64,000 bases of DNA from Bacillus massiliglaciei. Its GTDB lineage: Bacteria > Bacillota > Bacilli > Bacillales > DSM-1321. Location: positions 62,001 through 126,000 of the forward strand of contig NZ_LT622359.1 of the NCBI RefSeq assembly GCF_900098925.1. The letters are read 5' to 3'. This document shows positions 1 through 64,000 of this stretch, piece after piece. Numbering within the stretch: the stretch's first letter is position 1; every line of letters starts with the position of its first letter. The position numbers and the translations under genes were made by a program. Below the pieces are notes generated by a model. That model saw only the letters and a program-made list of their open reading frames with translations. It was not told the DNA's origin and did no database searches.

Positions 1-2
1 TT

Positions 3-728
3 CTCCAATACACAAATGGTGGCGGTGTTGCTGGTAGGGTTGTACCTATTAATGATGAACCATTTGGTAAGCCCTCAAATGAATTTATGGAAAAATTATA
101 TAAGGGAATTAACAATAACTACGGTGTTGTTGGTAGGGTCTTTATACAGAAATGGATGGAAATTGATCCGGAATACAAAGAAAGTTACAAATCAACATTC
201 TATGATTTAAAAAACAATTATATTAAACTCGCTGGTTCGAATGAAGTTTTAATTAGAATTGCAAGTTATTATGCAATAATTCACTTTGTTGCAACTTTGC
301 TAAATGAGTTAATGGATTTTAATATTGATCCGACTTCTTTTGAAGGATTATTTAAAGTCGCCGGTATTGAAAATAGAGAGGTAGATAAACCTAAACAGCT
401 TATGGAAGATATTCTAGAAAGCTTGGATTCATTTAGAAGTTCTATTCACTATGGTTATTTTGAGCCTACACAAATTAACGGGCTTTTCGACAAGAGCAAC
501 CGATTTTATTTAACAACTTCCTACACTAATAAATTTTTAGGCCCAGAAGCGAAGGCAATCAAGCACGAATGGCTCAAACGTGGTTATATAATTCCTAGTT
601 CATCAGATGGTAAAGAGTCTCAAACTAAAAAGTTAGGTGGGAGAGCTTATAAAGCTATTGAAGTTAATCAAGATTTATTAACTGAGTTAGGATTTGATTT
701 TTCAGATACAGGGGAGAAAGATTATTAA
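3..728 (+). CDS. DUF927-domain protein, C-terminal part (start outside window)
   Basis: The frame is open from the left edge, so only the last 241 or so residues are present. The stretch NGGGVAGRV, then PFGKPSNEF, then INNNYGVVGRVFI matches the pattern I associate with the end of the DUF927 domain (a small G-rich turn, then NYGhAG and a hydrophobic patch). DUF927 proteins are ATPase/helicase-like proteins found on phages, plasmids and islands, often with primase domains. The rest of the protein is helical with no clear catalytic motif. A strong terminator follows directly. Its presence next to defence genes suggests a mobile-element or island origin. The assignment to DUF927 is by eye and moderately sure; the partial state is certain. 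Confidence 0.6.
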   Translation, partial: LQYTNGGGVAGRVVPINDEPFGKPSNEFMEKLYKGINNNYGVVGRVFIQKWMEIDPEYKESYKSTFYDLKNNYIKLAGSNEVLIRIASYYAIIHFVATLLNELMDFNIDPTSFEGLFKVAGIENREVDKPKQLMEDILESLDSFRSSIHYGYFEPTQINGLFDKSNRFYLTTSYTNKFLGPEAKAIKHEWLKRGYIIPSSSDGKESQTKKLGGRAYKAIEVNQDLLTELGFDFSDTGEKDY

Positions 729-734
729 AGTAGG

Positions 735-775
735 GCCCATAGGTTACAGATTAACTGTAATCTGTGGGCTTTTTT
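735..775 (+). terminator. Rho-independent terminator after the DUF927 gene
   Basis: GCCCATAG and CTGTGGGC form the outer stem, with TTACAG/CTGTAA inside and a short loop, followed by a run of T. It lies 7 bases behind the stop codon. Confidence 0.8.
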
Positions 776-1027
776 AAAATGATGATCAATTACAAGAAGT
801 TACAACAATAAAATCATTGTAACTAGTTTTGTAACCTGATAGTTAATTAATTTATAAGGGAACAGTCCAAATAGGTTACAAAGTTCTTAGGGTTACTAAT
901 GATTATAATTTTACTATATAAAGTTCTCTATATCTGGAAATATTACTGTATATTATTTATCAGTAACCTGTAACCTTGTAACCTTAAGTATTATCAATAC
1001 TATTAATTTAAATAAAAGTCTGGTTAC
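741..1027. repeat. Cluster of eight GTAACC/GGTTAC motifs
   Basis: The hexamer GTAACC or its complement occurs at 741-746, 831-836, 874-879, 891-896, 963-968, 970-975, 978-983 and 1022-1027. The three at 963-983 are in the same orientation, 7-8 bases apart, like iterons. The stretch 776-1139 otherwise holds no gene and is very AT-rich. It could be a binding region for a regulator of the methyltransferase gene just downstream, or an old replication/partition site; the sequence does not decide. Confidence 0.6.
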
Positions 1028-1139
1028 AGTATTTGTTTAAACTTGTATCTATAAGAAAAATGATAAACATAAAAACTTAACAAGGGTTATCTCCAAAGTT
1101 TCGCAATTTAATTGCAGACTAAAAATTGGAGGTATTTCT

Positions 1140-1844
1140 TTGAAACTTGTTAATGGTAATGCGTTTATTGAAATTAAAAAAATTGAAAGTAACTCAGTTC
1201 ATTTGATTTGTACAGATCCACCCTTCTTTATATCAAGGAAGACAAATTTTCAAAAGGGTGGTGGAAACCAAGGTAAATATGGCTCCATAACTTTGGAATT
1301 TGGTGACTGGGATTTAGATAAGGATAGTTTTGATTGGGTATCCTTATTAGAAGAGTTTAAAAGAATTTTAGTTCCAGGAGGAACTATGATTATTTTCTAC
1401 GATATCTTCAAAATGAAAGATATCTTTGAGGTTGCTAAGAGACTAAAACTAACACAACCAAGAATAGGATTCTGGGAAAAGACTAACCCAGTACCTAGAA
1501 ATTCAAAAATTAACTATTTATCAAATTCAAGAGAATATTTTATTTCTTTTACAAAAGGAACAAAGAGAACATTCAACTCTGAATATGATAAAGGGTCCTA
1601 CCTAGCACCGATAGTTAGTGGCAAGTCAAGAATTCACCAATGTCAAAAGCCTGTTAGTGTTCTTGAGAATATAATTAGAACCCATTCAAATGATGGAGAT
1701 ACAGTTTTAGATTGCTTTATGGGTTCAGGTTCTACAGGGGTTGCTGCTATCAATCTTAATAGAGAATTTATTGGTATCGAGTTAGATACAACATTCTTTA
1801 GTAATGCCTCAAGTACTCTATATAAAATCTATAATAATAAGTAA
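1140..1844 (+). CDS. Site-specific DNA methyltransferase, beta class (orphan)
   Basis: A 234-residue SAM-dependent DNA amino-methyltransferase of the N6_N4_Mtase family. The catalytic motif DPPF is at residues 26-29 and the SAM-binding motif DCFMGSGSTG at about 191-200, so catalytic motif before SAM motif, the beta-class order. The product should be N6-methyladenine or N4-methylcytosine. Start is TTG with a good GGAGG site a few bases upstream. No cognate restriction gene stands beside it on the same strand; the HNH-like gene downstream faces it and could be a partner, but they are not co-transcribed. The protein is shorter than many in the family, leaving little room for a large target-recognition domain. 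The family call is sure, the target unknown. Confidence 0.88.
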   Translation: MKLVNGNAFIEIKKIESNSVHLICTDPPFFISRKTNFQKGGGNQGKYGSITLEFGDWDLDKDSFDWVSLLEEFKRILVPGGTMIIFYDIFKMKDIFEVAKRLKLTQPRIGFWEKTNPVPRNSKINYLSNSREYFISFTKGTKRTFNSEYDKGSYLAPIVSGKSRIHQCQKPVSVLENIIRTHSNDGDTVLDCFMGSGSTGVAAINLNREFIGIELDTTFFSNASSTLYKIYNNK

Positions 1845-1910
1845 GGACTAACGTTAGTATAAATAAAAATAAAGATAATAATTAGATATATAGTTTAGGT
1901 AGATTCAATA

Positions 1911-1936
1911 AAAAAACGATCAGAGTTCCTGATCGT
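1911..1936 (-). terminator. Terminator behind the HNH-like gene
   Basis: ACGATCAG (1916-1923) pairs with CTGATCGT (1929-1936) across a 5-base loop. The A run on the plus-strand left side makes a T run for minus-strand transcripts, so it most likely ends the gene at 2147-3769. Confidence 0.7.
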
Positions 1937-2000
1937 ACATGTAGGAGTATCTTAATTTTGAACAGTGGGAACAATTTCAATGTAGTTTGTTAATAAATAT

Positions 2001-2021
2001 ATGCAATGCAATGCAATGCAA
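2001..2021. repeat. Short tandem repeat, ATGCA x4
   Basis: Four direct copies of the 5-mer ATGCA, in a gene-free AT-rich stretch (1845-2146). A further AATGCAATG occurs at about 2036. It lies between two converging genes and no role can be inferred. Confidence 0.8.
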
Positions 2022-2146
2022 GTCAATATAGAATAATGCAATGTATTTACAGATAATAAAATCTCTTAAAAGGATTAGAAACCCAATTCAATTAATAATT
2101 CAACTAATATCAACTGTCATATCAAAATCTTTAGTGCGACGTTCAC

Positions 2147-3769
2147 CTACGATACCCTTAATGTCTTCCAATGTTCAAATTCTTTTTTCCATACCTTTTT
2201 AAATTTATTAAAACTAGATTTATTCACGGGTAAACTCTCCTTTTCAACCCAGCGATGAAAACATAGATGGATATCTTTTGTTAAAGGAACACCTAGTGGC
2301 TCCCGTGCATGCAGTATTACAAATTCATCTACGATTTTCTTTCTTTCCTCATTAGTATATTCATATTCATTGTCCGAGTCTTGATCTAACCCAGCCCTTT
2401 GTATAGCATCCTTTACAATCTCATAAAAGGGTCTTACGAGATGATGAACTTCAATCTTTAGGGGAACTCCAGATAAAATACAACATCCCCCCGTTATCTT
2501 CATCGACATTTTTCGCCATTCACTGTTATAAACTACCTGTCGCAACTCGCTAAAATTGTTGCTAACCCCATCTCTACATACTTCTCGTAACCTATCTGGA
2601 TGACCTTTCGCACTTTTAAAATTACTCCAATCACATTCGAACACTGGGTTGGCATAGGGTTTTAAATCCCTTCCACGATATATAAATAGGTACTTCGTTT
2701 TGGCTCCCTTATACTTTTGCCCTTTTACAGGTCGATAGTCCGGACGTTTAATACGGCAAAACCACCGGATATTTCTCATTGAAAAAGGATTGCTTTCGTC
2801 AAATACTTCAGGCATTTTGCCCTGTTTAAGTTCTTGTTGTCGTAGGGGGCACAAATAACCTTCATCCGTCACTAATATTTTTCGTTTTTTATTCACTTTA
2901 AGAGGTAATCCTATTTTAATTATTAGCTGTTGTATGTTTTCAAAGAAAAATTTGCATCGTGAATCAAAAGGATTTGGTGGTTTTGAGGGTATTCCTTCCA
3001 ATTGGTAAGGATTATATTCAATAAGATATCCATCAGGATTTATAGCTACTATGCTTTTTTTGTTCACATTTAATGTATCTGGTAAAGGAGAATATCCATA
3101 TTTTAATGCCGAAAGATGAATATTGTGCTCAAGGAAAGGACTTCGAAGTCTATACTTTTGAAACTCTCTAAAATCTTTGCCATCTCGCTTAATATCAAGC
3201 ATCTTTCCAATGTACACATGATATAACAGACCATCATGATCCTCTGCAATATAGGCTGCATCGTAGTTAATATATTTTTTTGAGACTAACTCTTTAAAAC
3301 CGATATCGAGTGCTAATTTTCTTACATTTATAATGGAGTTTGGGTTACTAAAGATAAATGGAGAATATGTAACCCCCCTAGAGTTCACCTCTTGTGCAAA
3401 AACCAAGTATCCACCTTTATCAAAACATTCAATATATGAAGTTGATCCCTCATAATCCCTTTCTAGATCAATTGGAATGAGATTACGCTCCTGTAATGAT
3501 TCCATCACTTCTTTAAGTCTCATCTTCCTGCGGCAACATTTACAAGGGATAATGCCTTTTGTAATTTGCCTTCTTATCTCAGATAAATCATACTCATCAA
3601 TAGTTCCATTTTGGCATTGGTATATGAATATAACCTTTTTTGGATCTTTAACCTTGCTTAAGGCTTTATAGTGAAATCCATGTTTTTGGATCCATTCTGT
3701 TGCAGTCTTTAGGTTCCATTTTGTTTTTGGGGCCATATTTTCTTCCCATCTTTCATTAAATGAAATCAT
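2147..3769 (-). CDS. HNH-like nuclease-domain protein of unknown function
   Basis: A 540-residue protein. Near the C-terminus, CCILSGVPLKIEVHHLVRPF has the look of an HNH/AHH nuclease core (Cys-rich turn, then the HH pair), followed by a further conserved-looking LHAREPLGVPL and DIHLCFHRWVE. The N-terminal part contains CKCCRRKM, a possible zinc site like the zinc-ribbon heads of some homing or mobile-element nucleases. The middle is not recognised. The first ATG (3769) lacks a clear ribosome site; the next in-frame ATG (3736) has a weak GGGAAG ahead. It sits between an orphan methyltransferase and BREX, so a defence or mobile-element role is plausible but inferred. Confidence 0.6.
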   Translation of the reverse strand: MISFNERWEENMAPKTKWNLKTATEWIQKHGFHYKALSKVKDPKKVIFIYQCQNGTIDEYDLSEIRRQITKGIIPCKCCRRKMRLKEVMESLQERNLIPIDLERDYEGSTSYIECFDKGGYLVFAQEVNSRGVTYSPFIFSNPNSIINVRKLALDIGFKELVSKKYINYDAAYIAEDHDGLLYHVYIGKMLDIKRDGKDFREFQKYRLRSPFLEHNIHLSALKYGYSPLPDTLNVNKKSIVAINPDGYLIEYNPYQLEGIPSKPPNPFDSRCKFFFENIQQLIIKIGLPLKVNKKRKILVTDEGYLCPLRQQELKQGKMPEVFDESNPFSMRNIRWFCRIKRPDYRPVKGQKYKGAKTKYLFIYRGRDLKPYANPVFECDWSNFKSAKGHPDRLREVCRDGVSNNFSELRQVVYNSEWRKMSMKITGGCCILSGVPLKIEVHHLVRPFYEIVKDAIQRAGLDQDSDNEYEYTNEERKKIVDEFVILHAREPLGVPLTKDIHLCFHRWVEKESLPVNKSSFNKFKKVWKKEFEHWKTLRVS

Positions 3770-3934
3770 TATTACCGCAAGAAAAGGAATCTATACTTTA
3801 TGTAGAAAAATTAATAATCATATTTTTAGCCTGTTTTTTCTCAAACTAATGAAATTGTTATGATCTCATTTACATTTAGTGAACTATTGTCAATATTTTA
3901 AAGGATGATCTATTTACAAAATCCTTAGATTTTA

Positions 3935-3963
3935 TTGTGATTGTTGGATAGTAAGAATAAAAT
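3935..3963 (+). promoter_or_regulatory. Candidate sigma-A promoter of the BREX operon
   Basis: TTGTGA, a 17-base spacer and TAAAAT precede the first gene of the operon by about 35 bases. The stretch 3770-3934 upstream is AT-rich and gene-free. The -35 match is only moderate. Confidence 0.5.
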
Positions 3964-3997
3964 AAGAGTAGAATAATATTTTTTTGAGGTGGTTTGC

Positions 3998-4243
3998 TTG
4001 AAACTGAAGTTGTTCTACAAAACACAGCGTGAATTAGCAGTTGCTTTCAATGAAATTATAGATGCCTATTGGGACAATACTCTTAACGAGAACGAGTTAA
4101 TTTCAAAAATCAACGGGATATACATGAACAATAAAAGCAAAGTTATTAGAAGTAATGAATTTACGACCGTATTAAGGCAACAATGTGGAAAGAGAAGGCT
4201 TGAGGTAGTGGAGAGAATATTGATCTTACAAGGGCATAAGTAA
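3998..4243 (+). CDS. Small leader-gene protein of the BREX operon
   Basis: An 81-residue protein if read from TTG at 3998, which has GAGGTGG five bases upstream; an alternative GTG at 3989 would overlap that site. The protein is charged, mostly helical, and has no catalytic motif I recognise. It ends 27 bases before brxA and reads the same way, so it is probably part of the operon. It may belong to the small TIGR04540-type family, but I could not check this. A regulator or accessory of BREX is a guess from position alone. Confidence 0.65.
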   Translation: MKLKLFYKTQRELAVAFNEIIDAYWDNTLNENELISKINGIYMNNKSKVIRSNEFTTVLRQQCGKRRLEVVERILILQGHK

Positions 4244-4270
4244 TACTAAGGTTAAGGAAGGGTTTGGTTT

Positions 4271-4867
4271 ATGAGTAAAGAATTATTATATGGTGCGAAT
4301 TTAACCGGAGCATCTTTTTTATTTCTTGAACTTAAGCAAGTAATTCGATTAATAGAAGACGGGTTATCAGAAAAAGAAATAAAGGAAAAAATCCTTTCAG
4401 ACAACATCTTTCAGTATGAAAAAACATCAAGTCTGAAAAGGATGATCCCTTCTCTGTTGAAAAGGGCTAGTATTTTGGATAAGGATATGCAACGGATGAT
4501 ACTCGAAGAACCAGTAGATATAGGGAAGACAATCAACTTATATGCCATTATGAAGACAGACCTCTTATTTTTTGAGTTCATGAACGAGGTAATTAAGGAA
4601 AAGCTTCAAACCAATGATTATATGTTCGAAAAGAAAGACATAAATACATATTTCACTTATAAAGCAGAGCAAGATGAAAAAGTAGCTGGCTTTAGCGAGC
4701 AAACTGTAAATAAATTAAAGCAGGTATTTATAAGAATATTGCTTGAAGTTGGGATATTGAAAGATAAACGGTCAGGAGAATTAAATCGTCTATTTTTAGA
4801 TGATCGTATAAAAGAACATTTATTGCGTATTGGAGACAAGCATTTTGTCCGAGCGATGGGTGTGTGA
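4271..4867 (+). CDS. brxA: BREX protein BrxA (DUF1819)
   Basis: A 198-residue protein with the BrxA/DUF1819 character: N-terminal GANLTGASFLFLE and a helical body. In type 1 BREX it is the first core gene, and the family is known as a small, NusB-like fold protein able to bind DNA; its exact role in phage defence is unsettled. ATG start follows AAGGAAGGG at a good distance. It is followed, 11 bases after its stop, by brxB, in the standard type 1 order. Length fits the family. Confidence 0.93.
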   Translation: MSKELLYGANLTGASFLFLELKQVIRLIEDGLSEKEIKEKILSDNIFQYEKTSSLKRMIPSLLKRASILDKDMQRMILEEPVDIGKTINLYAIMKTDLLFFEFMNEVIKEKLQTNDYMFEKKDINTYFTYKAEQDEKVAGFSEQTVNKLKQVFIRILLEVGILKDKRSGELNRLFLDDRIKEHLLRIGDKHFVRAMGV

Positions 4868-4878
4868 GAGGTGTTATT

Positions 4879-5445
4879 ATGAGCAATTTGAACGCAAGAC
4901 TCGACAGGGTTATTCCTAAAATTAAAGCGGACAAGTTCATTGATGGGCGAGGACTTGGTAATGAAATTAGTTTTTATGTATTTGATTATGAGCCAAGTGA
5001 CGAGCTAATTGTTCGTGATCGAATTATTGATTTTAAAAAGGAATTCAGTTATGAAGGTTCTAACCGAAGGATTATCGAGTTTGATCTTTATAAGATGTTA
5101 CTTGAAATCGCAAAAGAAAAACGAATTTTTGACCGAGTATTTCAAGTAGAAGAAAAGCAGGGGAAAGACGCTTTATTTAAAGCCATGACTACTTTTGCTA
5201 AACCTGATATTTTTTTGAATAAAATTAAAGAGCAACTTGGTGATTATAATGTTGTTTTTCTAACAGGAGTAGGAAAAGTATATCCGTTTGTTCGCTCACA
5301 TAATATTTTAAATAATCTACAAGAAGTAATAGATAAAATACCAGTCATTATGTTTTTTCCTGGTAAATATGATGGTCAATCACTTCAATTATTTGGTAAA
5401 TTTAAAGATGATAACTATTACCGAGCTTTTCGATTAGTTGAATAG
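4879..5445 (+). CDS. brxB: BREX protein BrxB (DUF1788)
   Basis: A 188-residue DUF1788 protein of the BREX core. The start is the ATG at 4879 with GAGAGGTG upstream, rather than the GTG at 4864 that would overlap brxA. The end of the chain (VVFLTGVGKVYPFVRSHNIL, then PVIMFFPGKYDGQSL) is the typical BrxB signature of a predicted P-loop-like fold. BrxB is required for type 1 defence; a scaffold role with BrxC/PglZ is the usual inference. It is 17 bases from brxC, so translation is probably linked. Confidence 0.93.
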   Translation: MSNLNARLDRVIPKIKADKFIDGRGLGNEISFYVFDYEPSDELIVRDRIIDFKKEFSYEGSNRRIIEFDLYKMLLEIAKEKRIFDRVFQVEEKQGKDALFKAMTTFAKPDIFLNKIKEQLGDYNVVFLTGVGKVYPFVRSHNILNNLQEVIDKIPVIMFFPGKYDGQSLQLFGKFKDDNYYRAFRLVE

Positions 5446-5462
5446 GGAAAAGGGGGATTTCG

Positions 5463-8400
5463 ATGATTATTAAAGATATGTTTCAAAAGGATATTGAACG
5501 TGACATAAGAGGCGTTATTAAGGTAGCACAAACCGATGAAACTAATATTTGTCAAGAACTTGATGAATATGTCGTTACAAGAGAGCTTAATAAGCACTTA
5601 TCCAAATTCTATGAGAATTATCAAAAAGGAATTGACGGAGCTACAGATAAGATGGGTGTATGGATTTCAGGCTTCTTCGGCTCAGGTAAATCACACTTTC
5701 TTAAAATCTTAGCTTATTTGCTTGAAAATAAAAAAGTTAAAGATAAAAAAGCCATTGAATTCTTTCAAGATAAAATTCAAGATCCTCTTATTTTAGCCAA
5801 TATGAACCGTACAGCTAATTTAGAAACGGAAGTCATTCTTTTCAATATTGATTCAAAGGCGGGAATGGATAGTAAGTCTAAGGAGGATGCTATTCTACGT
5901 GTGTTTATGAAAGTTTTCTATGAGCATAGGGGGTACTTTGGCGATATTCCTGGCGTTGCTGAAATGGAAAAATACTTGGATAAAAAAGGTGCATTTGAAG
6001 AATTTAAGGCGGAGTTCAAGAACCTTGCAGGCGAGGAATGGGTTGAACGCCGAAACACCTTCTATTTTGATGCTGATTTCGTTATTGGGGCCTTAACGAA
6101 AGTTACAGAGATGTCAGAAGAATCAGCTCGTAACTGGTTTGAAAATGGCGTAAATAACTTTGAAATTAGCATAGAAAAGTTCGCCAAGGATGTTAAGGAG
6201 TACATAGATCAAAAGGGAAAGAACTTTCATCTTGTATTCTTAGTCGATGAAATTGGTCAGTTTATTGGAGATAGCCGAAACCTGATGCTCAATCTACAAA
6301 CAGTAGCCGAGGATTTAGGGACACATTGTCAAGGTAAAGTTTGGATCATGGTTACATCCCAAGAAAGCATTGATAGCATTGTAAAGGTTAAAGGAGACGA
6401 TTTTTCCCGTATCCAAGGTCGCTTTGATACAAGACTATCTTTATCTTCTATTTCAGTTGATGAAGTTATTAAAAAGCGTATCCTTCTTAAAAAGGAAGTA
6501 GCAAATGATAAGCTCAGATTGCTCTTCCCTGAAAAGAGTGCCATTCTCAAAAACTTAATCAGCTTCAAAGAAAGTACCGCTGATTTACGTGGATATGATA
6601 ATGAGCAAGAATTTGCGGATGTGTACCCATTCATTCCTTACCAGTTTAAGCTACTTCAAATCGTATTTGAACAAGTACGTAAGCATGGTTCTTCAGGGAA
6701 GCACCTTTCCGAAGGGGAACGCTCCATGCTATCAGCATTTAAAGAAGCGGGGTTACGTTATAAGGATGCTGAGGAAGGGGCTGTCATTCCTTTTTATGCT
6801 TTTTATGACACAATCAAGGAATTCTTAAATCCTTCTATTTCAAGGGTTATAGATGGAGCGTATGATAACCCTGCTCTTAGAGATGATGAATTCAACATGG
6901 AATTATTGAAAGTGTTGTTCATGATTAAATACATTAAAGAGTTACCTGCAAACATAGATAATATTGCAACTTTAATGGTAACAAGCATTGATGAAGATAA
7001 GTTAGAATTAAAAGAGAAAATTAAGGTGGCTTTAAGGAAGCTCATTAACCAAACTTTGGTTCAAAAAAATGGAGAGTATTATATTTTCCTTACAGATGAC
7101 GAGCAGGACATTAATCGTGAAATCAAAACGATCAATGTGGATGAAGACCTAATAAAAAGAGAGCTTGCCAACTATATCTTCCAAGACCTTTATGATGAAA
7201 AGAAATACCGTTATTCTGCACAATATTCATTCTCCTATAATCAAAAGATGGATGAAAAGAATTACGGAAACCAAACATCAGCAATAGGGCTTAACATTTT
7301 ATCACCAATTTCAGACCACTATGCAGTGTCCGAGCAAGAGCTAATGCTGATTTCATCTGGAAATGACGAGTTAATCATTAAACTTGGTGGAAATGAATCT
7401 TACGTTGAAGAAATGGAAGAAGTATTGAAAATTGAGGAATACCGCAAGAAGAAGAACATTTCACAGCTTCCAGAAAGCATCCAAAACATCTTAAATAACA
7501 AACAAGTAGAGGTTCGTGAAAGAAGACGTAGAGTAAGAGAGATGTTAGAAGATGCGATTAAAGCAGGGAAGTTTTATATTAATGGCAATAACGCCGACAT
7601 CAAAGGCTCTACAGTTAAGGAAAAAATTAATGCTTCTTTACAATCATTAGTAGAGAACGTTTATACAAAGTTAGGGTACATTAATCAATTTATTGATAGT
7701 GATAGAGACATCCTTGCTATCCTAAATGCAAAAGAAGAGCAAATGACCTTTAGCAATGAAATGAAGCAAGTACCGAACGAATTGGCGTTGAAGGAGATAA
7801 CAGACTTTATCAATCTTCAAGATCAAATTAAGAAACAAGTCCGAGTACAAATTATTGTTGATCGCTTTAATGATAAGCCTTATGGTTGGCGTACACTTGA
7901 TATTCAGCGATCAATTGCTGATTTGCTAAAACAGCAAAAGATTCGTATTCGCTACAATTCGGAGTATTTAGAGCCTGAAGAAAGTGCAAGTAAAATTGTT
8001 ACGGTAATCACCAAGTCATCAGAGGCTGATAAAGCCATCGTGTTAAAACGTGTAAAAGTAGATGAAGCTCTTATTCAAACAGCGAAGAAAGTTTGTAAAG
8101 ATGTATTTAAGAAGACTGATTTACCAGATGATGAAGACGGCTTGGTGAAGGAAATTAAATCATTAATTGAACAGCAGAAAGTAGAAATTGACGCTCTAAA
8201 AGCTCGCTATGAAGGTAGAAAATACCCTGGTATGAGTTTGCTTGATAAAGGGTTAGAGTATTTTAGTCATTTCAATAATAGCTTAGATAATGCTTCGTTC
8301 TTTACGAAGTTAAGTGAGTTGAAAAAAGACTTGAGTAATTGGGAATATGATATGGGTTATTTAAAGAGCTTCTTCAATACAAATCAAAAGAATATTTTCG

Positions 8401-9056
8401 ACAAAGGTCTCTTAGCCGTAAACAAGTATGAAGAAAATAAGCCATACTTCATAAATGATAATGTAGATCAAACTGCCAATAAATTGAAGGACATTCTTGC
8501 TGATCCAGAACCATATGGAAAGATAAAACAAATTCCAGACTTATATGATGCGATTCAACAACAAATCGAAATGGTTTTGGAAGAAAAGAGAAAGAATGCA
8601 AAAGAAAAAATTAAAATTGATTACGACTATCTTGCGTTAATGTCTAAACAAGAGGGTGTATCAAGTATGACAAGGGAACGTGTCAGTGATTACTATGACA
8701 GTTTGATGAACAATGTGGAGGACTTCACTGACATATTTAAGGTAGATGCTACAATTACTCAAAGTTACAGTTTCAAGGATAACCATGAACGCAAGATCCG
8801 CCAAGAAATCCAAGAATGGAAAGATAGTCAAGGTGGAGATGACGGTGGTGATAGTGGAAGAACAGGTACGGGTGGAACTGATAATCCTACAGGTGGAACT
8901 ACAATTACAATTGAAAAACAAAAGGTCAAGGTAACTGAACTTCTTGCGATCAAAACATTAAGTTCAGAAGATGACGTTGATATGTATATAAGTACACTTT
9001 CAAATAAGCTAAAGGATATTATCAAATCCAATAAACATATTGAGTTTATTGATTAA
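5463..9056 (+). CDS. brxC: BREX ATPase BrxC
   Basis: A 1197-residue P-loop ATPase. Walker A is GFFGSGKSH at residues 70-78 and Walker B is LVDEIGQF near residue 259-266. The length is normal for BrxC/PglY. The long C-terminal half is coiled and charged. Near the end there is a low-complexity linker rich in Gly, Asp and Thr (about residues 1125-1150) before a final helical tail. BrxC is a core BREX component needed for both methylation and exclusion, thought to act with BrxB, PglZ and PglX on DNA. ATG start with GGGGGAT upstream. pglX follows after 15 bases. Confidence 0.95.
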   Translation: MIIKDMFQKDIERDIRGVIKVAQTDETNICQELDEYVVTRELNKHLSKFYENYQKGIDGATDKMGVWISGFFGSGKSHFLKILAYLLENKKVKDKKAIEFFQDKIQDPLILANMNRTANLETEVILFNIDSKAGMDSKSKEDAILRVFMKVFYEHRGYFGDIPGVAEMEKYLDKKGAFEEFKAEFKNLAGEEWVERRNTFYFDADFVIGALTKVTEMSEESARNWFENGVNNFEISIEKFAKDVKEYIDQKGKNFHLVFLVDEIGQFIGDSRNLMLNLQTVAEDLGTHCQGKVWIMVTSQESIDSIVKVKGDDFSRIQGRFDTRLSLSSISVDEVIKKRILLKKEVANDKLRLLFPEKSAILKNLISFKESTADLRGYDNEQEFADVYPFIPYQFKLLQIVFEQVRKHGSSGKHLSEGERSMLSAFKEAGLRYKDAEEGAVIPFYAFYDTIKEFLNPSISRVIDGAYDNPALRDDEFNMELLKVLFMIKYIKELPANIDNIATLMVTSIDEDKLELKEKIKVALRKLINQTLVQKNGEYYIFLTDDEQDINREIKTINVDEDLIKRELANYIFQDLYDEKKYRYSAQYSFSYNQKMDEKNYGNQTSAIGLNILSPISDHYAVSEQELMLISSGNDELIIKLGGNESYVEEMEEVLKIEEYRKKKNISQLPESIQNILNNKQVEVRERRRRVREMLEDAIKAGKFYINGNNADIKGSTVKEKINASLQSLVENVYTKLGYINQFIDSDRDILAILNAKEEQMTFSNEMKQVPNELALKEITDFINLQDQIKKQVRVQIIVDRFNDKPYGWRTLDIQRSIADLLKQQKIRIRYNSEYLEPEESASKIVTVITKSSEADKAIVLKRVKVDEALIQTAKKVCKDVFKKTDLPDDEDGLVKEIKSLIEQQKVEIDALKARYEGRKYPGMSLLDKGLEYFSHFNNSLDNASFFTKLSELKKDLSNWEYDMGYLKSFFNTNQKNIFDKGLLAVNKYEENKPYFINDNVDQTANKLKDILADPEPYGKIKQIPDLYDAIQQQIEMVLEEKRKNAKEKIKIDYDYLALMSKQEGVSSMTRERVSDYYDSLMNNVEDFTDIFKVDATITQSYSFKDNHERKIRQEIQEWKDSQGGDDGGDSGRTGTGGTDNPTGGTTITIEKQKVKVTELLAIKTLSSEDDVDMYISTLSNKLKDIIKSNKHIEFID

Positions 9057-9071
9057 GCAGGAGTTGTCGCT

Positions 9072-12000
9072 ATGAATAAATCTGCATTAAAAGTCTTTGC
9101 TTCGAGTGCCAGAAAAGAGCTATTGAAAAAAGTCGAAGCAAAGGCAATGAAAATCGGAATTACAGAGGATAACATCAAGAAAGCTGAAATAGAAAGTTCG
9201 GATGCCATCTACATAGATGGCAAACAGCTTTCAAAACAAGAAAAAGACCAAAGAGACCGACTAGTTGATCGGATTAACCAAATAGGATTTAAACGAGTAA
9301 TGGAAGAAGTAGCTTATACTTGGTTTAACCGTTTTACTGCTTTGCGTTATATGGAAGTTAATGAGCATCTACCTACAGATGTGCGTGTTCTATCTTCAAC
9401 CAATCCAGAAAGTGCTGATCCAGATATGATTAATGAAGCACTTTCACTTGATTTAGAGATTGATAAAGAGTACGTGTATGAACTAAAACTGAACAATAAA
9501 ACAGAAGAAATATTCAAGTATCTGATTATTAAACATTGCAATGACCTTAATCGTTATCTTCCGTTTATGTTTGAAACAATAGATGACTATACAGAAATTC
9601 TCTTTCCAGAGGGTTTGTTAGCCAAGGATTCCTTTATTCGTGAAATGACTAATATTGAAGTCATTCCAGAGGATAATTGGAGAAAGGTTGAAGTTATCGG
9701 CTGGCTATACCAATATTACATTGCAGAAGAAAAAGATCGTGTTATCAAAGCGAAAAAGAAATACAAAACAGAAGAAATACCATTTGCTACTCAACTTTTT
9801 ACGCCTGACTGGATTGTACGCTATATGGTTCAGAACTCTTTAGGCCGCTATTGGATAGAGTCACATCCAGAGCATAGAGATTTACTGAGTAATTGGGAGT
9901 ATTATCTTGAAAACCCTAATCCTGAATCAGATTTTGAGGGGAAAATTGCTCCATATATTAACAAAGAGCTAAAAGTCGAGGACATTAAATGTTTCGATCC
10001 TGCAATGGGTAGCGGTCATATTCTTGTGTATATGTTTGATGTTCTGTATGAAATCTATAGCAAATGCGGATATGTGGAGAGAGAAATTCCAAGGTTAATT
10101 ATTGAAAATAACCTATATGGTTTAGATATTGATGATCGAGCATATCAGCTTGCATGTTTCTCGGTTGTAATGAAGGCTTTAGAGTATAATGATCGTTTCT
10201 TTAGAAGTATTGAGAGGGATGGATTGACTCTAAACTTAACGTCAATACAAGAAACTAATAATCTAACACATGAAGATATTACTTATTTGGCAGGAGAGCC
10301 TTCTGAAGAAAAATTTGAACTAATGGAGCAGTTCTTGAAGCAATTTCAAAATGCAAAAACTATTGGTGCTTTAATAAAACTTCATCTTTCTGATTTAAAT
10401 TTTTTACAAGAACGCATCACAATGTTAGATAAAAATTATGGTGACCTGTTTGAAATGGAAATGAAAGATAGGTTACTTAACTTATATAAGGATATTGTAA
10501 AACAATTTTCTATAATGAATAATAAATATGATGTGCTTGTAACAAATCCACCGTATGTAGGAAATAAGTATTTAACTGATGATCTGTCAAACTATTTATC
10601 ACTATATTATCAAGATGTAAAAACAGATCTGTTCTCTGCGTTTATTGAATACAGTTTCAATGTTGTAAATGAAAATGGACATATAGGTTTCATGACACCT
10701 TTTGTTTGGATGTTCATTTCTTCTTATGAAAAGCTAAGAAATAATATTAATCAAAATAGGAATATTAGTAGCTTGATTCAACTTGAATATTCAGGGTTTG
10801 AGGAAGCAACTGTACCTATTTGCACATTTACTTTGAGGAACTATTTTAGTAATACAGAGGGAGATTATATAAAGTTATCAGATTTTAGAGGTGCTAAAAA
10901 TCAATCTATTAAGACTTTAGAGGCTTGTCAAAACCCTAATGTTAAGTATCGTTATAGCTTTAATCAAGTAAATTACAGTAAAATTCCAGGAAGTCCAATA
11001 GCATACTGGGTAAATAAAAAAGTTATCTCAATTTTTGAAAAATCAAAAAGATTTTCTGACATTATTGAGGCTAAGCAAGGTTTAAAAACAGCAGATAATG
11101 ATAGATTTCTAAGAAGATGGTTTGAATGTGATTTTAGTAAAATCGGATTCAATTTTACTTCAAGAGAATTGGCGAAGAACTCGAATTATAAATGGTTTCC
11201 TTATAATAAAGGTGGTTCATTTAGAAAGTGGTATGGTAATCAGGAATTTGTTGTAAATTGGGAGAAGGATGGGTTAGAGATTAGGGAATTTAGGACTGAA
11301 GCAGGAAAACTAAAATCTCGACCACAAAATCTTAATTACTTTTTTAAAGAATCTGTATCCTGGTCTGATGTAACGTCAAGTAAGAACGCATTCAGATATT
11401 ACCCAGAAGGTTTTATTTTTGATGCGACTGGTCATTCTTCCTTCCCTAATGAAAATGTAAAAAGTTCTCATATATTAGGAGTTCTAAACAATAAGTTTTT
11501 TGAAGAAATAATTAAATTAATTAGTCCTACCATGCACTTTGATATTGGTTATTTTAATAAGCTACCAGCTGTGATAATACAAAGCAAACAATTTGAAGAA
11601 ATTGTAGAAGAAAACATAGAAATAGCCAAGTTAGATTGGGACTCTTTTGAAACTTCATGGGAGTTTCAGAAACATCCATTTATAGGATTTGGTATAAAAA
11701 ATATTGAGTCAGCATTCAATCGTTGGAAAGAGTTTAAAGAGAAACAGTTCAAAACTATGAAACACAATGAAGAAAGACTTAACGAGATATTTTTTGAAAC
11801 TTATGACTTAAAAACTGATTTAACAATAGAGGTTGAAGAGCGGGATATAACCATTACTAAAGCTGAATTAGAGAATGATATAGTAAGTTTCATATCATAT
11901 GGAGTTGGTTGTATTTTCGGTAGATATTCAATTGATGAATCAGGTCTTATATATGCAGGAGGACAATTTGATCCCACTAAATATCAATCGTTGCAAGTAG

Positions 12001-12584
12001 ATAAAGACAACATCCTACCGATTCTTCCAGGAGCTTACTTTGAAGATGATATTGTTTCAAGGTTTATTGATTTTGTACAAGTTACTCTTGGAGTAGAAAC
12101 TTTAACAGAAAATCTGGAATTTATAGCAGAAGCACTTGGTAAGAGAAAAGGTGAAACTGCTAAAGAAACGATTAGACGTTACTTCTTAAATGATTTTTTC
12201 AAAGACCATGTTCAAACGTATAAGAAACGCCCTATTTATTGGTTATTTACATCAGGTAAGCAAAAGGCATTTAACTGCTTAATCTATATGCACCGCTATG
12301 ATAAGACTACAATATCACGTATTCGTACTGATTACTTACATGAATATCAAATTCGTTTAGACGCTGAGCGTAAGTCTCTTGTAAGTATTATTGAGGGAGA
12401 TTCAACTACAAAAGAAATAAGTAATGCTAAAAAAGAAATAAAGGCTTTAGATAAGAAGATTGAGGAGCTAAATGAATATGATGAATTGTTGCACCATATG
12501 GCGGATATGCAGATTGAAATAGACTTAGATGACGGCGTTGCTATAAATTATGAGAAGTTTAATGGGCTTGTAACAAAAATATAG
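9072..12584 (+). CDS. pglX: BREX adenine methyltransferase PglX, copy 1
   Basis: An 1170-residue N6-adenine DNA methyltransferase. The SAM motif DPAMGSGHILV is at about residue 308 and the catalytic NPPY at about 491. In type 1 BREX PglX methylates a non-palindromic 5-6 base site on host DNA and is also required for defence. The N-terminal 400 or so residues and the last 230 or so are almost the same as those of the next gene, while the region after NPPY (roughly residues 500-900, expected to hold target recognition) differs strongly. ATG start with CAGGAG upstream. It is 16 bases from the second copy. Confidence 0.95.
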   Translation: MNKSALKVFASSARKELLKKVEAKAMKIGITEDNIKKAEIESSDAIYIDGKQLSKQEKDQRDRLVDRINQIGFKRVMEEVAYTWFNRFTALRYMEVNEHLPTDVRVLSSTNPESADPDMINEALSLDLEIDKEYVYELKLNNKTEEIFKYLIIKHCNDLNRYLPFMFETIDDYTEILFPEGLLAKDSFIREMTNIEVIPEDNWRKVEVIGWLYQYYIAEEKDRVIKAKKKYKTEEIPFATQLFTPDWIVRYMVQNSLGRYWIESHPEHRDLLSNWEYYLENPNPESDFEGKIAPYINKELKVEDIKCFDPAMGSGHILVYMFDVLYEIYSKCGYVEREIPRLIIENNLYGLDIDDRAYQLACFSVVMKALEYNDRFFRSIERDGLTLNLTSIQETNNLTHEDITYLAGEPSEEKFELMEQFLKQFQNAKTIGALIKLHLSDLNFLQERITMLDKNYGDLFEMEMKDRLLNLYKDIVKQFSIMNNKYDVLVTNPPYVGNKYLTDDLSNYLSLYYQDVKTDLFSAFIEYSFNVVNENGHIGFMTPFVWMFISSYEKLRNNINQNRNISSLIQLEYSGFEEATVPICTFTLRNYFSNTEGDYIKLSDFRGAKNQSIKTLEACQNPNVKYRYSFNQVNYSKIPGSPIAYWVNKKVISIFEKSKRFSDIIEAKQGLKTADNDRFLRRWFECDFSKIGFNFTSRELAKNSNYKWFPYNKGGSFRKWYGNQEFVVNWEKDGLEIREFRTEAGKLKSRPQNLNYFFKESVSWSDVTSSKNAFRYYPEGFIFDATGHSSFPNENVKSSHILGVLNNKFFEEIIKLISPTMHFDIGYFNKLPAVIIQSKQFEEIVEENIEIAKLDWDSFETSWEFQKHPFIGFGIKNIESAFNRWKEFKEKQFKTMKHNEERLNEIFFETYDLKTDLTIEVEERDITITKAELENDIVSFISYGVGCIFGRYSIDESGLIYAGGQFDPTKYQSLQVDKDNILPILPGAYFEDDIVSRFIDFVQVTLGVETLTENLEFIAEALGKRKGETAKETIRRYFLNDFFKDHVQTYKKRPIYWLFTSGKQKAFNCLIYMHRYDKTTISRIRTDYLHEYQIRLDAERKSLVSIIEGDSTTKEISNAKKEIKALDKKIEELNEYDELLHHMADMQIEIDLDDGVAINYEKFNGLVTKI

Positions 12585-12600
12585 TAAATTAGGTGGTACT

Positions 12601-15600
12601 ATGAATAAATCTACATTAAAAGCCTTTGCGACCAATGCCAGAAAAGAGTTACTGAAAAAAGTCGAAGCAAAGGCAATGAAAATTGGAATTACAGAGGATA
12701 ACATAAAGAAAGCTGAAATTGAAAGCTCGGATGCTATCTATATAGATGGCCAACAGCTTTCAAAGGAAGAAAAAGTGCAAAGAGACCGACTCATTGGTCG
12801 GATTAACCAAATAGGATTTAAACGAGTGATGGAAGAAGTCGCTTATACCTGGTTTAACCGTTTTACAGCTCTGCGTTATATGGAAGTCAATGAGTATCTA
12901 CCTACAGATGTACGTGTTTTATCTTCAACTAATCCAAATAGTGCTGATCCAGATATGGTTAATGAGGCGTTATCACTCGATTTAGAGATTGATAAAGAGT
13001 ACGTGTATGAACTGAAATTGAACAATAAAACAGAAGAGCTATTCAAGTATCTGATTATTAAGCATTGCAATGACCTTAACCGTTACCTTCCGTTTATGTT
13101 TGAAACAATAGATGATTACACAGAAATTCTATTTCCAGAGGGCTTGTTAGTAAAGGATTCTTTTATTCGTGAAATGACTGATTGCAATGTTATTCCAGAA
13201 GATAATTGGATGAAGGTTGAAGTTATTGGTTGGTTATATCAATATTACATTGCGGAAGAGAAAGATAGAGTCTTTAAAGAGAAAAAGAAATATAGGCCAG
13301 AAGAGATTCCGTTTGCAACTCAGCTTTTTACACCTGATTGGATTGTAAGGTATATGGTTCAGAACTCATTAGGCCATTATTGGATTGAATCACATCCAGA
13401 ACATAGTGATTTACTAAACAATTGGGAATTCTATCTTGAAAGCTCTATTTCCGAAACAAAATTTGAAGAAAAACTTACTCCATATATTAATAAAGAGCTT
13501 AATGTAGAGGATATCAAATGTTTTGATCCTGCAATGGGTAGCGGTCATATTCTTGTTTATATGTTTGATGTTCTTTATGAGATCTATAGCAAGTGTGGAT
13601 ATATGGAGAGAGAGATACCAAAATTAATTATTGAAAATAACATATACGGTTTAGATATCGATGATCGAGCATATCAGCTTGCATGTTTCTCCGTTGTAAT
13701 GAAGGCCTTAGAATATAATGAGCGATTCTTTAGAAGTATTGAGAGAGAAGGATTAAAATTAAACTTAGCCTCAATTCAAGAGACCAATAATCTTAATGAA
13801 GAGGATATCATTTTTATTGCAGGAGAAGATAGTGGCACCTTATATGAAAAAATTAGTAACTTTATCAATAAATTTCAAGATGCAAAGACTATTGGTTCAT
13901 TAATTAGGTTGGATACTTATGAAAAGAACTTCTTAAATGAAAGATTAATAAACATTAATAATAATCCTCCTAAAGATTTATTTGAGGAGGAAATAAGAAA
14001 GAAGGTTTTAGAACTTCTACCAAAACTTATTATTCAAGCAGAGATAATGACTACTCGGTATGACATTTTAGTAACTAATCCACCTTACATGGGGAATAGA
14101 TATATGAATGAAAAGTTATCTCAATTTCTTGTTAAGGAATACCCAGATTCAAAACTTGACACTTTTGCTTCTTTTATGGAAATAGATCACTACTTGAAAC
14201 CGTTTGCGTTATTTTCGCTAATTAATCAACACTCTTGGATGTTTATATCTAGTTACGAAAAGTTAAGAGATAAGATACTAAAAAATAAAAACATTTGTTC
14301 TATGTTGCACTTAGGAACAAGGGCATTTGAAGATATAGGCGGAGAAGTCGTCCAGACAACTGCATTTGTATTAAGAAACGGTTATATTCCCAAAATGACT
14401 GGAATCTTTTTAAGATTGGTTGATTTTAAGGGGGCAAAAGAAAAGCAAGTAAAAACAATTGAAGCTATTCAAAATTCAAGGGTAAATTATAAGTATATTT
14501 GTAATAATGAAAGTTTTAAACAAATAAAGGGATTACCAATTGCATATTGGGTTAGTGAGAGAGTAAGGGGAATATTTGATAAATCTATATCTATAAGAGA
14601 AATTGCTAAACCGAGGGTCGGTCAAAATACTGGAGATAATAATAGATTTTTAAGACAATGGTTTGAGGTAGATTTCAAAAAAATAGGTTTTAATTACCAA
14701 AGCCGTGAAGATGCTCTCAATAGTTATAATAAGTGGTTTCCTTACAATAAAGGTGGTAAGTTCAGAAAATGGTATGGTAATCTTGATTACGTGATTAATT
14801 GGGAAGACGATGGAAAAGAGATTAAAGATTATGCCGTAATTAGAAATAAGGGAAAACATTGGTCAAGGTATATACAGAATTTAGACTACATTTTTAAAGA
14901 GGGGTTAACTTGGTCTGACATTAGTGGATCCAGCTTCGGGGTAAGATATTTGGAAAGTGGGTTTATCTTTGATGTTACTGGCTCTATGGCGTTTCCTTCA
15001 AAGGAAGACATTTATTATATAACTGCTTTCCTTTGCTCTAAAATTTCATATGAATTTTTAATTATGTTGAATCCTACGCTACATTTTCAAACTGGCAATA
15101 TTGCTAACCTACCAATTATTTTTACTGAGGATAGTAGAATAAAGAAGAGAATAGATGATTTAGCGAGAATTAATATAGAGATATGCAAGGTAGACTGGGA
15201 TTCATATGAAATTTCTTGGGATTTTAAAGTGCATCCTTTGCTTATTAATTCAGGGATTTCAACAATAGAAGATTCTTTAAAGTTGTGGAATGAAAGTGTT
15301 CAAGGTAGGTTTAAACTTCTAAAAAGTAATGAAGAAGAAATTAACAAAATATTTATTGATATATATGGATTAAATAATGAGATCTCACCTGTTGTAGATG
15401 AAGAAAATGTGATTATCAGAAGGGAAGGTTCAGAAAGTGATATAAAATCATTTATTTCATACGCAGTTGGTTGCATTTTTGGAAGATACTCGCTTGATAC
15501 TGAGGGTTTGATATACGCAGGTGGAGAGTTTGATCCAAATAGATACAAAAATTTTTCCATTGATAAAGATAATATAGTTCCTATATTACCAGGTGCGTAT

Positions 15601-16146
15601 TTTGAAGATGATGTTGTTTCAAAATTTATTGATTTTGTAAAAACCTCATTTGGTGAAGACTCATTGCATGAAAATCTGGATTTTATTGCAGAGAACCTTG
15701 GAAGGAAAAAAAGTGAAACTGCAAAAGAGACTATAGGACGTTATTTCCTTAATGAATTCTTTAAAGATCATGTAAAAACATATAAGAAAAGACCAATTTA
15801 TTGGTTGTTCACATCAGGAAAACAAAAAGCATTCAACTGCTTGATATATATGCACCGTTATGATCAGACAACCTTATCTCGAATCCGTATGGATTACTTA
15901 CATGAATATCAAATTAGATTAGATACCGAAAGAAAGTCCCTTGTAAGTATTATTGAAGGTCACTCTACAACAAAAGAAATTAGTAACGCTAAGAAGGAAC
16001 TAAAGGCATTAGATAAAAAGATTGAAGAGCTAAAAGATTACGATGAACTGTTACACCATATGGCAGATATGCAGATTGAAATAGACTTAGATGATGGTGT
16101 TGTTGTAAATTATGAGAAGTTTCAAGGGCTTGTAGCAAAAATATAA
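12601..16146 (+). CDS. pglX: BREX adenine methyltransferase PglX, copy 2
   Basis: An 1181-residue paralogue of the preceding gene, with DPAMGSGHILV at about 308 and NPPY at about 492, both intact. DNA as well as protein is very similar over the first 1.2 kb and the last 0.7 kb, so this is a tandem duplication, with the central part replaced or diverged. Both copies look functional, with no stops or frameshifts. The likely outcome is two methylation specificities in one BREX operon. The long flanking identity could also let the copies recombine with each other. ATG start with AGGTGG upstream. Confidence 0.95.
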   Translation: MNKSTLKAFATNARKELLKKVEAKAMKIGITEDNIKKAEIESSDAIYIDGQQLSKEEKVQRDRLIGRINQIGFKRVMEEVAYTWFNRFTALRYMEVNEYLPTDVRVLSSTNPNSADPDMVNEALSLDLEIDKEYVYELKLNNKTEELFKYLIIKHCNDLNRYLPFMFETIDDYTEILFPEGLLVKDSFIREMTDCNVIPEDNWMKVEVIGWLYQYYIAEEKDRVFKEKKKYRPEEIPFATQLFTPDWIVRYMVQNSLGHYWIESHPEHSDLLNNWEFYLESSISETKFEEKLTPYINKELNVEDIKCFDPAMGSGHILVYMFDVLYEIYSKCGYMEREIPKLIIENNIYGLDIDDRAYQLACFSVVMKALEYNERFFRSIEREGLKLNLASIQETNNLNEEDIIFIAGEDSGTLYEKISNFINKFQDAKTIGSLIRLDTYEKNFLNERLININNNPPKDLFEEEIRKKVLELLPKLIIQAEIMTTRYDILVTNPPYMGNRYMNEKLSQFLVKEYPDSKLDTFASFMEIDHYLKPFALFSLINQHSWMFISSYEKLRDKILKNKNICSMLHLGTRAFEDIGGEVVQTTAFVLRNGYIPKMTGIFLRLVDFKGAKEKQVKTIEAIQNSRVNYKYICNNESFKQIKGLPIAYWVSERVRGIFDKSISIREIAKPRVGQNTGDNNRFLRQWFEVDFKKIGFNYQSREDALNSYNKWFPYNKGGKFRKWYGNLDYVINWEDDGKEIKDYAVIRNKGKHWSRYIQNLDYIFKEGLTWSDISGSSFGVRYLESGFIFDVTGSMAFPSKEDIYYITAFLCSKISYEFLIMLNPTLHFQTGNIANLPIIFTEDSRIKKRIDDLARINIEICKVDWDSYEISWDFKVHPLLINSGISTIEDSLKLWNESVQGRFKLLKSNEEEINKIFIDIYGLNNEISPVVDEENVIIRREGSESDIKSFISYAVGCIFGRYSLDTEGLIYAGGEFDPNRYKNFSIDKDNIVPILPGAYFEDDVVSKFIDFVKTSFGEDSLHENLDFIAENLGRKKSETAKETIGRYFLNEFFKDHVKTYKKRPIYWLFTSGKQKAFNCLIYMHRYDQTTLSRIRMDYLHEYQIRLDTERKSLVSIIEGHSTTKEISNAKKELKALDKKIEELKDYDELLHHMADMQIEIDLDDGVVVNYEKFQGLVAKI

Positions 16147-16157
16147 AGACAGTCATG

Positions 16158-16192
16158 AGGATATACCAGTGATGACTGGTGTATCCTTGTTT
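16158..16192 (+). terminator. Terminator-like hairpin inside the BREX operon
   Basis: AGGATATACCAGT (16158-16170) pairs with ACTGGTGTATCCT (16175-16187) over a 4-base loop, followed by TGTTTT. It fills the 77-base gap between pglX copy 2 and pglZ, the widest gap in the operon. The U tract is weak, so partial termination or mRNA processing is more likely than a full stop. Confidence 0.6.
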
Positions 16193-16223
16193 TATGAAGT
16201 TTTTTGTAAAGGGGTGAGTTCAT

Positions 16224-18776
16224 TTGAATTTAGATCAAATCATTAAAACATTGACGACAACTTTCAAAGAGTCGCTAAATGACGGTGAACAAAGAAAGAT
16301 TATCTTTTGGGTAGATAAGGATAAAGAATTTGTTGAAGAAATAGACACTCTTTCCTTGGATAATGTGAAGATACATAAATTGACGGAGCAAAACCAATTT
16401 TATTCAAAGTATTTACTGGAAGAAGAAGATCCTACTTCCCCTTACCTTGTTTATACAAATGACGAAATTGATGTTGAAGAGAACTGGCTAATTGACACTG
16501 TATATTATTCAAAAAAGTTTTATGCGGATAAGCTCTCTTTATTATTAGATGACATTGGTATTGATCCTTCATTAAGAGCTACTGTAAAAAAATACGAGAA
16601 ATTCTTTAATAAGAAACATACGCAGAAGTTTAAGTCATATGGAATTCAATCTTACACAGAGGAAGCAATCGAAATAGCCATTATGAGTGTGCTTTGTAAT
16701 TTAAAAACACCAGACTTTGAAGAAGTTACTAAGACGATCTTAAAGGACAGCTTAATTGAACAAGACAACAAATATATAGGGTTAATAGAGAAGTATTTTG
16801 ATGTCACTGTATTTTGGAAATACGCTTCTAACATGTACGGCTATGATCGGGAAGAGAAGTCATTAAAGACATTGTTTATGCACTTAACAATTACTGCATT
16901 AAGCCATGCAATAGATGAACAGCACCTTTCGAATGTTAAGAGCTTTATTTCCGAGAGAAACAAACCAAACGGGTTAGTGTTTATAGACCATTGGATGCAC
17001 CATAAGACGGACTATGTTATTTATAATGAATTGGCCGAAAGCATCGAACAGGAAATAAAGATAACCGATATTGTCAATGCTCTATCAATTGATGTTTTCA
17101 AGCAAGCAGATACGTTTCCTTATTTTGATAAGGCAATCATTATTTTCATTGCAAATAGTTTAGAAGCAGGTCATGAGGATTACGAAGAATATAGTAAGCT
17201 AATCAATCTAAGAAGAGTTAAACACTTCTATGAAAGATATCAGTTTATTTATGAAGCCTTATTCTATACTGTGAAGATGTATGAATTCTACAAAAAGTAC
17301 CAGTCAGGAATACCAAAAGCATCAACGAGTGAAATGTGGAAGAGCTATGTTACAGAATATAACGCTATGGATACATACTACCGTAAGTTTTACGTAGCTT
17401 TTGATAACGAACCAAATAGTGAAATTCTTAAAAAATTGAAAGCCATGATTGAAAACTTATACACCAATTGGTACATGGGAGATTTAAGTTCACATTGGTC
17501 ACAGTCCTTAGATGAAATAAGAGATAAGTGGGAGCTTCCAGGAGTGACGAATCAGCAAGATTTTTATAGACGTTATGTGGAACCTAAAGTAAGAAAAGGC
17601 GAAAGAATGTTTGTCATCATCTCAGATGCTCTTCGTTACGAGGTCGGGGTAGAGATAGCGGATAAACTGAATGCTGAAACAATGGGTGCATGTGAAATAG
17701 AACCGTTACTTGGAGTTTTACCATCTGTTACAAAATTAGGAATGGCTTCTTTGTTACCACATCGGAATATAGATATTGATGAAAATGTGAGAGTCTTAGT
17801 AGATGGTAAGTCTTCAAGTGGATTGGAAAATCGAAAAGAGATAATTGAGTCTGCTGTACCCGATAGTGTTGCAATTCATGCCCAAGAAATGATGGCAATG
17901 AATAAGGCAGGAAGAAGAGAATACTTTAAAGGCAAGAAACTAATTTATATTTATCATGATACGATTGATGCTCATGGCGATAAAGCCACAACGGAAGTCT
18001 ATACCTTTAATGCAGTGGAGAAGGCCATTGATGAAATCTCTACACTTGTTAAAATCATTAGAGATGATTTGTCAGGAACCAACCTATTGATAACTGCTGA
18101 CCATGGCTTTGTTTATCAAAGGGAACCATTAGTTGAAAGTGATAAGATCCAAAAAGAGGATATCCAGACCATTGAAGTAAAAAGAAGATACATGCTTTCT
18201 AAAGAGGTAAGACAGATGGATGGCATATTGAATGTTAATCTAAGTTCAATCATCAAGAATGAGCAACAATTAACAGCGTATGTGCCAAAATCAACGATTC
18301 GCTTTAAGATACAAGGTTCGGGTGTTAATTTTGTTCATGGTGGAGCAAGTCTACAGGAACTTGTTGTACCATTAATCTCTTACAAAAACATTCGCAGAGG
18401 ACAAACTAACAGTCGTGAAATCGTAAAGGTAGATATTAAGCTAACGAACACAACTCGCAAGATTACCAATAGTCTATTCCATCTATCCTTTTTCCAAACA
18501 GAAAAGGTAGAAGAAAAGGTTGTGCCAAGGTCAGTATTAATTTATATGGCTGACGAAGACGGTTCTGTGATATCCAATGAGGAAACTATTATTGGTGATA
18601 GAACATCGGATAATCCAGAAGAACGTACATTTAAACTACGATTTGCTCTTAAAACGATTACCTATGATAAAAATAAGTCATACTTTTTAACAATAAAAGA
18701 TGTAGAAACGGGTGTCATTCTTGAAAGAATACCTTTTACAATTAACTTAGGAATTGTTAGTGAATTTGATTTTTAA
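16224..18776 (+). CDS. pglZ: BREX phosphatase-fold protein PglZ
   Basis: An 850-residue PglZ protein of the alkaline phosphatase superfamily. The metal-site motifs are visible: VIISDALRYEVG at about residue 464, HDTIDAHGDK at about 575, and ITADHGF at about 622. PglZ is the hallmark protein of BREX and Pgl systems; a nuclease or phosphodiesterase activity on nucleic acid is proposed for the family. The N-terminal 450 residues are helical, the last 150 form a beta-rich tail. Start is TTG with AAGGGGTGAG upstream. brxL follows after 18 bases. Confidence 0.95.
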   Translation: MNLDQIIKTLTTTFKESLNDGEQRKIIFWVDKDKEFVEEIDTLSLDNVKIHKLTEQNQFYSKYLLEEEDPTSPYLVYTNDEIDVEENWLIDTVYYSKKFYADKLSLLLDDIGIDPSLRATVKKYEKFFNKKHTQKFKSYGIQSYTEEAIEIAIMSVLCNLKTPDFEEVTKTILKDSLIEQDNKYIGLIEKYFDVTVFWKYASNMYGYDREEKSLKTLFMHLTITALSHAIDEQHLSNVKSFISERNKPNGLVFIDHWMHHKTDYVIYNELAESIEQEIKITDIVNALSIDVFKQADTFPYFDKAIIIFIANSLEAGHEDYEEYSKLINLRRVKHFYERYQFIYEALFYTVKMYEFYKKYQSGIPKASTSEMWKSYVTEYNAMDTYYRKFYVAFDNEPNSEILKKLKAMIENLYTNWYMGDLSSHWSQSLDEIRDKWELPGVTNQQDFYRRYVEPKVRKGERMFVIISDALRYEVGVEIADKLNAETMGACEIEPLLGVLPSVTKLGMASLLPHRNIDIDENVRVLVDGKSSSGLENRKEIIESAVPDSVAIHAQEMMAMNKAGRREYFKGKKLIYIYHDTIDAHGDKATTEVYTFNAVEKAIDEISTLVKIIRDDLSGTNLLITADHGFVYQREPLVESDKIQKEDIQTIEVKRRYMLSKEVRQMDGILNVNLSSIIKNEQQLTAYVPKSTIRFKIQGSGVNFVHGGASLQELVVPLISYKNIRRGQTNSREIVKVDIKLTNTTRKITNSLFHLSFFQTEKVEEKVVPRSVLIYMADEDGSVISNEETIIGDRTSDNPEERTFKLRFALKTITYDKNKSYFLTIKDVETGVILERIPFTINLGIVSEFDF

Positions 18777-18794
18777 GATAAGGGAGGGATATTA

Positions 18795-20843
18795 TTGGAG
18801 AGCGGACTAAATGCACTGGACTTAGATAAGAAATTAAATGAAGTCTTTGCTGGTCGAGTGGTCAGAAAAGATCTTACTAAGCTCATTAAAGAGGGAGCGA
18901 ACGTACCTGTATATGTTTTGGAATATCTGTTAGGTATGTATGCGGCCACTGATGAAGAAGAGAGTATAAAAGAAGGGGTAGCCAGAGTAAAGAAGATTCT
19001 TTCGGAAAACTTTGTACGCCCTGATGAAGCTGAAAAAATCAAAAGTAAGATCCGAGAAGTCGGTCAGTATTCCATCATCGATAAGATAACTGTTCGACTA
19101 AACCCTAAAAAGGATACCTATGAAGCGGAATTCTCCAACTTAGGGTTAAAAGATGTTCCCATTTCATCAAACTATGTTAAAGAGTTTGATAAACTCTTAG
19201 CAGGGGGCATCTGGTGTATGTTAAAAATGGACTATTATTATGATGAAGAGCAGAAAAATATGAGTCCATTTAGCATTAGCAACTTAAAACCAATCCAAAT
19301 GCCTAATATGGATTTAAACGAGATAATTGAGGGGCGAAAGGAATTCACAAAAGATGAATGGATTGACATTCTAATTCGTTCAACAGGAATGGAGCCTACT
19401 CAAATAAATGATCGTGTAAAATGGCATTTATTATTACGGCTTGTTCCACTCGTTGAAAATAACTACAATGTGTGTGAGCTTGGCCCCAGGGGAACGGGAA
19501 AATCACATGTTTATAAAGAGATAAGCCCCAATTCCATCTTGGTATCGGGTGGTCAGACAACAGTAGCGAATCTCTTTTACAATATGTCTTCAAGAACGGT
19601 TGGTCTTGTTGGTATGTGGGATGTCGTGGCATTTGATGAAGTAGCGGGTATTAAATTTAAGGATAGAGACGGAATTCAAATCATGAAGGATTATATGGCA
19701 AGCGGTTCTTTTGCCAGAGGGAAAGAAGAGAAAACTGCCAGTGCCTCCATGGTTTTTGTAGGTAATATCAACCAAAGTGTTGATTCTTTAATCAAAACAT
19801 CTCATTTATTTGCTCCTTTTCCAGAAGGAATGAATAACGACTCAGCTTTCTTTGATCGAATGCACTATTACCTGCCTGGTTGGGAGATTCCGAAAATGCG
19901 ACCTGATTTCTTTACAGATCGCTATGGATTTATTGTAGATTATTTAGCTGAGTATTTTAGAGAAATGAGAAAGCGGTCATTCGGGGACTCGATTGATCAG
20001 TTCTTTAAACTTGGTAATAACCTAAATCAACGTGATGTAATTGGTGTAAGAAAAACTGTTTCTGGCCTTATAAAGTTATTGTACCCTCATGGGGAATATA
20101 CAAGAGAGGATGTTGAAGAAGTTCTACAATATGCTCTTGAAGGTCGTAGACGTGTAAAAGAACAACTAAAGAAAATTGGCGGTATGGAATTTTATGATGT
20201 AATGTTCTCCTACATAGACAAGGAATCCTTACAAGAAGAACATGTTTCTGTCCCTGAGCAGGGCGGAGGCAAGTTAATTCCTGAAGGGATGGGAAAACCA
20301 GGTCATGTTTATTCAGTTGGTGTAGGTGAATCTGGTATGATTGGTGTCTTCAAACTCGAAAATCAGGTTGTATCGGGATCAGGTAAATTTGAAAAATCGG
20401 GTGTTGGTTCTAATCGTGCTGTAAAAGAAAGTTTGGATACAGCTTATCGTTACTTTACGGCAAATAGTAAGAGCATTAGTGGTACGATATCGATTAAAAC
20501 AAAAGATTATCTTATGCATATAGCTGATTTGCAAGGAATTGGATTAACTCCTCAATTAGCTGTTGCTGAATTAATAGGATTATGTTCTGGTGCTTTAGAG
20601 AGGCCTGTACAGGAAAGCACAGTTGTATTAGGTAACATGACCGTAGGAGGAACAATAGAGAAGGTAGAAGAACTGGCTAATGTCCTCCAGGTTTGTATCG
20701 ATGCGGGAGCTAAAAAGGTATTAATTCCTGCATCATCGGTAGTAGACTTTCAAACAGTTCCATCTGATTTGTTAATTAAAGTACAACCAATATTCTATTC
20801 TGATCCGATTGATGCTGTATTTAAGGCGTTAGGAGTCGGGTAA
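18795..20843 (+). CDS. brxL: BREX AAA+ protein BrxL (Lon-like)
   Basis: A 682-residue protein, the last core gene of type 1 BREX. It has an AAA+ module with Walker A GPRGTGKSH at about residue 229 and Walker B VVAFDEVAG at about 277, and a C-terminal Lon-protease-like fold (TVVLGNMTVGGTIEKVEEL, then GAKKVLIPASS). At the place where Lon has its GPSAG serine motif, this protein reads GLTPQLAVA, so the usual catalytic serine is not there and proteolysis is doubtful. BrxL is needed for phage exclusion but generally not for methylation. TTG start with AAGGGAGGG upstream. Confidence 0.94.
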   Translation: MESGLNALDLDKKLNEVFAGRVVRKDLTKLIKEGANVPVYVLEYLLGMYAATDEEESIKEGVARVKKILSENFVRPDEAEKIKSKIREVGQYSIIDKITVRLNPKKDTYEAEFSNLGLKDVPISSNYVKEFDKLLAGGIWCMLKMDYYYDEEQKNMSPFSISNLKPIQMPNMDLNEIIEGRKEFTKDEWIDILIRSTGMEPTQINDRVKWHLLLRLVPLVENNYNVCELGPRGTGKSHVYKEISPNSILVSGGQTTVANLFYNMSSRTVGLVGMWDVVAFDEVAGIKFKDRDGIQIMKDYMASGSFARGKEEKTASASMVFVGNINQSVDSLIKTSHLFAPFPEGMNNDSAFFDRMHYYLPGWEIPKMRPDFFTDRYGFIVDYLAEYFREMRKRSFGDSIDQFFKLGNNLNQRDVIGVRKTVSGLIKLLYPHGEYTREDVEEVLQYALEGRRRVKEQLKKIGGMEFYDVMFSYIDKESLQEEHVSVPEQGGGKLIPEGMGKPGHVYSVGVGESGMIGVFKLENQVVSGSGKFEKSGVGSNRAVKESLDTAYRYFTANSKSISGTISIKTKDYLMHIADLQGIGLTPQLAVAELIGLCSGALERPVQESTVVLGNMTVGGTIEKVEELANVLQVCIDAGAKKVLIPASSVVDFQTVPSDLLIKVQPIFYSDPIDAVFKALGVG

Positions 20844-20879
20844 TTCATTTTAGAATACAACATTATTGAAAAAGAGGAG

Positions 20880-20905
20880 GAATCGGTATACACCGATTCT
20901 TTTTT
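20880..20905 (+). terminator. Terminator of the BREX operon
   Basis: GAATCGGT (20880-20887) pairs with ACCGATTC (20892-20899) over a 4-base loop, followed by six T. It stands 36 bases behind brxL and just before the ribosome site of the next gene. Confidence 0.85.
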
Positions 20906-20934
20906 CTTACTTTGGTAAAAAGGAGAGAGGTACA

Positions 20935-21747
20935 TTGAAGATTTATTCAAGAGATTACTGTTCCCTTACTCAGGAAGAAATGAAGGAGTGGGAAATATTA
21001 AAAGAAAAGGAGATTATTCAGAGAATAGGTGATGGAAAATTAGCAATACGGAAAAGTTTATACAGGGAATTCCCTGTAGCAGTAAGGCATTACATTAGCC
21101 TTTTTCCAAATAATCATCTGGATATTGTTGATTTACAAAATGTTGAATATTTATCAGCTTTAATTCAAGAATTCCATAGTCTAATAGAAAATCCTTCTTC
21201 TAATGAAAGATCTGTTCTCAATTGGATTCAAGAGCAAAAGGCATACTTTATCATGGCATCAATTATGAAAGGAAGCTATTCATTTGGACACCATGATGCT
21301 TTCATTATTCCAGAATTTCAATTAGGAAACTCCTATCAAGTAGATTATCTTCTTATCGGTAAAAGTTCAGGAGGCTATGAATTTATCTTTGTGGAATTAG
21401 AGCATCCGAATAAAAATGTTACCCTAAATAATGGTCATATCGGTGATGCTTTAAGAAAAGGGGAGAGACAAGTTATTGACTGGAAGTATTGGTTAGAAGC
21501 AAATTATTCTTCACTCTATGAAACGTTTAGAAAATATAAATCTCCAAATCAAGACTTACCTCCAGAGTTTCTTAAATATGATAGCACTCGTATTCACTAT
21601 GCAGTAATAGCAGGAAGAAGAAGTGATTTTAACGAAAGGACATATCAAGTCAAACGACAAATGAAATTATTAAATAACATTCTTGTTTTTCATTATGATA
21701 ATCTTTATGACTCAGCACGAAGTTTGATTGGAAAATCTACCTATTAA
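20935..21747 (+). CDS. Shedu-like nuclease (DUF4263), single-gene defence candidate
   Basis: A 270-residue protein read from TTG at 20935, which has AAAAGGAGAGAGG just upstream. An in-frame ATG at 20866 would run through the terminator hairpin and is not credible. The C-terminal half has a PD-(D/E)xK-type core of the DUF4263 kind: VDYLLIG, then FIFVELEHPNK at about residues 150-160, then GERQVIDWKYWLEAN at about 176-190. DUF4263 is the nuclease domain of the Shedu (SduA) anti-phage protein. The N-terminal 100 residues are the variable sensing part. It is a separate unit behind the BREX terminator, in keeping with clustering of defence genes. Family call is good; activity is inferred. Confidence 0.8.
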   Translation: MKIYSRDYCSLTQEEMKEWEILKEKEIIQRIGDGKLAIRKSLYREFPVAVRHYISLFPNNHLDIVDLQNVEYLSALIQEFHSLIENPSSNERSVLNWIQEQKAYFIMASIMKGSYSFGHHDAFIIPEFQLGNSYQVDYLLIGKSSGGYEFIFVELEHPNKNVTLNNGHIGDALRKGERQVIDWKYWLEANYSSLYETFRKYKSPNQDLPPEFLKYDSTRIHYAVIAGRRSDFNERTYQVKRQMKLLNNILVFHYDNLYDSARSLIGKSTY

Positions 21748-21854
21748 TATAGGAAAATAACCAACTGAAAAGAATATTTGTATATCTTTAGGGAATTAAC
21801 TAAAGTAATAGATTATTCCCTAGTATGAACAATTTAGCAATCCGAATAAAAAAG

Positions 21855-21885
21855 CAGTTGCCAATCTCAGTTGACAACTGTTTTC
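21855..21885. terminator. Bidirectional terminator hairpin
   Basis: CAGTTGCCAA (21855-21864) pairs with TTGACAACTG (21871-21880) with one mismatch, with A run before and T run after. The gene-free stretch 21748-22353 holds this and two more hairpins plus a dispersed-repeat copy; I see no gene in it. Confidence 0.7.
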
Positions 21886-21901
21886 TTTGCCTCTTAAATT
21901 G

Positions 21902-21939
21902 TCACGGTGAACCGTATCATAAGTAAATGAGGTTTTTGA
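21902..21939 (+). repeat. Dispersed repeat family A, copy 1
   Basis: CACGGTGAACCGTATCATAA followed by GTAAATGAGGTTTTT. The same block recurs near 36858, 39050 and 48291, with a weak remnant at 41844. The left arm of the outer stem seen in the 36838 copy is missing here. Confidence 0.75.
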
Positions 21940-22039
21940 GGGAATATAAGAATCTAAACATTGAAAAACAGTTAATTTATCTAATCAAGTTTTTAAATTG
22001 ACTAGCACTTTGAAAGGATGTTGACAGGCTAGTAAAGCA

Positions 22040-22083
22040 AAAAGGCTGACTAAAAAAAGAAATTTCTTTTAGCCAGCCTTTTG
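22040..22083. terminator. Terminator hairpin
   Basis: AAAAGGCTG and CAGCCTTTT flank CTAAAA/TTTTAG, giving a long stem with a T-rich right side. It lies between the Shedu-like gene and the HxlR gene and could serve either strand. Confidence 0.6.
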
Positions 22084-22269
22084 GATTATAAAGTTTTGGA
22101 AATGATTTGGTTATTTTTTAATAAGACCCTTGATTCATCATTAGTGGAATGAAAACTTTTTCCTATAGTTCTTTTATGTATAATTTATTTTAAATAAAAG
22201 AAAACACAATCCCCGTTCAGTTGAACCAATCCACAGCATAAATGATCCGAATACTGCGCAATTAAGCAT

Positions 22270-22310
22270 AAGAAGCACCTTCCTTACAGTTAAGTGAAGG
22301 TGCTTCTTTT
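22270..22310. terminator. Bidirectional terminator, probably for the HxlR gene
   Basis: AAGAAGCACCTTC (22270-22282) pairs with GAAGGTGCTTCTT (22296-22308). It lies 44 bases beyond the end of the minus-strand HxlR gene. Confidence 0.75.
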
Positions 22311-22353
22311 CTAATAGGTTTTGTAAAGCAACATTGTAAATGTAAGCTTATGC

Positions 22354-22743
22354 TTAATTGTTTAATTCCGAAATATCCATTTCTTTTATGATTTCTGCTA
22401 TCCGATTTTTTCCCCATTCATACATCATTTCAACGATAGGAAGTAAAGTCATCCCCAATTCAGTCATGGAATATTCCACTTTCGGTGGAACTTCTGGATA
22501 AACTTCACGATGAACTATTCCATCTTCCATCAGTTCTCTTAATTGATTCGTTAATATTTTATGAGATATTTTTGGAAAAAGCCTTTGGAGATCACTGAAT
22601 CGATGTGGTCCTTCTACCCCTAAATGCCATAAAATAACAATTTTCCATTTACCACTTATAATTGATAAGGTAAGTTCTTTTTCACAATTATAATCACCAT
22701 TTATGATCTTTTCTTTAACTTCATCTCTAAATGTACCTGGCAT
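22354..22743 (-). CDS. HxlR-family redox-type transcription regulator
   Basis: A 129-residue winged-helix protein of the HxlR family (MarR-like). Typical features are [14 protein letters not shown], then [22 protein letters not shown] as recognition helix region, and a C-terminal dimer helix. It has one Cys, in the stretch [10 protein letters not shown] just before the wing domain, the place where YodB/CatR/HypR-type regulators of Bacillus carry their redox-sensing Cys. It is divergent from a DJ-1/PfpI gene with a shared 148-base control region holding a perfect palindrome. Most likely it represses that gene and itself, with release by electrophiles or disulfide stress (inference). Confidence 0.9.
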
Positions 22744-22772
22744 AAATTCTTACCTCCTTATTTATATCAATT

Positions 22773-22824
22773 GTAACCTGTCGGTAACCTCCTTACAAAA
22801 AAGTGCATTCTTCACAGTGAAGAA
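22773..22824. promoter_or_regulatory. Candidate operator region between HxlR and DJ-1 genes
   Basis: Two direct GTAACC copies at 22773-22778 and 22784-22789 (11-base step), and a perfect palindrome TTCTTCAC-A-GTGAAGAA at 22808-22824, lie in the divergent promoter region. Either could be the HxlR site. Confidence 0.5.
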
Positions 22825-22891
22825 AACAAGCAGTAGAATGAAATGGTCGTCTTACCGGCAAATCTTTTCCATTAATGAGGAGGAACTACTA

Positions 22892-23410
22892 ATGAGTAAA
22901 AAAGCACTTTTAATTATACCACCAGAACGATTCAATGAAGACGAATTATTTCAACCAAAAGCGGAATTGGAAAGCAACGGAATTGAAGTGACAATTGCAA
23001 GTACAAAAACAGGTGAAATCATAGGGGATTATGAAGGTAAAGCAACCGCTGAGGTCATTTTCTCAGACGTTTCTGCTTCTGACTATGATGTTGTATCTGT
23101 TATTGGTGGATCTGGTACTAACGATCATTTATGGGAAAATCAAGAATTACAAGACTACTTGAAACAAGCGTATACTAATAAAGTTCTTGTAACAGGAATT
23201 TGTGCAGGTGCGGTTACTGTAGCTAAAACGGGTTTACTTATTGGAAGAGAAGCAACTTGCTATCCAGTAGATATACAAAAAGACCAATTAAAAGCGAATA
23301 AAGTAACATATGTTGAAAAACATGTTGTTGCTCATGATGATATTATCACTGGTGATGGTCCAGATGGCGCTAAAGAATTTGGAGAAGCTTTAGTAAAAGC
23401 ATTAAGCTAA
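22892..23410 (+). CDS. DJ-1/PfpI-family protein
   Basis: A 172-residue class I glutamine amidotransferase-like protein. The nucleophile elbow is VTGICAGAV with Cys at about residue 103, the conserved acid is in the N-terminal sheet region. Such proteins act as glyoxalase/deglycase-type or chaperone-like stress proteins; the substrate is not visible. The start is the ATG at 22892 with GAGGAGGA upstream; the longer frame upstream would cross the promoter. It is divergent from an HxlR regulator. A decayed copy of its first 60 bases is present at 61806. Confidence 0.88.
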   Translation: MSKKALLIIPPERFNEDELFQPKAELESNGIEVTIASTKTGEIIGDYEGKATAEVIFSDVSASDYDVVSVIGGSGTNDHLWENQELQDYLKQAYTNKVLVTGICAGAVTVAKTGLLIGREATCYPVDIQKDQLKANKVTYVEKHVVAHDDIITGDGPDGAKEFGEALVKALS

Positions 23411-23445
23411 TTCTACAGTCTCTTCGCTGAATTTTCATATAAACG

Positions 23446-23475
23446 AAAGCCTACGGAATTAATTCCGTAGGCTTT
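23446..23475. terminator. Terminator of the DJ-1 gene
   Basis: AAGCCTACGGAATT followed at once by AATTCCGTAGGCTT and T residues: a perfect palindrome. The stretch 23476-23789 behind it shows no gene. Confidence 0.85.
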
Positions 23476-23789
23476 TGGCTATCCAAATGTAAGGAAAATA
23501 CACCAAAAATTAACTCAGATTCAACATGAACCGTGTTACGATATTTATATAGTTTTACTAGTTCGTCTTTTAGTTGAATATCAATCAAATTCAATCGAAA
23601 ACAAGCCTCAACTTTTTGGTCATACTAAAAAAGTTAAGAGTAAACAGTTAAAAGTTTACATAATTGAAGCGGATAAGAGATTTAAAAGGGTATATTTTTT
23701 ACACGATGCTGGGAAGAACATAAACTCCACTGCCACCTTAAAAACTTTATAAAAGAAAGGCAAACCACTCATTATTAAGAGGGATAAAA

Positions 23790-24074
23790 ATGGAGCATAT
23801 TATAATTACTGCTGTATTAAAACCAAAAGAAGGCCTGCAGGGGCAACTATTATCAGAACTCAAAAAGGTACAAGCGGCATCAAGGGAAGAGGCAGGTTGT
23901 ATAAAGTATGACTTGCACCAATCTGAAGACCAAACTTTCGTTTTATATGAAGTTTGAAAGGATGAGGAAGCGCTGGAATACCATATTCAGTCTGCTCATT
24001 ATCAGGAATACAGGAACAATATTGCAGACCTTGTATCAAATAGAGTAGTGTATAAGCTAAAAAAAATGGAATAA
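23790..24074 (+). pseudogene. Antibiotic-biosynthesis-monooxygenase-like gene broken by a stop codon
   Basis: The frame reads as a 94-residue ABM-type (YgiN-like) small quinol monooxygenase: an N-terminal strand ITAVLKPKEG, then REEAGCIKYDLHQS, then FVLYEV-stop-KDEEALEYH. The TGA at 23955-23957 stands where the family has Trp (EVW/EIWxD), so one base change (TGG to TGA) explains it. The rest of the frame is intact to a proper TAA. RBS AAGAGGGAT precedes the ATG. It is either a recent pseudogene or, less likely, a sequence error. An intact relative lies at 38725. Confidence 0.8.
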
Positions 24075-24308
24075 GTTCAAAGATGGAGTGGCGGAACCGT
24101 CGAACAAACCTGTTATTTGTAGATTTTTTAGTGGTCTTTTTTAAGATGGGAGCTTTTCGCTGTATCTCCTTCGAAACAAATCATTTGATTTGGAAGGATC
24201 AGATGGCTAATATGGTAATATCGTAAATTATCGATTTGGCATGATGCTTTCAAATCATCTATGCAGCTTCCATTGGGATATAGTGATAATCGATATAGAA
24301 AGAGGCAA

Positions 24309-24656
24309 ATGACATTGAAGCAGGAATTGGAAAGCTTAAATGATGAACAAGCCGTTGAAATTTTTAAGGCATTGTCGAACCAGACGAGGGTGAGCATTCT
24401 TCAAATGTTAAAAAATCCCCACAGTCATTTTTCACCGCAAGCCCATATTATTGCTGATGAAGGATTTGAAGGCGGGGTTTGCGTAGGGGATATCCGAAGC
24501 AAGGCGGGGATTTCGCAATCCACTACTTCACAGTATTTATCGATTCTGCTGCAAAGCGGACTTGTTGAAATAAAGCGAATCGGACAATGGACGTATTATC
24601 GCCGTAATGAGGAGACGATTAAAAAGTTCGAAAAATACATTGGTACAAAAATTTAA
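24309..24656 (+). CDS. ArsR-family regulator
   Basis: A 115-residue winged-helix regulator. FKALSNQTRVSILQML opens the DNA-binding domain and SKAGISQSTTSQYLSILLQ is the recognition helix region; QWTYYRRNEETI is the wing. The classic metal motif ELCVCDL is replaced by GGVCVGDIRS with a single Cys, so a thiol or organic signal is more likely than a metal. Start ATG 24309 has AGAGG upstream. It is 11 bases from a luciferase-like monooxygenase gene and probably controls it. A close paralogue (56625-56966) stands before the paralogous monooxygenase. Confidence 0.9.
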   Translation: MTLKQELESLNDEQAVEIFKALSNQTRVSILQMLKNPHSHFSPQAHIIADEGFEGGVCVGDIRSKAGISQSTTSQYLSILLQSGLVEIKRIGQWTYYRRNEETIKKFEKYIGTKI

Positions 24657-24667
24657 GGAGAATTGAA

Positions 24668-25627
24668 GTGAGTTTATTACAGCATCGAGCATATAACAGG
24701 TTGTATCAAAAGGATAAAATGACGCTTGGTTTCGCGATTCCGACGGCAAGGATGTCCAAATATCCGATTATGGAAAATCAGCTGTCGCTTGCCCGCAAAA
24801 TTGAAGACCATGGTTTCGCGGCATTGTGGCTTCGGGACGTTACGATTCAGAATTTGAATATTGATGATAATGGTCAAATGTTTGATGTATGGATTTATTT
24901 GACCTATCTTGCGGCCCATACAAAGGATATTGCACTTGGGACGGCTAGTGTGGCCCTCCCTCTGCGCCATCCTGTCAGAGTTGCAAAGGAAGCATCATCT
25001 ATTGACCGGTTGTTTCCCGAACGGCTGATCATGGGAGTGGCTTCAGGAGACCGGGATAAAGATTTCACAGCTTTGGGAATATCCAAGCTCGAAAGCGGAG
25101 GGCTGTTTAAAAAGAATTATGCATTCCTTGAACGGCTATTAAAGGAGGACAGTCCGACAATCAACAGCGATTTAGGCGTCATCGATGGAACGGATATGAG
25201 AATGATCCCCAAGCCTTTTTCTTCGATTCCGACCATGGTGACAGGATTCAGCAATCAATCGATTGAATGGATCGCCCAGAATGGGGACGGTTGGATCCAA
25301 TACCCGAGGATTATCCCACAACAAACTCAATTGATTAACGAGTATCGCGAGTTGTCGGAAATTCACGCCCCAGGAGTGTTTAAACCTTTCACTCAGACTT
25401 TATTTATCGTTTTATCGGAAAATCCCGATCCGTTTCCTGTTCCGATTCCTTTAGGATTTCGTGTAGGGCGCAAACAGTTATTAGAAATTTTATATCAATT
25501 TCAATCCATTGGTGTCAATCACCTGGCATTTGTATTGTATTTTTCAAAGCGCCCTCCCGAGGAAGTCATACAGGAGCTTGGAGAGTTTGTGCGGCCTTAC
25601 TTTCCGACTCATGAAATTCCAGTATGA
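24668..25627 (+). CDS. Luciferase-like flavin-dependent oxidoreductase (TIGR03571 type)
   Basis: A 319-residue LLM-class protein, TIM-barrel with FMN or F420. LLM features: GFAALWLRDVTI, LPLRHPVRVAKEASSIDRLFP, RLIMGVASGDRDKDF and IPTMVTGFSNQSIEWIA. Substrate is unknown; relatives oxidise or reduce diverse organic compounds. GTG start with AAGGAG upstream, immediately behind the ArsR gene. Its closest relative in the window is 55639-56604, also behind an ArsR gene. More GC-rich than the BREX genes. Confidence 0.9.
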   Translation: MSLLQHRAYNRLYQKDKMTLGFAIPTARMSKYPIMENQLSLARKIEDHGFAALWLRDVTIQNLNIDDNGQMFDVWIYLTYLAAHTKDIALGTASVALPLRHPVRVAKEASSIDRLFPERLIMGVASGDRDKDFTALGISKLESGGLFKKNYAFLERLLKEDSPTINSDLGVIDGTDMRMIPKPFSSIPTMVTGFSNQSIEWIAQNGDGWIQYPRIIPQQTQLINEYRELSEIHAPGVFKPFTQTLFIVLSENPDPFPVPIPLGFRVGRKQLLEILYQFQSIGVNHLAFVLYFSKRPPEEVIQELGEFVRPYFPTHEIPV

Positions 25628-25670
25628 GATTAGCTTTTAATAAAATTAGATAAGGGAAGAAGATGAACTT

Positions 25671-26693
25671 ATGTCTAAACATGCAATTAAACTAAACGAA
25701 ATTCCATTCTCGGTGCTGGATCTTTCACCGATAACAGCCGGAAGTACTCCTGCTGATTCTTTCCGCCATACATTAGAACTCGCACAGCATGTTGAAAAAC
25801 TTGACTACAACCGTTTTTGGCTCGCTGAACACCACAATATGCCGTTTATCGCCAGTTCCGCCACTTCTGTGGTGATGTCCCATGTGGCAGCCGGTACATT
25901 AAAAATCCGGGTTGGTTCAGGAGGAATCATGCTGCCGAATCACGCTCCACTCGTCATCGCTGAGCAGTTTGGCACTCTTGAATCCTTATATCCTGGGCGA
26001 ATTGACCTTGGTCTGGGGCGGGCACCCGGTACAGATCAGGGGACCGCTCGTGCATTGAGACGCGACTTGGGAAGTACCGGAGATGACTTTCCTGAGCAAT
26101 TAGCGGAACTCCGCGGTTACTTTGATCCATCCTTGGCCCAAGGAAATCCTATAAAAGCGATTCCGGGTGAAGGTTTGAATATTCCAATCTGGCTGCTGGG
26201 TTCAAGCGGCTTCAGTGCGCAGCTGGCCGGAGAACTGGGTTTGCCATTCGCGTTTGCCTCCCATTTCTCGCCACTTAACACTCTGGGTGCTCTACAGATC
26301 TATCGTAAGGCGTTTAAGCCTTCGAATGTTCTCGATAAGCCGTATGCGATGGTGGCATTGAATATCATTGCAGCAGAAACGGATAAAGAGGCAAAACTCC
26401 TTTTCACAACCCTGCAGCAGCAATTTTTGAATCTGATGAGCGGCAACCTTACACAGCTTCAACCACCGGTAGATGACATATCCGAAGTGGCCAGCAGCTA
26501 CCAATTAAAGGCTCTCGAGCAGCAATTAGGCACATCGATTGTTGGCAGCCAGCAGACGATAAAGGACAAGCTTCATACATTTTTGAAGGAGAGCCAGGCT
26601 GATGAAATCATGGCCATTGCCCAAGTTTACGACCACAAAGCTCGCCTGCATTCATACGAGCTTCTGGCAGAAATTATAAAAAGCGAAAGGTAA
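25671..26693 (+). CDS. Luciferase-like flavin-dependent oxidoreductase (group 1)
   Basis: A 340-residue LLM protein of the YceB/YwcH/YtmO type: [11 protein letters not shown] at the start, [43 protein letters not shown] and [13 protein letters not shown]. It is co-directional with the previous monooxygenase at 43 bases, so they may form an ArsR-controlled operon. Probably FMN-dependent; substrate unknown. Closely similar to 53420-54445, and a decayed C-terminal piece of a third copy is present at 29774-29940. Confidence 0.9.
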
Positions 26694-27030
26694 AAAGAGG
26701 ACATCAGCAAGGAAACCTTCTTGATGATTTTTCTAAGGCATTGAATATGGGTGAAACCGTGAGATCAGGTTATGAGGTTGTTTACAGGATTCCTTAATTA
26801 AAAGGAGATCTGATCAAGTATTTCTATGTGCCGCAAGCAGGATTTGACATCACGAAATCTTCCAAAATACATCATCATCATTAAACAAGTGACAGAGCGA
26901 TACTAATTGTTTTTATACTCCCATAGATCTAGCAGTAACATATACTAAACACGGTAGATTACTTATATTTATTGTGTTAAATGAGAATAATACCAACGAT
27001 GCTTTTCCAAATTTAAGGGGGCTTATCATT
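26694..27030. other. Gene-free stretch with an unassigned reading-frame remnant
   Basis: From about 26747 a frame reads MGETVRSGYEVVYRIP, stop, then LKGDLIKYFYVPQAGFDITK to a stop at about 26886. It looks like a broken small gene but I recognise no family. The last 100 bases should hold the promoter of the PfpI gene. Confidence 0.35.
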
Positions 27031-27543
27031 ATGAGCAAAAAAATCGCTACACTAATAACAGACTTATTTGAAGATGTAGAATTCACAGAACCAGCACAAG
27101 CATTTAAAGATGCTGGTCATCAAGTGATCACAATCGACATACAGGCTGGAAAAGATATTACTGGTAAAAAAGGTGAAACAGTAAAAATAGATAAAGGAAT
27201 TGGGGAAGTTAATCCTCAAGACTTTGATGCTTTACTAATCCCTGGCGGCTTCTCTCCTGATTTATTACGTGAAGATGACCGTTTTGGTGAATTCGCAAAA
27301 GTATTTATACAAGAAGGTAAACCTGTTTTTGCGATTTGCCATGGCCCACAAGTATTAATTGATACAGACCTATTAAAAGGCGTCGACATAACAGGTTTCA
27401 AATCAATAAGGAACGATCTCAAAAATGCAGGTGCTAACTACAAAGATGAAGAAGTTGTGGTAAGCAATAATATTGTAACAAGCCGTTTTCCGGATGACAT
27501 TCCTGCCTTTAATCGTGAATCCTTAAAATTATTAGCTGAATAA
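27031..27543 (+). CDS. PfpI/DJ-1-family stress protein
   Basis: A 170-residue PfpI-type protein like Bacillus general stress protein 18 (YfkM). The catalytic elbow is AICHGPQ with Cys at about residue 102, with the preceding acid in DLFEDVEFTEP. Members act as protein/nucleotide deglycases or glyoxalase-III-like enzymes. The ATG at 27031 has AAGGGGG upstream; an upstream in-frame ATG at 26974 has no site. It is followed by an SDR and an aldo/keto reductase. The protein at 61966 is about 85% alike by eye. Confidence 0.9.
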   Translation: MSKKIATLITDLFEDVEFTEPAQAFKDAGHQVITIDIQAGKDITGKKGETVKIDKGIGEVNPQDFDALLIPGGFSPDLLREDDRFGEFAKVFIQEGKPVFAICHGPQVLIDTDLLKGVDITGFKSIRNDLKNAGANYKDEEVVVSNNIVTSRFPDDIPAFNRESLKLLAE

Positions 27544-27628
27544 TAGGTACTGAATAGTATCGTTTTAGAAATAAATTTCACAATGAATGATCAATACAAA
27601 AAGGGTTTTAAGAAGGAAGGGTTTTATT

Positions 27629-28345
27629 ATGTCATTAAATGGTAAACGAGTAGTTGTTTTAGGGGGTACTTCTGGTATTGGTTTAGCAACTGCTAAAGCG
27701 TTTCTAGATCAATCTGCTCAAGTGATCATTGCCAGCCGTTCTGTTTCCAAATTAAATGAAGCAAAACAAGTTCTTCGTGGCAGTGTAGAAGCAATTGAAA
27801 TCGATTTTCGAAGCGAAGAAAAAGTAGCAGAATTTTTCAGTAAGGTTGGAAAATTTGACCACCTTGTGGTAACAGCAGGTGAAGGCGCAATGGGGCACTT
27901 TAGCGAACTGCCTGTGGCAAGTGCTAAAGAGGCGTTTGATAGTAAGTTCTGGGGGCAATATATTACTGTCCGTTCAGCACTTCCATATTTAAGCAATGAG
28001 AGCTCAATCACCTTAACCTCTGGTGTATATGGCGTTCGTCCTCCTCAAGGCGCTACTACGTTAGCGGCAATCAATTCAGCCATTGAAGGATTGGTTCGAG
28101 GACTTTCCGTAGACCTAGCCCCTATTAGGGTAAACGTGGTTTCACCTGGAATTGTAGATACTCCAATCTATGCTGGAATGTCAGATGATCAGAGGCAAGC
28201 ACTGTTCAACGGCATTGCACAACAGCTCCCTGTTGGACGGATTGCAAAGCCGGAAGACATAGCTGAAACCTATGTATACCTTGCTAAAAATGGTTTTACT
28301 ACTGGGACGGCTGTTCTTATTGATGGTGGAGCTCACTTAGTATAA
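27629..28345 (+). CDS. Short-chain dehydrogenase/reductase
   Basis: A 238-residue classical SDR. NAD(P) site GGTSGIGLA at about residues 11-19, VVTAGEGAM in place of the usual NNAG, and a C-terminal region ending in LIDGGAHLV. The usual catalytic Ser and YxxxK are hard to place: the segment is TLTSGVYGVRPPQGATTLAAINSAIEGL cut as SGVYGV and then INSAIEGL, so the Tyr-Lys pair is absent and the chemistry may be altered. Start ATG 27629 with AAGGAAGGG upstream. Paralogue at 62578 has the same features, so the change is ancestral to both. Confidence 0.85.
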   Translation: MSLNGKRVVVLGGTSGIGLATAKAFLDQSAQVIIASRSVSKLNEAKQVLRGSVEAIEIDFRSEEKVAEFFSKVGKFDHLVVTAGEGAMGHFSELPVASAKEAFDSKFWGQYITVRSALPYLSNESSITLTSGVYGVRPPQGATTLAAINSAIEGLVRGLSVDLAPIRVNVVSPGIVDTPIYAGMSDDQRQALFNGIAQQLPVGRIAKPEDIAETYVYLAKNGFTTGTAVLIDGGAHLV

Positions 28346-28436
28346 TGCCTAAATGGATGTTGAACCGAAGCTTACCACCCTACCAAGCAGCAGCTCTAAC
28401 TAAAATAGAAATAAGGTAAGAATTGAGTGATTTACT

Positions 28437-28474
28437 GGTGGCAACACTGCAAAAGAGTATTGCCGCCTTTTTTT
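28437..28474 (+). terminator. Terminator behind the SDR gene
   Basis: GGTGGCAACACT (28437-28448) pairs with AGTATTGCCGCC (28456-28467), followed by seven T. Confidence 0.85.
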
Positions 28475-28520
28475 GTTCATTAGGCACATAAAAAGATACA
28501 AAAGGAAGTGTTGATTTTTA

Positions 28521-29420
28521 ATGAGTGTACAGGACGAAAATAAATTAACAAAAATAAAAAATTCCCTTGAAAGTCGTGTAGTTACATTGCCTGATGGAAC
28601 TTCTCTACCAAGAATAGGACAAGGAACTTGGTACATGGGAGAAAATCCTCAAATGAGAGAAAGGGAAATCAAAGCTTTACAACTCGGAATAGATTTAGGA
28701 ATGAAACTTATAGATACGGCGGAAATGTATGGTGATGGCGATTCTGAACGCTTAGTCGGTGAAGCAATTAAAGGACGTAGAGATGACGTCTTTTTAGTAT
28801 CAAAGGTGTATCCTCATCATGCGGGATTAGATATGATTGCCAAAGCGTGTGAAAACAGTCTAAAAAGGCTGGGAACCGATCATCTTGATTTGTACCTTTT
28901 ACACTGGCGAGGACGTGTGCCATTAGCAGAAACCATTGAAGGAATGGAAAAGCTACGCAAGGAAGGAAAAATAGTAAGGTGGGGAGTCTCCAATTTTGAT
29001 ACCGATGATATGAAAGAGTTATGGAACACCACTAACGGAAAAAATTGTATGACTAATCAAGTGTTATATCATCTTGGTTCAAGGGGTATAGATTATGATC
29101 TCTTACCATGGCAGCGAGAACATCACATGCCTATTATGGCATATAGCCCGCTAGCTCAAGGAGGTTCATTAAGAAGACAATTGTTAACGGATCCAACCAT
29201 TAAAGAGATTGCAGAAAAATACGCTGTACAACCCTTACAAATCGCTCTCGCTTGGACAATCCGTTCTAACGATTGTCTAGCTATTCCAAAAGCTGTTCAA
29301 GAAGAACATGTACTAGCAAATGCGAAAGCTACTATAATTGAATTAACAAAAGAGGATTTAAATAGACTTGATGAGGTATTTCCGCAACCGACTAGAAAAA
29401 TGCCTTTGGACATTATATAG
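28521..29420 (+). CDS. Aldo/keto reductase
   Basis: A 299-residue AKR with the full tetrad: Asp and Tyr in LIDTAEMYGDG (about residues 67-77), Lys in VFLVSKVYP, His in YLLHWRGRV. It reduces aldehydes or ketones with NADPH, in the line of Bacillus YvgN/YtbE-type enzymes that clear methylglyoxal-like compounds. ATG start with AAAGGAAG upstream. It has its own promoter region behind the SDR terminator. A close paralogue begins at 63433 in the same PfpI-SDR-AKR order. Confidence 0.92.
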   Translation: MSVQDENKLTKIKNSLESRVVTLPDGTSLPRIGQGTWYMGENPQMREREIKALQLGIDLGMKLIDTAEMYGDGDSERLVGEAIKGRRDDVFLVSKVYPHHAGLDMIAKACENSLKRLGTDHLDLYLLHWRGRVPLAETIEGMEKLRKEGKIVRWGVSNFDTDDMKELWNTTNGKNCMTNQVLYHLGSRGIDYDLLPWQREHHMPIMAYSPLAQGGSLRRQLLTDPTIKEIAEKYAVQPLQIALAWTIRSNDCLAIPKAVQEEHVLANAKATIIELTKEDLNRLDEVFPQPTRKMPLDII

Positions 29421-29458
29421 AAATTTTAGAGGATAGACAAAGAGATAGGGGATTGAAT

Positions 29459-29635
29459 GTGTATGTCAACAGAGGTATTGGAAGATTTACTCCAGATGCA
29501 GCTAAAACCTCTTGATATGAACAAATTTCTAGTTATATGGTAGAAAAGGGATGGTACCACGCTTGGGATATGAACGAACAAATCAATTTGGATCTCGATA
29601 ATATTAATACAGCATTAAACTTACCTAATCTATAG
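29459..29635 (+). pseudogene. Small broken gene of unknown family
   Basis: The frame reads VYVNRGIGRFTPDAAKTS, stop, then YEQISSYMVEKGWYHAWDMN and on to LNLPNL and a stop. A TGA for TGG change (TSW) would restore 58 residues. Looks like the end of a once longer protein; I do not recognise it. Confidence 0.45.
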
Positions 29636-29773
29636 AAAATTTTTAGGAACAGTTTAACATTGACCAATAAAATTAAGCTGTATAATATGAAAAACACCTA
29701 TTTATATAATTGATTTTTCAACCAGATTCAATTGAGAGTATCTTACTCATCTAAAAAGGCAGATTTACTTAGA

Positions 29774-29940
29774 TGCTCTCCAGCAACAATTAGGCTCATC
29801 GATTATTGGTAGCAAACAAATGGTAAAAGAATAGCCGCAGACATTTTTGGAGGAAAGCCAGGCGGATGTGATGAAATCATGGTTATTTCCAAAGTTTTCG
29901 ACCACAACGCTAGCTTGTGTTATTGTATAATATGACAGAA
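29774..29940 (+). pseudogene. Remnant of a luciferase-like oxidoreductase C-terminus
   Basis: The reading LDALQQQLGSSIIGSKQMVK, stop, then TFLEESQAD matches the C-terminal [20 protein letters not shown]...TFLKESQAD of the oxidoreductase at 25671-26693, with an in-frame stop and a frameshift before the KVFDHNA-like end. Only about 160 bases survive. It is the trace of a third copy. Confidence 0.75.
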
Positions 29941-29962
29941 ATTACGCAAAGCAATAGATTGT

Positions 29963-30006
29963 AAACAAAATGCCCTAGAATCTTTAGATTCTAGGGCATT
30001 TTGTTT
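29963..30006. terminator. Strong bidirectional terminator
   Basis: A perfect 21-bp stem (29963-29983 with 29986-30006) around a 2-base loop, core ATGCCCTAGAATCT, flanked by A and T runs. It separates the region-2 genes from the minus-strand germination operon. Confidence 0.9.
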
Positions 30007-30033
30007 GCGTTATGGGTTATTCGATAGGGAAAA

Positions 30034-31137
30034 TTAAAGGTTTTGCCTTTTTGAATTTGCATCCGTCAAAGGATCGATATTAATATTGTATTTTATTTTA
30101 ATGTCCATCTTCTCAAACATTTCAATCCATTTTTTTTCTTCCATTGGTTTTGAGAATGGTCTTTTTGTTTGTATGCCAAGCTGTAATGGATCCACTTTCA
30201 ATTCTTGCATCTTTTTAACTAGTTCATGTGTTTGTTTTTCAAGATGGGTTTCGATATCTTTTTTCATATTTTCTAACTGCTTTGGGTCAAATAATTGCTT
30301 CTCTCCCCGGTATTCCTCAATCCTAGTGTCTATATTCACGGTATAGGTCATTGTAGAATAGCTGCTATCGATATCTACTATTATTTTAGATCTAACATGA
30401 CCCAGTACAATTTTAAATTTTTGAATCGGTAAAACTTTTAAGTAGTGGTCGTTGTTTATCAGCTGGAAGATACGATCATCTAAAGATGAAATAGTTTCAA
30501 CTAGCTTGTCATCTTTAAACAAGGCTGTACCTTCATAGTTGATCCCATCCTCTTCTATTTTGAATACAGGCAAGAAAGGATCTGAATAAGGAGTATAGAG
30601 AAAATTTTTAAATTGATGAAGATTAACGACAGTTAATTCTCCTTGGTTTTTTTCCTCATAATGCTTCAGCATTCGGTAAAACGAGTAATCAAAGTTTTCA
30701 TCTTTGTCCAATTGACTTTCCAAGTATTCATCAAAATTTCCTTTTACGATAACTAAATAGATTCTCGGAGAAATATCCGGATCAGTCAATAATACATTTA
30801 TAATGGACATAATCCCGTCTTTTCCAAGTTCATCACTAATTACCAGCATCCGCATTTGTCCGGATTTAATTTCCTGGTAGAAGTTTAAGTTGTACTTCTG
30901 TACTCCCTCCTTTAATAAGCTGACTTCTTGTGACATAACAAACTTATTTTCTTTACTTAGAGGAGGCATAATTGTACTGACTTTTAATTTCCCTTTATCC
31001 CCCTTACTAATTGACAAAAAGGTAACGGGAGAAATTTCTTCAATAAGGTTGTTTTCGGTAAAAGAGGCACAGCCAGATAACCAAAAAGTCATAAAAAGGA
31101 GTATCAATCTTTTACATATCTTTTTATGTAGACGCAT
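30034..31137 (-). CDS. Spore germination lipoprotein, GerAC family
   Basis: A 367-residue Ger(x)C protein, the lipoprotein subunit of GerA-type nutrient receptors in the spore inner membrane. The signal peptide ends in the lipobox LSGC at residues 20-23. The chain then shows the family's RMLVISDELGKDGI and C-terminal domains. ATG start overlaps the end of the permease gene by 14 bases, the usual translational coupling of gerAA-AB-AC operons. The gene is intact, but it lies downstream of an IS insertion in the permease gene, so its expression may be reduced. Confidence 0.9.
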   Translation of the reverse strand: MRLHKKICKRLILLFMTFWLSGCASFTENNLIEEISPVTFLSISKGDKGKLKVSTIMPPLSKENKFVMSQEVSLLKEGVQKYNLNFYQEIKSGQMRMLVISDELGKDGIMSIINVLLTDPDISPRIYLVIVKGNFDEYLESQLDKDENFDYSFYRMLKHYEEKNQGELTVVNLHQFKNFLYTPYSDPFLPVFKIEEDGINYEGTALFKDDKLVETISSLDDRIFQLINNDHYLKVLPIQKFKIVLGHVRSKIIVDIDSSYSTMTYTVNIDTRIEEYRGEKQLFDPKQLENMKKDIETHLEKQTHELVKKMQELKVDPLQLGIQTKRPFSKPMEEKKWIEMFEKMDIKIKYNINIDPLTDANSKRQNL

Positions 31138-32146
31138 GTTTTTTACCCGCCTCTTTTTTCATTACTAAAACAATAACAAGTGGAACAAGAAAATAGCTTA
31201 TGCTTCCAACTATAATTCGAAGATTAAGTAAAAAGTTCTGCTTCTCCCAAGACTTCCAAAATAATTCATTCACAAGAACCATTCCGATAAAAATAAGGAA
31301 TACACTGAATAACAAACCTTTTCCACTGGACGGCTTGCTCATTTTACCAAAAGCTATTTTAGATGCTCCATAAAACAATAGTAGAAATAGAGAAACTGCA
31401 AAAACTAGGTTAAATAATTCAAAGGAAAGCATGATCATATCAATTCGTTCAAACACTGGGTTTTGAAAATAACGGGACATATTAATAATTGGATATTGAG
31501 TTTTACTTAAATAATTGGAACCGAAAAAAAATAGGGATGCTATAAATAGGAATACATACTCTACAACGGTGATAGCGTTGCCGTAAGACAAATAGCGAAA
31601 GGTTTTATTATTTGTTTTAAGCCATGGCCCCAAAAATACCAGAAATTCTGGACCAGAATAGGAAGACAAAATTAAAAAAAAAGCTTTCCAATTTTCTACT
31701 TTCCACTCCATTGGAATAAGTGGATACAAATCACTGAGTTGAGCTATTGGGGGAAAGAAGAAAAAAACGAAAAATGTGATTATCCAAAATGTACAGAAAA
31801 AAGAAATCAACACAAAACGAATGGTATGTTCAACGCCCTTACCTGCGACATAAAAACAGAACAACAAAATAAAAAAGACAAGATAATTTGTATCTGTTGA
31901 TGGAAGTATAAATGTTTGAACAATTTCGCTGAATCCTAACGTTATGACGGAAAGTTTAAGTAGAATAAAGAACAACCCGATGAAAGAGAGAAATCGTACC
32001 AATTTTTTCCCAAACAATTGGACAAATCCATTATATCCATTGCTAGATAAACGGGTTAAAAGCCACTTCGATAAAAGAAAAAGGTTTAGTTGGGATGTAT
32101 TTCGCAAGTAAAATTTGAGCCATTTATTAATTAAAAACTGAGCCAC

Positions 32147-32899
32147 TTAAACTGAACTATTTTCTAGCCATTCTTTTGTATCTAATATTCGATACGATGG
32201 TCCAACCATGTCTATCATATAAGCTCTATGTGTTAGTCGATCTGTTAGAGCTGCTGTTAAAACTGGATCATGAAAAACTTCTTCCCAGCGATCAAATGAT
32301 AAATTACTTGTAACGATGGTAGATGCTCGTCCTGCACGTAGGGAAAGATGAGTAAATAATAATTCTGCACCTTCTTTATCAAAAGAAATATAACCTAGCT
32401 CATCGATAATCACTAAATCATACTTTTCAAACCTCAACTCAAATGAACGTAACGTTCTTTCAGAACGGCTCTCCTTTAATTGATTGACTAGTGATGAAAC
32501 GGTTGTAAAATACACCTTATACCCAGCTAAACAAGCTTCAATTCCTAAACCAATCGCAATATGAGTTTTACCTGTTCCAGGTGATCCAATTAATAAGACA
32601 TTCTGTTTTTCTTGAATAAAATCTAATTTCTTTAAATGTGAGAGGCGAGAGGCCGCATTCTGCGGTAATCTCTCTATCTCTAGTTCGGTTAATAGTTTCT
32701 TTTCAGGAAAATTTGCAGAACGAATCCGATTCGCTTTTGCTCGCACTTCTCGATCTTGCATCTCTTGTACCAATGCGTGATATAAAAAATCCTCTGCTGT
32801 CTGATGTTGTTTCCACGTTTCATCTTCTTGAATAAATGCCCGAATACTTGGTAGTCGAAGTTCTTTACACATTTCAATCATTTCTTGTCGCTTATCCAT
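32147..32899 (-). CDS. istB: IS21-family helper ATPase IstB
   Basis: A 250-residue AAA+ ATPase related to DnaC/DnaA. Walker A is GSPGTGKTH at about residue 104-112 and Walker B is LVIIDELGYI at about 168. IstB selects target DNA and stimulates the IstA transposase. Start ATG overlaps the istA stop by one base (TAATG), so translation is coupled. Confidence 0.95.
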   Translation of the reverse strand: MDKRQEMIEMCKELRLPSIRAFIQEDETWKQHQTAEDFLYHALVQEMQDREVRAKANRIRSANFPEKKLLTELEIERLPQNAASRLSHLKKLDFIQEKQNVLLIGSPGTGKTHIAIGLGIEACLAGYKVYFTTVSSLVNQLKESRSERTLRSFELRFEKYDLVIIDELGYISFDKEGAELLFTHLSLRAGRASTIVTSNLSFDRWEEVFHDPVLTAALTDRLTHRAYMIDMVGPSYRILDTKEWLENSSV

Positions 32900-34452
32900 T
32901 AATGAAGCACCCCTGTCTTTTTAGTTTCGAATAATGCTGTAATGGCTGAAAGATTTTCAAGAGATTGGGTGGTGACCTCATTTTTGGAATGTACAGTTTT
33001 ATGAATGTGTTCGCCTTGATTAGCTAAGAAGATAATCTTATCTGTTGATATTTGAACCATAGGGTTCTTCTCAAGTTGTTCAACCGCCGCTAAGACTTTT
33101 TCTAGATTGTTATGTTCTTTTAAATAGATAAGTAACTCTAGAAAATCTCGCTCATTTCCAATATAATAATCTTTGTATAATTTTTTTATTTTTGTTGGTG
33201 CTTGACTCAAACATTCACTTTGAGCCAATGCACCTTTTTTCTTTTCAAATGTCCGTAAATAATGATAGATATCCATTACCCACTGGTGGCTCTGCCAACT
33301 TCGTTTATGAGTCGCGATACACGCCTTTTCACTAAAAATAAGTATTTTTTCCGCACTTGCTTTTACTTTGACCCATTCTCCAACATGTCCTTCTGGAACA
33401 GAATAACGATTTTGTCTATAAGTAATTGTGCTGTATTTGTCTACTCTAAATTCAAACAACTCAGATGCATCAAATGGAATAATATCTGCACTTACTTGCC
33501 GAGCTGCACGTTCTTCTAGCTTTAATTCATGGTGTGTTTGGTTTTTCTTATAATGTTTACGAGAATTTAATTTCATGATGATTTCTGTTAGATAGGCCTG
33601 AGCTTCTTCTATACTTGTAAACGCATCTCGATGGGCAAATGCTTTCCGGCGGATGTATTCTACACTACGCTCCACATGCCCTTTCTGATTTCCCTTTCTC
33701 GGTTCACATAGTCGTATTTTAAAATGATAATGCATCGATAGATTTTTCATACCATCAGTAATCTCACGATCGGTTCCTATAAAGTTTTTTACAACAGTTC
33801 GCATATTATCGTATGTGAATACCTCTGGTACAAAGCCCAAATAGTTAATACACTTTACATGTGCATCTTGTACACAAACTATTGTTTCTGATTCATACAA
33901 ATAAGCAAATCGATCATTACTATATGGTAGGGTAAAGACCGCCATTGAAAGAGAACGTAAGGTTTGATCAATGAATAATTTTACTTCTCCCCAGTCAAAT
34001 TCAATCTCATGACCAGCAGTTGCCTTTTGACGAATAAAGACTTCTTTTTGACGTTTCTCCTCACTATTCACAAAATTTCTAACAGTGGTGTAACTAATTT
34101 CAAAGCCTTCATCTAATAACTTTTCATGAATATCAATCATTTTTAGTTGTTGCTTGTGCATTTGATGTTGTCGTTTGTACTCGTTGTCTTTTAACATTTT
34201 TCGAATACGTTTCATAACGGATGGTGTTAATGCACGTTTATTTCCTTTCCGTTTTTTATACGACGGAGGCGTTAGATAGTTATCTGTAATTGGTAACTCC
34301 CTTATATCTAGCTGTCTTTTTTCAAGATCTTCTTGAATATACTTTTTTACAGTATTGCGAGAGATCCCAAGCTCCTTTGCAATTTGACGTTGACTCTTAT
34401 CTTCTTGATGAAAGGCAAGTAGCACTTTCTGTTTCTTCTCCAATGAAATCAC
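32899..34452 (-). CDS. istA: IS21-family transposase IstA
   Basis: A 517-residue DDE transposase. N-terminal helix-turn-helix (RQIAKELGISRNTVKKYI, residues about 20-37), then the catalytic residues: Asp in EFDWGEVKL at about 152, Asp in TYDNMRTVVK at about 213, and Glu in GHVERSVEYIRRKAF at about 259. It cuts and joins the IS ends. ATG has weak spacing from a GAGGTGA site. No stops or frameshifts. Confidence 0.95.
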   Translation of the reverse strand: MISLEKKQKVLLAFHQEDKSQRQIAKELGISRNTVKKYIQEDLEKRQLDIRELPITDNYLTPPSYKKRKGNKRALTPSVMKRIRKMLKDNEYKRQHQMHKQQLKMIDIHEKLLDEGFEISYTTVRNFVNSEEKRQKEVFIRQKATAGHEIEFDWGEVKLFIDQTLRSLSMAVFTLPYSNDRFAYLYESETIVCVQDAHVKCINYLGFVPEVFTYDNMRTVVKNFIGTDREITDGMKNLSMHYHFKIRLCEPRKGNQKGHVERSVEYIRRKAFAHRDAFTSIEEAQAYLTEIIMKLNSRKHYKKNQTHHELKLEERAARQVSADIIPFDASELFEFRVDKYSTITYRQNRYSVPEGHVGEWVKVKASAEKILIFSEKACIATHKRSWQSHQWVMDIYHYLRTFEKKKGALAQSECLSQAPTKIKKLYKDYYIGNERDFLELLIYLKEHNNLEKVLAAVEQLEKNPMVQISTDKIIFLANQGEHIHKTVHSKNEVTTQSLENLSAITALFETKKTGVLH

Positions 34453-34727
34453 CTCTATACGCTCCTAACTCTATGAAGTTAGGATTATTTTCATATAAAA
34501 GTGGCTCACTTTTCAATTGCTATGGTGGCTCAGTTTTAGCTTATCAAATACATTGGGATAATATCCCGACAGCTATAAGCACCCAAATCATATATGGATT
34601 GATTAAGATATTTGGCATAATCAGAAAAAAGTATAGCATTTGGAGGCGATTTACCAACAACATGGCATAGAACCCATTATAGGTTTCATTCTTTTTAAAT
34701 AATTGGTGGGTTTCCATCATCATCAAG

Positions 34728-36209
34728 TCATCTCCTAGTTTTATATCTCTTCAGTTTTAGAGGTTTAAGATGCTCTGGACGCTCCAACATCTTGGTTAAT
34801 GGCCCTCGAATGAATAAGTCTATCCAATCCTTTCTAAAGAAAGGGGAAACTGGTGAAAAATAGGGTTGCTTGATTGAAGACAAGCTATTAAGATGGGCTA
34901 AAATAGCAATGATTCCTAGTGCAATCCCAATTATTCCAAGTAAAGAAGAAAAAACAAGAAGCATCAATTGCATTAATGAATTTGCTTTTGTCATAAGGTA
35001 GTTGGGGATAAGAAAGGAAGCTATCGTCGAGATCCCAACCATGACAATTAATACGTTGCTAGCGAATCCAGCCTCAACAGCCGCTTGGCCAATCACAATA
35101 CCACCAATAACCCCAAGTGTTTGACCTGTTTTTGTAGGCATCCTTAAACTTGCTTCTTTTATGATTTCAATAAAAATTAACATGATAAATGCTTCCCAAA
35201 AAGGAGTGAAAGGAAGCTTACTCCTTGAGTCGACCAAGACCAGAAGTGTTTGCATAGGAATCATTTGATAGTGATGAGTTGTCAATGCCACATAGATAGG
35301 AATCAATGAGACTGACAGAAGAAAACAGACATATCGGATGATGCGCAAAAAACTGGCAACTACCCATCGATTAATATAGTCCTCGGGTGATTGGAACAAA
35401 TGGAAAAAAGTAATGGGTGCAACAAGAGCAAATGGTGTATTGTCTACCAGAAGGGTGATCTTTCCTAATCCCAGAGAATAAGCAACTACATCAGGACGGT
35501 CAGTTTGCTGAAACTGAGGAAAAATACTGTTTTGATGTTCCTCCATGAATGCCGCAACTTGAGAGGAGTCAAAGAAGAGATCAAAATTAATTTCAGAAAT
35601 CTTCTCTTTGACTGTTGAAACAAAATCTGGATTAGTCAGCCCCTCTATGTACATTAAAACAACACTTGTCTCACTCATAGAACCGACAGTAAACTTCTCT
35701 GCTTTCAGTTCATGTATGGGGAGTCGTCTTCGAATAAGCGTAATATTTTGTTCTACTTGTTCACTAAAGCTGTCTTTTGCTCCGAACAGGATGGTTTCTG
35801 TTTCAGATGTTTCAATGGCACGTCCAATAGGATTTTGTAATGGCACAGCTAACCAAAGGTTTTGCGAAGAATCAAATAACAAAATGGACCCTGAAAACAA
35901 CTGTTTTTTTGCCTCTATAAAAATAGGAATGTGAATAATTGAGGAATTCACAATGCAATCTTGAATAGACGGTTTGGAACAATTAGTTAAAGGATTTATA
36001 ATGCTTTCATTTAATTTTTCTGTGTCAATGAGAGTTCGTATGTAAACAAGATGAATTTTTCGAATATCGGAAATGTCAATTTCCACAAATTCTGCATCAT
36101 CCATTTGAACGAGGCTTTTTTTCAGAGCTTCTATCGATAATTCTGATTCAGCTATTGATTGAGTAACAAGCTTACGTTCAATTTGTTTTTTTTCCCAAAA
36201 CATGTACAT
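34728..36209 (-). CDS. Spore germination protein, GerAA family
   Basis: A 493-residue GerA-type receptor subunit of the spore inner membrane. The N-terminal soluble domain holds TETILFGAKDSFSEQVEQNI and IRRRLP; the C-terminal half has several hydrophobic segments with LGVIGGIVIGQAAVEAGF, typical of GerAA. The start chosen is ATG 36209 with GAGGGGTGGG upstream; the longer frame to 36236 has no site. Its stop is 5 bases from the first ATG of the permease gene. First gene of a gerAA-AB-AC operon whose second gene is disrupted. Nutrient specificity cannot be told. Confidence 0.92.
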   Translation of the reverse strand: MYMFWEKKQIERKLVTQSIAESELSIEALKKSLVQMDDAEFVEIDISDIRKIHLVYIRTLIDTEKLNESIINPLTNCSKPSIQDCIVNSSIIHIPIFIEAKKQLFSGSILLFDSSQNLWLAVPLQNPIGRAIETSETETILFGAKDSFSEQVEQNITLIRRRLPIHELKAEKFTVGSMSETSVVLMYIEGLTNPDFVSTVKEKISEINFDLFFDSSQVAAFMEEHQNSIFPQFQQTDRPDVVAYSLGLGKITLLVDNTPFALVAPITFFHLFQSPEDYINRWVVASFLRIIRYVCFLLSVSLIPIYVALTTHHYQMIPMQTLLVLVDSRSKLPFTPFWEAFIMLIFIEIIKEASLRMPTKTGQTLGVIGGIVIGQAAVEAGFASNVLIVMVGISTIASFLIPNYLMTKANSLMQLMLLVFSSLLGIIGIALGIIAILAHLNSLSSIKQPYFSPVSPFFRKDWIDLFIRGPLTKMLERPEHLKPLKLKRYKTRR

Positions 36210-36474
36210 CCCACCCCTCTTATTGAGAAAAAACATTTCTAGTCGTACTTGAAAATTCCATATTCATACACATTATTAGCAATTTAATTTTAAAATATAC
36301 AAAACATGTAGAGATGCATAACGACCCAAGAGGAACAAAGGCAATCCATAATAGATAGGCCTTCTTCATCTTAAAGATTGTTATAATATAGAAGTGTCTA
36401 AAGCTAACTGTAGCTTTGGATGCTCTTTTTTGTCCAAAACACGAATCTTACTAGCCAGGGAGTTAAAATTAGAG

Positions 36475-36789
36475 ATGAATAACAAAGATATAGCAGAGAT
36501 TCGAAAACAATTTAAGTTGGATAACGATTTACTGAAAATAGTGGAAAGGGCATTTCAGCAGGTGGTTGAAGACAAAACGTATGAAATGAAAGCAAGCCAT
36601 ATCGTTCCGAGTTACGCGTCCAAGTCCATTAAGATCAGCACAAAAATAGCGAATATTGCGATCAGTCCTTAAGACTTGAGATATGTCAAACAGGTCAATT
36701 ACAATGGCAAACGCTGTTTATTGATCGAGGTGGAAGAAGACACGATGATTAAAGGATTTAAGCTGCTTACGGAAGAAATATTGGAGTAA
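36475..36789 (+). pseudogene. DUF4317 gene remnant with internal deletion and a stop
   Basis: It opens with MNNKDIAEIRKQFKLDNDLL, the typical DUF4317 N-terminus, then jumps to a C-terminal part (YEMKASHIVPSYASKSIKI). It meets TAA at 36670-36672 and continues in the same frame as DLRYVKQVNYNGKRCLLIEV to LLTEEILE. Full DUF4317 proteins are near 390 residues; here about 100 remain, so most of the middle is deleted. A dead gene; its normal function is unknown. Confidence 0.75.
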
Positions 36790-36837
36790 GAGAGATTGGG
36801 AGATCCTTCAGCCAGCTAACTAAAATGGACAAGGGAA

Positions 36838-36891
36838 AAAACCTCATTTAGCCCTGCTACGGTGAACCGTACCATAAGTAAATGAGGTTTT
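36838..36891. repeat. Dispersed repeat family A, complete copy
   Basis: The outer arms AAAACCTCATTTA (36838-36850) and TAAATGAGGTTTT (36879-36891) pair over 13 bases, with an inner hairpin TACGGT-GA-ACCGTA at 36858-36871. This is the fullest copy of the family and is shaped like a bidirectional terminator with an inner stem. Confidence 0.8.
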
Positions 36892-36929
36892 AAGCAGTTT
36901 TAATTCCTTAAGCAATAAGACGTCAAAAA

Positions 36930-36963
36930 CAAAGAACTGTAGGCATTTGTCTACAGTTCTTTG
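36930..36963. terminator. Terminator-like hairpin
   Basis: CAAAGAACTGTAG (36930-36942) pairs exactly with CTACAGTTCTTTG (36951-36963). The stretch 36964-37120 behind it shows only a short frame ending LNQKLSTILNSIQ, perhaps the tail of a lost chemotaxis-type gene. Confidence 0.6.
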
Positions 36964-37123
36964 CAATTCATCCAATAGTATTCCTTCAAAATTGCTGAAA
37001 ATCTCTCCATAGACATGAAGGAATTAAAGAATTTAAATCAAAAGCTATCAACCATTTTAAACAGTATTCAATAGAAATATAAAGCGAGTTTTGCTAACGT
37101 ATCGTTGCAAAAAAAATAACTAA

Positions 37124-37149
37124 AGACTCTTACCGTCTCGTAAGAGTCT
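37124..37149 (-). terminator. Terminator of the TetR gene
   Basis: AGACTCTTAC (37124-37133) pairs with GTAAGAGTCT (37140-37149); the A run on its left gives a T run for minus-strand transcripts. It is 12 bases behind the TetR stop. Confidence 0.85.
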
Positions 37150-37160
37150 CCTTTATAGTT

Positions 37161-37823
37161 CTAGATGGCTGCCAGTTTGTTTAGGATGTTTTCTACCATT
37201 GCGTGAATATCTTCATTTTTCGTGTTTTGCAAGTGCACGGGGTTTAGGACCTGGGTTTTCTTTGCTACATAATAATCGAATATAGCTTGTTTCAAGGACA
37301 ATTCTTCTTCCGCTAAAAAGGCTGTATTCACCAATTTCCCTAGTACCATTTCATCCTGAATAATTAAGATGGAGGGATTCAATTGATTAAAAACTTCTGC
37401 TTTTATGCCATTTCGATAAAATGTATGAATGGCAGAAAGTTGTTCTTTTCTTGATTGCATCTTTTTTTCATAAAGGTGCCTACAGCTTGTTTTTAAATCA
37501 GCTAAATAAATATCTGAAGCATAGACAGCTGAAAAAACAGCTTGTTCATACACTTTTTGCAAACGAAGCGGATAAGATAACTCTTCATTGGAAATGGTTT
37601 GACCAGCTTCATTTATATAATCAATACAGAGATTAGTCAGCTCCATAATAATGTCTTCCTTCGAAGAAAAGTAGTTATACAAGGAAGCCCGGCTTAAATT
37701 CATCGTTTTTGCGATCTCTTGAGTGGTAAGGGAAAGGAATCCTTGAGTCCGAACGATAGGGATTAACTTTTTTACATAGGCTTTTCTCATCATCTGTCTT
37801 TCATCAGGTGCAATTTTTCTCAA
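37161..37823 (-). CDS. TetR/AcrR-family regulator
   Basis: A 220-residue regulator. The N-terminal HTH is clear: FLSLTTQEIAKTMNLSRASL then YNYFSSKEDIIMEL. The ligand domain is not recognisable by family. It is divergent from a nitroreductase/monooxygenase pair and shares with it a 222-base control region carrying an inverted repeat, so it probably represses that pair. ATG start with GGAGTGG upstream. Confidence 0.9.
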   Translation of the reverse strand: MRKIAPDERQMMRKAYVKKLIPIVRTQGFLSLTTQEIAKTMNLSRASLYNYFSSKEDIIMELTNLCIDYINEAGQTISNEELSYPLRLQKVYEQAVFSAVYASDIYLADLKTSCRHLYEKKMQSRKEQLSAIHTFYRNGIKAEVFNQLNPSILIIQDEMVLGKLVNTAFLAEEELSLKQAIFDYYVAKKTQVLNPVHLQNTKNEDIHAMVENILNKLAAI

Positions 37824-37946
37824 GTTACCACTCCTTTTATCAGGAAATTATATCATAATCCAATGGTGTTCATTCAAATTCTGATCTTCCAATGCATTTC
37901 AGTTTACAACTTAAAGAAAGTGGAGTAAGGTTTAGGCAATTAGTAT

Positions 37947-37976
37947 TTTAGACACTTTACGATATGTTTGTCTAAA
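37947..37976. promoter_or_regulatory. Candidate TetR operator
   Basis: TTTAGACA (37947-37954) and TGTCTAAA (37969-37976) form a perfect inverted repeat with a 14-base spacer, in the gap between the TetR and nitroreductase genes. Confidence 0.6.
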
Positions 37977-38045
37977 TTGAATAAAAGTACGTAAAGAACT
38001 TCAATATTATAAAAACACTCATAACGAAAAGAGGAGAATATAACA

Positions 38046-38693
38046 ATGACTTCTAGGAATACAACCCAAATAACGAATGATTTTAATAAAATTGTGACAG
38101 AACGCCGTTCCATTAAAAATTATGATAAATCCGTAAAAATCAGCCATGAAGAAATGACAGAAATTCTTACATTAGCAACACGTGCTCCTTCTTCTGTTAA
38201 TATGCAGCCATGGCGCTTTCTTGTGATTGAAAGTCCTGAAGCAAAAGCAACACTTGCTCCACTGGCCCGTTTTAACCAAACTCAAGTTGAAACCTCATCA
38301 GCAGTTATCGCTGTATTTGGTGATATGAATAATTTTGAGAAATTTGAAGAAATTTACGGTGAAGCTGTAGAAAAGGGATTTATGCCTTTAGAAGTAAAAG
38401 AAAGAATTCACGCGTCCTTTTCAAGCTATTTTGAATCGATTTCACGAGAAGAAATGGAAGATGTTGTTTTAGTAGATGGCGGTCTTGTATCCATGCAGTT
38501 CATGCTTGCTGCCCGCGCTTATGGATACGATACAAATCCAATCGGCGGATATGAAAAAGACAAAATTGCAGAAGCATTTGGATTGGATAAAGACCGTTAT
38601 GTTCCGGTTATGTTAATCTCAATTGGTAAAGCAGCAGATAACGGATATCAATCCGTTCGTCTGCCTATTGATCAAGTCGCGCAATGGAAGTAA
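38046..38693 (+). CDS. Nitroreductase-family protein
   Basis: A 215-residue FMN-dependent nitroreductase. RRSIKNYD at residues 18-25 and LATRAPSSVNMQPWRFLVI at about 44-62 bind FMN; the C-terminal FGLDKDRYVPVMLISIGKA is typical of the family. It reduces nitro compounds or quinones by two electrons using NAD(P)H. ATG start with GAGGAG upstream. The small monooxygenase gene follows after 31 bases, and a divergent TetR gene is likely the regulator. The set fits detoxification of quinones or nitroaromatics (inferred). Confidence 0.92.
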   Translation: MTSRNTTQITNDFNKIVTERRSIKNYDKSVKISHEEMTEILTLATRAPSSVNMQPWRFLVIESPEAKATLAPLARFNQTQVETSSAVIAVFGDMNNFEKFEEIYGEAVEKGFMPLEVKERIHASFSSYFESISREEMEDVVLVDGGLVSMQFMLAARAYGYDTNPIGGYEKDKIAEAFGLDKDRYVPVMLISIGKAADNGYQSVRLPIDQVAQWK

Positions 38694-38724
38694 TGGAATT
38701 TTAATAAGAAGGGATTGACGCTCG

Positions 38725-39021
38725 ATGATTATTATTCATGCAACATTCCATATAAATCCAGCGAAACAGGATTTGTTTCTAGAGGAAATTCAGCCGTTAA
38801 TTGCTGCCTCAAGAGAAGAAAACGGAAATATTTCATATCGCCTTCAAAAAGACACAGAAAAGGAAAATCTATTTACGATGGTGGAAATTTGGGAGGATAT
38901 GCAAGCTGTTGCCAATCATAATGCAAGCGAGCACTTTACCAAGTTCGTAGCAAATGCAAAGAACTTTTTGACTGCCCCATTAGAGGTTAAAGCATTTGAA
39001 GGGAAGCAATTAAAGTTATAG
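38725..39021 (+). CDS. Antibiotic-biosynthesis-monooxygenase-like protein
   Basis: A 98-residue ABM-domain protein (YgiN/YdhR type) with the dimeric ferredoxin-like fold: MIIIHATFHINPAKQDLFL, then SREENGNISYRLQ, then LFTMVEIWEDMQAV and ASEHFTKF. Relatives act as cofactor-free quinol monooxygenases. It is in an operon with the nitroreductase. The EIW motif that is broken by a stop in the gene at 23790 is intact here. ATG start with AAGAAGGG upstream. Confidence 0.88.
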   Translation: MIIIHATFHINPAKQDLFLEEIQPLIAASREENGNISYRLQKDTEKENLFTMVEIWEDMQAVANHNASEHFTKFVANAKNFLTAPLEVKAFEGKQLKL

Positions 39022-39049
39022 ATTGCGGACTCTTAAATAGAATGAAATG

Positions 39050-39079
39050 GTGAACCGGTCATAAGTAAATAAGGTTTTT
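39050..39079 (+). repeat. Dispersed repeat family A, divergent copy
   Basis: GGTGAACCGGTCATAAGTAA, then ATAAGGTTTTTTTT. Matches the other copies except for losses in the inner stem. A separate AAAACCTCATTTAT block lies at 39157-39170 in the opposite sense. Confidence 0.65.
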
Positions 39080-39095
39080 TTTCCAAAGTGCACAC

Positions 39096-39136
39096 AAGCC
39101 TACTCAAGAGCATTAAATCTTGAATAGGCTTTTTTT
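39096..39136 (+). terminator. Terminator of the nitroreductase operon
   Basis: AAGCCTACTCAAGA (39096-39109) pairs with TCTTGAATAGGCTT (39118-39131), one mismatch, followed by T residues. Confidence 0.85.
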
Positions 39137-39293
39137 ATAGTTCAATAATTCAGTTCTAAAACCTCATTTATAACTTCCTTAGCTCATGAGGCTAACAGAT
39201 TTACCGTGCATTTCGGATTAATCGGGGAAGAGGTTTCATAATAAACAAAAATCTTGCAGGCAAATATGTTATCATTTAAAGATAAACAAAAAA

Positions 39294-39349
39294 GCATAGA
39301 ATAGATCCTTCAATAGCCTTCAAGAGGATGGTTTTTGGAATGTCTATGC
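39294..39349 (+). other. Possible structured leader upstream of the RNA methyltransferase gene
   Basis: GCATAGA (39294-39300) can pair with TCTATGC (39343-39349), with ATCCTT and AAGAGGAT pairing inside. A terminator follows 50 bases later (39400-39430) and the gene starts at 39493. This layout resembles a cis-acting leader or a small RNA. I recognise no known riboswitch class. Confidence 0.4.
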
Positions 39350-39399
39350 CGGAGCAATTGTAAAAGAGAATAGTTAATAAATGCAGTGAAAACAAGGCA

Positions 39400-39430
39400 G
39401 CCATACTCCAAATCAAGAGTATGGCGTTTT
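39400..39430 (+). terminator. Terminator-like hairpin before the RNA methyltransferase gene
   Basis: GCCATACTC (39400-39408) pairs with GAGTATGGC (39417-39425), then GTTTT. It lies 63 bases ahead of the next start codon, so it could end a short leader transcript. Confidence 0.7.
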
Positions 39431-39492
39431 GAGATTTTGTGAAAAACAGAGTATCTTAAGGCTTATCTGAAGAAAGAAGGAGAAAAAAGAAC

Positions 39493-40449
39493 TTGATCCA
39501 AGAGCATTTAGTGCCAAGCACCTTTTTATATACATTTAATTATGCTGAAGAAGAAGAGGATTTATGTAAATTGGAGGTCCGTTCATTATTTTGCTCTGCC
39601 TTATATTCATTTGTATTAGAGAGCAGTATGGATATGGACCCGAGCAGGAGTCCTTTTATAAAAGAGAAAATAGAAGTTCTATTTACGTGTGATACTTTGG
39701 AAGACCTCTTGCAAAAGGTTCAGGAAATGCCTCCATTGAAGAGTACCTATAAGGTAATCGGCGTCAATTATCGAGGTATCGATCCCCTTGATAAAATGGA
39801 GTTTCAAGAAAGGAAAGCGATCGCTAGACAAATTGGATGCTTGATTCAAGGTACAGCGAATCTTGATCATCCGGAGATCGTATTGGCCGTTACTAAGGTA
39901 AAAGGAAAATGGTATTTCGGGAGTTATTCGGAAAACGAGGGTATGTGGCTTATTCATCAACAAAAGCCTCATAACTACTCCACAGCCTTAACTACCCGAG
40001 TAGCAAGAGCGCTGGTGAATATTGCAGTTCCAGAATTAACGGGCGTTACTGTGATTGATCCATGCTGCGGCATAGGGACCGTATTGATCGAGGCCTCATC
40101 TATGGGCATTAATATAACAGGCAGTGATTACAATCCTTTAGTAATGAAAGGCATTCGTAATAACCTCGCGCATTTTGGGTTTTCTGGACCTGTATTTTTA
40201 AGGGATATCAGAGACATAACGGAAATGTACGATATAGCCATTATCGATATGCCTTATAACCTTTGTTCAGTCGTTTCCGATGAGGAAAAATTGGAAATGC
40301 TCCAATGTGCACGTCGCTTTGCAAAAAAAATGGTTGTCGTGACGACTGAAGATATAGATGGAATACTTAATGAAGTTGGTTTTGAAATAGTCGATCGGTG
40401 TGAAGTTAATAAGGGCAAGGTTATACGCCGAATAATGGTTTGTTGTTAA
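39493..40449 (+). CDS. TRM11-like RNA methyltransferase
   Basis: A 318-residue SAM-dependent methyltransferase of the TRM11/UPF0020 kind. The N-terminal half is THUMP-like; then NYSTALTTRVARALVNIA (about 157-174), SAM motif VIDPCCGIGTVLIEA (about 184-198), and IIDMPYNL (about 252-259) as the catalytic motif, a variant of DPPY. These enzymes make N2-methylguanosine or similar in tRNA. TTG start with AAGAAGGAG upstream. It stands alone, with a strong terminator behind. Confidence 0.85.
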   Translation: MIQEHLVPSTFLYTFNYAEEEEDLCKLEVRSLFCSALYSFVLESSMDMDPSRSPFIKEKIEVLFTCDTLEDLLQKVQEMPPLKSTYKVIGVNYRGIDPLDKMEFQERKAIARQIGCLIQGTANLDHPEIVLAVTKVKGKWYFGSYSENEGMWLIHQQKPHNYSTALTTRVARALVNIAVPELTGVTVIDPCCGIGTVLIEASSMGINITGSDYNPLVMKGIRNNLAHFGFSGPVFLRDIRDITEMYDIAIIDMPYNLCSVVSDEEKLEMLQCARRFAKKMVVVTTEDIDGILNEVGFEIVDRCEVNKGKVIRRIMVCC

Positions 40450-40480
40450 TGTCTTGGTGGAATTTTTCGCTAAGACATAA

Positions 40481-40520
40481 CAAAAGTGTCAGGTACCACT
40501 GAAGGTACCTGACACTTTTG
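40481..40520. terminator. Bidirectional terminator
   Basis: CAAAAGTGTCAGGTACC (40481-40497) pairs exactly with GGTACCTGACACTTTTG (40504-40520) over a 6-base loop. It serves the converging genes on both sides. Confidence 0.9.
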
Positions 40521-40533
40521 CTTTCAACTAAAA

Positions 40534-41649
40534 TTACTGATAATTAATAATCGCCGGGTTGGGATCTAGCTTCAAGACCTCTTCCGGACTTAACACAGGC
40601 TTATCTTTTTTATAAAAGATTTTAAACCCGCCGTATTGGACTGCTTCGTTTCGCACGAACTTGCGGTAGAGTGACATTTTCGTGGAGGAATCGCCCCACC
40701 CGTCATAGTTTAAGACTACTTCTACATTTTCGCTTGGCTGAATAGCATCTTTGTTCGTTAATGCTTCGTCCATAAACTGATGGACAAGGATAATTTTATC
40801 TGGCAGCTCATTTTCTGCTGTCAGTTCCGTTAAGTACTGCACTGCTTCTTGCACTTCAGCTCCGTCTACTTGACCGAGATTGAGCCCCGGAGTTTCTCCT
40901 TCTTTCACATGAAACTCGGTATCAATGGCGAGGTGGACATGCGGCAGCTTCAGCCATTTTTCCAGTAATTTAACTTGATGGAGGACGGAATCTGTTCCGA
41001 GTTGGACATCCAGCATAAGCAACGCATCATTTTTTTCAGCGAGAGCAGCATATTCGTCAATTTGCTCAGGTGAAGTTGGGTGGTAGTACTTGCCTTCAGT
41101 TCCCGGGTCACGCTGGGCTACGGTAGAAATTAGTTCAATCATGGGCACAGCAGGACGCGAAGGATCTGCATCTGAATAGGCCTGTGTTTGCTCTTTTAAT
41201 TTTTCCATTAATTTATCTGGTTCCATTTCTCCCAATATCCCCATATTGGCAGAGTTCGGATGTCCGTAATAGGCTACGATTCTATGATCTTTTAAAGGGC
41301 CGTCGGTTTGATCCTCGGCTCCTTTTACCAATGTTTCTCCAACTGGAATCATCCTGGTACGATCTCCTCCGCGAGCTTCGGCAGAGGGCATCTTCTCCAT
41401 ATCCTCTTCAGATAACTGTTCTTTTAGAGGAGAAGCATCTTCTGCTGGTTCCATCGGTTTGAATGGCTGAATAGCGGCCTTCTCTTCTTCCTTTTCTTTT
41501 TTGGCTTCCTTCTCGTCTGAATTGCCTTCTTCCTGTGCTGGTTCTTCGTCCTTTTTTTCACTCTGATTAGTTGTAGCTGTGTTTTCCGAACAAGAGACCA
41601 GGAAAAAAAGGAGAAGCACTCCTGAGAATAGCAAAGCTAGTTTTCTCAT
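40534..41649 (-). CDS. Conserved lipoprotein of unknown function
   Basis: A 371-residue exported lipoprotein. From the ATG at 41649 (AAGGAAG upstream) the signal peptide runs to the lipobox LVSC at about residues 17-20. A charged Glu/Lys-rich linker follows (to about residue 60). The globular part begins near IVAYYGHPNSANMGILGE and contains LLMLDVQLG and HLAIDTEFH. It has the look of a TIM-barrel-like extracellular domain, perhaps a glycosidase-like fold, but I do not recognise a named function. Confidence 0.75.
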   Translation of the reverse strand: MRKLALLFSGVLLLFFLVSCSENTATTNQSEKKDEEPAQEEGNSDEKEAKKEKEEEKAAIQPFKPMEPAEDASPLKEQLSEEDMEKMPSAEARGGDRTRMIPVGETLVKGAEDQTDGPLKDHRIVAYYGHPNSANMGILGEMEPDKLMEKLKEQTQAYSDADPSRPAVPMIELISTVAQRDPGTEGKYYHPTSPEQIDEYAALAEKNDALLMLDVQLGTDSVLHQVKLLEKWLKLPHVHLAIDTEFHVKEGETPGLNLGQVDGAEVQEAVQYLTELTAENELPDKIILVHQFMDEALTNKDAIQPSENVEVVLNYDGWGDSSTKMSLYRKFVRNEAVQYGGFKIFYKKDKPVLSPEEVLKLDPNPAIINYQ

Positions 41650-41965
41650 GTTGTTCACTTCCTTATGTATGTATTGACATTCTTCTGTCTATTATTCTAG
41701 ATGTACTCCTTAAATTCAACATTTATCCAGGAAGTTCAATATTTTCATAGCCATTTGAGAAGAGGGATCCCGCTCAGACAAGTGGATAGAAACTGCCAGA
41801 TGGCTTTCGTAGCGTATTTTTTAGAACTATGATGAAAGTAAGATTACGAAGAACCGTATCATTAGGAAGTGCGGGCTTTTCTTAATCCGATAAAATCCGT
41901 ATAGAAAATATCGAGTGAAAAATCAATGGTTACACTATGATGTAACTGTAAAGGAGGGGAATGAA

Positions 41966-42835
41966 ATGTTACAAGAATTCAATCAATTAATGGACTACAT
42001 CGAGAAAAATTTAACGAGAGAGATCTCCGGAAAAGAAATATCAAAAATAGTCGGGCTGTCTGATTATCATTTTAAAAGAATGTTTTCGTATATGGCAGGA
42101 ATGTCATTGAACGAGTATATCAAAAACAGAAGATTATCAGCAGCGAATGTTGAATTAATAAACGGTGCGAAGGTTACCGATCTTGCCTATAAGTATGGCT
42201 ATCAATCAATCGAAGGGTTTTCAAGAGCCTTTCGCGAATGGTGTGGCTTTTTACCTTCAGAAGTAATGAAGAATAAAATTCAAAAATCATTTCCCAAATT
42301 TTCATTCTTTATAGATATAAGAGGAGGATTTTCGATGGAATTCAAAATTGAAAAGAAAGAGAAGTTTAATATAGTCGGTGTATCGAAAAGGGTGCCCATA
42401 CAATTTGAAGGTGCCAATCATGCAATTTTAGAACTAGCTCAGTCCATTACCGAACAGCAAAGAAACGAGATGCATCAATTAGCCGATGTATACCCCCATC
42501 AAGTCTTGAACGTATCTTATAATTTTGATGATGGTTACTTGGAAGAAAAAGGTCACTTAACGCATATGATTGGCTTTGCAACAACAAAAGAAAATCCATT
42601 TGCTGATTTAGAACAACTTTCTATCGAGGAAAGTCTGTGGGCAATTTTCCCTAACCAAGGACCATTCCCTGCTACTCTTCAAGAAACGACTGCGAAAACT
42701 TATTCAGAATGGCTGCCATCATCGGGTTATGAAATCGCCGACCTGCCTGGAATTTCTTTTACCAAGCATGATGGTACTTATGAAAATGTATATAGCGAAG
42801 TTTGGATGCCAATAAAGAAAAAAAGTAAGTACTGA
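41966..42835 (+). CDS. AraC-family regulator with GyrI-like effector domain
   Basis: A 289-residue protein. Residues 1-105 form the AraC DNA-binding domain with two HTHs (EISGKEISKIVGLSDYHFKR; VTDLAYKYGYQSIEGFSRAF). Residues from about 125 on form a GyrI-like (SOUL/effector-binding) domain ending PISFTKHDGTYE-like, here GISFTKHDGTYENVYSEVWMP. Such regulators sense small drugs or cationic compounds and usually activate an efflux gene. ATG 41966 is preceded by AAAGGAGGGG, so the GTG at 41915 is not the start. No target gene adjacent. Confidence 0.9.
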   Translation: MLQEFNQLMDYIEKNLTREISGKEISKIVGLSDYHFKRMFSYMAGMSLNEYIKNRRLSAANVELINGAKVTDLAYKYGYQSIEGFSRAFREWCGFLPSEVMKNKIQKSFPKFSFFIDIRGGFSMEFKIEKKEKFNIVGVSKRVPIQFEGANHAILELAQSITEQQRNEMHQLADVYPHQVLNVSYNFDDGYLEEKGHLTHMIGFATTKENPFADLEQLSIEESLWAIFPNQGPFPATLQETTAKTYSEWLPSSGYEIADLPGISFTKHDGTYENVYSEVWMPIKKKSKY

Positions 42836-42888
42836 AGGTATAAGTTGTGGCTGAACTGGCATCCAGATTAAAATGGTATAAAACCTCA

Positions 42889-42941
42889 AATAGAGAGGCC
42901 GCGGAGAACTCAATAGTTTCAGCCAAACGCCTCTCTTTATT
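42889..42941 (+). terminator. Terminator-like hairpin behind the AraC gene
   Basis: AGAGAGGC (42892-42899) pairs with GCCTCTCT (42929-42936) and T-rich sequence follows; the loop is long (29 bases). The rest of 42836-43115 shows no gene. Confidence 0.55.
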
Positions 42942-43115
42942 GACAAATGTAAGATTTTTACTAGACTGAAAAATAGTAGTATCCTCAAATTCTTCTGTGC
43001 TTTTCTTTTAGATTTGCTGCTCCGCTTCTATTTTCTGCAATCTAAGCCACTCGCATGAACATCATTTATTTTAAAAATCTGTCCGCAGTTCAAATAATTA
43101 ACTAGGAGGAAATAT

Positions 43116-43777
43116 ATGGGATTTGAAGAAGATATCAGGCCTTTTTGAATGCTCACTTGCAGGCAAGAACCGGTGAACGGCTGCGGCGCTTGCAAGAAGG
43201 TCACAACCAGGCTGAAATGTTGTTTTTGAAGCAAGTGTGGTGGCCAACATTTTACCACTTCAAGTATCTTCACCCAGAATATGAAGTCGATGATTTCAAG
43301 GATGGCAAAAGGTATTTGGATTTTGCCTATATTCGTCCTGGTGTCCGGATATGTTTTGAGGTCGACGGGTATGGGCCTCACCTAAAGAACATGAGCAGAT
43401 GGCAATTTTCCGACAGCCTGGAACGTCAAAATCAGTTAGTGATTGACGGATGGACCGTGCTCCGCTTTTCTTATGATCAAGTGAAAGAGAAGCCTCGTCA
43501 ATGCCAACAGATTGTTCAGCAAGTGATTGGCCAACGGCTGGGTGATGAACTTGACCAGACATCTTTGTCTATTGTCGAAAAGGAAATCCTTCGGCTAGCG
43601 GTTCGAAAAGGAGAATCCATATCTCCTAAAGAAGTGGAGAGGTATTTGAAGTTAAGTGACAAGACGGTAAAAAAGGTGCTTTCTCAACTCGTCGATAAAA
43701 AGATGCTGATTCCCGCATCTGGGATCAAGAGGGTCCGCTCTTATCGATTGGGAGATCAGGTTAAACGCCCAATCTGA
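43116..43777 (+). CDS. DUF559 endonuclease-like protein with winged-helix tail, frameshifted start
   Basis: A strong AGGAGG site precedes ATG 43116, which reads MGFEEDIRPF and stops at TGA 43146. One base more in the T5 run at 43142-43146 would join this to the long frame that begins LNAHLQARTGERLRRL, giving about 220 residues. As it stands the long frame (210 residues) can only start at TTG 43145, with no site. Domain: DUF559/Vsr-like nuclease fold (FLKQVWWPTFYHF, YLDFAYIRPGVRICFEVDGYGPH, DGWTVLRFSYDQV), then a winged helix. Probably a gene with a one-base loss, or an error in the sequence. Function of the family is unclear. Confidence 0.75.
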
Positions 43778-43783
43778 TAAATA

Positions 43784-44020
43784 GACGGAAAAATTTCGCT
43801 TAATATGAAAATATCATAAGAAAACGCTTAAATAGACGGAGAGATTCCGCCTATCAATCCAAAAAATGGAAAAATGTGGGGGTTTTCGCTACTTAATCGG
43901 AAAACTTCCGCTTATTTGCCTCAAAATGAGCTCGATTTTTCATATAACGGAAAAAATTCCCCTTATTTATAACCGAAATGATCCCCATTCTTCATATAAT
44001 CGGAAAACCTCCGCTTATTT
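43784..44020. repeat. Five-unit array of short imperfect inverted repeats
   Basis: Units of the form CGGAAAA(n)TTCCGCTTAT stand at about 43787-43803, 43835-43852, 43894-43912, 43945-43965 and 44003-44020, with steps of about 50-60 bases. Each unit folds as a small CGGAA/TTCCG hairpin and most end in CTTATTT. An 88-codon open frame over this array is a by-product of the repeats and not a gene. Confidence 0.7.
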
Positions 44021-44075
44021 TTCTTTCATTATTTCCTTAATTCGTTTAAAAAATTCTTATTTAGATGCGTTACAG

Positions 44076-44114
44076 AAACAGCACCATTCCATTATGTATG
44101 GAAGGTGCTGTTTT
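44076..44114. terminator. Bidirectional terminator
   Basis: AAACAGCACCATTCCAT pairs with ATGGAAGGTGCTGTTTT with one bulge, across a short loop. Confidence 0.85.
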
Positions 44115-44144
44115 GCTTGCCTACCAAACTAACTAACTTAATAA

Positions 44145-44196
44145 ATGTTAACTATTTTAATATAAGGTTGACATATATCATTCGATTGAATATTAT
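44145..44196 (+). promoter_or_regulatory. BirA operator overlapping a sigma-A promoter
   Basis: ATGTTAAC (44145-44152), 14 bases, GTTGACAT (44167-44174) matches the Bacillus biotin operator form (TTGTTAACC...GGTTAACAA). The right half overlaps the -35 box TTGACA (44168-44173); a 17-base spacer and TATTAT (44191-44196) complete a consensus promoter. Binding of biotinyl-AMP-loaded BirA would block it. Confidence 0.8.
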
Positions 44197-44241
44197 CATA
44201 ATTGAATTAATTATATATTTATTTTGAGGAGAATACGTAAA

Positions 44242-44826
44242 ATGAAAATTAAAGAAATTACTTTTGTTGCGGTGTTTGCTGCTGTCATGGGTGCTCTAGG
44301 TATCGTTCCGCCTATTACTCTTTCGTTTACACCCGTACCTATTACATTGCAAACACTAGGTGTCCTTATTGCAGGGGGAGTATTAGGGGCAAGATTAGGA
44401 GCAATGAGCCAAACTGTCTTTTTACTGCTAGTTGCTGTTGGAGTACCTCTTCTATCGGGAGGCCGAGGCGGATTAAATGTATTTGTTGGACCGAGTGTTG
44501 GTTATTTAATTTCTTGGCCAATTACAGCATTCGTTATTGGATATCTCTTATCACGTATAGCAAATTTAAAACTACACCATGTTTTATTTATTAATCTGAC
44601 AGTTGGAATCCTGCTTATCTATTTAATTGGTATCCCTGTTCAAGCATTAATCATGCACATATCAGTATTAAATGCTGTAAAAGTTAGTTTAGTTTATCTT
44701 CCTGGGGATGTGTTAAAAGCTGTACTAGCTTCGATTTTAGTTTACAGACTAAGAAAGCACCCAGTTTTTTCAAGATCACTGGCAGCGAGCTACTCTAATA
44801 ACGCAACTAAAATATGTAAATCCTAA
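44242..44826 (+). CDS. bioY: Biotin transporter BioY (yhfU type)
   Basis: A 194-residue membrane protein, S-component of ECF-type biotin uptake, with six hydrophobic segments. The family motif FTPVPITLQTLGVLIAG is at about residues 30-46, then LGARLGAMSQ and GRGGLNVFVGPSVGYLI. Start ATG 44242 has TGAGGAGAA upstream. It leads an operon under a BirA box, like yhfU-yhfT-yhfS in Bacillus. A weak hairpin follows its stop (44825-44850) before the next ribosome site, perhaps lowering expression of the rest. Confidence 0.94.
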   Translation: MKIKEITFVAVFAAVMGALGIVPPITLSFTPVPITLQTLGVLIAGGVLGARLGAMSQTVFLLLVAVGVPLLSGGRGGLNVFVGPSVGYLISWPITAFVIGYLLSRIANLKLHHVLFINLTVGILLIYLIGIPVQALIMHISVLNAVKVSLVYLPGDVLKAVLASILVYRLRKHPVFSRSLAASYSNNATKICKS

Positions 44827-44864
44827 AGATACACCTTGATGTGTCTTTTTCTATAGAGGTGATA

Positions 44865-46334
44865 ATGATGGGCAATATAACTAAATCATATGAAACTTCT
44901 GCTAAAATTTTCTCAAACAAAATAGCCATTCATACTAATCATCAACAAATCAATTATCAAAAATGGAGTGAATTAGTCAATCAAACGGCAAATTGGCTGC
45001 ACTCACTGCATTCAGAAAATAAAACAATAGGAATCCTTCTGCCTAATGGAATCCCTTTCCTGCAACTCTTTGCAGGTGCATCCAAGGCTGGCTGGATTGC
45101 GGTTCCGTATGATTTGAAATGGAAAACAATTGAATTAGAAAAGAGAGTAATACTTTCCAATCCTTCGATCATTGTCACAACAAGAGAGATTTACTATCAG
45201 ATTAAACATATTATTCCAAATGTAATGAGTTTGGATGACAGTTTACGGGAAATCTTCCGGTTTGAAGCAAACATAATTAGGCATACACAAGAAAATTTGC
45301 CTTTTTATATTGGCTTCACTTCTGGCACAACCGGAGATCCTAAAGCATTTGTCCGTTCTCAGGATTCATGGCTGGCGAGCTTTGATTGTAACCGTTTTGA
45401 CTTCGAAATAAATGAATCGGATCATGTATTAATTCCTGGAGCCTTAGTGCATTCTCACTTTCTTTATGGAGCTATCAGCACTTTGTATTTAGGAGGAACC
45501 GTCTATTTATTAGACAAATTTTCTCCTATTGAAGGGCATTCATGGATACAATCCTATCCCATTACAACGATGTATGTTGTTCCAACAATGGCAGAGGCAT
45601 TTCTGAAACAAGGAATTCAAATCAATAAGTCTATAAAAATCCTTTCATCGGGTGCAAAATGGCCTGAAAGGTTAAAATTAGAAATCTGTCATATTTTTCC
45701 TAATATAACCATGTATGAGTTTTATGGAGCCAGTGAATTGAGTTTTGTTACTGTACTTTCTAATCGAGATGGTATGAAAAAGGCAGCAACCGTTGGGAAG
45801 CCATGTTACGGCGTAGCGGTACAAATACGGCAGCAAGATCAGGTCTTAGCAAAGCCCAATGAGATTGGAAGGATCTATGTAAGAAGCGGGCTGATAATAA
45901 ATGGATACATTGATCACAATGGAAGGACCGTTCATTCAATTCAGGATGAAGAGGGATGGGCTACAGTCGATGATATGGGCTATTTTGATGAAGATGGCTA
46001 TTTATATATTATAGGCCGTGAGCAAAATATGATTTTATATGGAGGAATCAATATTTTTCCTGAAGAAATAGAGAAAGTGATTTCCTTGCATCCGGATGTT
46101 GAGGAAGTTGCTGTAATTGGTCTGCCAGATTTGTATTGGGGTCAGGTTGTGGCTGCGGCAGTGAAAGGAAAGGGACGCCCATTAGAGTTAAAAAGACTTT
46201 GTAAAAAGTATTTGTCTTCTTATAAAATTCCTCGCAAATGGTTTTTTCTATCTGAAATGCCATATACAACGAGCGGAAAGATTGCTCGTGCTGAGCTAAT
46301 AAAACAAATGGAAAGCAAGGTGACCAGTGATTAA
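44865..46334 (+). CDS. yhfT: Acyl-CoA ligase (AMP-forming), yhfT-like
   Basis: A 489-residue ANL-superfamily ligase. P-loop YIGFTSGTTGDPKAF (about residues 152-166), MYEFYGASELSFV in the substrate/adenylate site, YIIGREQNMILYGG hinge, and catalytic Lys in TTSGKIARAEL near the end. It activates a carboxylic acid to acyl-CoA. Start ATG 44865 with AGAGGTGAT upstream. It overlaps the thiolase gene by 8 bases. Its place in a BirA-regulated operon suggests a pimelate-type or fatty-acid precursor role linked to biotin (inference, as for B. subtilis yhfT). Confidence 0.85.
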   Translation: MMGNITKSYETSAKIFSNKIAIHTNHQQINYQKWSELVNQTANWLHSLHSENKTIGILLPNGIPFLQLFAGASKAGWIAVPYDLKWKTIELEKRVILSNPSIIVTTREIYYQIKHIIPNVMSLDDSLREIFRFEANIIRHTQENLPFYIGFTSGTTGDPKAFVRSQDSWLASFDCNRFDFEINESDHVLIPGALVHSHFLYGAISTLYLGGTVYLLDKFSPIEGHSWIQSYPITTMYVVPTMAEAFLKQGIQINKSIKILSSGAKWPERLKLEICHIFPNITMYEFYGASELSFVTVLSNRDGMKKAATVGKPCYGVAVQIRQQDQVLAKPNEIGRIYVRSGLIINGYIDHNGRTVHSIQDEEGWATVDDMGYFDEDGYLYIIGREQNMILYGGINIFPEEIEKVISLHPDVEEVAVIGLPDLYWGQVVAAAVKGKGRPLELKRLCKKYLSSYKIPRKWFFLSEMPYTTSGKIARAELIKQMESKVTSD

Positions 46335-47424
46335 AAGAGCAGTAATTGTCCATGCGAAACGTACACCAATTGGAAAAGTGAGTGGGATTTTATCGGGAAT
46401 TCAGCCACATGAGCTTGCGGTACCGCTTCTCCAGTATTTAGTGAATGGACTAGAAGAAAAGATTGATGACATCATTTTGGGGAATGTTGTTGGGCCAGGT
46501 GGAAACATAGCCCGGTTTGCTGCATTAGAAGCAGGATTACCTCATTCTGTAACGGGACTTACAATTGACCGTCAATGCAGTGCAGGATTAGAAGCGATTC
46601 GAATGGCATGTTACTATATCCAAGCTGGAGCTGGCCGTTGTTACATTGCTGGTGGTGTAGAAAGCACGAGTACCTCTCCCTTTCCATCAAGAGCAAGATT
46701 TTCTCCTGAAAAAATTGGCGACCCTGATATGGGCGTTGCTGCAGAATATGTGGCGGAAAAATATTCCATTTCGAAAGAAATGCAGGATGAATATGCACTA
46801 TTAAGTTACAAGCGTAGCTGGGAGGCGTATGAAAAAGGGTATTTTACTCAGGAGATCATTCCGATTGGGGATTACCATCTGGATGAAGAACTATTTAAAA
46901 AAAGAAAGCTTGAGGTACTATTAAAAAGGGCGAAGCCCATATTTAAAAAGAACGGTACGGTTACAGCAGCGAACAGCTGCGGTATTCATGACGGGGCTTC
47001 AGCTGTTCTTGTTATGGAAGAAAGTATAGCATTAAATAATGGCTTCCGGCCTATCCTGCGATTTTTGGATAGTGAAATCTCAGGTGTACATCCAAATTAT
47101 CCCGGAGCATCCCCTATTCCTGCTATTCAAGCCATATTAAACAGAAACCGGTTAACCATTGCGGATATTAACTTAATCGAAATAAATGAAGCTTTCTCTT
47201 CGAAGATAGTTGCCTGTATGAAAGAACTTTCTATTCCATGTGACCAAATAAATGTTTGCGGGGGAGCTTTATCGTTAGGACATCCTTATGGAGCTTCGGG
47301 AAGTATCTTGGTCACAAGGCTTTTCTACGAAGTACAAAGACGAGAGAATGTCAAATATGTACTAGCGGCAATAGGCAGCGGTGGAGGAATCGGATCAGCA
47401 GTCCTATTCGAGGTGGCAATATGA
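46327..47424 (+). CDS. yhfS: Thiolase-family acyltransferase, yhfS-like, lacking the second Cys
   Basis: A 365-residue thiolase. The nucleophile Cys is at residue 84 in DRQCSAGLEA, NEAF at about 286, and GGALSLGHPYGASGS with the His. The second catalytic Cys, normally in a CIGGGQG-type motif near the C-terminus, is absent: the place reads AAIGSGGGIGSA. Thiolysis/condensation may therefore be changed, or the protein may work in one direction. Start is GTG 46327. It overlaps the genes on both sides by 4-8 bases, so the operon is tightly coupled. Confidence 0.85.
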   Translation: MIKRAVIVHAKRTPIGKVSGILSGIQPHELAVPLLQYLVNGLEEKIDDIILGNVVGPGGNIARFAALEAGLPHSVTGLTIDRQCSAGLEAIRMACYYIQAGAGRCYIAGGVESTSTSPFPSRARFSPEKIGDPDMGVAAEYVAEKYSISKEMQDEYALLSYKRSWEAYEKGYFTQEIIPIGDYHLDEELFKKRKLEVLLKRAKPIFKKNGTVTAANSCGIHDGASAVLVMEESIALNNGFRPILRFLDSEISGVHPNYPGASPIPAIQAILNRNRLTIADINLIEINEAFSSKIVACMKELSIPCDQINVCGGALSLGHPYGASGSILVTRLFYEVQRRENVKYVLAAIGSGGGIGSAVLFEVAI

Positions 47425-47816
47425 AAACGAAGGAGTATGAAATTATTTTTACTCAAGAAGATGTACTGCAATTTATCCAATTGATTGGTGATCAAAATTC
47501 CATCTATCTGAGTGCTGAGGGGGCAAAAGACTATGGTTTCGAAACAATTCCTCTTCCTCCGACCATGCCAATGATGGCTTATAAATGGTTTGAAACTCCA
47601 TGGGAGCTTCAACAGCCCAGCATTCATCGAAAACAGAAATGTACCCTACATCAAATAATGTATATAAATGAGATCTATAGAGCGGTAGTTGAAGTCACAA
47701 ATTCATTTCAACGTCAAAAGCTTACTTTTATTAAACAAACTCTCTATTTATATAATAATGATGGACAACTTTGTTTTGAGGGAGTGTCGGATTTGATTTT
47801 GGGAGGTTTGAGATGA
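47421..47816 (+). CDS. Hot-dog fold protein, MaoC N-terminal type
   Basis: A 131-residue protein like the N-terminal half of MaoC-type dehydratases (FAS1_DH/MaoC_N): FTQEDVLQFIQLIGDQNSIY, then FETIPLPPTMPMMAYKWFE. It lacks the catalytic hydratase motif, which is in the next gene. The two probably form a heteromer with one intact active site, as in split (R)-hydratases. ATG overlaps the thiolase stop by 4 bases and its own stop overlaps the next gene by 4. Confidence 0.75.
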   Translation: MKTKEYEIIFTQEDVLQFIQLIGDQNSIYLSAEGAKDYGFETIPLPPTMPMMAYKWFETPWELQQPSIHRKQKCTLHQIMYINEIYRAVVEVTNSFQRQKLTFIKQTLYLYNNDGQLCFEGVSDLILGGLR

Positions 47817-48160
47817 AAAAGCTTGCCTTTAAAATTACCGAAGAAGAGGTTGAACAGTATGCGGTGGTTTTAGGTGATAACAATCCCATACATTTAGATA
47901 TAGAAACGGCAAAACAACAAGGATTTTCTAATAAAATTGTCCATGGTATGTTAACAGCAGCAAAAGTGTTAATGATGGTTTCGAACGAAATTCTCACTCC
48001 TCAAGAGCGGGTGTGTCAGCATGAATTTACATTTACCTCACCCGTTTATTTGGAAGTTCAAATAACTCTGACTATCAAACAAATGGAGCATAAAATCAGA
48101 GTAGAAGGAAAATGCGGGGAAAAAGTAGTCATAAAAGGATGGTTGGCAGTATCCAGATGA
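47813..48160 (+). CDS. MaoC-like (R)-specific enoyl-CoA hydratase
   Basis: A 115-residue hot-dog protein with the hydratase motif: GDNNPIHLDIETAKQQGFSN and IVHGMLTA (residues about 20-48), giving the catalytic Asp/His pair. It hydrates enoyl-CoA to (R)-3-hydroxyacyl-CoA or the reverse. With ligase, thiolase and the partner hot-dog gene it could build or shorten a CoA-linked chain. ATG overlaps the previous stop; GGGAGG lies upstream inside that gene. Confidence 0.85.
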   Translation: MKKLAFKITEEEVEQYAVVLGDNNPIHLDIETAKQQGFSNKIVHGMLTAAKVLMMVSNEILTPQERVCQHEFTFTSPVYLEVQITLTIKQMEHKIRVEGKCGEKVVIKGWLAVSR

Positions 48161-48289
48161 AATCCTCGATGATCATAAAAAACAAATGAAAAGTCGCCGA
48201 ACATATAGCATCACACGAATTTTTTCATAATGGGAAAATAAAAGTTACATAGCCTTGTTCTTAATAAGATGGATCTCATTTTGATGCAT

Positions 48290-48329
48290 TACGGTAAAAC
48301 CGTATCATATGTAAATGAGGTTTTTTTCT
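48290..48329. repeat. Dispersed repeat family A, copy
   Basis: TACGGTAAAACCGTATCATA then TGTAAATGAGGTTTTTTT. The left arm CTCATTTT is at 48276-48283. This hairpin stands behind the bioY operon and may end it. Confidence 0.75.
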
Positions 48330-48386
48330 ATACAAAGAAGTATCTGTGACATAACTAAAATGCTCATCACTAAATACGCAGGGTCG

Positions 48387-48446
48387 AAAAAATCCGAACG
48401 ATTCACCATTCTTTTTCTCGAATGATGAATCCAAGTTCGGATTTTT
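48387..48446. repeat. Dispersed hairpin family B, copy 1
   Basis: AAAAAATCCGAAC (48387-48399) pairs with GTTCGGATTTTT (48435-48446), with GATTCA...TGAATC inside. Same outer arms as the hairpins at 50801 and 51886. It can work as a terminator on both strands. Confidence 0.8.
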
Positions 48447-48516
48447 CTTTGGCTAGAATCCTTTTGTCTCAGCCTCTTTGTACATGAGAGGTAGTCCGAG
48501 GTCTGAAGAAACGGTG

Positions 48517-49788
48517 TTAGGAAATTTTGTCCTTGCTAAAAGCTTCACTCAAGTTAGTTTCATTGTTTTGGTCACTTGATTCGGCTTTATAAAAATCTTG
48601 TTTATCCAAGAACATGGTGGCCAAGGTACCCCCAATCAGACCCCAGAATGCCGCTCCGATATGAAGAATAGAAATCCCAGAGATTGTGATTATAAAGGAA
48701 AAGAGAGCGCCTGATTTGAATGGACCAGAGAAACTCATTTTCAAAGAGTCAACCAGTACACTAATCATGGCGATGCCACCTAGTAATTGAATTAATGAGG
48801 CAGGAATGACATGTGGAATTTGCGAAGCCATTGGAGAGAATAGAGCTAATAGACAGGATAATCCTCCTAATACAATAGCAGCGACATACCTATGTTCAAG
48901 TTTTCCTGATTCTTTATTAACAAGTAAGCCTGTCATGGGACCTGCAATACAGGCAGGGTGGCCTCCAAAAAAAGCATTTATAATGGTACCGATTCCGCTC
49001 CAATTGGTCATGGCATTGATCGGCGGACGATAGCCATGGGACTCTAACATAGCAATCCCTTGGGCATTTTGAATAGCAATAACCGTTAAGAGTAATGGAA
49101 TAACAAGTTCCCCTACAACGGAAAAACTAAATGATGGGATGATAAAATGGGGAATGCCCATTGTGATATGGAGAGACTGTACAGATACGTTCGGCAAAAA
49201 TTTAAGACAAAGAATGGCTGCAATGATCGCCCCCAATATAGGAGGAAACTTTTTTGAAAATCGTAAGAAAAAAGAAAGAGCAAGAAAAACAAGTAACGGG
49301 ATTCCGTTGAGTAAAGGATTTTTTACAACCGAGCCGATCATTTCAGTTCCGAAAGGGAGTAAGACGCCTGACACCATCCCCATCATAACTGGCATAGGCA
49401 AAACCTTCATCAATTTTGTAACAACGCCAGATAATCCTAAAAGAAAAATAAGGATCCCAGTTATAATATAGGCACCAACCACTTGGTTGAAAGAAAAATG
49501 GGTTAAGCTTGAGCCTACAAGAATGGCTCCAGGTATTGAAAAGGCATAGCCTATGGGTTGCCCATAATATAAGGAGACGATGAGCGTTAGGAGTCCCCCC
49601 ATTCCATATATGGCGAAAATCCATGAGCTGGTTGTGCTATCAGACAAATGACCTTTTGCAGCAGCTTGTAAAACAATTAATAATGGTCCAGCTGAACCAA
49701 AAAGCCAGGCCACAAATCCATTCGATATATTCCCAACCGATAAAAGCTTGGGAAATTGTATGATATTTTTTTTGAACAACAAAGTCAC
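48517..49788 (-). CDS. Benzoate/H+ symporter-like transporter, BenE family
   Basis: A 423-residue membrane protein with about 11-12 hydrophobic segments. BenE-type features: SISNGFVAWLFG-like start (here VGNISNGFVAWLFGSAGPLL), GQPIGYAFSIPGAILVG, and FFGGHPACIAGPMTGLLV. The family imports benzoate or similar aromatic acids with protons. ATG start with AAGGAGGGTGA upstream. Divergent from a LysR gene, which likely controls it in response to its substrate. Confidence 0.88.
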   Translation of the reverse strand: MTLLFKKNIIQFPKLLSVGNISNGFVAWLFGSAGPLLIVLQAAAKGHLSDSTTSSWIFAIYGMGGLLTLIVSLYYGQPIGYAFSIPGAILVGSSLTHFSFNQVVGAYIITGILIFLLGLSGVVTKLMKVLPMPVMMGMVSGVLLPFGTEMIGSVVKNPLLNGIPLLVFLALSFFLRFSKKFPPILGAIIAAILCLKFLPNVSVQSLHITMGIPHFIIPSFSFSVVGELVIPLLLTVIAIQNAQGIAMLESHGYRPPINAMTNWSGIGTIINAFFGGHPACIAGPMTGLLVNKESGKLEHRYVAAIVLGGLSCLLALFSPMASQIPHVIPASLIQLLGGIAMISVLVDSLKMSFSGPFKSGALFSFIITISGISILHIGAAFWGLIGGTLATMFLDKQDFYKAESSDQNNETNLSEAFSKDKIS

Positions 49789-49901
49789 CCTCCTTCAACT
49801 TATGAATTAAACTACATCATAGTGTATACTTAATTTAACAATACTTAAAATATCTGTTTTATCTTTTTACTATACAATTTAGGTATGATGGAGGTTTCAT
49901 C

Positions 49902-50771
49902 TTGGATATTCGACAGTTAAAATACTTTGTCACTATAGCAGAAGAAGGTAAGATCACGACAGCTGCAAAGAAATTAAATATTGCTCAACCTCCTTTGAGC
50001 AGACAACTCAAACAAATGGAAGAAGAGCTAGGCGTCATTTTATTTGATCGAGATAACAAAAGTCTCAATTTAACCTTGGAGGGGGAAAGATTACATCTTC
50101 GAGCAAAAGAACTTTTAAATAAACTTGATGAAACAATGGTTGAAATTCAAGAATTGAGGAAAGACGCCAGCGGGATTTTATCTGTGGGATCCAATCTTTA
50201 TTGTGCATCTCTAATTCTTTCTAAGGTGGTTGATATTCGTGAGAAAAATCCTGGTCTTACTTTCAAAGTATGGGAAGGTGAAACGATTCATCTCATAAAA
50301 ATGTTATCTAAACGTCAGATTGAGATTGCGATAACAAATAGTCCAATAACAGAAAAAAGTATCTCTCAAATGCCATTGGAAAGTGACCCATATGTGCTTG
50401 TTTTGCCTGAAAAATGGACATGGAGTGGATCAGAACAATGCAGGTTAGAGGAAATCATCGATTTGCCATTGATTCTTCTGCGGCCAAACTATGGTTTAGG
50501 TGCGTATGGACAAATTGTCAATGAATTTCAACGGTTAGATTTAGAACCAAATATCCTGTGCGAATGTCAGGATTTAATTATGTTACTTGGTCTCGTTTCA
50601 TCTGGGTTTGGTGCAACGATCTTACCTCTCTCATTATTATCCCTCCATTCGTTGGGAGGATTTAGAGTCATTCAGCTAAAGGATCAGACCTTAATATCTG
50701 AACCCAAAGTAATTTGGAGGAAGAATAGTTACTTATCAAAAGCAGCAAAAGAATTTTTAAATCTTTTTTAG
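49902..50771 (+). CDS. LysR-family transcription regulator
   Basis: A 289-residue LTTR. N-terminal winged helix: LDIRQLKYFVTIAEEGKITT, then AAKKLNIAQPPLSRQLKQME, then LGVILFDRDNK. The rest is the periplasmic-binding-like effector domain. Start TTG 49902 has GATGGAGG upstream. Divergent from the BenE transporter with a 113-base AT-rich gap, the usual layout for a LysR activator and its target. Confidence 0.92.
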   Translation: MDIRQLKYFVTIAEEGKITTAAKKLNIAQPPLSRQLKQMEEELGVILFDRDNKSLNLTLEGERLHLRAKELLNKLDETMVEIQELRKDASGILSVGSNLYCASLILSKVVDIREKNPGLTFKVWEGETIHLIKMLSKRQIEIAITNSPITEKSISQMPLESDPYVLVLPEKWTWSGSEQCRLEEIIDLPLILLRPNYGLGAYGQIVNEFQRLDLEPNILCECQDLIMLLGLVSSGFGATILPLSLLSLHSLGGFRVIQLKDQTLISEPKVIWRKNSYLSKAAKEFLNLF

Positions 50772-50798
50772 ACGCCAAAATGATTTACTCAAGGTAAT

Positions 50799-50861
50799 GA
50801 AAAATCCGAACTATGATTCAAATTTCTTTAAGTTAGAAATCGAATCAGTTCGGATTTTCTG
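50799..50861. repeat. Dispersed hairpin family B, copy 2
   Basis: AAAATCCGAACT (50801-50812) pairs with AGTTCGGATTTT (50847-50858), with TGATTC/GAATCA and AATTTC/GAAAT pairs inside. Behind the LysR gene it probably acts as a terminator. Confidence 0.8.
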
Positions 50862-50950
50862 TTTAAGAGCTATAATATTCTATAATCATTAGCCTTTTGA
50901 GTTGACCTTTTTAGTTATGTCCCAGCCACTTTCTTAAAAATTAGCTTAAT

Positions 50951-51750
50951 TTATATACTTGCAACCGAACCGCCATCTACCCGGAGGTTTACACCATTAA
51001 TAAAGGAAGCCTGTTCAGAAGCAAGATAAACCACAGCAGACGCTGCTTCATCAACTGTTCCAGGCCGTTTTACTTCGACATGTGGACGGTTTTCCTTTAA
51101 AAATTGTTGAGTAGCTTCTTCATAGTTTATATTCAGCTGCTTCGCATTATCCTTTAAAAGATTTTCCAGCATTGGTGTCATGATAAATGCTGGTGATACA
51201 GTGTTCACGAGAATTCCCTTTGAGGCATATGTCTTTGATAAGCTCTTTGAAAAATTGATAATTGCTGCCTTTGAAGCATTATAATGAGGCATAAACGAAT
51301 CAGGCTGAAGTCCTGATTCCGATGAAATATTAATGATTCGTCCAAATTCGGCTTTTTTCATAAAAGGGATAACTGCTTTAGTTACGCGGACAGTCCCAAA
51401 TACATTCACATCAAATATATGCTGCCAGGCCTCCATATCCAATGTTTCAAAATCATCAAATCCACTGGCTATTCCTGCATTATTTACTAGTATATCGATT
51501 GATTTGAAGCGGTCGATTGCAGAGGAGACCAGATGTTCCACATCAGCTTGTTTCGTTAAATCAGCCTGAACGGCAAGCACATTGCCTCCGAGCTTTTCAA
51601 TTTCCGCTGCTGCTTCTTGTAATGCTTCTTCACCACGGCCACAAATTACACATTGGTGCCTTCCTTGGCAAACGCGGCGGCAATTGCTTTTCCAATACCT
51701 TTACTGCCGCCTGTCACGAGTGCCGTTTTATCTTTTATTCCCAGTTTCAC
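50951..51750 (-). pseudogene. SDR (3-oxoacyl-ACP reductase-like) gene with a one-base frameshift
   Basis: From GTG 51750 the frame reads VKLGIKDKTALVTGGSKGIG, the NADP site of a classical SDR, and then stops at TAA after EGTNV. One more base near 51649-51652 (GTG-G-TAATTTGT) restores TNVVICGRGEEAL and joins the long frame 51580-50951. That part holds NNAG at VNNAGIASGF, Ser in INISSESGL, and YNASKAA. The full product would be about 266 residues. Either a recent pseudogene or a sequence error; the rest is well preserved. Confidence 0.85.
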
Positions 51751-51885
51751 TTTAGATCCAATCCTTTCTATGGGAGTCTATTGTTGATTATCTTATTAAT
51801 AATAATTACTAGTTATAAACAAATAATCAAATATTCTGCTCTCATACTCCATAAAGGAGAGGTGGGACAAAAGTATTTTCGCTGA

Positions 51886-51949
51886 AGAAAAATCCGAACT
51901 ACAATTCAACTTTGTACAATTAGAATGTTGAAGTAGTTCGGATTTTTTC
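51886..51949. repeat. Dispersed hairpin family B, copy 3
   Basis: AAAAATCCGAACTAC (51888-51902) pairs with GTAGTTCGGATTTTT (51933-51947). The outer arms equal those of the other two copies. The stretch 51751-52131 has no gene. Confidence 0.8.
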
Positions 51950-52131
51950 TAGTATAGAACATTTCTTACCTAAAATATTCGTTTTAAGTGTTGGACATTT
52001 TAGTTATGTCCGTCTTATTTAGTATAAGGTATATTCTTATACTTGCTGAGCAAGGACAATTAATATAACGATTCCCATTTTTATGTTGAACAATTCAAGG
52101 AAGCAGAGATGGAATGAGATAAATGAACTCC

Positions 52132-53253
52132 TTATACAATAGGAAGCCAGCCAGGGATGGCAGTATAGTACTCCCACATTTTATCAGAAATAGCCAGTTC
52201 TTGTTGATCTTTTTTAGATAATGTTGTACGGATTTTGTCTTCTTCGCCGGCTTGTACTTTTTGTACCCACTGAGGTTCCATTATCAATTCCCTCCCTAAA
52301 GCGATTAGAGGTACACCTGTTTCAAATGCTTCCATCACTTCATCGGGTGTCCGCAGCATTCCAACACCCATCACAGGAACACGATCGCCGACACGTTCGT
52401 GAATCATAACAACACGGGATGTTTGATCGTTATTATCACGGATCGATCCCTTCCAATAGCCGCCGACAGAAATATGGAGATAATCCAGGTCCTGGTCTGC
52501 TAACTTGTCCGCTAATTGCAACGTGTCTTCCATGGTGATGCCAGGATTCTCTCTTTCTTCAGGCGATAACCGATAGCCGATGATAAAAGGTTTTGTTGCA
52601 TGTTCTGAAACTGCTTTTTTAACCGCGTCAACTACAGCAAGAGGGAAGGACATACGTTTTTCCAGAGTTCCACCCCACTTGTCAGTTCTGCGATTTGAGT
52701 GTGGAGAAAAGAATTGCTGAATCAAATACGTATTGGCACCATGGATTTCAACTCCATCATACCCAGCTTCGATTGCTCTTCTGGTTGCTTCACCAAATGC
52801 TTTAATAATTTCATCGATTTCGTCTGCAGTCATTTCCCGAGGTACCACGGCATCGTCCCGTTCCGCTGCTACCGCACTCGGAGCAATTGGTTGACGATCT
52901 AGCAATTCTTCAGGCGGGCACATTCTGCCACCGTGAAAAATTTGTAAAATCGCCTTTGATCCTTTTTCCTGTATAGCTGTCGCCACACGTCTTAAACTAG
53001 GGATTAGGGAATCGGAATATGCACCAAATTCACCCGGGAATCCTTTTCCATTCCTGGTAACGTATGTGCATGCGGTGATTACTGCTCCTACACCACCGGC
53101 ACGTTCTTGATAATACGCAACTTCTTCGTCTGATACTTCACCATTTTCATGTGCCGCCGTATTGGTCATAGGTGCCATTGTAATACGGTTCTTTATTTCA
53201 ACTCCAGAACGGAAGGTAAATGGTTTAAAAGCAGCTTCATATTTTGGATTCAT
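52132..53253 (-). CDS. Old yellow enzyme-family NADH:flavin oxidoreductase
   Basis: A 373-residue FMN TIM-barrel ene-reductase. FHGGRMCPP at about residues 107-115, the catalytic HGANTYLIQQFFSPHSNRRTD at about 174-194 with the His-x-x-Asn pair, and C-terminal GVGMLRTP and ALGRELIMEP for FMN phosphate binding. It reduces activated C=C bonds, quinones or nitro compounds with NAD(P)H. ATG start with AAAGGAGAA upstream. Same direction as the three LLM genes upstream, 166 bases behind the nearest. Confidence 0.92.
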   Translation of the reverse strand: MNPKYEAAFKPFTFRSGVEIKNRITMAPMTNTAAHENGEVSDEEVAYYQERAGGVGAVITACTYVTRNGKGFPGEFGAYSDSLIPSLRRVATAIQEKGSKAILQIFHGGRMCPPEELLDRQPIAPSAVAAERDDAVVPREMTADEIDEIIKAFGEATRRAIEAGYDGVEIHGANTYLIQQFFSPHSNRRTDKWGGTLEKRMSFPLAVVDAVKKAVSEHATKPFIIGYRLSPEERENPGITMEDTLQLADKLADQDLDYLHISVGGYWKGSIRDNNDQTSRVVMIHERVGDRVPVMGVGMLRTPDEVMEAFETGVPLIALGRELIMEPQWVQKVQAGEEDKIRTTLSKKDQQELAISDKMWEYYTAIPGWLPIV

Positions 53254-53419
53254 CTTATTTTCTCCTTTTGTTTATATCGGGTTTGTTAAAGGTTTTTGCC
53301 ATTTAGAAAATCGATAAGATAGACTACACAATTTTTTTGACAGGCACTTTTTTATATTCTATACAAAAAATTCACTGTGAAACATTAAAAGCTTGCCGTA
53401 GGGATCGCGCAGTTTTGAC

Positions 53420-54445
53420 CTATTTTAGCTGAGTAATTTCTGCCAATATTTCATAGGAATGAAGGCGGGCCTTATGATCGTAAACCTGGGCGATTGCCAT
53501 GATTTCATCGGCTTGACTTTCATCCAAAAACTTTTCCAGCTTTTCTTTTACGGTTTGAGGACTGCCGACAATCGAAGTTCCTAATTGATTCTCTAGTGCA
53601 GCTAATTCATAATCGCTCGCTATATCATTAATATTATCCACTGGCGGCTGCAATGGAACTTCCTTCCCGCGCATCAAATTCAAGAACTGCTGCCGCAATG
53701 TTGTAGCGAGCAGCTCAGCTTCTTGATCTGTGTCGGCCGCAATAATGTTTAGCCCTACCATTGCATGCGGCTTGTCCAGTACTTTAGAAGGCTTAAACGA
53801 ACGGCGATACAGCTGTATCGCCGGCAGTGTGTTATGCGGCGAGAAATGGCTCGCAAATGCAAACGGCAGTCCAAGCTCTCCTGCAAGCTGGGCACTGTAT
53901 CCGCTTGAACCTAACAGCCAAATAGGTATGTTTAACCCCTCACCCGGAATTGCTTTAACATGACTATATCCTTGTGCCAGGGAAGGGTCAAAGTAATTCC
54001 GGAGCTCAGCCAGCTGCTCAGGGAAATCTTCTCCTGAACTTCTCAAGTCACGTCTTAATGCACGTGCGGTAAGCTGATCAGTGCCTGGTGCACGGCCCAA
54101 GCCAAGATCAATACGTCCCGGATATAATGATTCCAGAGTGCCAAATTGTTCAGCAATAACAAGAGGTGCATGATTCGGCAGCATAATGCCGCCTGAACCT
54201 ACCCGGATTTTTGATGTACCTGCTGCAACATGAGAAATGACTACCGATGTTGCAGAGCTGGCGATAAATGGCATATTATGATGCTCAGCGAGCCAATATC
54301 GGTTATACCCCAGCTTTTCAGCGAGCCGGGCCAGCTCCAAAGTATTGCGAAAAGAATCTGCCGGCGTACTTCCATCTGCAATCGGAGAGAGATCCAGGAC
54401 CGAGAATGGAATATCCGTAATTTGTTTTGTATCATTTTCAGGCAT
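53420..54445 (-). CDS. Luciferase-like flavin-dependent oxidoreductase (group 1)
   Basis: A 341-residue LLM protein, closely similar to the one at 25671-26693 over its whole length: [65 protein letters not shown]. Probably FMN-dependent, substrate unknown. ATG start with AGAAGATGAG upstream. Last of three LLM genes on this strand behind an ArsR gene. Confidence 0.9.
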
Positions 54446-54600
54446 ATGCTCATCTTCTTTCTTTAAAAATTTCGTTTCAATCCTATAAAAGAATTTACAG
54501 GTTGTTTTCTTTGTCTTTTTTTACTGCTTCAATCTAAGTCACATTAATATAACTGTTTAACATCTGCAGAAATTACATCCTTTATTAGACTAGACACTGT

Positions 54601-55608
54601 TTAATATACGGCCGCCTGAGCCAAAATTTCATAAGAGCGCAGCCGTGCCGTATGATCAAAAATCTCTGTATGAGCCATAATTTCATCAGCGTCAGTCTTT
54701 TCTATTAACTCATGGAGCTGCTGCTTCACATCTGCAGGGTCCCCGATGATGGAAGTGAAAAGCTGTTCTTCAACTGCCCTGCGTTCATTATCGTTCCAAA
54801 GCTCGTCCATATTATCAACAGGAGGCAAAATGGGCGAAGGCTGTCCGCGGGTTAACAAAAGAAATTTTTGATACATCGAAGTGGCAAGCCTTTGTGCCTC
54901 CTGTTTCTCATCAGCAGCCACCACTTGAACGGCTAACAGTACATAAGGCTCCTCCAAAAATTGAGACGGACGAAAATAATTCCGGTACAGTTTTATGGCC
55001 TCCATCATGTTACCTGGAGCAAAATGTCCTGCGAAAGAGAATGGTAACCCAAGTATTCCAGCCAATTGTGCACTATAAAACCCTGAACCTAACAACCAAA
55101 TTGGCACATTTGTTTTTTCTCCGGGAATGGCGTGAACCCTAAATGAACCATTCTTAGCGGCTGTTCCTGTGCCATAAAGATATGCGATAAGCTCCTGAAG
55201 CCGGGCATCAAATTCAGGTTCACCAGCAACCCGCTGCCGCAATACATTTGCTGTATGTTGGTCGGTGCCAGGTGCCCGCCCCAATCCAAGGTCGATCCGG
55301 CCAGGGAAAAAGGTTTCCAATGTTCCAAATTGCTCAGCCACGGAAAGAGGAGAATAATGGGAAAGTAGCATTGCCCCTGAGCCAATACGCATTTTTTCCG
55401 TGACAGAGGCTACTCGTCCAATTACGATCGGGGATGCTGAACTCGCCATGCCCGCCCAATTATGATGTTCAGCAAGCCAAAACCGTTTATATTCCCATTG
55501 CTCTGTTTTCTTTGCTAGATCAAGCGTATTTTGAAGGGAAAGTTCGGCAGATCCTCCCTCGACAATTGGGGAGGGATCCAGTACTGAAAGTTCTATTTTC
55601 TTTGGCAT
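54601..55608 (-). CDS. Luciferase-like flavin-dependent oxidoreductase (group 1), extra copy
   Basis: A 335-residue LLM protein of the same subgroup but more distant: [61 protein letters not shown]. It has no counterpart in the cluster at 24.3-26.7 kb, so it was gained here or lost there. ATG start with AAGGAGGAA upstream. It follows the TIGR03571-type gene by 30 bases, so the two are probably co-transcribed. Confidence 0.9.
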   Translation of the reverse strand: MPKKIELSVLDPSPIVEGGSAELSLQNTLDLAKKTEQWEYKRFWLAEHHNWAGMASSASPIVIGRVASVTEKMRIGSGAMLLSHYSPLSVAEQFGTLETFFPGRIDLGLGRAPGTDQHTANVLRQRVAGEPEFDARLQELIAYLYGTGTAAKNGSFRVHAIPGEKTNVPIWLLGSGFYSAQLAGILGLPFSFAGHFAPGNMMEAIKLYRNYFRPSQFLEEPYVLLAVQVVAADEKQEAQRLATSMYQKFLLLTRGQPSPILPPVDNMDELWNDNERRAVEEQLFTSIIGDPADVKQQLHELIEKTDADEIMAHTEIFDHTARLRSYEILAQAAVY

Positions 55609-55638
55609 AATTCTTCCTCCTTTTATCCAATTTAATTT

Positions 55639-56604
55639 TTAAAGCAACCCTGTATCTTTATGGGTTGGAAAGTAGGGTAAAACAAATTCTCCAAGTTCCT
55701 GGATAACTTCCTCTGGCGGGCGCTTGGAAAAATACAGAACAAACGCCAAATGGTTGACACCAATTGCTTGAAATTGATGAAGTAGATCAACTAAACGGTT
55801 TCTTCCCACGGAAAAGCCTAATGGTATGGGGACAGGCATTTCATCGGGGTTTTCCAATAAATTGATGAACAAGCTTTGAGAAAAGGGTTTAAAATCTCCT
55901 GGAGCATAAACTTCAGTTAAAGCACGATAATCCTGGATAAGCTGCGCCTGTTGAATAATGCTTCTGGGGTATTGAAGCCACCCATCCCCATTCCTGGCTA
56001 TCCAATCGATAGACTGATTGCTAAATCCAGTCACCATGGTCGGAATCGAAGATACAGGCTTTGGGATTAACCTCATATCTGTACCATCGATCAGCCCGGC
56101 GTGGCTGTGGATTGTCGGCTGATCCTCTTTTAACAGCCGGTCGAGAATTTCGAAATTTTCTTTAAATAACGGACCGCTTTCTTGCTTAGATATCCCTAAA
56201 GCTGTAAAGTCTTTTTCTCTGTCCCCTGATGCCACTCCCATAATCAATCGACCTGGAAACAATTGATCGATTGATGCAGCTTCCTTGGCTACCCTGACGG
56301 GGTGACGCAAAGGGAGAACTACACTTCCTGTCACTAACGCAATATGCTTCGTATAGGCAGCAAGATACGTCAAATAAATCCATAAATCGTACTTTTGGCC
56401 GTTATCCTCAATATTCAAATTCTGCATCGTAATATCACGGAGCCATAATGAAGCAAAGCCATATTCCTCAATCTTACGAGCAAGCTCCAGCTGATTCTCC
56501 ATAATTGGATTTTTAGACATCCTGGCAGTCGGGAGGGTGAATCCGAGTGTCATTTTGTCTTTCTGATACATGCTGTTATAGGCGTGATGATTTTGCAAAC
56601 CCAC
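55639..56604 (-). CDS. Luciferase-like flavin-dependent oxidoreductase (TIGR03571 type)
   Basis: A 321-residue LLM protein, paralogue of 24668-25627: MTLGFTLPTARMSKNPIMEN, FASLWLRDITMQ, LPLRHPVRVAKEAASIDQL, RLIMGVASGDREKDF. GTG start with AAGGAGGA upstream, 20 bases behind the ArsR stop. First enzyme of an ArsR-led operon of three LLM genes. Confidence 0.9.
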   Translation of the reverse strand: MGLQNHHAYNSMYQKDKMTLGFTLPTARMSKNPIMENQLELARKIEEYGFASLWLRDITMQNLNIEDNGQKYDLWIYLTYLAAYTKHIALVTGSVVLPLRHPVRVAKEAASIDQLFPGRLIMGVASGDREKDFTALGISKQESGPLFKENFEILDRLLKEDQPTIHSHAGLIDGTDMRLIPKPVSSIPTMVTGFSNQSIDWIARNGDGWLQYPRSIIQQAQLIQDYRALTEVYAPGDFKPFSQSLFINLLENPDEMPVPIPLGFSVGRNRLVDLLHQFQAIGVNHLAFVLYFSKRPPEEVIQELGEFVLPYFPTHKDTGLL

Positions 56605-56624
56605 TCTTGGTCCTCCTTAAAAGG

Positions 56625-56966
56625 TTATATTTTAAAGCCTATATACTTTTCAAACTGTTTAATGGTTTCCTCATTGCGTCGATAATAAGTCCATTGTCCG
56701 ATTCGTTTCATTTCCACCAGTCCGCTTTGCAATAGGATAGACAAATACTGAGAGGTTGTTGGCTGTGATAGTCCTACTTTGCTGCGAATATCACTAACAC
56801 AAACCCCGCCAGCAAAGTCTTTTTCTTTGATGACATGGGCCCGCGGGGGAAAATTATTATCAGGTTCTTTTAACATTTGCAGAATGTTTACTCTTATTTG
56901 ATTTGACAGAGCCTTGAAAATTTCAACTGCCTGTTCGTCATTCATCATATTTGATTTCCGATTCAA
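56625..56966 (-). CDS. ArsR-family regulator
   Basis: A 113-residue winged-helix regulator, close paralogue of 24309-24656: FKALSNQIRVNILQMLK, GGVCVSDIRSKVGLSQPTTS, GQWTYYRRNEETIKQFEKYI. Start TTG 56966 has AAAGGGGCGG upstream; the ATG at 56993 has none. Single Cys, no classic metal site. It leads the LLM operon and probably represses it. Confidence 0.88.
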   Translation of the reverse strand: MNRKSNMMNDEQAVEIFKALSNQIRVNILQMLKEPDNNFPPRAHVIKEKDFAGGVCVSDIRSKVGLSQPTTSQYLSILLQSGLVEMKRIGQWTYYRRNEETIKQFEKYIGFKI

Positions 56967-57320
56967 CGCTGCCCGCCCCTTTCTGATCTTCATTAATCTA
57001 AGAAAATAATATTGATAATTTGGGATATCTCTATATTATGTTCCGTTATACACCAAAATCAAATTATATGCTTGAGACAGGGCTAGGAAACGGCTTTCAA
57101 GGCACTACACAAATTAGCTTAGAGAACAGGTGGCGGAGAGATGAGAATTATTTTGCCCATCTTTTTAAAATCAATTCAATAAAGAAAAAAGGTGTCTCTT
57201 TTGAGGAAGAATACGCTTCTGTGTTGAAAGCAAACAACTATTTTCACACTTTTTTTACTTTATTTGTAGTGAACAACATATACATTCTATAGAAGAAAAT
57301 TATGACTATAGGAGGTTTCC

Positions 57321-58301
57321 ATGGATCAAAAGGATCAAAGCCATCAATTAGACCAAATAAAGCAAATGCAACAAATGTTTAAAGCAAACATGAAAACTCA
57401 GCCTTATCCCATGTACCCTAACTATGGGAAAATTACACGTTACGAAGAAATTCCGATAAGTTTACCTGAACAGCGCCAGCTGCGCCATCCCGGAGTGGAA
57501 AAATTAATGGTACCCCTTCCAATTATCGAAAACCCGAACTATAAAGGGAGTGAAAAGTTAACAGGAAAAGTAGCACTTATTACAGGGGGTGACAGCGGTA
57601 TTGGTGCAGCAGTAGCAATTGCGTTTGCTAAAGAAGGCGCAGATATTGCTATTTCATACTTAGATGAACATGAGGATGCAAATAGAACAAAAACGAGGAT
57701 TGAACAACTCGGTCAACGTTGTTTTCTAATGCCTGGTGACTTGCGAGACAAACAACAGTGTATCTCCATTGTAGAACAAACAGTAAATACGTTTGGACGT
57801 CTTGATATTCTTTGTAACCACGTTGGTATCCAATTCCAACAGCTAAGTCTGCTTGACATTACAGATGAGCAATTTGATGACACCTTCAAAGTTAATATAT
57901 ACTCTCATTTTTACACAACAAGAGCAGCGCTTCCTCATTTAAAACCAGGCAGCTCCATCATTGGCACTTCTTCAGTAGTGACGTATGTAGGTGAGCAGCA
58001 AATGATTGATTATACGGCCACAAAAGGCGCAATAGTTGGTTGGACACGTGCCTTGGCTAAAAATGTCGTGAAACAAGGGATCCGAGTCAATGCCGTCGCC
58101 CCCGGCCGAATTTGGACCCCGCTTATTTCAGCAAGTTTCTCGTCAGACCAAGTCGCTGTATATGGGGCATTCAATCCAATGGAACGAGTTGCCCATCCTT
58201 TTGAACTCGCACCAACCTTTGTCTATCTTGCTTCTGATGATTCTCGTTTTGTTACTGGTCAAGTTCTTCATGTTGATGGAGGAGAATCCACACATTCTTA
58301 A
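57321..58301 (+). CDS. SDR with N-terminal extension (general stress protein 39-like)
   Basis: A 326-residue SDR. An N-terminal tail of about 75 residues (rich in Gln/Met, [18 protein letters not shown]) precedes the Rossmann part with [20 protein letters not shown] at about 88-107. The usual NNAG is NHVG; the catalytic Ser and YxxxK are in [10 protein letters not shown] and YTATKGA. Ends HVDGGES. Such proteins (YhdF/YghA/YdaD) are sigma-B or spore-related oxidoreductases. ATG start with AGGAGG upstream. Followed 18 bases later by a small gene. Confidence 0.88.
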
Positions 58302-58319
58302 TGGAAGGGGGCTACCATT

Positions 58320-58484
58320 ATGAGATATGAATTTAATCCAGAAGTAAAGCTATTGCTAGTAAACTATTCAAATGAAAAAGTAAAGATGGTCTATATGGAG
58401 GATTCCTGGCCAATGTCTAAAATAGCACTTAGACCACCATACTATTGCTACCCAAGTTACGAGCTGAATTATCCAATAATCTAA
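58320..58484 (+). CDS. Small protein of unknown function, 54 residues
   Basis: ATG 58320 with GAAGGGGG upstream, 18 bases behind the SDR, so probably co-transcribed. The chain reads MRYEFNPEVKLLLVNYSNEK, then VYMEDSWPM, and ends PPYYCYPSYELNYPII. Rich in Tyr and Pro near the end. A second frame (about 58430-58590, ending YANFQFIHLN) may once have continued it. No family recognised. Confidence 0.5.
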   Translation: MRYEFNPEVKLLLVNYSNEKVKMVYMEDSWPMSKIALRPPYYCYPSYELNYPII

Positions 58485-58815
58485 ATAATAACAGACAAAA
58501 AGACTACTTCTATACACAGTATGGAGGTCCATTCAACATTTCGCTTAGGGTTCGCAATTATGCTAACTTTCAATTCATCCATTTAAACTAATAAGAAAAT
58601 AGGATAATGGTTTAATAACGACTTTTATACAGTCATCCTCACGATCAGTAGACATATGATAACCATGAATTGCTTATCCAAGGACCACTTTGTGTGTGGG
58701 GCAAACTCGTTATTCGTTATTTTTTCAAAAAAATTCAGGCATAAAATGTATAAATGATGCCTGTCCCATTCTCAGATTGATATTTCTAACCTAACCCAAT
58801 GGAAACAAATTATAG

Positions 58816-58944
58816 CTGCCCCCGTATGTTCCTGATTTTGATGTGCCCAAATTTATGATGGATAAAAAGAAAGGTGTAAAGGTTAAAGCAGAATGTCCGC
58901 ATTGTGGTGGCACCGTGCTTGAAGTGAGGAAAAGTCCTAAGTGA
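58816..58944 (+). pseudogene. Fragment of a zinc-ribbon protein
   Basis: The frame reads LPPYVPDFDVPKFMMDKKKG and then VKAECPHCGGTVLEVRKSPK to a stop. One CPHCGG zinc half-site is seen and no start with a ribosome site except ATG 58855. Probably the end of a lost gene. The surrounding 58485-59063 and 59107-59406 hold no other gene I can support. Confidence 0.4.
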
Positions 58945-59063
58945 ATGTTGCTCACTTGGGACGTAAGTTTAAGTCGGTTAACGATTTTGTTCTTTCTGTG
59001 TAGAAGTAAAAGATGCGGAAGGTTTAATAAATAAAATTATCCAATCCATTTATCAATAAATCA

Positions 59064-59106
59064 GGCTGACCCCGAGGTTATAAACACTTACAGGGTCATC
59101 TTTTTT
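59064..59106 (+). terminator. Terminator-like hairpin
   Basis: TGACCC (59067-59072) pairs with GGGTCA (59093-59098), then TC and six T. Loop is 20 bases, so moderate strength. Confidence 0.55.
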
Positions 59107-59406
59107 ATTTTCAGAGGAATTTTAGATATAATAAGGTTATATCCTTGAGTTTGAAAGGAATTTATTTCTATGAAAAAAAGGAGTAAATTAGAGGTTGAGA
59201 TTTTCCTGATCTTTAACCATTCCAGTTTTTTTAAGATAAGGGATTATTAGGTGGGGATTTATTAGCAAAGAAAGTAAGAATGAGTTTGGAAAAACTTAGT
59301 CGCTTCCGAGTACATAAAATTTTTCACGGGGATCTTATATATAAAAATTGTACATACTATCATAATCCTTTCGGAAATGTAAATTTAACCCAAATGAGGT
59401 CGAAAA

Positions 59407-60186
59407 ATGTCTAAAGAATTAATTGGCGTACATGCCGTTGTTACAGGAGGATCAAGTGGTTTAGGATATGCCATGGCAGAAGCACTTCTTAATGAAGGAG
59501 CAACAGTTGCAGTGGCATCCCGTCCGGGAGCAAAAACGACGGAAGCTGTAAAAAACCTTCAAGATAAGTATTCGAATGTTTTTGAACTTCCATTGGATGT
59601 CAGGTCAGAGAAATCGGTACAAGATGCAGTGAACTGGGTAAAAACAGAATGGGGTAAAATCGATGTCCTCGTGAACAATGCCGGGATAGGCATGAGGACT
59701 GTAAACCCAAAATTCCTTACAGAACCACAGCCTTTCCATCAGGTCTCTCCTGAAGGATTTCGAAATCTAATCGATACAAATGTGACCGGTTATTTCCTAA
59801 CCTCCCGGGGGTTCGCTCCTCTGATGGTCGAGCAGGGAAGAGGGAAAATCATCAATATATCAATGAATTATGAAACCATGAGACGAAAAGGATTTGTCCC
59901 ATACGGCCCTTCTCGTGCCGCAACCGAGTCCCTGTCATTTATCATGGCTGAAGACCTGCGTGAATTTGGAGTGACGGTAAATATGCTGCTTCCTGGCGGG
60001 GCCACCGTAACCGGAATGATACCTGATGAAGTGAGATGGGAGCTTGAAGGCAACTCTCTGCTTTTGAAGCCGGAAATCATGGCAAAACCTATCGTTTATC
60101 TTGCTTCCAAGCAATCTGAAGGATTAACAGGTGAACGCCTAGTCGCAGTCGAATTTGACAGCTGGTTAAAAAACAGAACCAAATAA
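59407..60186 (+). CDS. SDR-family protein with Arg in place of the catalytic Lys
   Basis: A 259-residue SDR: VVTGGSSGLGYAMAEALL (about 11-28), DVLVNNAGIGMRT (about 86-98), IINISMNYETM with the Ser. The YxxxK motif reads YGPSRAA, that is Arg for Lys. SDRs with Arg here are rare and often weak or altered in activity. ATG start with GAGGTCG upstream. It stands alone. GC content is higher than that of its surroundings. Confidence 0.85.
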   Translation: MSKELIGVHAVVTGGSSGLGYAMAEALLNEGATVAVASRPGAKTTEAVKNLQDKYSNVFELPLDVRSEKSVQDAVNWVKTEWGKIDVLVNNAGIGMRTVNPKFLTEPQPFHQVSPEGFRNLIDTNVTGYFLTSRGFAPLMVEQGRGKIINISMNYETMRRKGFVPYGPSRAATESLSFIMAEDLREFGVTVNMLLPGGATVTGMIPDEVRWELEGNSLLLKPEIMAKPIVYLASKQSEGLTGERLVAVEFDSWLKNRTK

Positions 60187-60195
60187 AATGAGCGA

Positions 60196-60223
60196 AAGAC
60201 TTCTTCTTTGGCGAAGAAGACTT
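60196..60223 (+). terminator. Hairpin behind the SDR gene
   Basis: AAGACTTCTTC (60196-60206) pairs with GAAGAAGACTT (60213-60223) with one mismatch. T tract is weak. Confidence 0.5.
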
Positions 60224-61321
60224 ATTATTGAAAATCTGTATTTAAAAGTTACCTAAACGGCAAGCCTATTCCCCATATCCTTATCGATTTAAAGCGTAAT
60301 TGTCATTATTGATATTATCTAAAAAAATAACCATCAGAAAAGTTGTTAAATAAGTATTTTATTGCTGAGATCCAGGACTTAGTTTCTTTGTTAAACAACA
60401 GTACATTCCCAGAATTTCATGAAACTCTGGAATCGTAAAGTAGTTATAGAGGTGATGCCATTGAATAATTTAATAGCGAGCAATATACCGGCTAGTCTCT
60501 CTTGGTTTATAATGAAACATTAAAAAAAGAGAACCATTCTATGACTTGAAAGCCATTTAAGAGTGCGATAATGGTCCTCAACTTTAAATAAAAAGTGACC
60601 TTTTGTGTCGGATGCGCTTGCATGTTGATGAATCGTCAGTGAATCGCTCTCGACTATCAAGTGCGTTGCTGTCCCTCTATTTCATGCACCTTAAATCAAA
60701 AATAGGACGGGGTATTTCTTTTAAACATAAAATTTACCCATAAACTTCTATTGAGACAATGGAGACAGTTATATCTAATGATACCTTCATTTCTTTCATT
60801 TAAAATAGTTTATTTTTACCTTAGTCGTTTTCAAACCTAAGATCACTAATCCCCTCCTCAACCAGATCTTCGGAAATAGAACAACTGCAAAAATATCGTC
60901 GCAGATGAAATAGAAGGCATTAGAAAAATCAGATACTTTCGTTCATTATCATAAACAACATAAAAAAAATTTGCTTCCTTCAGGTGAAAAATGCAAAATG
61001 CGATGAGTGCTTTTCATCGGTGTATACTTTGAGAGGGAAGCGAGTTGATTTTTCTTGACTTCATAAACTGTAAATATTAAAATTACAGTAATCCTTTTGA
61101 ACAGGAAGCAATTAATTTGAAAAATGGCTTTTAAAATAGTTTAATTTGTTAGGGACATTTACCAGATCATTGCTTCGTAATCTGTAAACTATTTTATTAC
61201 AGTATGTTCCATGAAAATAAACTGTAATTTTTTTAGTACATTAAAATGGGGTAAGTTTGTATTTTCTTAAACATTAAAATACTTTTATTAAAATTATAGC
61301 AATGAATTGGAGGGTATAAAA
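60224..61321. other. Long gene-free stretch upstream of thioredoxin
   Basis: About 1.1 kb with no reading frame over 60 codons that looks real and no RNA gene I recognise. It holds a few short broken frames and, at its right end, the inverted repeats described next. It may be decayed sequence. Confidence 0.6.
61067..61227. promoter_or_regulatory. Two matching inverted repeats CTGTAA-N9-TTACAG before thioredoxin
   Basis: ACTGTAA-N9-TTACAGT at 61067-61089 and CTGTAA-N9-TTACAG at 61182-61202 have the same arms and the same 9-base AT spacer. A further half-site ACTGTAA is at 61221-61227. They lie 95-255 bases ahead of the thioredoxin start and look like operators for one regulator, which I cannot name. 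Confidence 0.55.
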
Positions 61322-61636
61322 ATGGCTATCTCACACGTAACTGATCATACATTTAGCACTGAAATTAAAGAGGGATTAGTTTTAGTGGATTTTTGGGCAC
61401 CGTGGTGTGGTCCTTGTAAAATGATTGCACCTGTATTGGAGGAAATCGATGGTGAAATGGGTGACAAAGTTAGAATTATCAAACTAAATGTAGATGAAAA
61501 CGCAGGAACAGTAGGGGAATTTGGTGTTATGAGCATTCCAACGTTGATTCTTTTCAAAGATGGAGTGGCTGTAGATAAGGTTATCGGGTTCTATCCAAAA
61601 GACGCTTTGACAGAAATAATTTCAAAGCATATGTAA
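61322..61636 (+). CDS. Thioredoxin
   Basis: A 104-residue thioredoxin. The active site WCGPC is at about residues 28-32 in VDFWAPWCGPCKM, with cis-Pro in SIPTLILF at about 75. It reduces protein disulfides with thioredoxin reductase. ATG 61322 with TTGGAGGG upstream. A second thioredoxin beside stress-type reductases, not in the usual trxA setting, so probably an accessory copy. Confidence 0.93.
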   Translation: MAISHVTDHTFSTEIKEGLVLVDFWAPWCGPCKMIAPVLEEIDGEMGDKVRIIKLNVDENAGTVGEFGVMSIPTLILFKDGVAVDKVIGFYPKDALTEIISKHM

Positions 61637-61805
61637 TGCAGACTCTTTAAAACGAGGGAATCTATATCTGAGCATACAAAAGTATGGAGATATCATTCTT
61701 ATTGCTAGAACTTGCACAGATCGCTGAAATTTTTGACAGCCAAGGTAAACATATGAATGTATGATGTGCTATCAACAATTTTTTTCTTTTTGAAAAGGAA
61801 AAATA

Positions 61806-61868
61806 GTGAGTAAAAAGCACTCTTCATTATACCGCCAGAACGTTTTAATGAAGATGAGTTATTCAGAT
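61806..61868 (+). pseudogene. Remnant of a DJ-1/PfpI gene (copy of 22892)
   Basis: The start GTGAGTAAAAAGCAC, then ATTATACCGCCAGAACG and AATGAAGATGAGTTATTC match bases 22892-22956 closely, minus one A that breaks the frame. After about 60 bases the likeness ends. It shows that the DJ-1 gene was once part of this second cluster. Confidence 0.75.
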
Positions 61869-61965
61869 AAAAGAATTAGTTGGATAGAGTGGGTTCGGAA
61901 GTTAATTTCGAACCCGCCGCTTCCATTAATATAAGCATTTTTGGAATTCAAGGAGGTTTTTAATT

Positions 61966-62478
61966 TTGGGTAAAAAAATTGCTGCACTTATCACCAATTT
62001 ATTTGAGGATGTTGAATTTACAGAACCTGCAGAAGCATTCAAAGAAGCTGGTCATCAAGTGTTTACAATTGATAAACATGCAGGAAATGAAGTAACTGGT
62101 AAAAAAGGCGCAACGGTAAAAATTGATAAAGCCATAGATGAAGTTAATCCTGCAGACTTCGATGCTTTGCTTATTCCGGGCGGTTTCTCCCCTGATTTAT
62201 TACGTGAAGATGACCGCTTTGGTCAATTCTCAAAAGAATTTATCCAAGAAGGCAAACCTGTTTTAGCGATTTGTCATGGACCACAAGTATTGATCGATAC
62301 AGACCTATTAAAAGGCATCGACATAACTGGTTTCAAATCTATTCGTAATGATCTAAAAAATGCAGGGGCTAACTACAAAGATGAAGAAGTTGTGGTAAGC
62401 AATAATATTGTGACTAGCCGTTTTCCAGATGATATCCCGGCATTCAATCGTGAAGCGCTAAAACTATTAGCAAAATAA
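61966..62478 (+). CDS. PfpI/DJ-1-family stress protein, second copy
   Basis: A 170-residue protein, about 85% alike to the one at 27031: AICHGPQ with the catalytic Cys at about residue 102, PGGFSPDLLREDDRFG. TTG start with AAGGAGG upstream. Followed by SDR and AKR in the same order as at 27-29 kb. Likely deglycase or glyoxalase-type stress role. Confidence 0.9.
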   Translation: MGKKIAALITNLFEDVEFTEPAEAFKEAGHQVFTIDKHAGNEVTGKKGATVKIDKAIDEVNPADFDALLIPGGFSPDLLREDDRFGQFSKEFIQEGKPVLAICHGPQVLIDTDLLKGIDITGFKSIRNDLKNAGANYKDEEVVVSNNIVTSRFPDDIPAFNREALKLLAK

Positions 62479-62577
62479 AATAATGAAGCGTTGATTTATA
62501 TTAAATTCACTAAAAGTAGTATGTAATATTGTTTTCAGATACAACCTAAAAAGAATTTTTTAAGGAGGGTTCATACA

Positions 62578-63294
62578 ATGTCATTAAAAGGAAAACGTGT
62601 GGTCGTAATAGGAGGTACTTCTGGTATCGGATTATCTGCAGCAAAGGCATTTCTTGATGAATCTGCTCAAGTCATTATTGCAAGTCGTTCTGATGCAAAA
62701 CTATCGGAGGCAAAGAATGTACTTGGTGGTAATGTGGAAGCATACAATATTGATTTTCGCAGTGAAGAAAAGCTAGCTGATTTTTTTAAAGTGGTAGGAA
62801 ATTTTGATCACCTTGTCGTTACGGCAGGTGAAGGTGCAATGGGACATTTTAGTGACTTACCTGTTGCGGATGTTAGAGAAGCGTTTGATAGCAAGTATTG
62901 GGGGCAATATTTAACCGTTCGTGCTGCTATTCCATACTTAAATGATAACAGTTCCATCACATTGACCTCTGGTGTTTATGGAATCCGTCCGCCACAGGGG
63001 GCAACTACACTTGCTTCGATCAATTCAGCAATCGATGGATTGGTTAGGGGGCTTTCCGTAGACCTGGCCCCTATACGGGTAAATGTTGTTTCACCTGGTA
63101 TTGTAGACACACCACTTTACGGAGGGATGCCTGACGAGCAAAGACAAAATTTATACAGCAAAATTGCACAGCAGCTACCTGTTAATCGCGTGGCACAGCC
63201 TGAAGACATTGCTGAGGCCTACGTGTACTTAGTGAAAAATGGTTTTACAACTGGTACTGTTCTTCTTATTGATGGCGGGGCTCACTTGGTGTAA
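62578..63294 (+). CDS. Short-chain dehydrogenase/reductase, second copy
   Basis: A 238-residue paralogue of the SDR at 27629: GGTSGIGLSAAKAFLDESAQ, VVTAGEGAMGHFSDL, and end LIDGGAHLV. As in the first copy the usual YxxxK is not seen (SGVYGIRPPQGAT). ATG start with AAGGAGGG upstream. 99 bases behind the PfpI gene. Confidence 0.87.
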   Translation: MSLKGKRVVVIGGTSGIGLSAAKAFLDESAQVIIASRSDAKLSEAKNVLGGNVEAYNIDFRSEEKLADFFKVVGNFDHLVVTAGEGAMGHFSDLPVADVREAFDSKYWGQYLTVRAAIPYLNDNSSITLTSGVYGIRPPQGATTLASINSAIDGLVRGLSVDLAPIRVNVVSPGIVDTPLYGGMPDEQRQNLYSKIAQQLPVNRVAQPEDIAEAYVYLVKNGFTTGTVLLIDGGAHLV

Positions 63295-63317
63295 GTGAGC
63301 GTTATAATGTTATTTTT

Positions 63318-63355
63318 GTGGCTATACTACAACAATGTATAGCCACATTTATTTT
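63318..63355 (+). terminator. Terminator behind the second SDR
   Basis: GTGGCTATAC (63318-63327) pairs exactly with GTATAGCCAC (63337-63346), followed by T-rich sequence. Confidence 0.85.
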
Positions 63356-63432
63356 TCAAATAATAATGTAATTTTTTCATAAATGGTAATGATTTCAAGA
63401 AAATCAAGTTAAATATGAAAGGAATGATGAAA

Positions 63433-64000
63433 ATGAGTTTGCGTGACCATGAAAAAGTTTTGAAAATTAAGCATTCACTTGAAAAACGTGTAGTAACTTT
63501 ACCTGATGGAACCTTCCTTCCAAGCATTGGTCAAGGAACATGGTACATGGGTGAAAATCCTCAATCGAAAAACAAAGAAATCAAAGCTTTGCAGCTTGGA
63601 ATTGACCTGGGCATGAAGCTAATCGATACGGCTGAAATGTATGGAAATGGCGATTCCGAACGTTTAGTTGGTGAGGCAATCAAGGGGCGCAGAGATAAAG
63701 TTTTTTTAGTATCGAAAGTATATCCTCATCATTCCGGATTAGATTTGATTGAAAGCGCATGTGAAAATAGTCTTAAACGACTGGGAACAGATCATCTTGA
63801 TTTGTATCTTTTACACTGGAGAGGCCGTGTTCCTTTGGCAGAAACGATTGAAGGAATGGAGAGACTGCGCAAGGATGGTAAAATAGTAAGATGGGGAGTT
63901 TCTAATTTTGATACGGATGATATGACAGAGTTGTGGGATACCGCTAACGGAAAAAAATGTGTGACAAATCAAGTGTTATATCATCTAGGTTCTAGAGGAA
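63433..64000 (+). CDS. Aldo/keto reductase, second copy (end outside window)
   Basis: ATG 63433 with GAAAGGA upstream. The 189 residues present match the AKR at 28521 closely: LPSIGQGTWYMGENP, LIDTAEMYGNGDSERLVGEA, VFLVSKVYPHHSG, YLLHWRGRVPLAETIEGM, NQVLYHLGSRG. Tetrad Asp, Tyr, Lys and His all intact. The gene runs off the right edge, with about 110 residues missing. Third gene of the second PfpI-SDR-AKR set. Confidence 0.92.
   Translation, partial: MSLRDHEKVLKIKHSLEKRVVTLPDGTFLPSIGQGTWYMGENPQSKNKEIKALQLGIDLGMKLIDTAEMYGNGDSERLVGEAIKGRRDKVFLVSKVYPHHSGLDLIESACENSLKRLGTDHLDLYLLHWRGRVPLAETIEGMERLRKDGKIVRWGVSNFDTDDMTELWDTANGKKCVTNQVLYHLGSRG

Follow-up and report, generated by a model that had tools for sequence, protein, structure and literature searches.

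PglX is described as the specificity factor of BREX systems (PMC11341690), and in Bacillus massiliglaciei a single BREX operon carries two pglX genes one after the other. Does such an operon hold two working specificities at once, or is one of the two genes silent, transient or a store of sequence for the other? Here, we address this question in a window of 64,000 nucleotides, comprising positions 62,001 to 126,000 of contig NZ_LT622359.1 (assembly GCF_900098925.1), in whose coordinates all positions below are given. Our preferred reading, to which we assign a probability of roughly 0.68, is that of a type 1 BREX operon with two working PglX specificity subunits, in which two motifs would be methylated and two targets excluded.

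The operon and its two pglX genes

A complete type 1 BREX operon lies on the plus strand of the window, in the order brxA-brxB-brxC-pglX-A-pglX-B-pglZ-brxL, as identified with Pfam, NCBIfam/TIGR and PADLOC models. The BREX core genes and the two pglX genes fill the stretch 4271-20843, and the Shedu-like gene that follows is probably a separate defence gene. The features are:

4271..4867, + strand, brxA (Pfam BrxA, 4e-55; PADLOC BrxA)
4864..5445, + strand, brxB (Pfam BrxB, 5e-46)
5463..9056, + strand, brxC (NF033441, 1316 bits, cut-off 400)
9072..12584, + strand, pglX-A, 1170 aa, intact (NF033452, 1426 bits)
12601..16146, + strand, pglX-B, 1181 aa, intact (NF033452, 1434 bits)
16159..16193, + strand, hairpin with T-rich tail, terminator-like, between pglX-B and pglZ (fold z -5.6)
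16224..18776, + strand, pglZ (TIGR02687, 736 bits)
18795..20843, + strand, brxL (TIGR02653, 1177 bits)
20866..21747, + strand, Shedu-like sduA, directly 3' of brxL (Pfam SduA_C, 3e-13; PADLOC SduA, 4e-116)

An earlier, sequence-only reading had taken both pglX genes to be intact at these coordinates, and indeed both reading frames are open and both products pass the 500-bit cut-off of NF033452 (BREX-1 PglX, NCBIfam). The motif DPAMGSGH stands at residue 309 in both proteins, NPPY at residue 492 in PglX-A and 493 in PglX-B, and N508 and Y511 are aligned in both when these are set against E. coli BrxX. The two genes have the same orientation and are 16 nt apart, each with a ribosome-binding site in the spacer before it, namely AGGAG 5' of pglX-A (GCAGGAGTTGTCGCT) and AGGTGG 5' of pglX-B (TAAATTAGGTGGTACT). 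Both also appear, from the substitution patterns, to be under purifying selection: dN/dS is 0.11 between pglX-A and pglX-B over codons 1-400, where dS is about 0.56, and over 490-840, where dS is near saturation, it is 0.16 between pglX-A and its counterpart at locus L025 (Bacillus sp. REN16, single-copy pglX) and 0.26-0.39 between pglX-B and four others.

The 16-nt spacer between the genes is without a hairpin of the kind seen after pglX-B, and many relatives have similar hairpins at the same place between pglX and pglZ. A hairpin after pglX-B and none between the two genes fit one message for brxABC and both pglX genes, from which PglX-A and PglX-B would be translated together. Transcription starts in other BREX systems are reported before brxA and before pglZ (PMC12707154). 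Neither the terminator scan, whose list does not include the hairpin at 16159, nor the promoter scan, with fewer sites than in its shuffles, was relied on, and Rfam gave no match in window positions 1-30000 at E up to 1.

More than one pglX or methyltransferase gene is also found in the duplicated or phase-variable loci of L. rhamnosus and L. paracasei Zhang, and these are the cases in favour of the alternative that one PglX alone sets the methylome, the other being silent, inactive or regulatory. In L. paracasei Zhang, 6mA is reported to be lost only on inactivation of pglX and not of the second BREX methyltransferase (PMC10164179), and the loci described for L. rhamnosus combine a full pglX with a partial one of 743 aa and an integrase between them (PMC7513527). 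The present locus differs from the latter in that both genes are full length and in one orientation, with no partial second copy and no adjoining recombinase or integrase among the 12 proteins scanned (window 87-21744), two of which (87-728 and 2147-3769) are without a Pfam family. Full length, catalytic motifs, ribosome-binding sites and a dN/dS well below 1 in both genes argue against a silent copy, which we judge unlikely and keep at that level mainly because of the second methyltransferase of L. paracasei Zhang.

Alike ends, divergent centres and mosaic ancestry

The likeness between the two genes is distributed very unevenly, and the blocks referred to below are:

9072..10271, + strand, conserved 5' block of pglX-A, codons 1-400 (87.0% DNA identity with pglX-B)
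12601..13800, + strand, conserved 5' block of pglX-B, codons 1-400 (from block identity to pglX-A)
10272..11891, + strand, divergent specificity block of pglX-A, codons 401-940 (55.9% DNA identity with pglX-B; groups with L025)
13801..15450, + strand, divergent specificity block of pglX-B, about codons 401-950 (from block identity to pglX-A)

Aligned along their length, pglX-A and pglX-B agree at 87.0% of DNA and 88.7% of protein positions over codons 1-400, at 55.9% and 43.5% over codons 401-940, and at 78.6% and 81.3% over codons 941-1170, with a longest identical run of 35 nt. The near-equal DNA that the sequence-only reading had seen over the first 1.2 kb is thus borne out, and the divergence is not uniform. 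The same claim for the last 0.7 kb is too strong, as the likeness there returns gradually from about residue 930, amounts to 79% overall and reaches 90% only in the last 31 codons. The centre had been described as unlike after NPPY, which is right as to the divergence and wrong as to its start: the 5' break is sharp and lies at about residue 400, some 92 residues before that motif, with sliding-window identity falling from 0.92 at residues 341-370 to 0.61 at residues 391-420. Because the break precedes NPPY, the divergence affects not only the recognition domain and the part after it but also the second half of the methyltransferase domain.

Alike ends around an unlike centre are in themselves the ordinary profile of the PglX family. 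For 53 PglX proteins of more than 1,100 aa, the median identity at the protein level is 0.70 over residues 1-400, 0.40 over 490-640, 0.36 over 640-840 and 0.73 over 940-1170, so that conserved ends and a variable centre run through the whole family and any two PglX might look like this pair. Such a reading, in which nothing is special about the locus, also draws on the 3' block, where pglX-A is closer to L045 than to pglX-B (over codons 941-1170 one of 97 rows exceeds B in DNA identity to A, and no row exceeds A in identity to B), and on another tandem pair, L029, whose 5' ends are not each other's closest. The 5' block of the present pair speaks against it. Over codons 1-400, neither the DNA identity of 0.870 nor the share of same codons at identical residues, 0.755, is reached with A or B by any of the 97 other rows, for which the highest values are 0.812 and 0.636, respectively. 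The pair comparison comprised 99 rows, 97 of them compared with A and B; it was limited, like the segment ranking and the contact-residue alignment, to ORFs of at least 1,050 aa, and copies of one genome that had been fetched twice were merged by identical C-terminal sequence. Seen from A, B ranks first of 78 in both 1-200 and 201-400, second in 941-1170, and 10th to 41st in the four centre segments. The centre of pglX-B has no close relative among the PglX sampled.

Phylogenetic trees were built from 44 of 79 distinct full-length PglX, comprising A and B themselves and all others that are at least 70% identical to A over residues 940-1170. The 5' DNA tree joins A and B with support of 100/99, and there both a grouping of A with L025 (p=3e-43) and one of A with L025 and L005 (p=3e-76) are rejected. 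With these results, family conservation as such becomes the least probable account of the locus. In the centre, a plain LG+G4 tree of 401-940, whose bootstrap had not settled, joins A and L025 (100/99) and rejects A with B (p=0.0066), while a quick mixture-model tree of 490-840 gives A and L025 a support of 97 and leaves the rejection of A with B marginal (p=0.053). In the 3' DNA block, A and B are not set apart from other genomes (p=0.30). Since the 5' tree places A with B and the centre tree places A with L025, at least one of the two genes is, on the evidence of these trees, mosaic. As to direction, either A or B may have acquired its centre, or the 5' ends may have been homogenized; in the preferred reading of two working subunits, the pair would go back to copies with common or exchanged 5' ends, the specificity block of at least one of them having been replaced by recombination.

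Mosaic ancestry would also be expected if one copy served as a specificity reservoir that feeds the other by recombination through the common flanks, and the sequence-only reading had offered such a swappable second cassette as its alternative. A similar history is suggested by E. coli, where 351 of 5426 genomes match the HS pglX, at 353 places and thus nearly always once per genome. Only four of the 351 genomes matched over 80% or more of the gene in this high-identity search; the remaining 347 did not, so centres seem to have been exchanged over evolutionary time. Among the matches listed, 55 of 60 rows are two pieces that reach both gene ends, that is, the ends match across strains and the centre often does not. 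Centre exchange on a conserved frame therefore seems to be widespread in pglX, with the simultaneous presence of two copies as the exception.

The PglX family search of the 4.14 Mb genome (18 contigs) returned two places, and neither this search nor queries with the pglX-A specificity block and the pglX-A 5' 1.2 kb found a third copy. In addition to the short identical run and the lack of a recombinase among the scanned proteins, the two genes are direct repeats, between which a crossover would presumably delete one gene and not switch it. These observations argue against the swappable cassette, and we regard a reservoir as highly improbable. Simple-repeat switching finds no obvious substrate in either pglX: there is no homopolymer of 8 or more A/T or of 6 or more G/C, and GA and AT repeats are 8-10 nt only.

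Target recognition and predicted motifs

Type 1 BREX is characterized by phage exclusion and by m6A at base 5 of a non-palindromic site of six bases. In E. coli BrxX, the recognition domain is reported to read bases 1-4 of the site and a methyltransferase loop, residues 587-601, to read base 6 (PMC11842806, which also gives the limits of the recognition domain). The corresponding parts of the two genes, all placed by alignment to E. coli BrxX, are:

10779..10826, + strand, pglX-A loop aligned with the base-6-reading loop, short type, approximate limits
14308..14367, + strand, pglX-B loop aligned with the base-6-reading loop, long type, approximate limits
10989..11579, + strand, pglX-A target recognition domain, approximate (from E. 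coli BrxX 651-837)
14530..15126, + strand, pglX-B target recognition domain, approximate

At the positions aligned to E. coli BrxX 681/684/751/784/785/823, PglX-A has Q K Q A T H and PglX-B has V N Q V T H, the transfer at 681, 684 and 751 passing through gapped alignment. The rules from residue to base rest on three to four reference enzymes, of which those of E. coli HS, E. fergusonii and Acinetobacter 394 were aligned from their genes and that of Salmonella from PDB alignments; the B. cereus, L. casei and Vibrio enzymes are not among the references. Reported sites are GCTAAT for E. fergusonii, GTAGAT for Acinetobacter 394 and GGTAAG for E. coli (PMC12707154, Table 2; PMC9122589).

The short loop of PglX-A, IQLEYSGFEEATVPICT, almost matches those of two enzymes with T as the last base of their sites, namely E. 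fergusonii and Acinetobacter 394. The long loop of PglX-B, LHLGTRAFEDIGGEVVQTTA, is near that of E. coli HS; this enzyme and that of Salmonella, which has a long loop as well, both have sites ending in G. The association of a shorter loop with T at base 6 was reported for E. fergusonii (PMC11842806), and Acinetobacter 394 is a further case of it. Both PglX carry H at 823, a residue associated with G at base 4 in the Acinetobacter 394 site and in the account of residue 838 by Went et al. (PMC11341690). At the position where all four references combine R with G at base 1, both carry Q. The V and T of PglX-B at 784/785 are common to Acinetobacter 394, with A as third base. All six contact residues of PglX-A recur in L025, the enzyme with the nearest centre. 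Loop type and contact residues together give predicted motifs nnnGAT for PglX-A and nnnGAG for PglX-B, that is, nnnGm6AT and nnnGm6AG (perhaps nnAGm6AG), neither of which is expected to start with G.

The proposal that the operon carries two specificities at once is therefore the best-supported reading of this locus, inasmuch as the divergent block brackets the parts that correspond to the base-contacting ones of E. coli BrxX and the aligned contact residues differ. BrxB, BrxC, PglX and PglZ are reported to form a complex (PMC11842806), and BrxX is reported to act in it as a monomer (PMC12839542). Either PglX would fill the single PglX place of this common complex by means of its conserved N- and C-terminal parts and would read its own six-base site with its own centre, so that the host would bear methyl marks at two motifs and phage DNA that lacks the mark at either of them would be excluded. 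If both PglX work in this way, one BREX machine would serve two self-marks and two targets, which single-copy models cannot show, the repeated duplication of pglX would have a reason, and the published base-contact rules would become directly testable on two motifs from one strain. The pair is a clean test case, as the predicted last bases differ (GAT and GAG).

Tandem pglX genes in Bacilli and in known systems

In Type I restriction systems with more than one HsdS, one machine works with several specificity subunits, as we propose here, though PglX joins methyltransferase and specificity factor in one protein and is not a Type I member. The single-PglX type 1 BREX systems of B. cereus H3081.97, E. 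coli HS, Salmonella, E. fergusonii and Acinetobacter 394 share with the present operon the same six core genes, the PglX family, the catalytic motifs and the domain plan; they differ from it in its two full-length tandem pglX genes and in the Shedu-like gene after brxL. Duplication of pglX is already mentioned in print (discussion of PMC11842806, citing Goldfarb 2015), as is its phase variation (discussion of PMC11341690). A full-text literature search, which covered few subscription papers, found no description of tandem PglX with alike ends and different contact residues.

For an estimate of how common such pairs are, genomes were drawn at two levels. An even draw from the order gave 397 genomes, 38 of them with a PglX match of at least 1000 bits; at least six of the 38 had two (G000, G124, G139, G177, G208 and G401). 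Among 398 genomes of the class, 25 matched at E up to 1e-200, some in part only; there, two intact copies were present in G000 and G763, and an intact beside a broken copy in G624. The draws have five genomes in common, leaving 58 with PglX, of which at least seven carry two intact copies, the window and the doubtful assembly G139 included. As the search scored the best two candidates per genome, copy counts are lower bounds. The earlier statement that most BREX operons have a single PglX agrees with this count. A further set of 51 loci, found with PglX-A as query and hence not an even sample, contained tandem intact pairs at L029 and L041.

Two candidates from this survey did not stand up. 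An apparent natural PglX-PglX fusion in G763, an open frame of 2375 aa, proved at the DNA level to be two separate tandem genes (L100). An apparent live exchange in G139 (L060/L061, with 99-100% DNA identity over 1-490 and different recognition domains) comes with N runs and repeated contig ends, and the assembly is suspect; the pair remains in the count but carries no weight in the argument.

That most sampled relatives have one intact copy also fits a passing state, in which a new specificity was recently acquired with the second pglX and the operon will return to a single copy; in the short term this may overlap with two working subunits. Broken second copies occur in G624 and in Neobacillus PS3-12, which has one BREX pglX and further copies at two places (L037 and L053), two copies being broken. 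On the other side, a 5' dS of about 0.56 and identical runs of no more than 35 nt indicate that the present pair did not arise recently, unless a close relative was the source of one copy, and we hold a passing state to be quite unlikely.

Beyond this locus, we lean slightly towards regarding tandem pglX as a recurrent architecture in Bacilli, a multi-specificity BREX in which one BrxB/C/Z/L machine would work with two interchangeable PglX. Under this wider proposal, the assembly ends of PglX would be kept alike and the specificity blocks, from before NPPY to about residue 940, kept different, and phages would have to escape two sites at once. In the seven tandem pairs, the partners are closer to each other than to any other row in six pairs over codons 1-200 (all except L029), in three over codons 201-400, in three over the 3' block and in none over the recognition domain, with one tie. 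Every one of the seven pairs differs at one or more of the six contact residues, L059 at just one.

Six of the seven pairs join different loop classes, which by a rough estimate is not beyond chance. Among plasmids, 263 records hold 270 pglX places, counted without regard to their arrangement.

Additional pglX copies and shared gene ends in other genomes

Two intact pglX genes (L060 and L061, both from genome G139) are 99-100% identical over codons 1-490 and differ in their recognition domains, in an assembly that has gaps and repeated contig ends. For the locus interval L097:25799-29416 and E. coli genomes, a high-identity search left 347 of the 351 genomes with a pglX like that of E. coli HS without a match spanning 80% of the gene. 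Additional copies are also found in other arrangements. Neobacillus sp. PS3-12 (loci L037 and L053) carries a broken pglX 3' of brxL as well as pglX copies approximately 180 kb away from the BREX operon, around which no brx genes were found within 10 kb or less. A further locus, L059, features three PglX, with the coding-strand order pglX, pglX, pglZ, pglX, the first of these being truncated by the end of the stretch.

Hairpin between pglX and pglZ

In the window, the gap between pglX and pglZ includes a strong predicted hairpin with a T-rich tail (16159-16193; z -5.6 from folding), for which an Rfam search returned no match. Counterparts reside at this position in many Bacillales BREX loci, with altered stems in which the pairing is kept.

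Genes surrounding the BREX operon

The operon is flanked in the window by the following genes.

1140-1844: separate N6/N4 DNA methylase gene, 5' of the BREX operon
3989-4243: small gene of the TIGR04540 family, just 5' of brxA
20866-21747: Shedu-like sduA, immediately 3' of brxL

Relatives of sduA are also located downstream of brxL in loci L009, L018, L032, L036 and L049, the relative being split in L009 and short in L049.

Further along the window, two regions each seem, judging by eye from the translations, to contain a similar set of genes, which encode small regulators together with luciferase-like, ThiJ-like and short-chain dehydrogenase proteins; an insertion element separates the two.

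24261-28345: one gene set
32147-34452: IS21 element
52132-63294: the similar gene set
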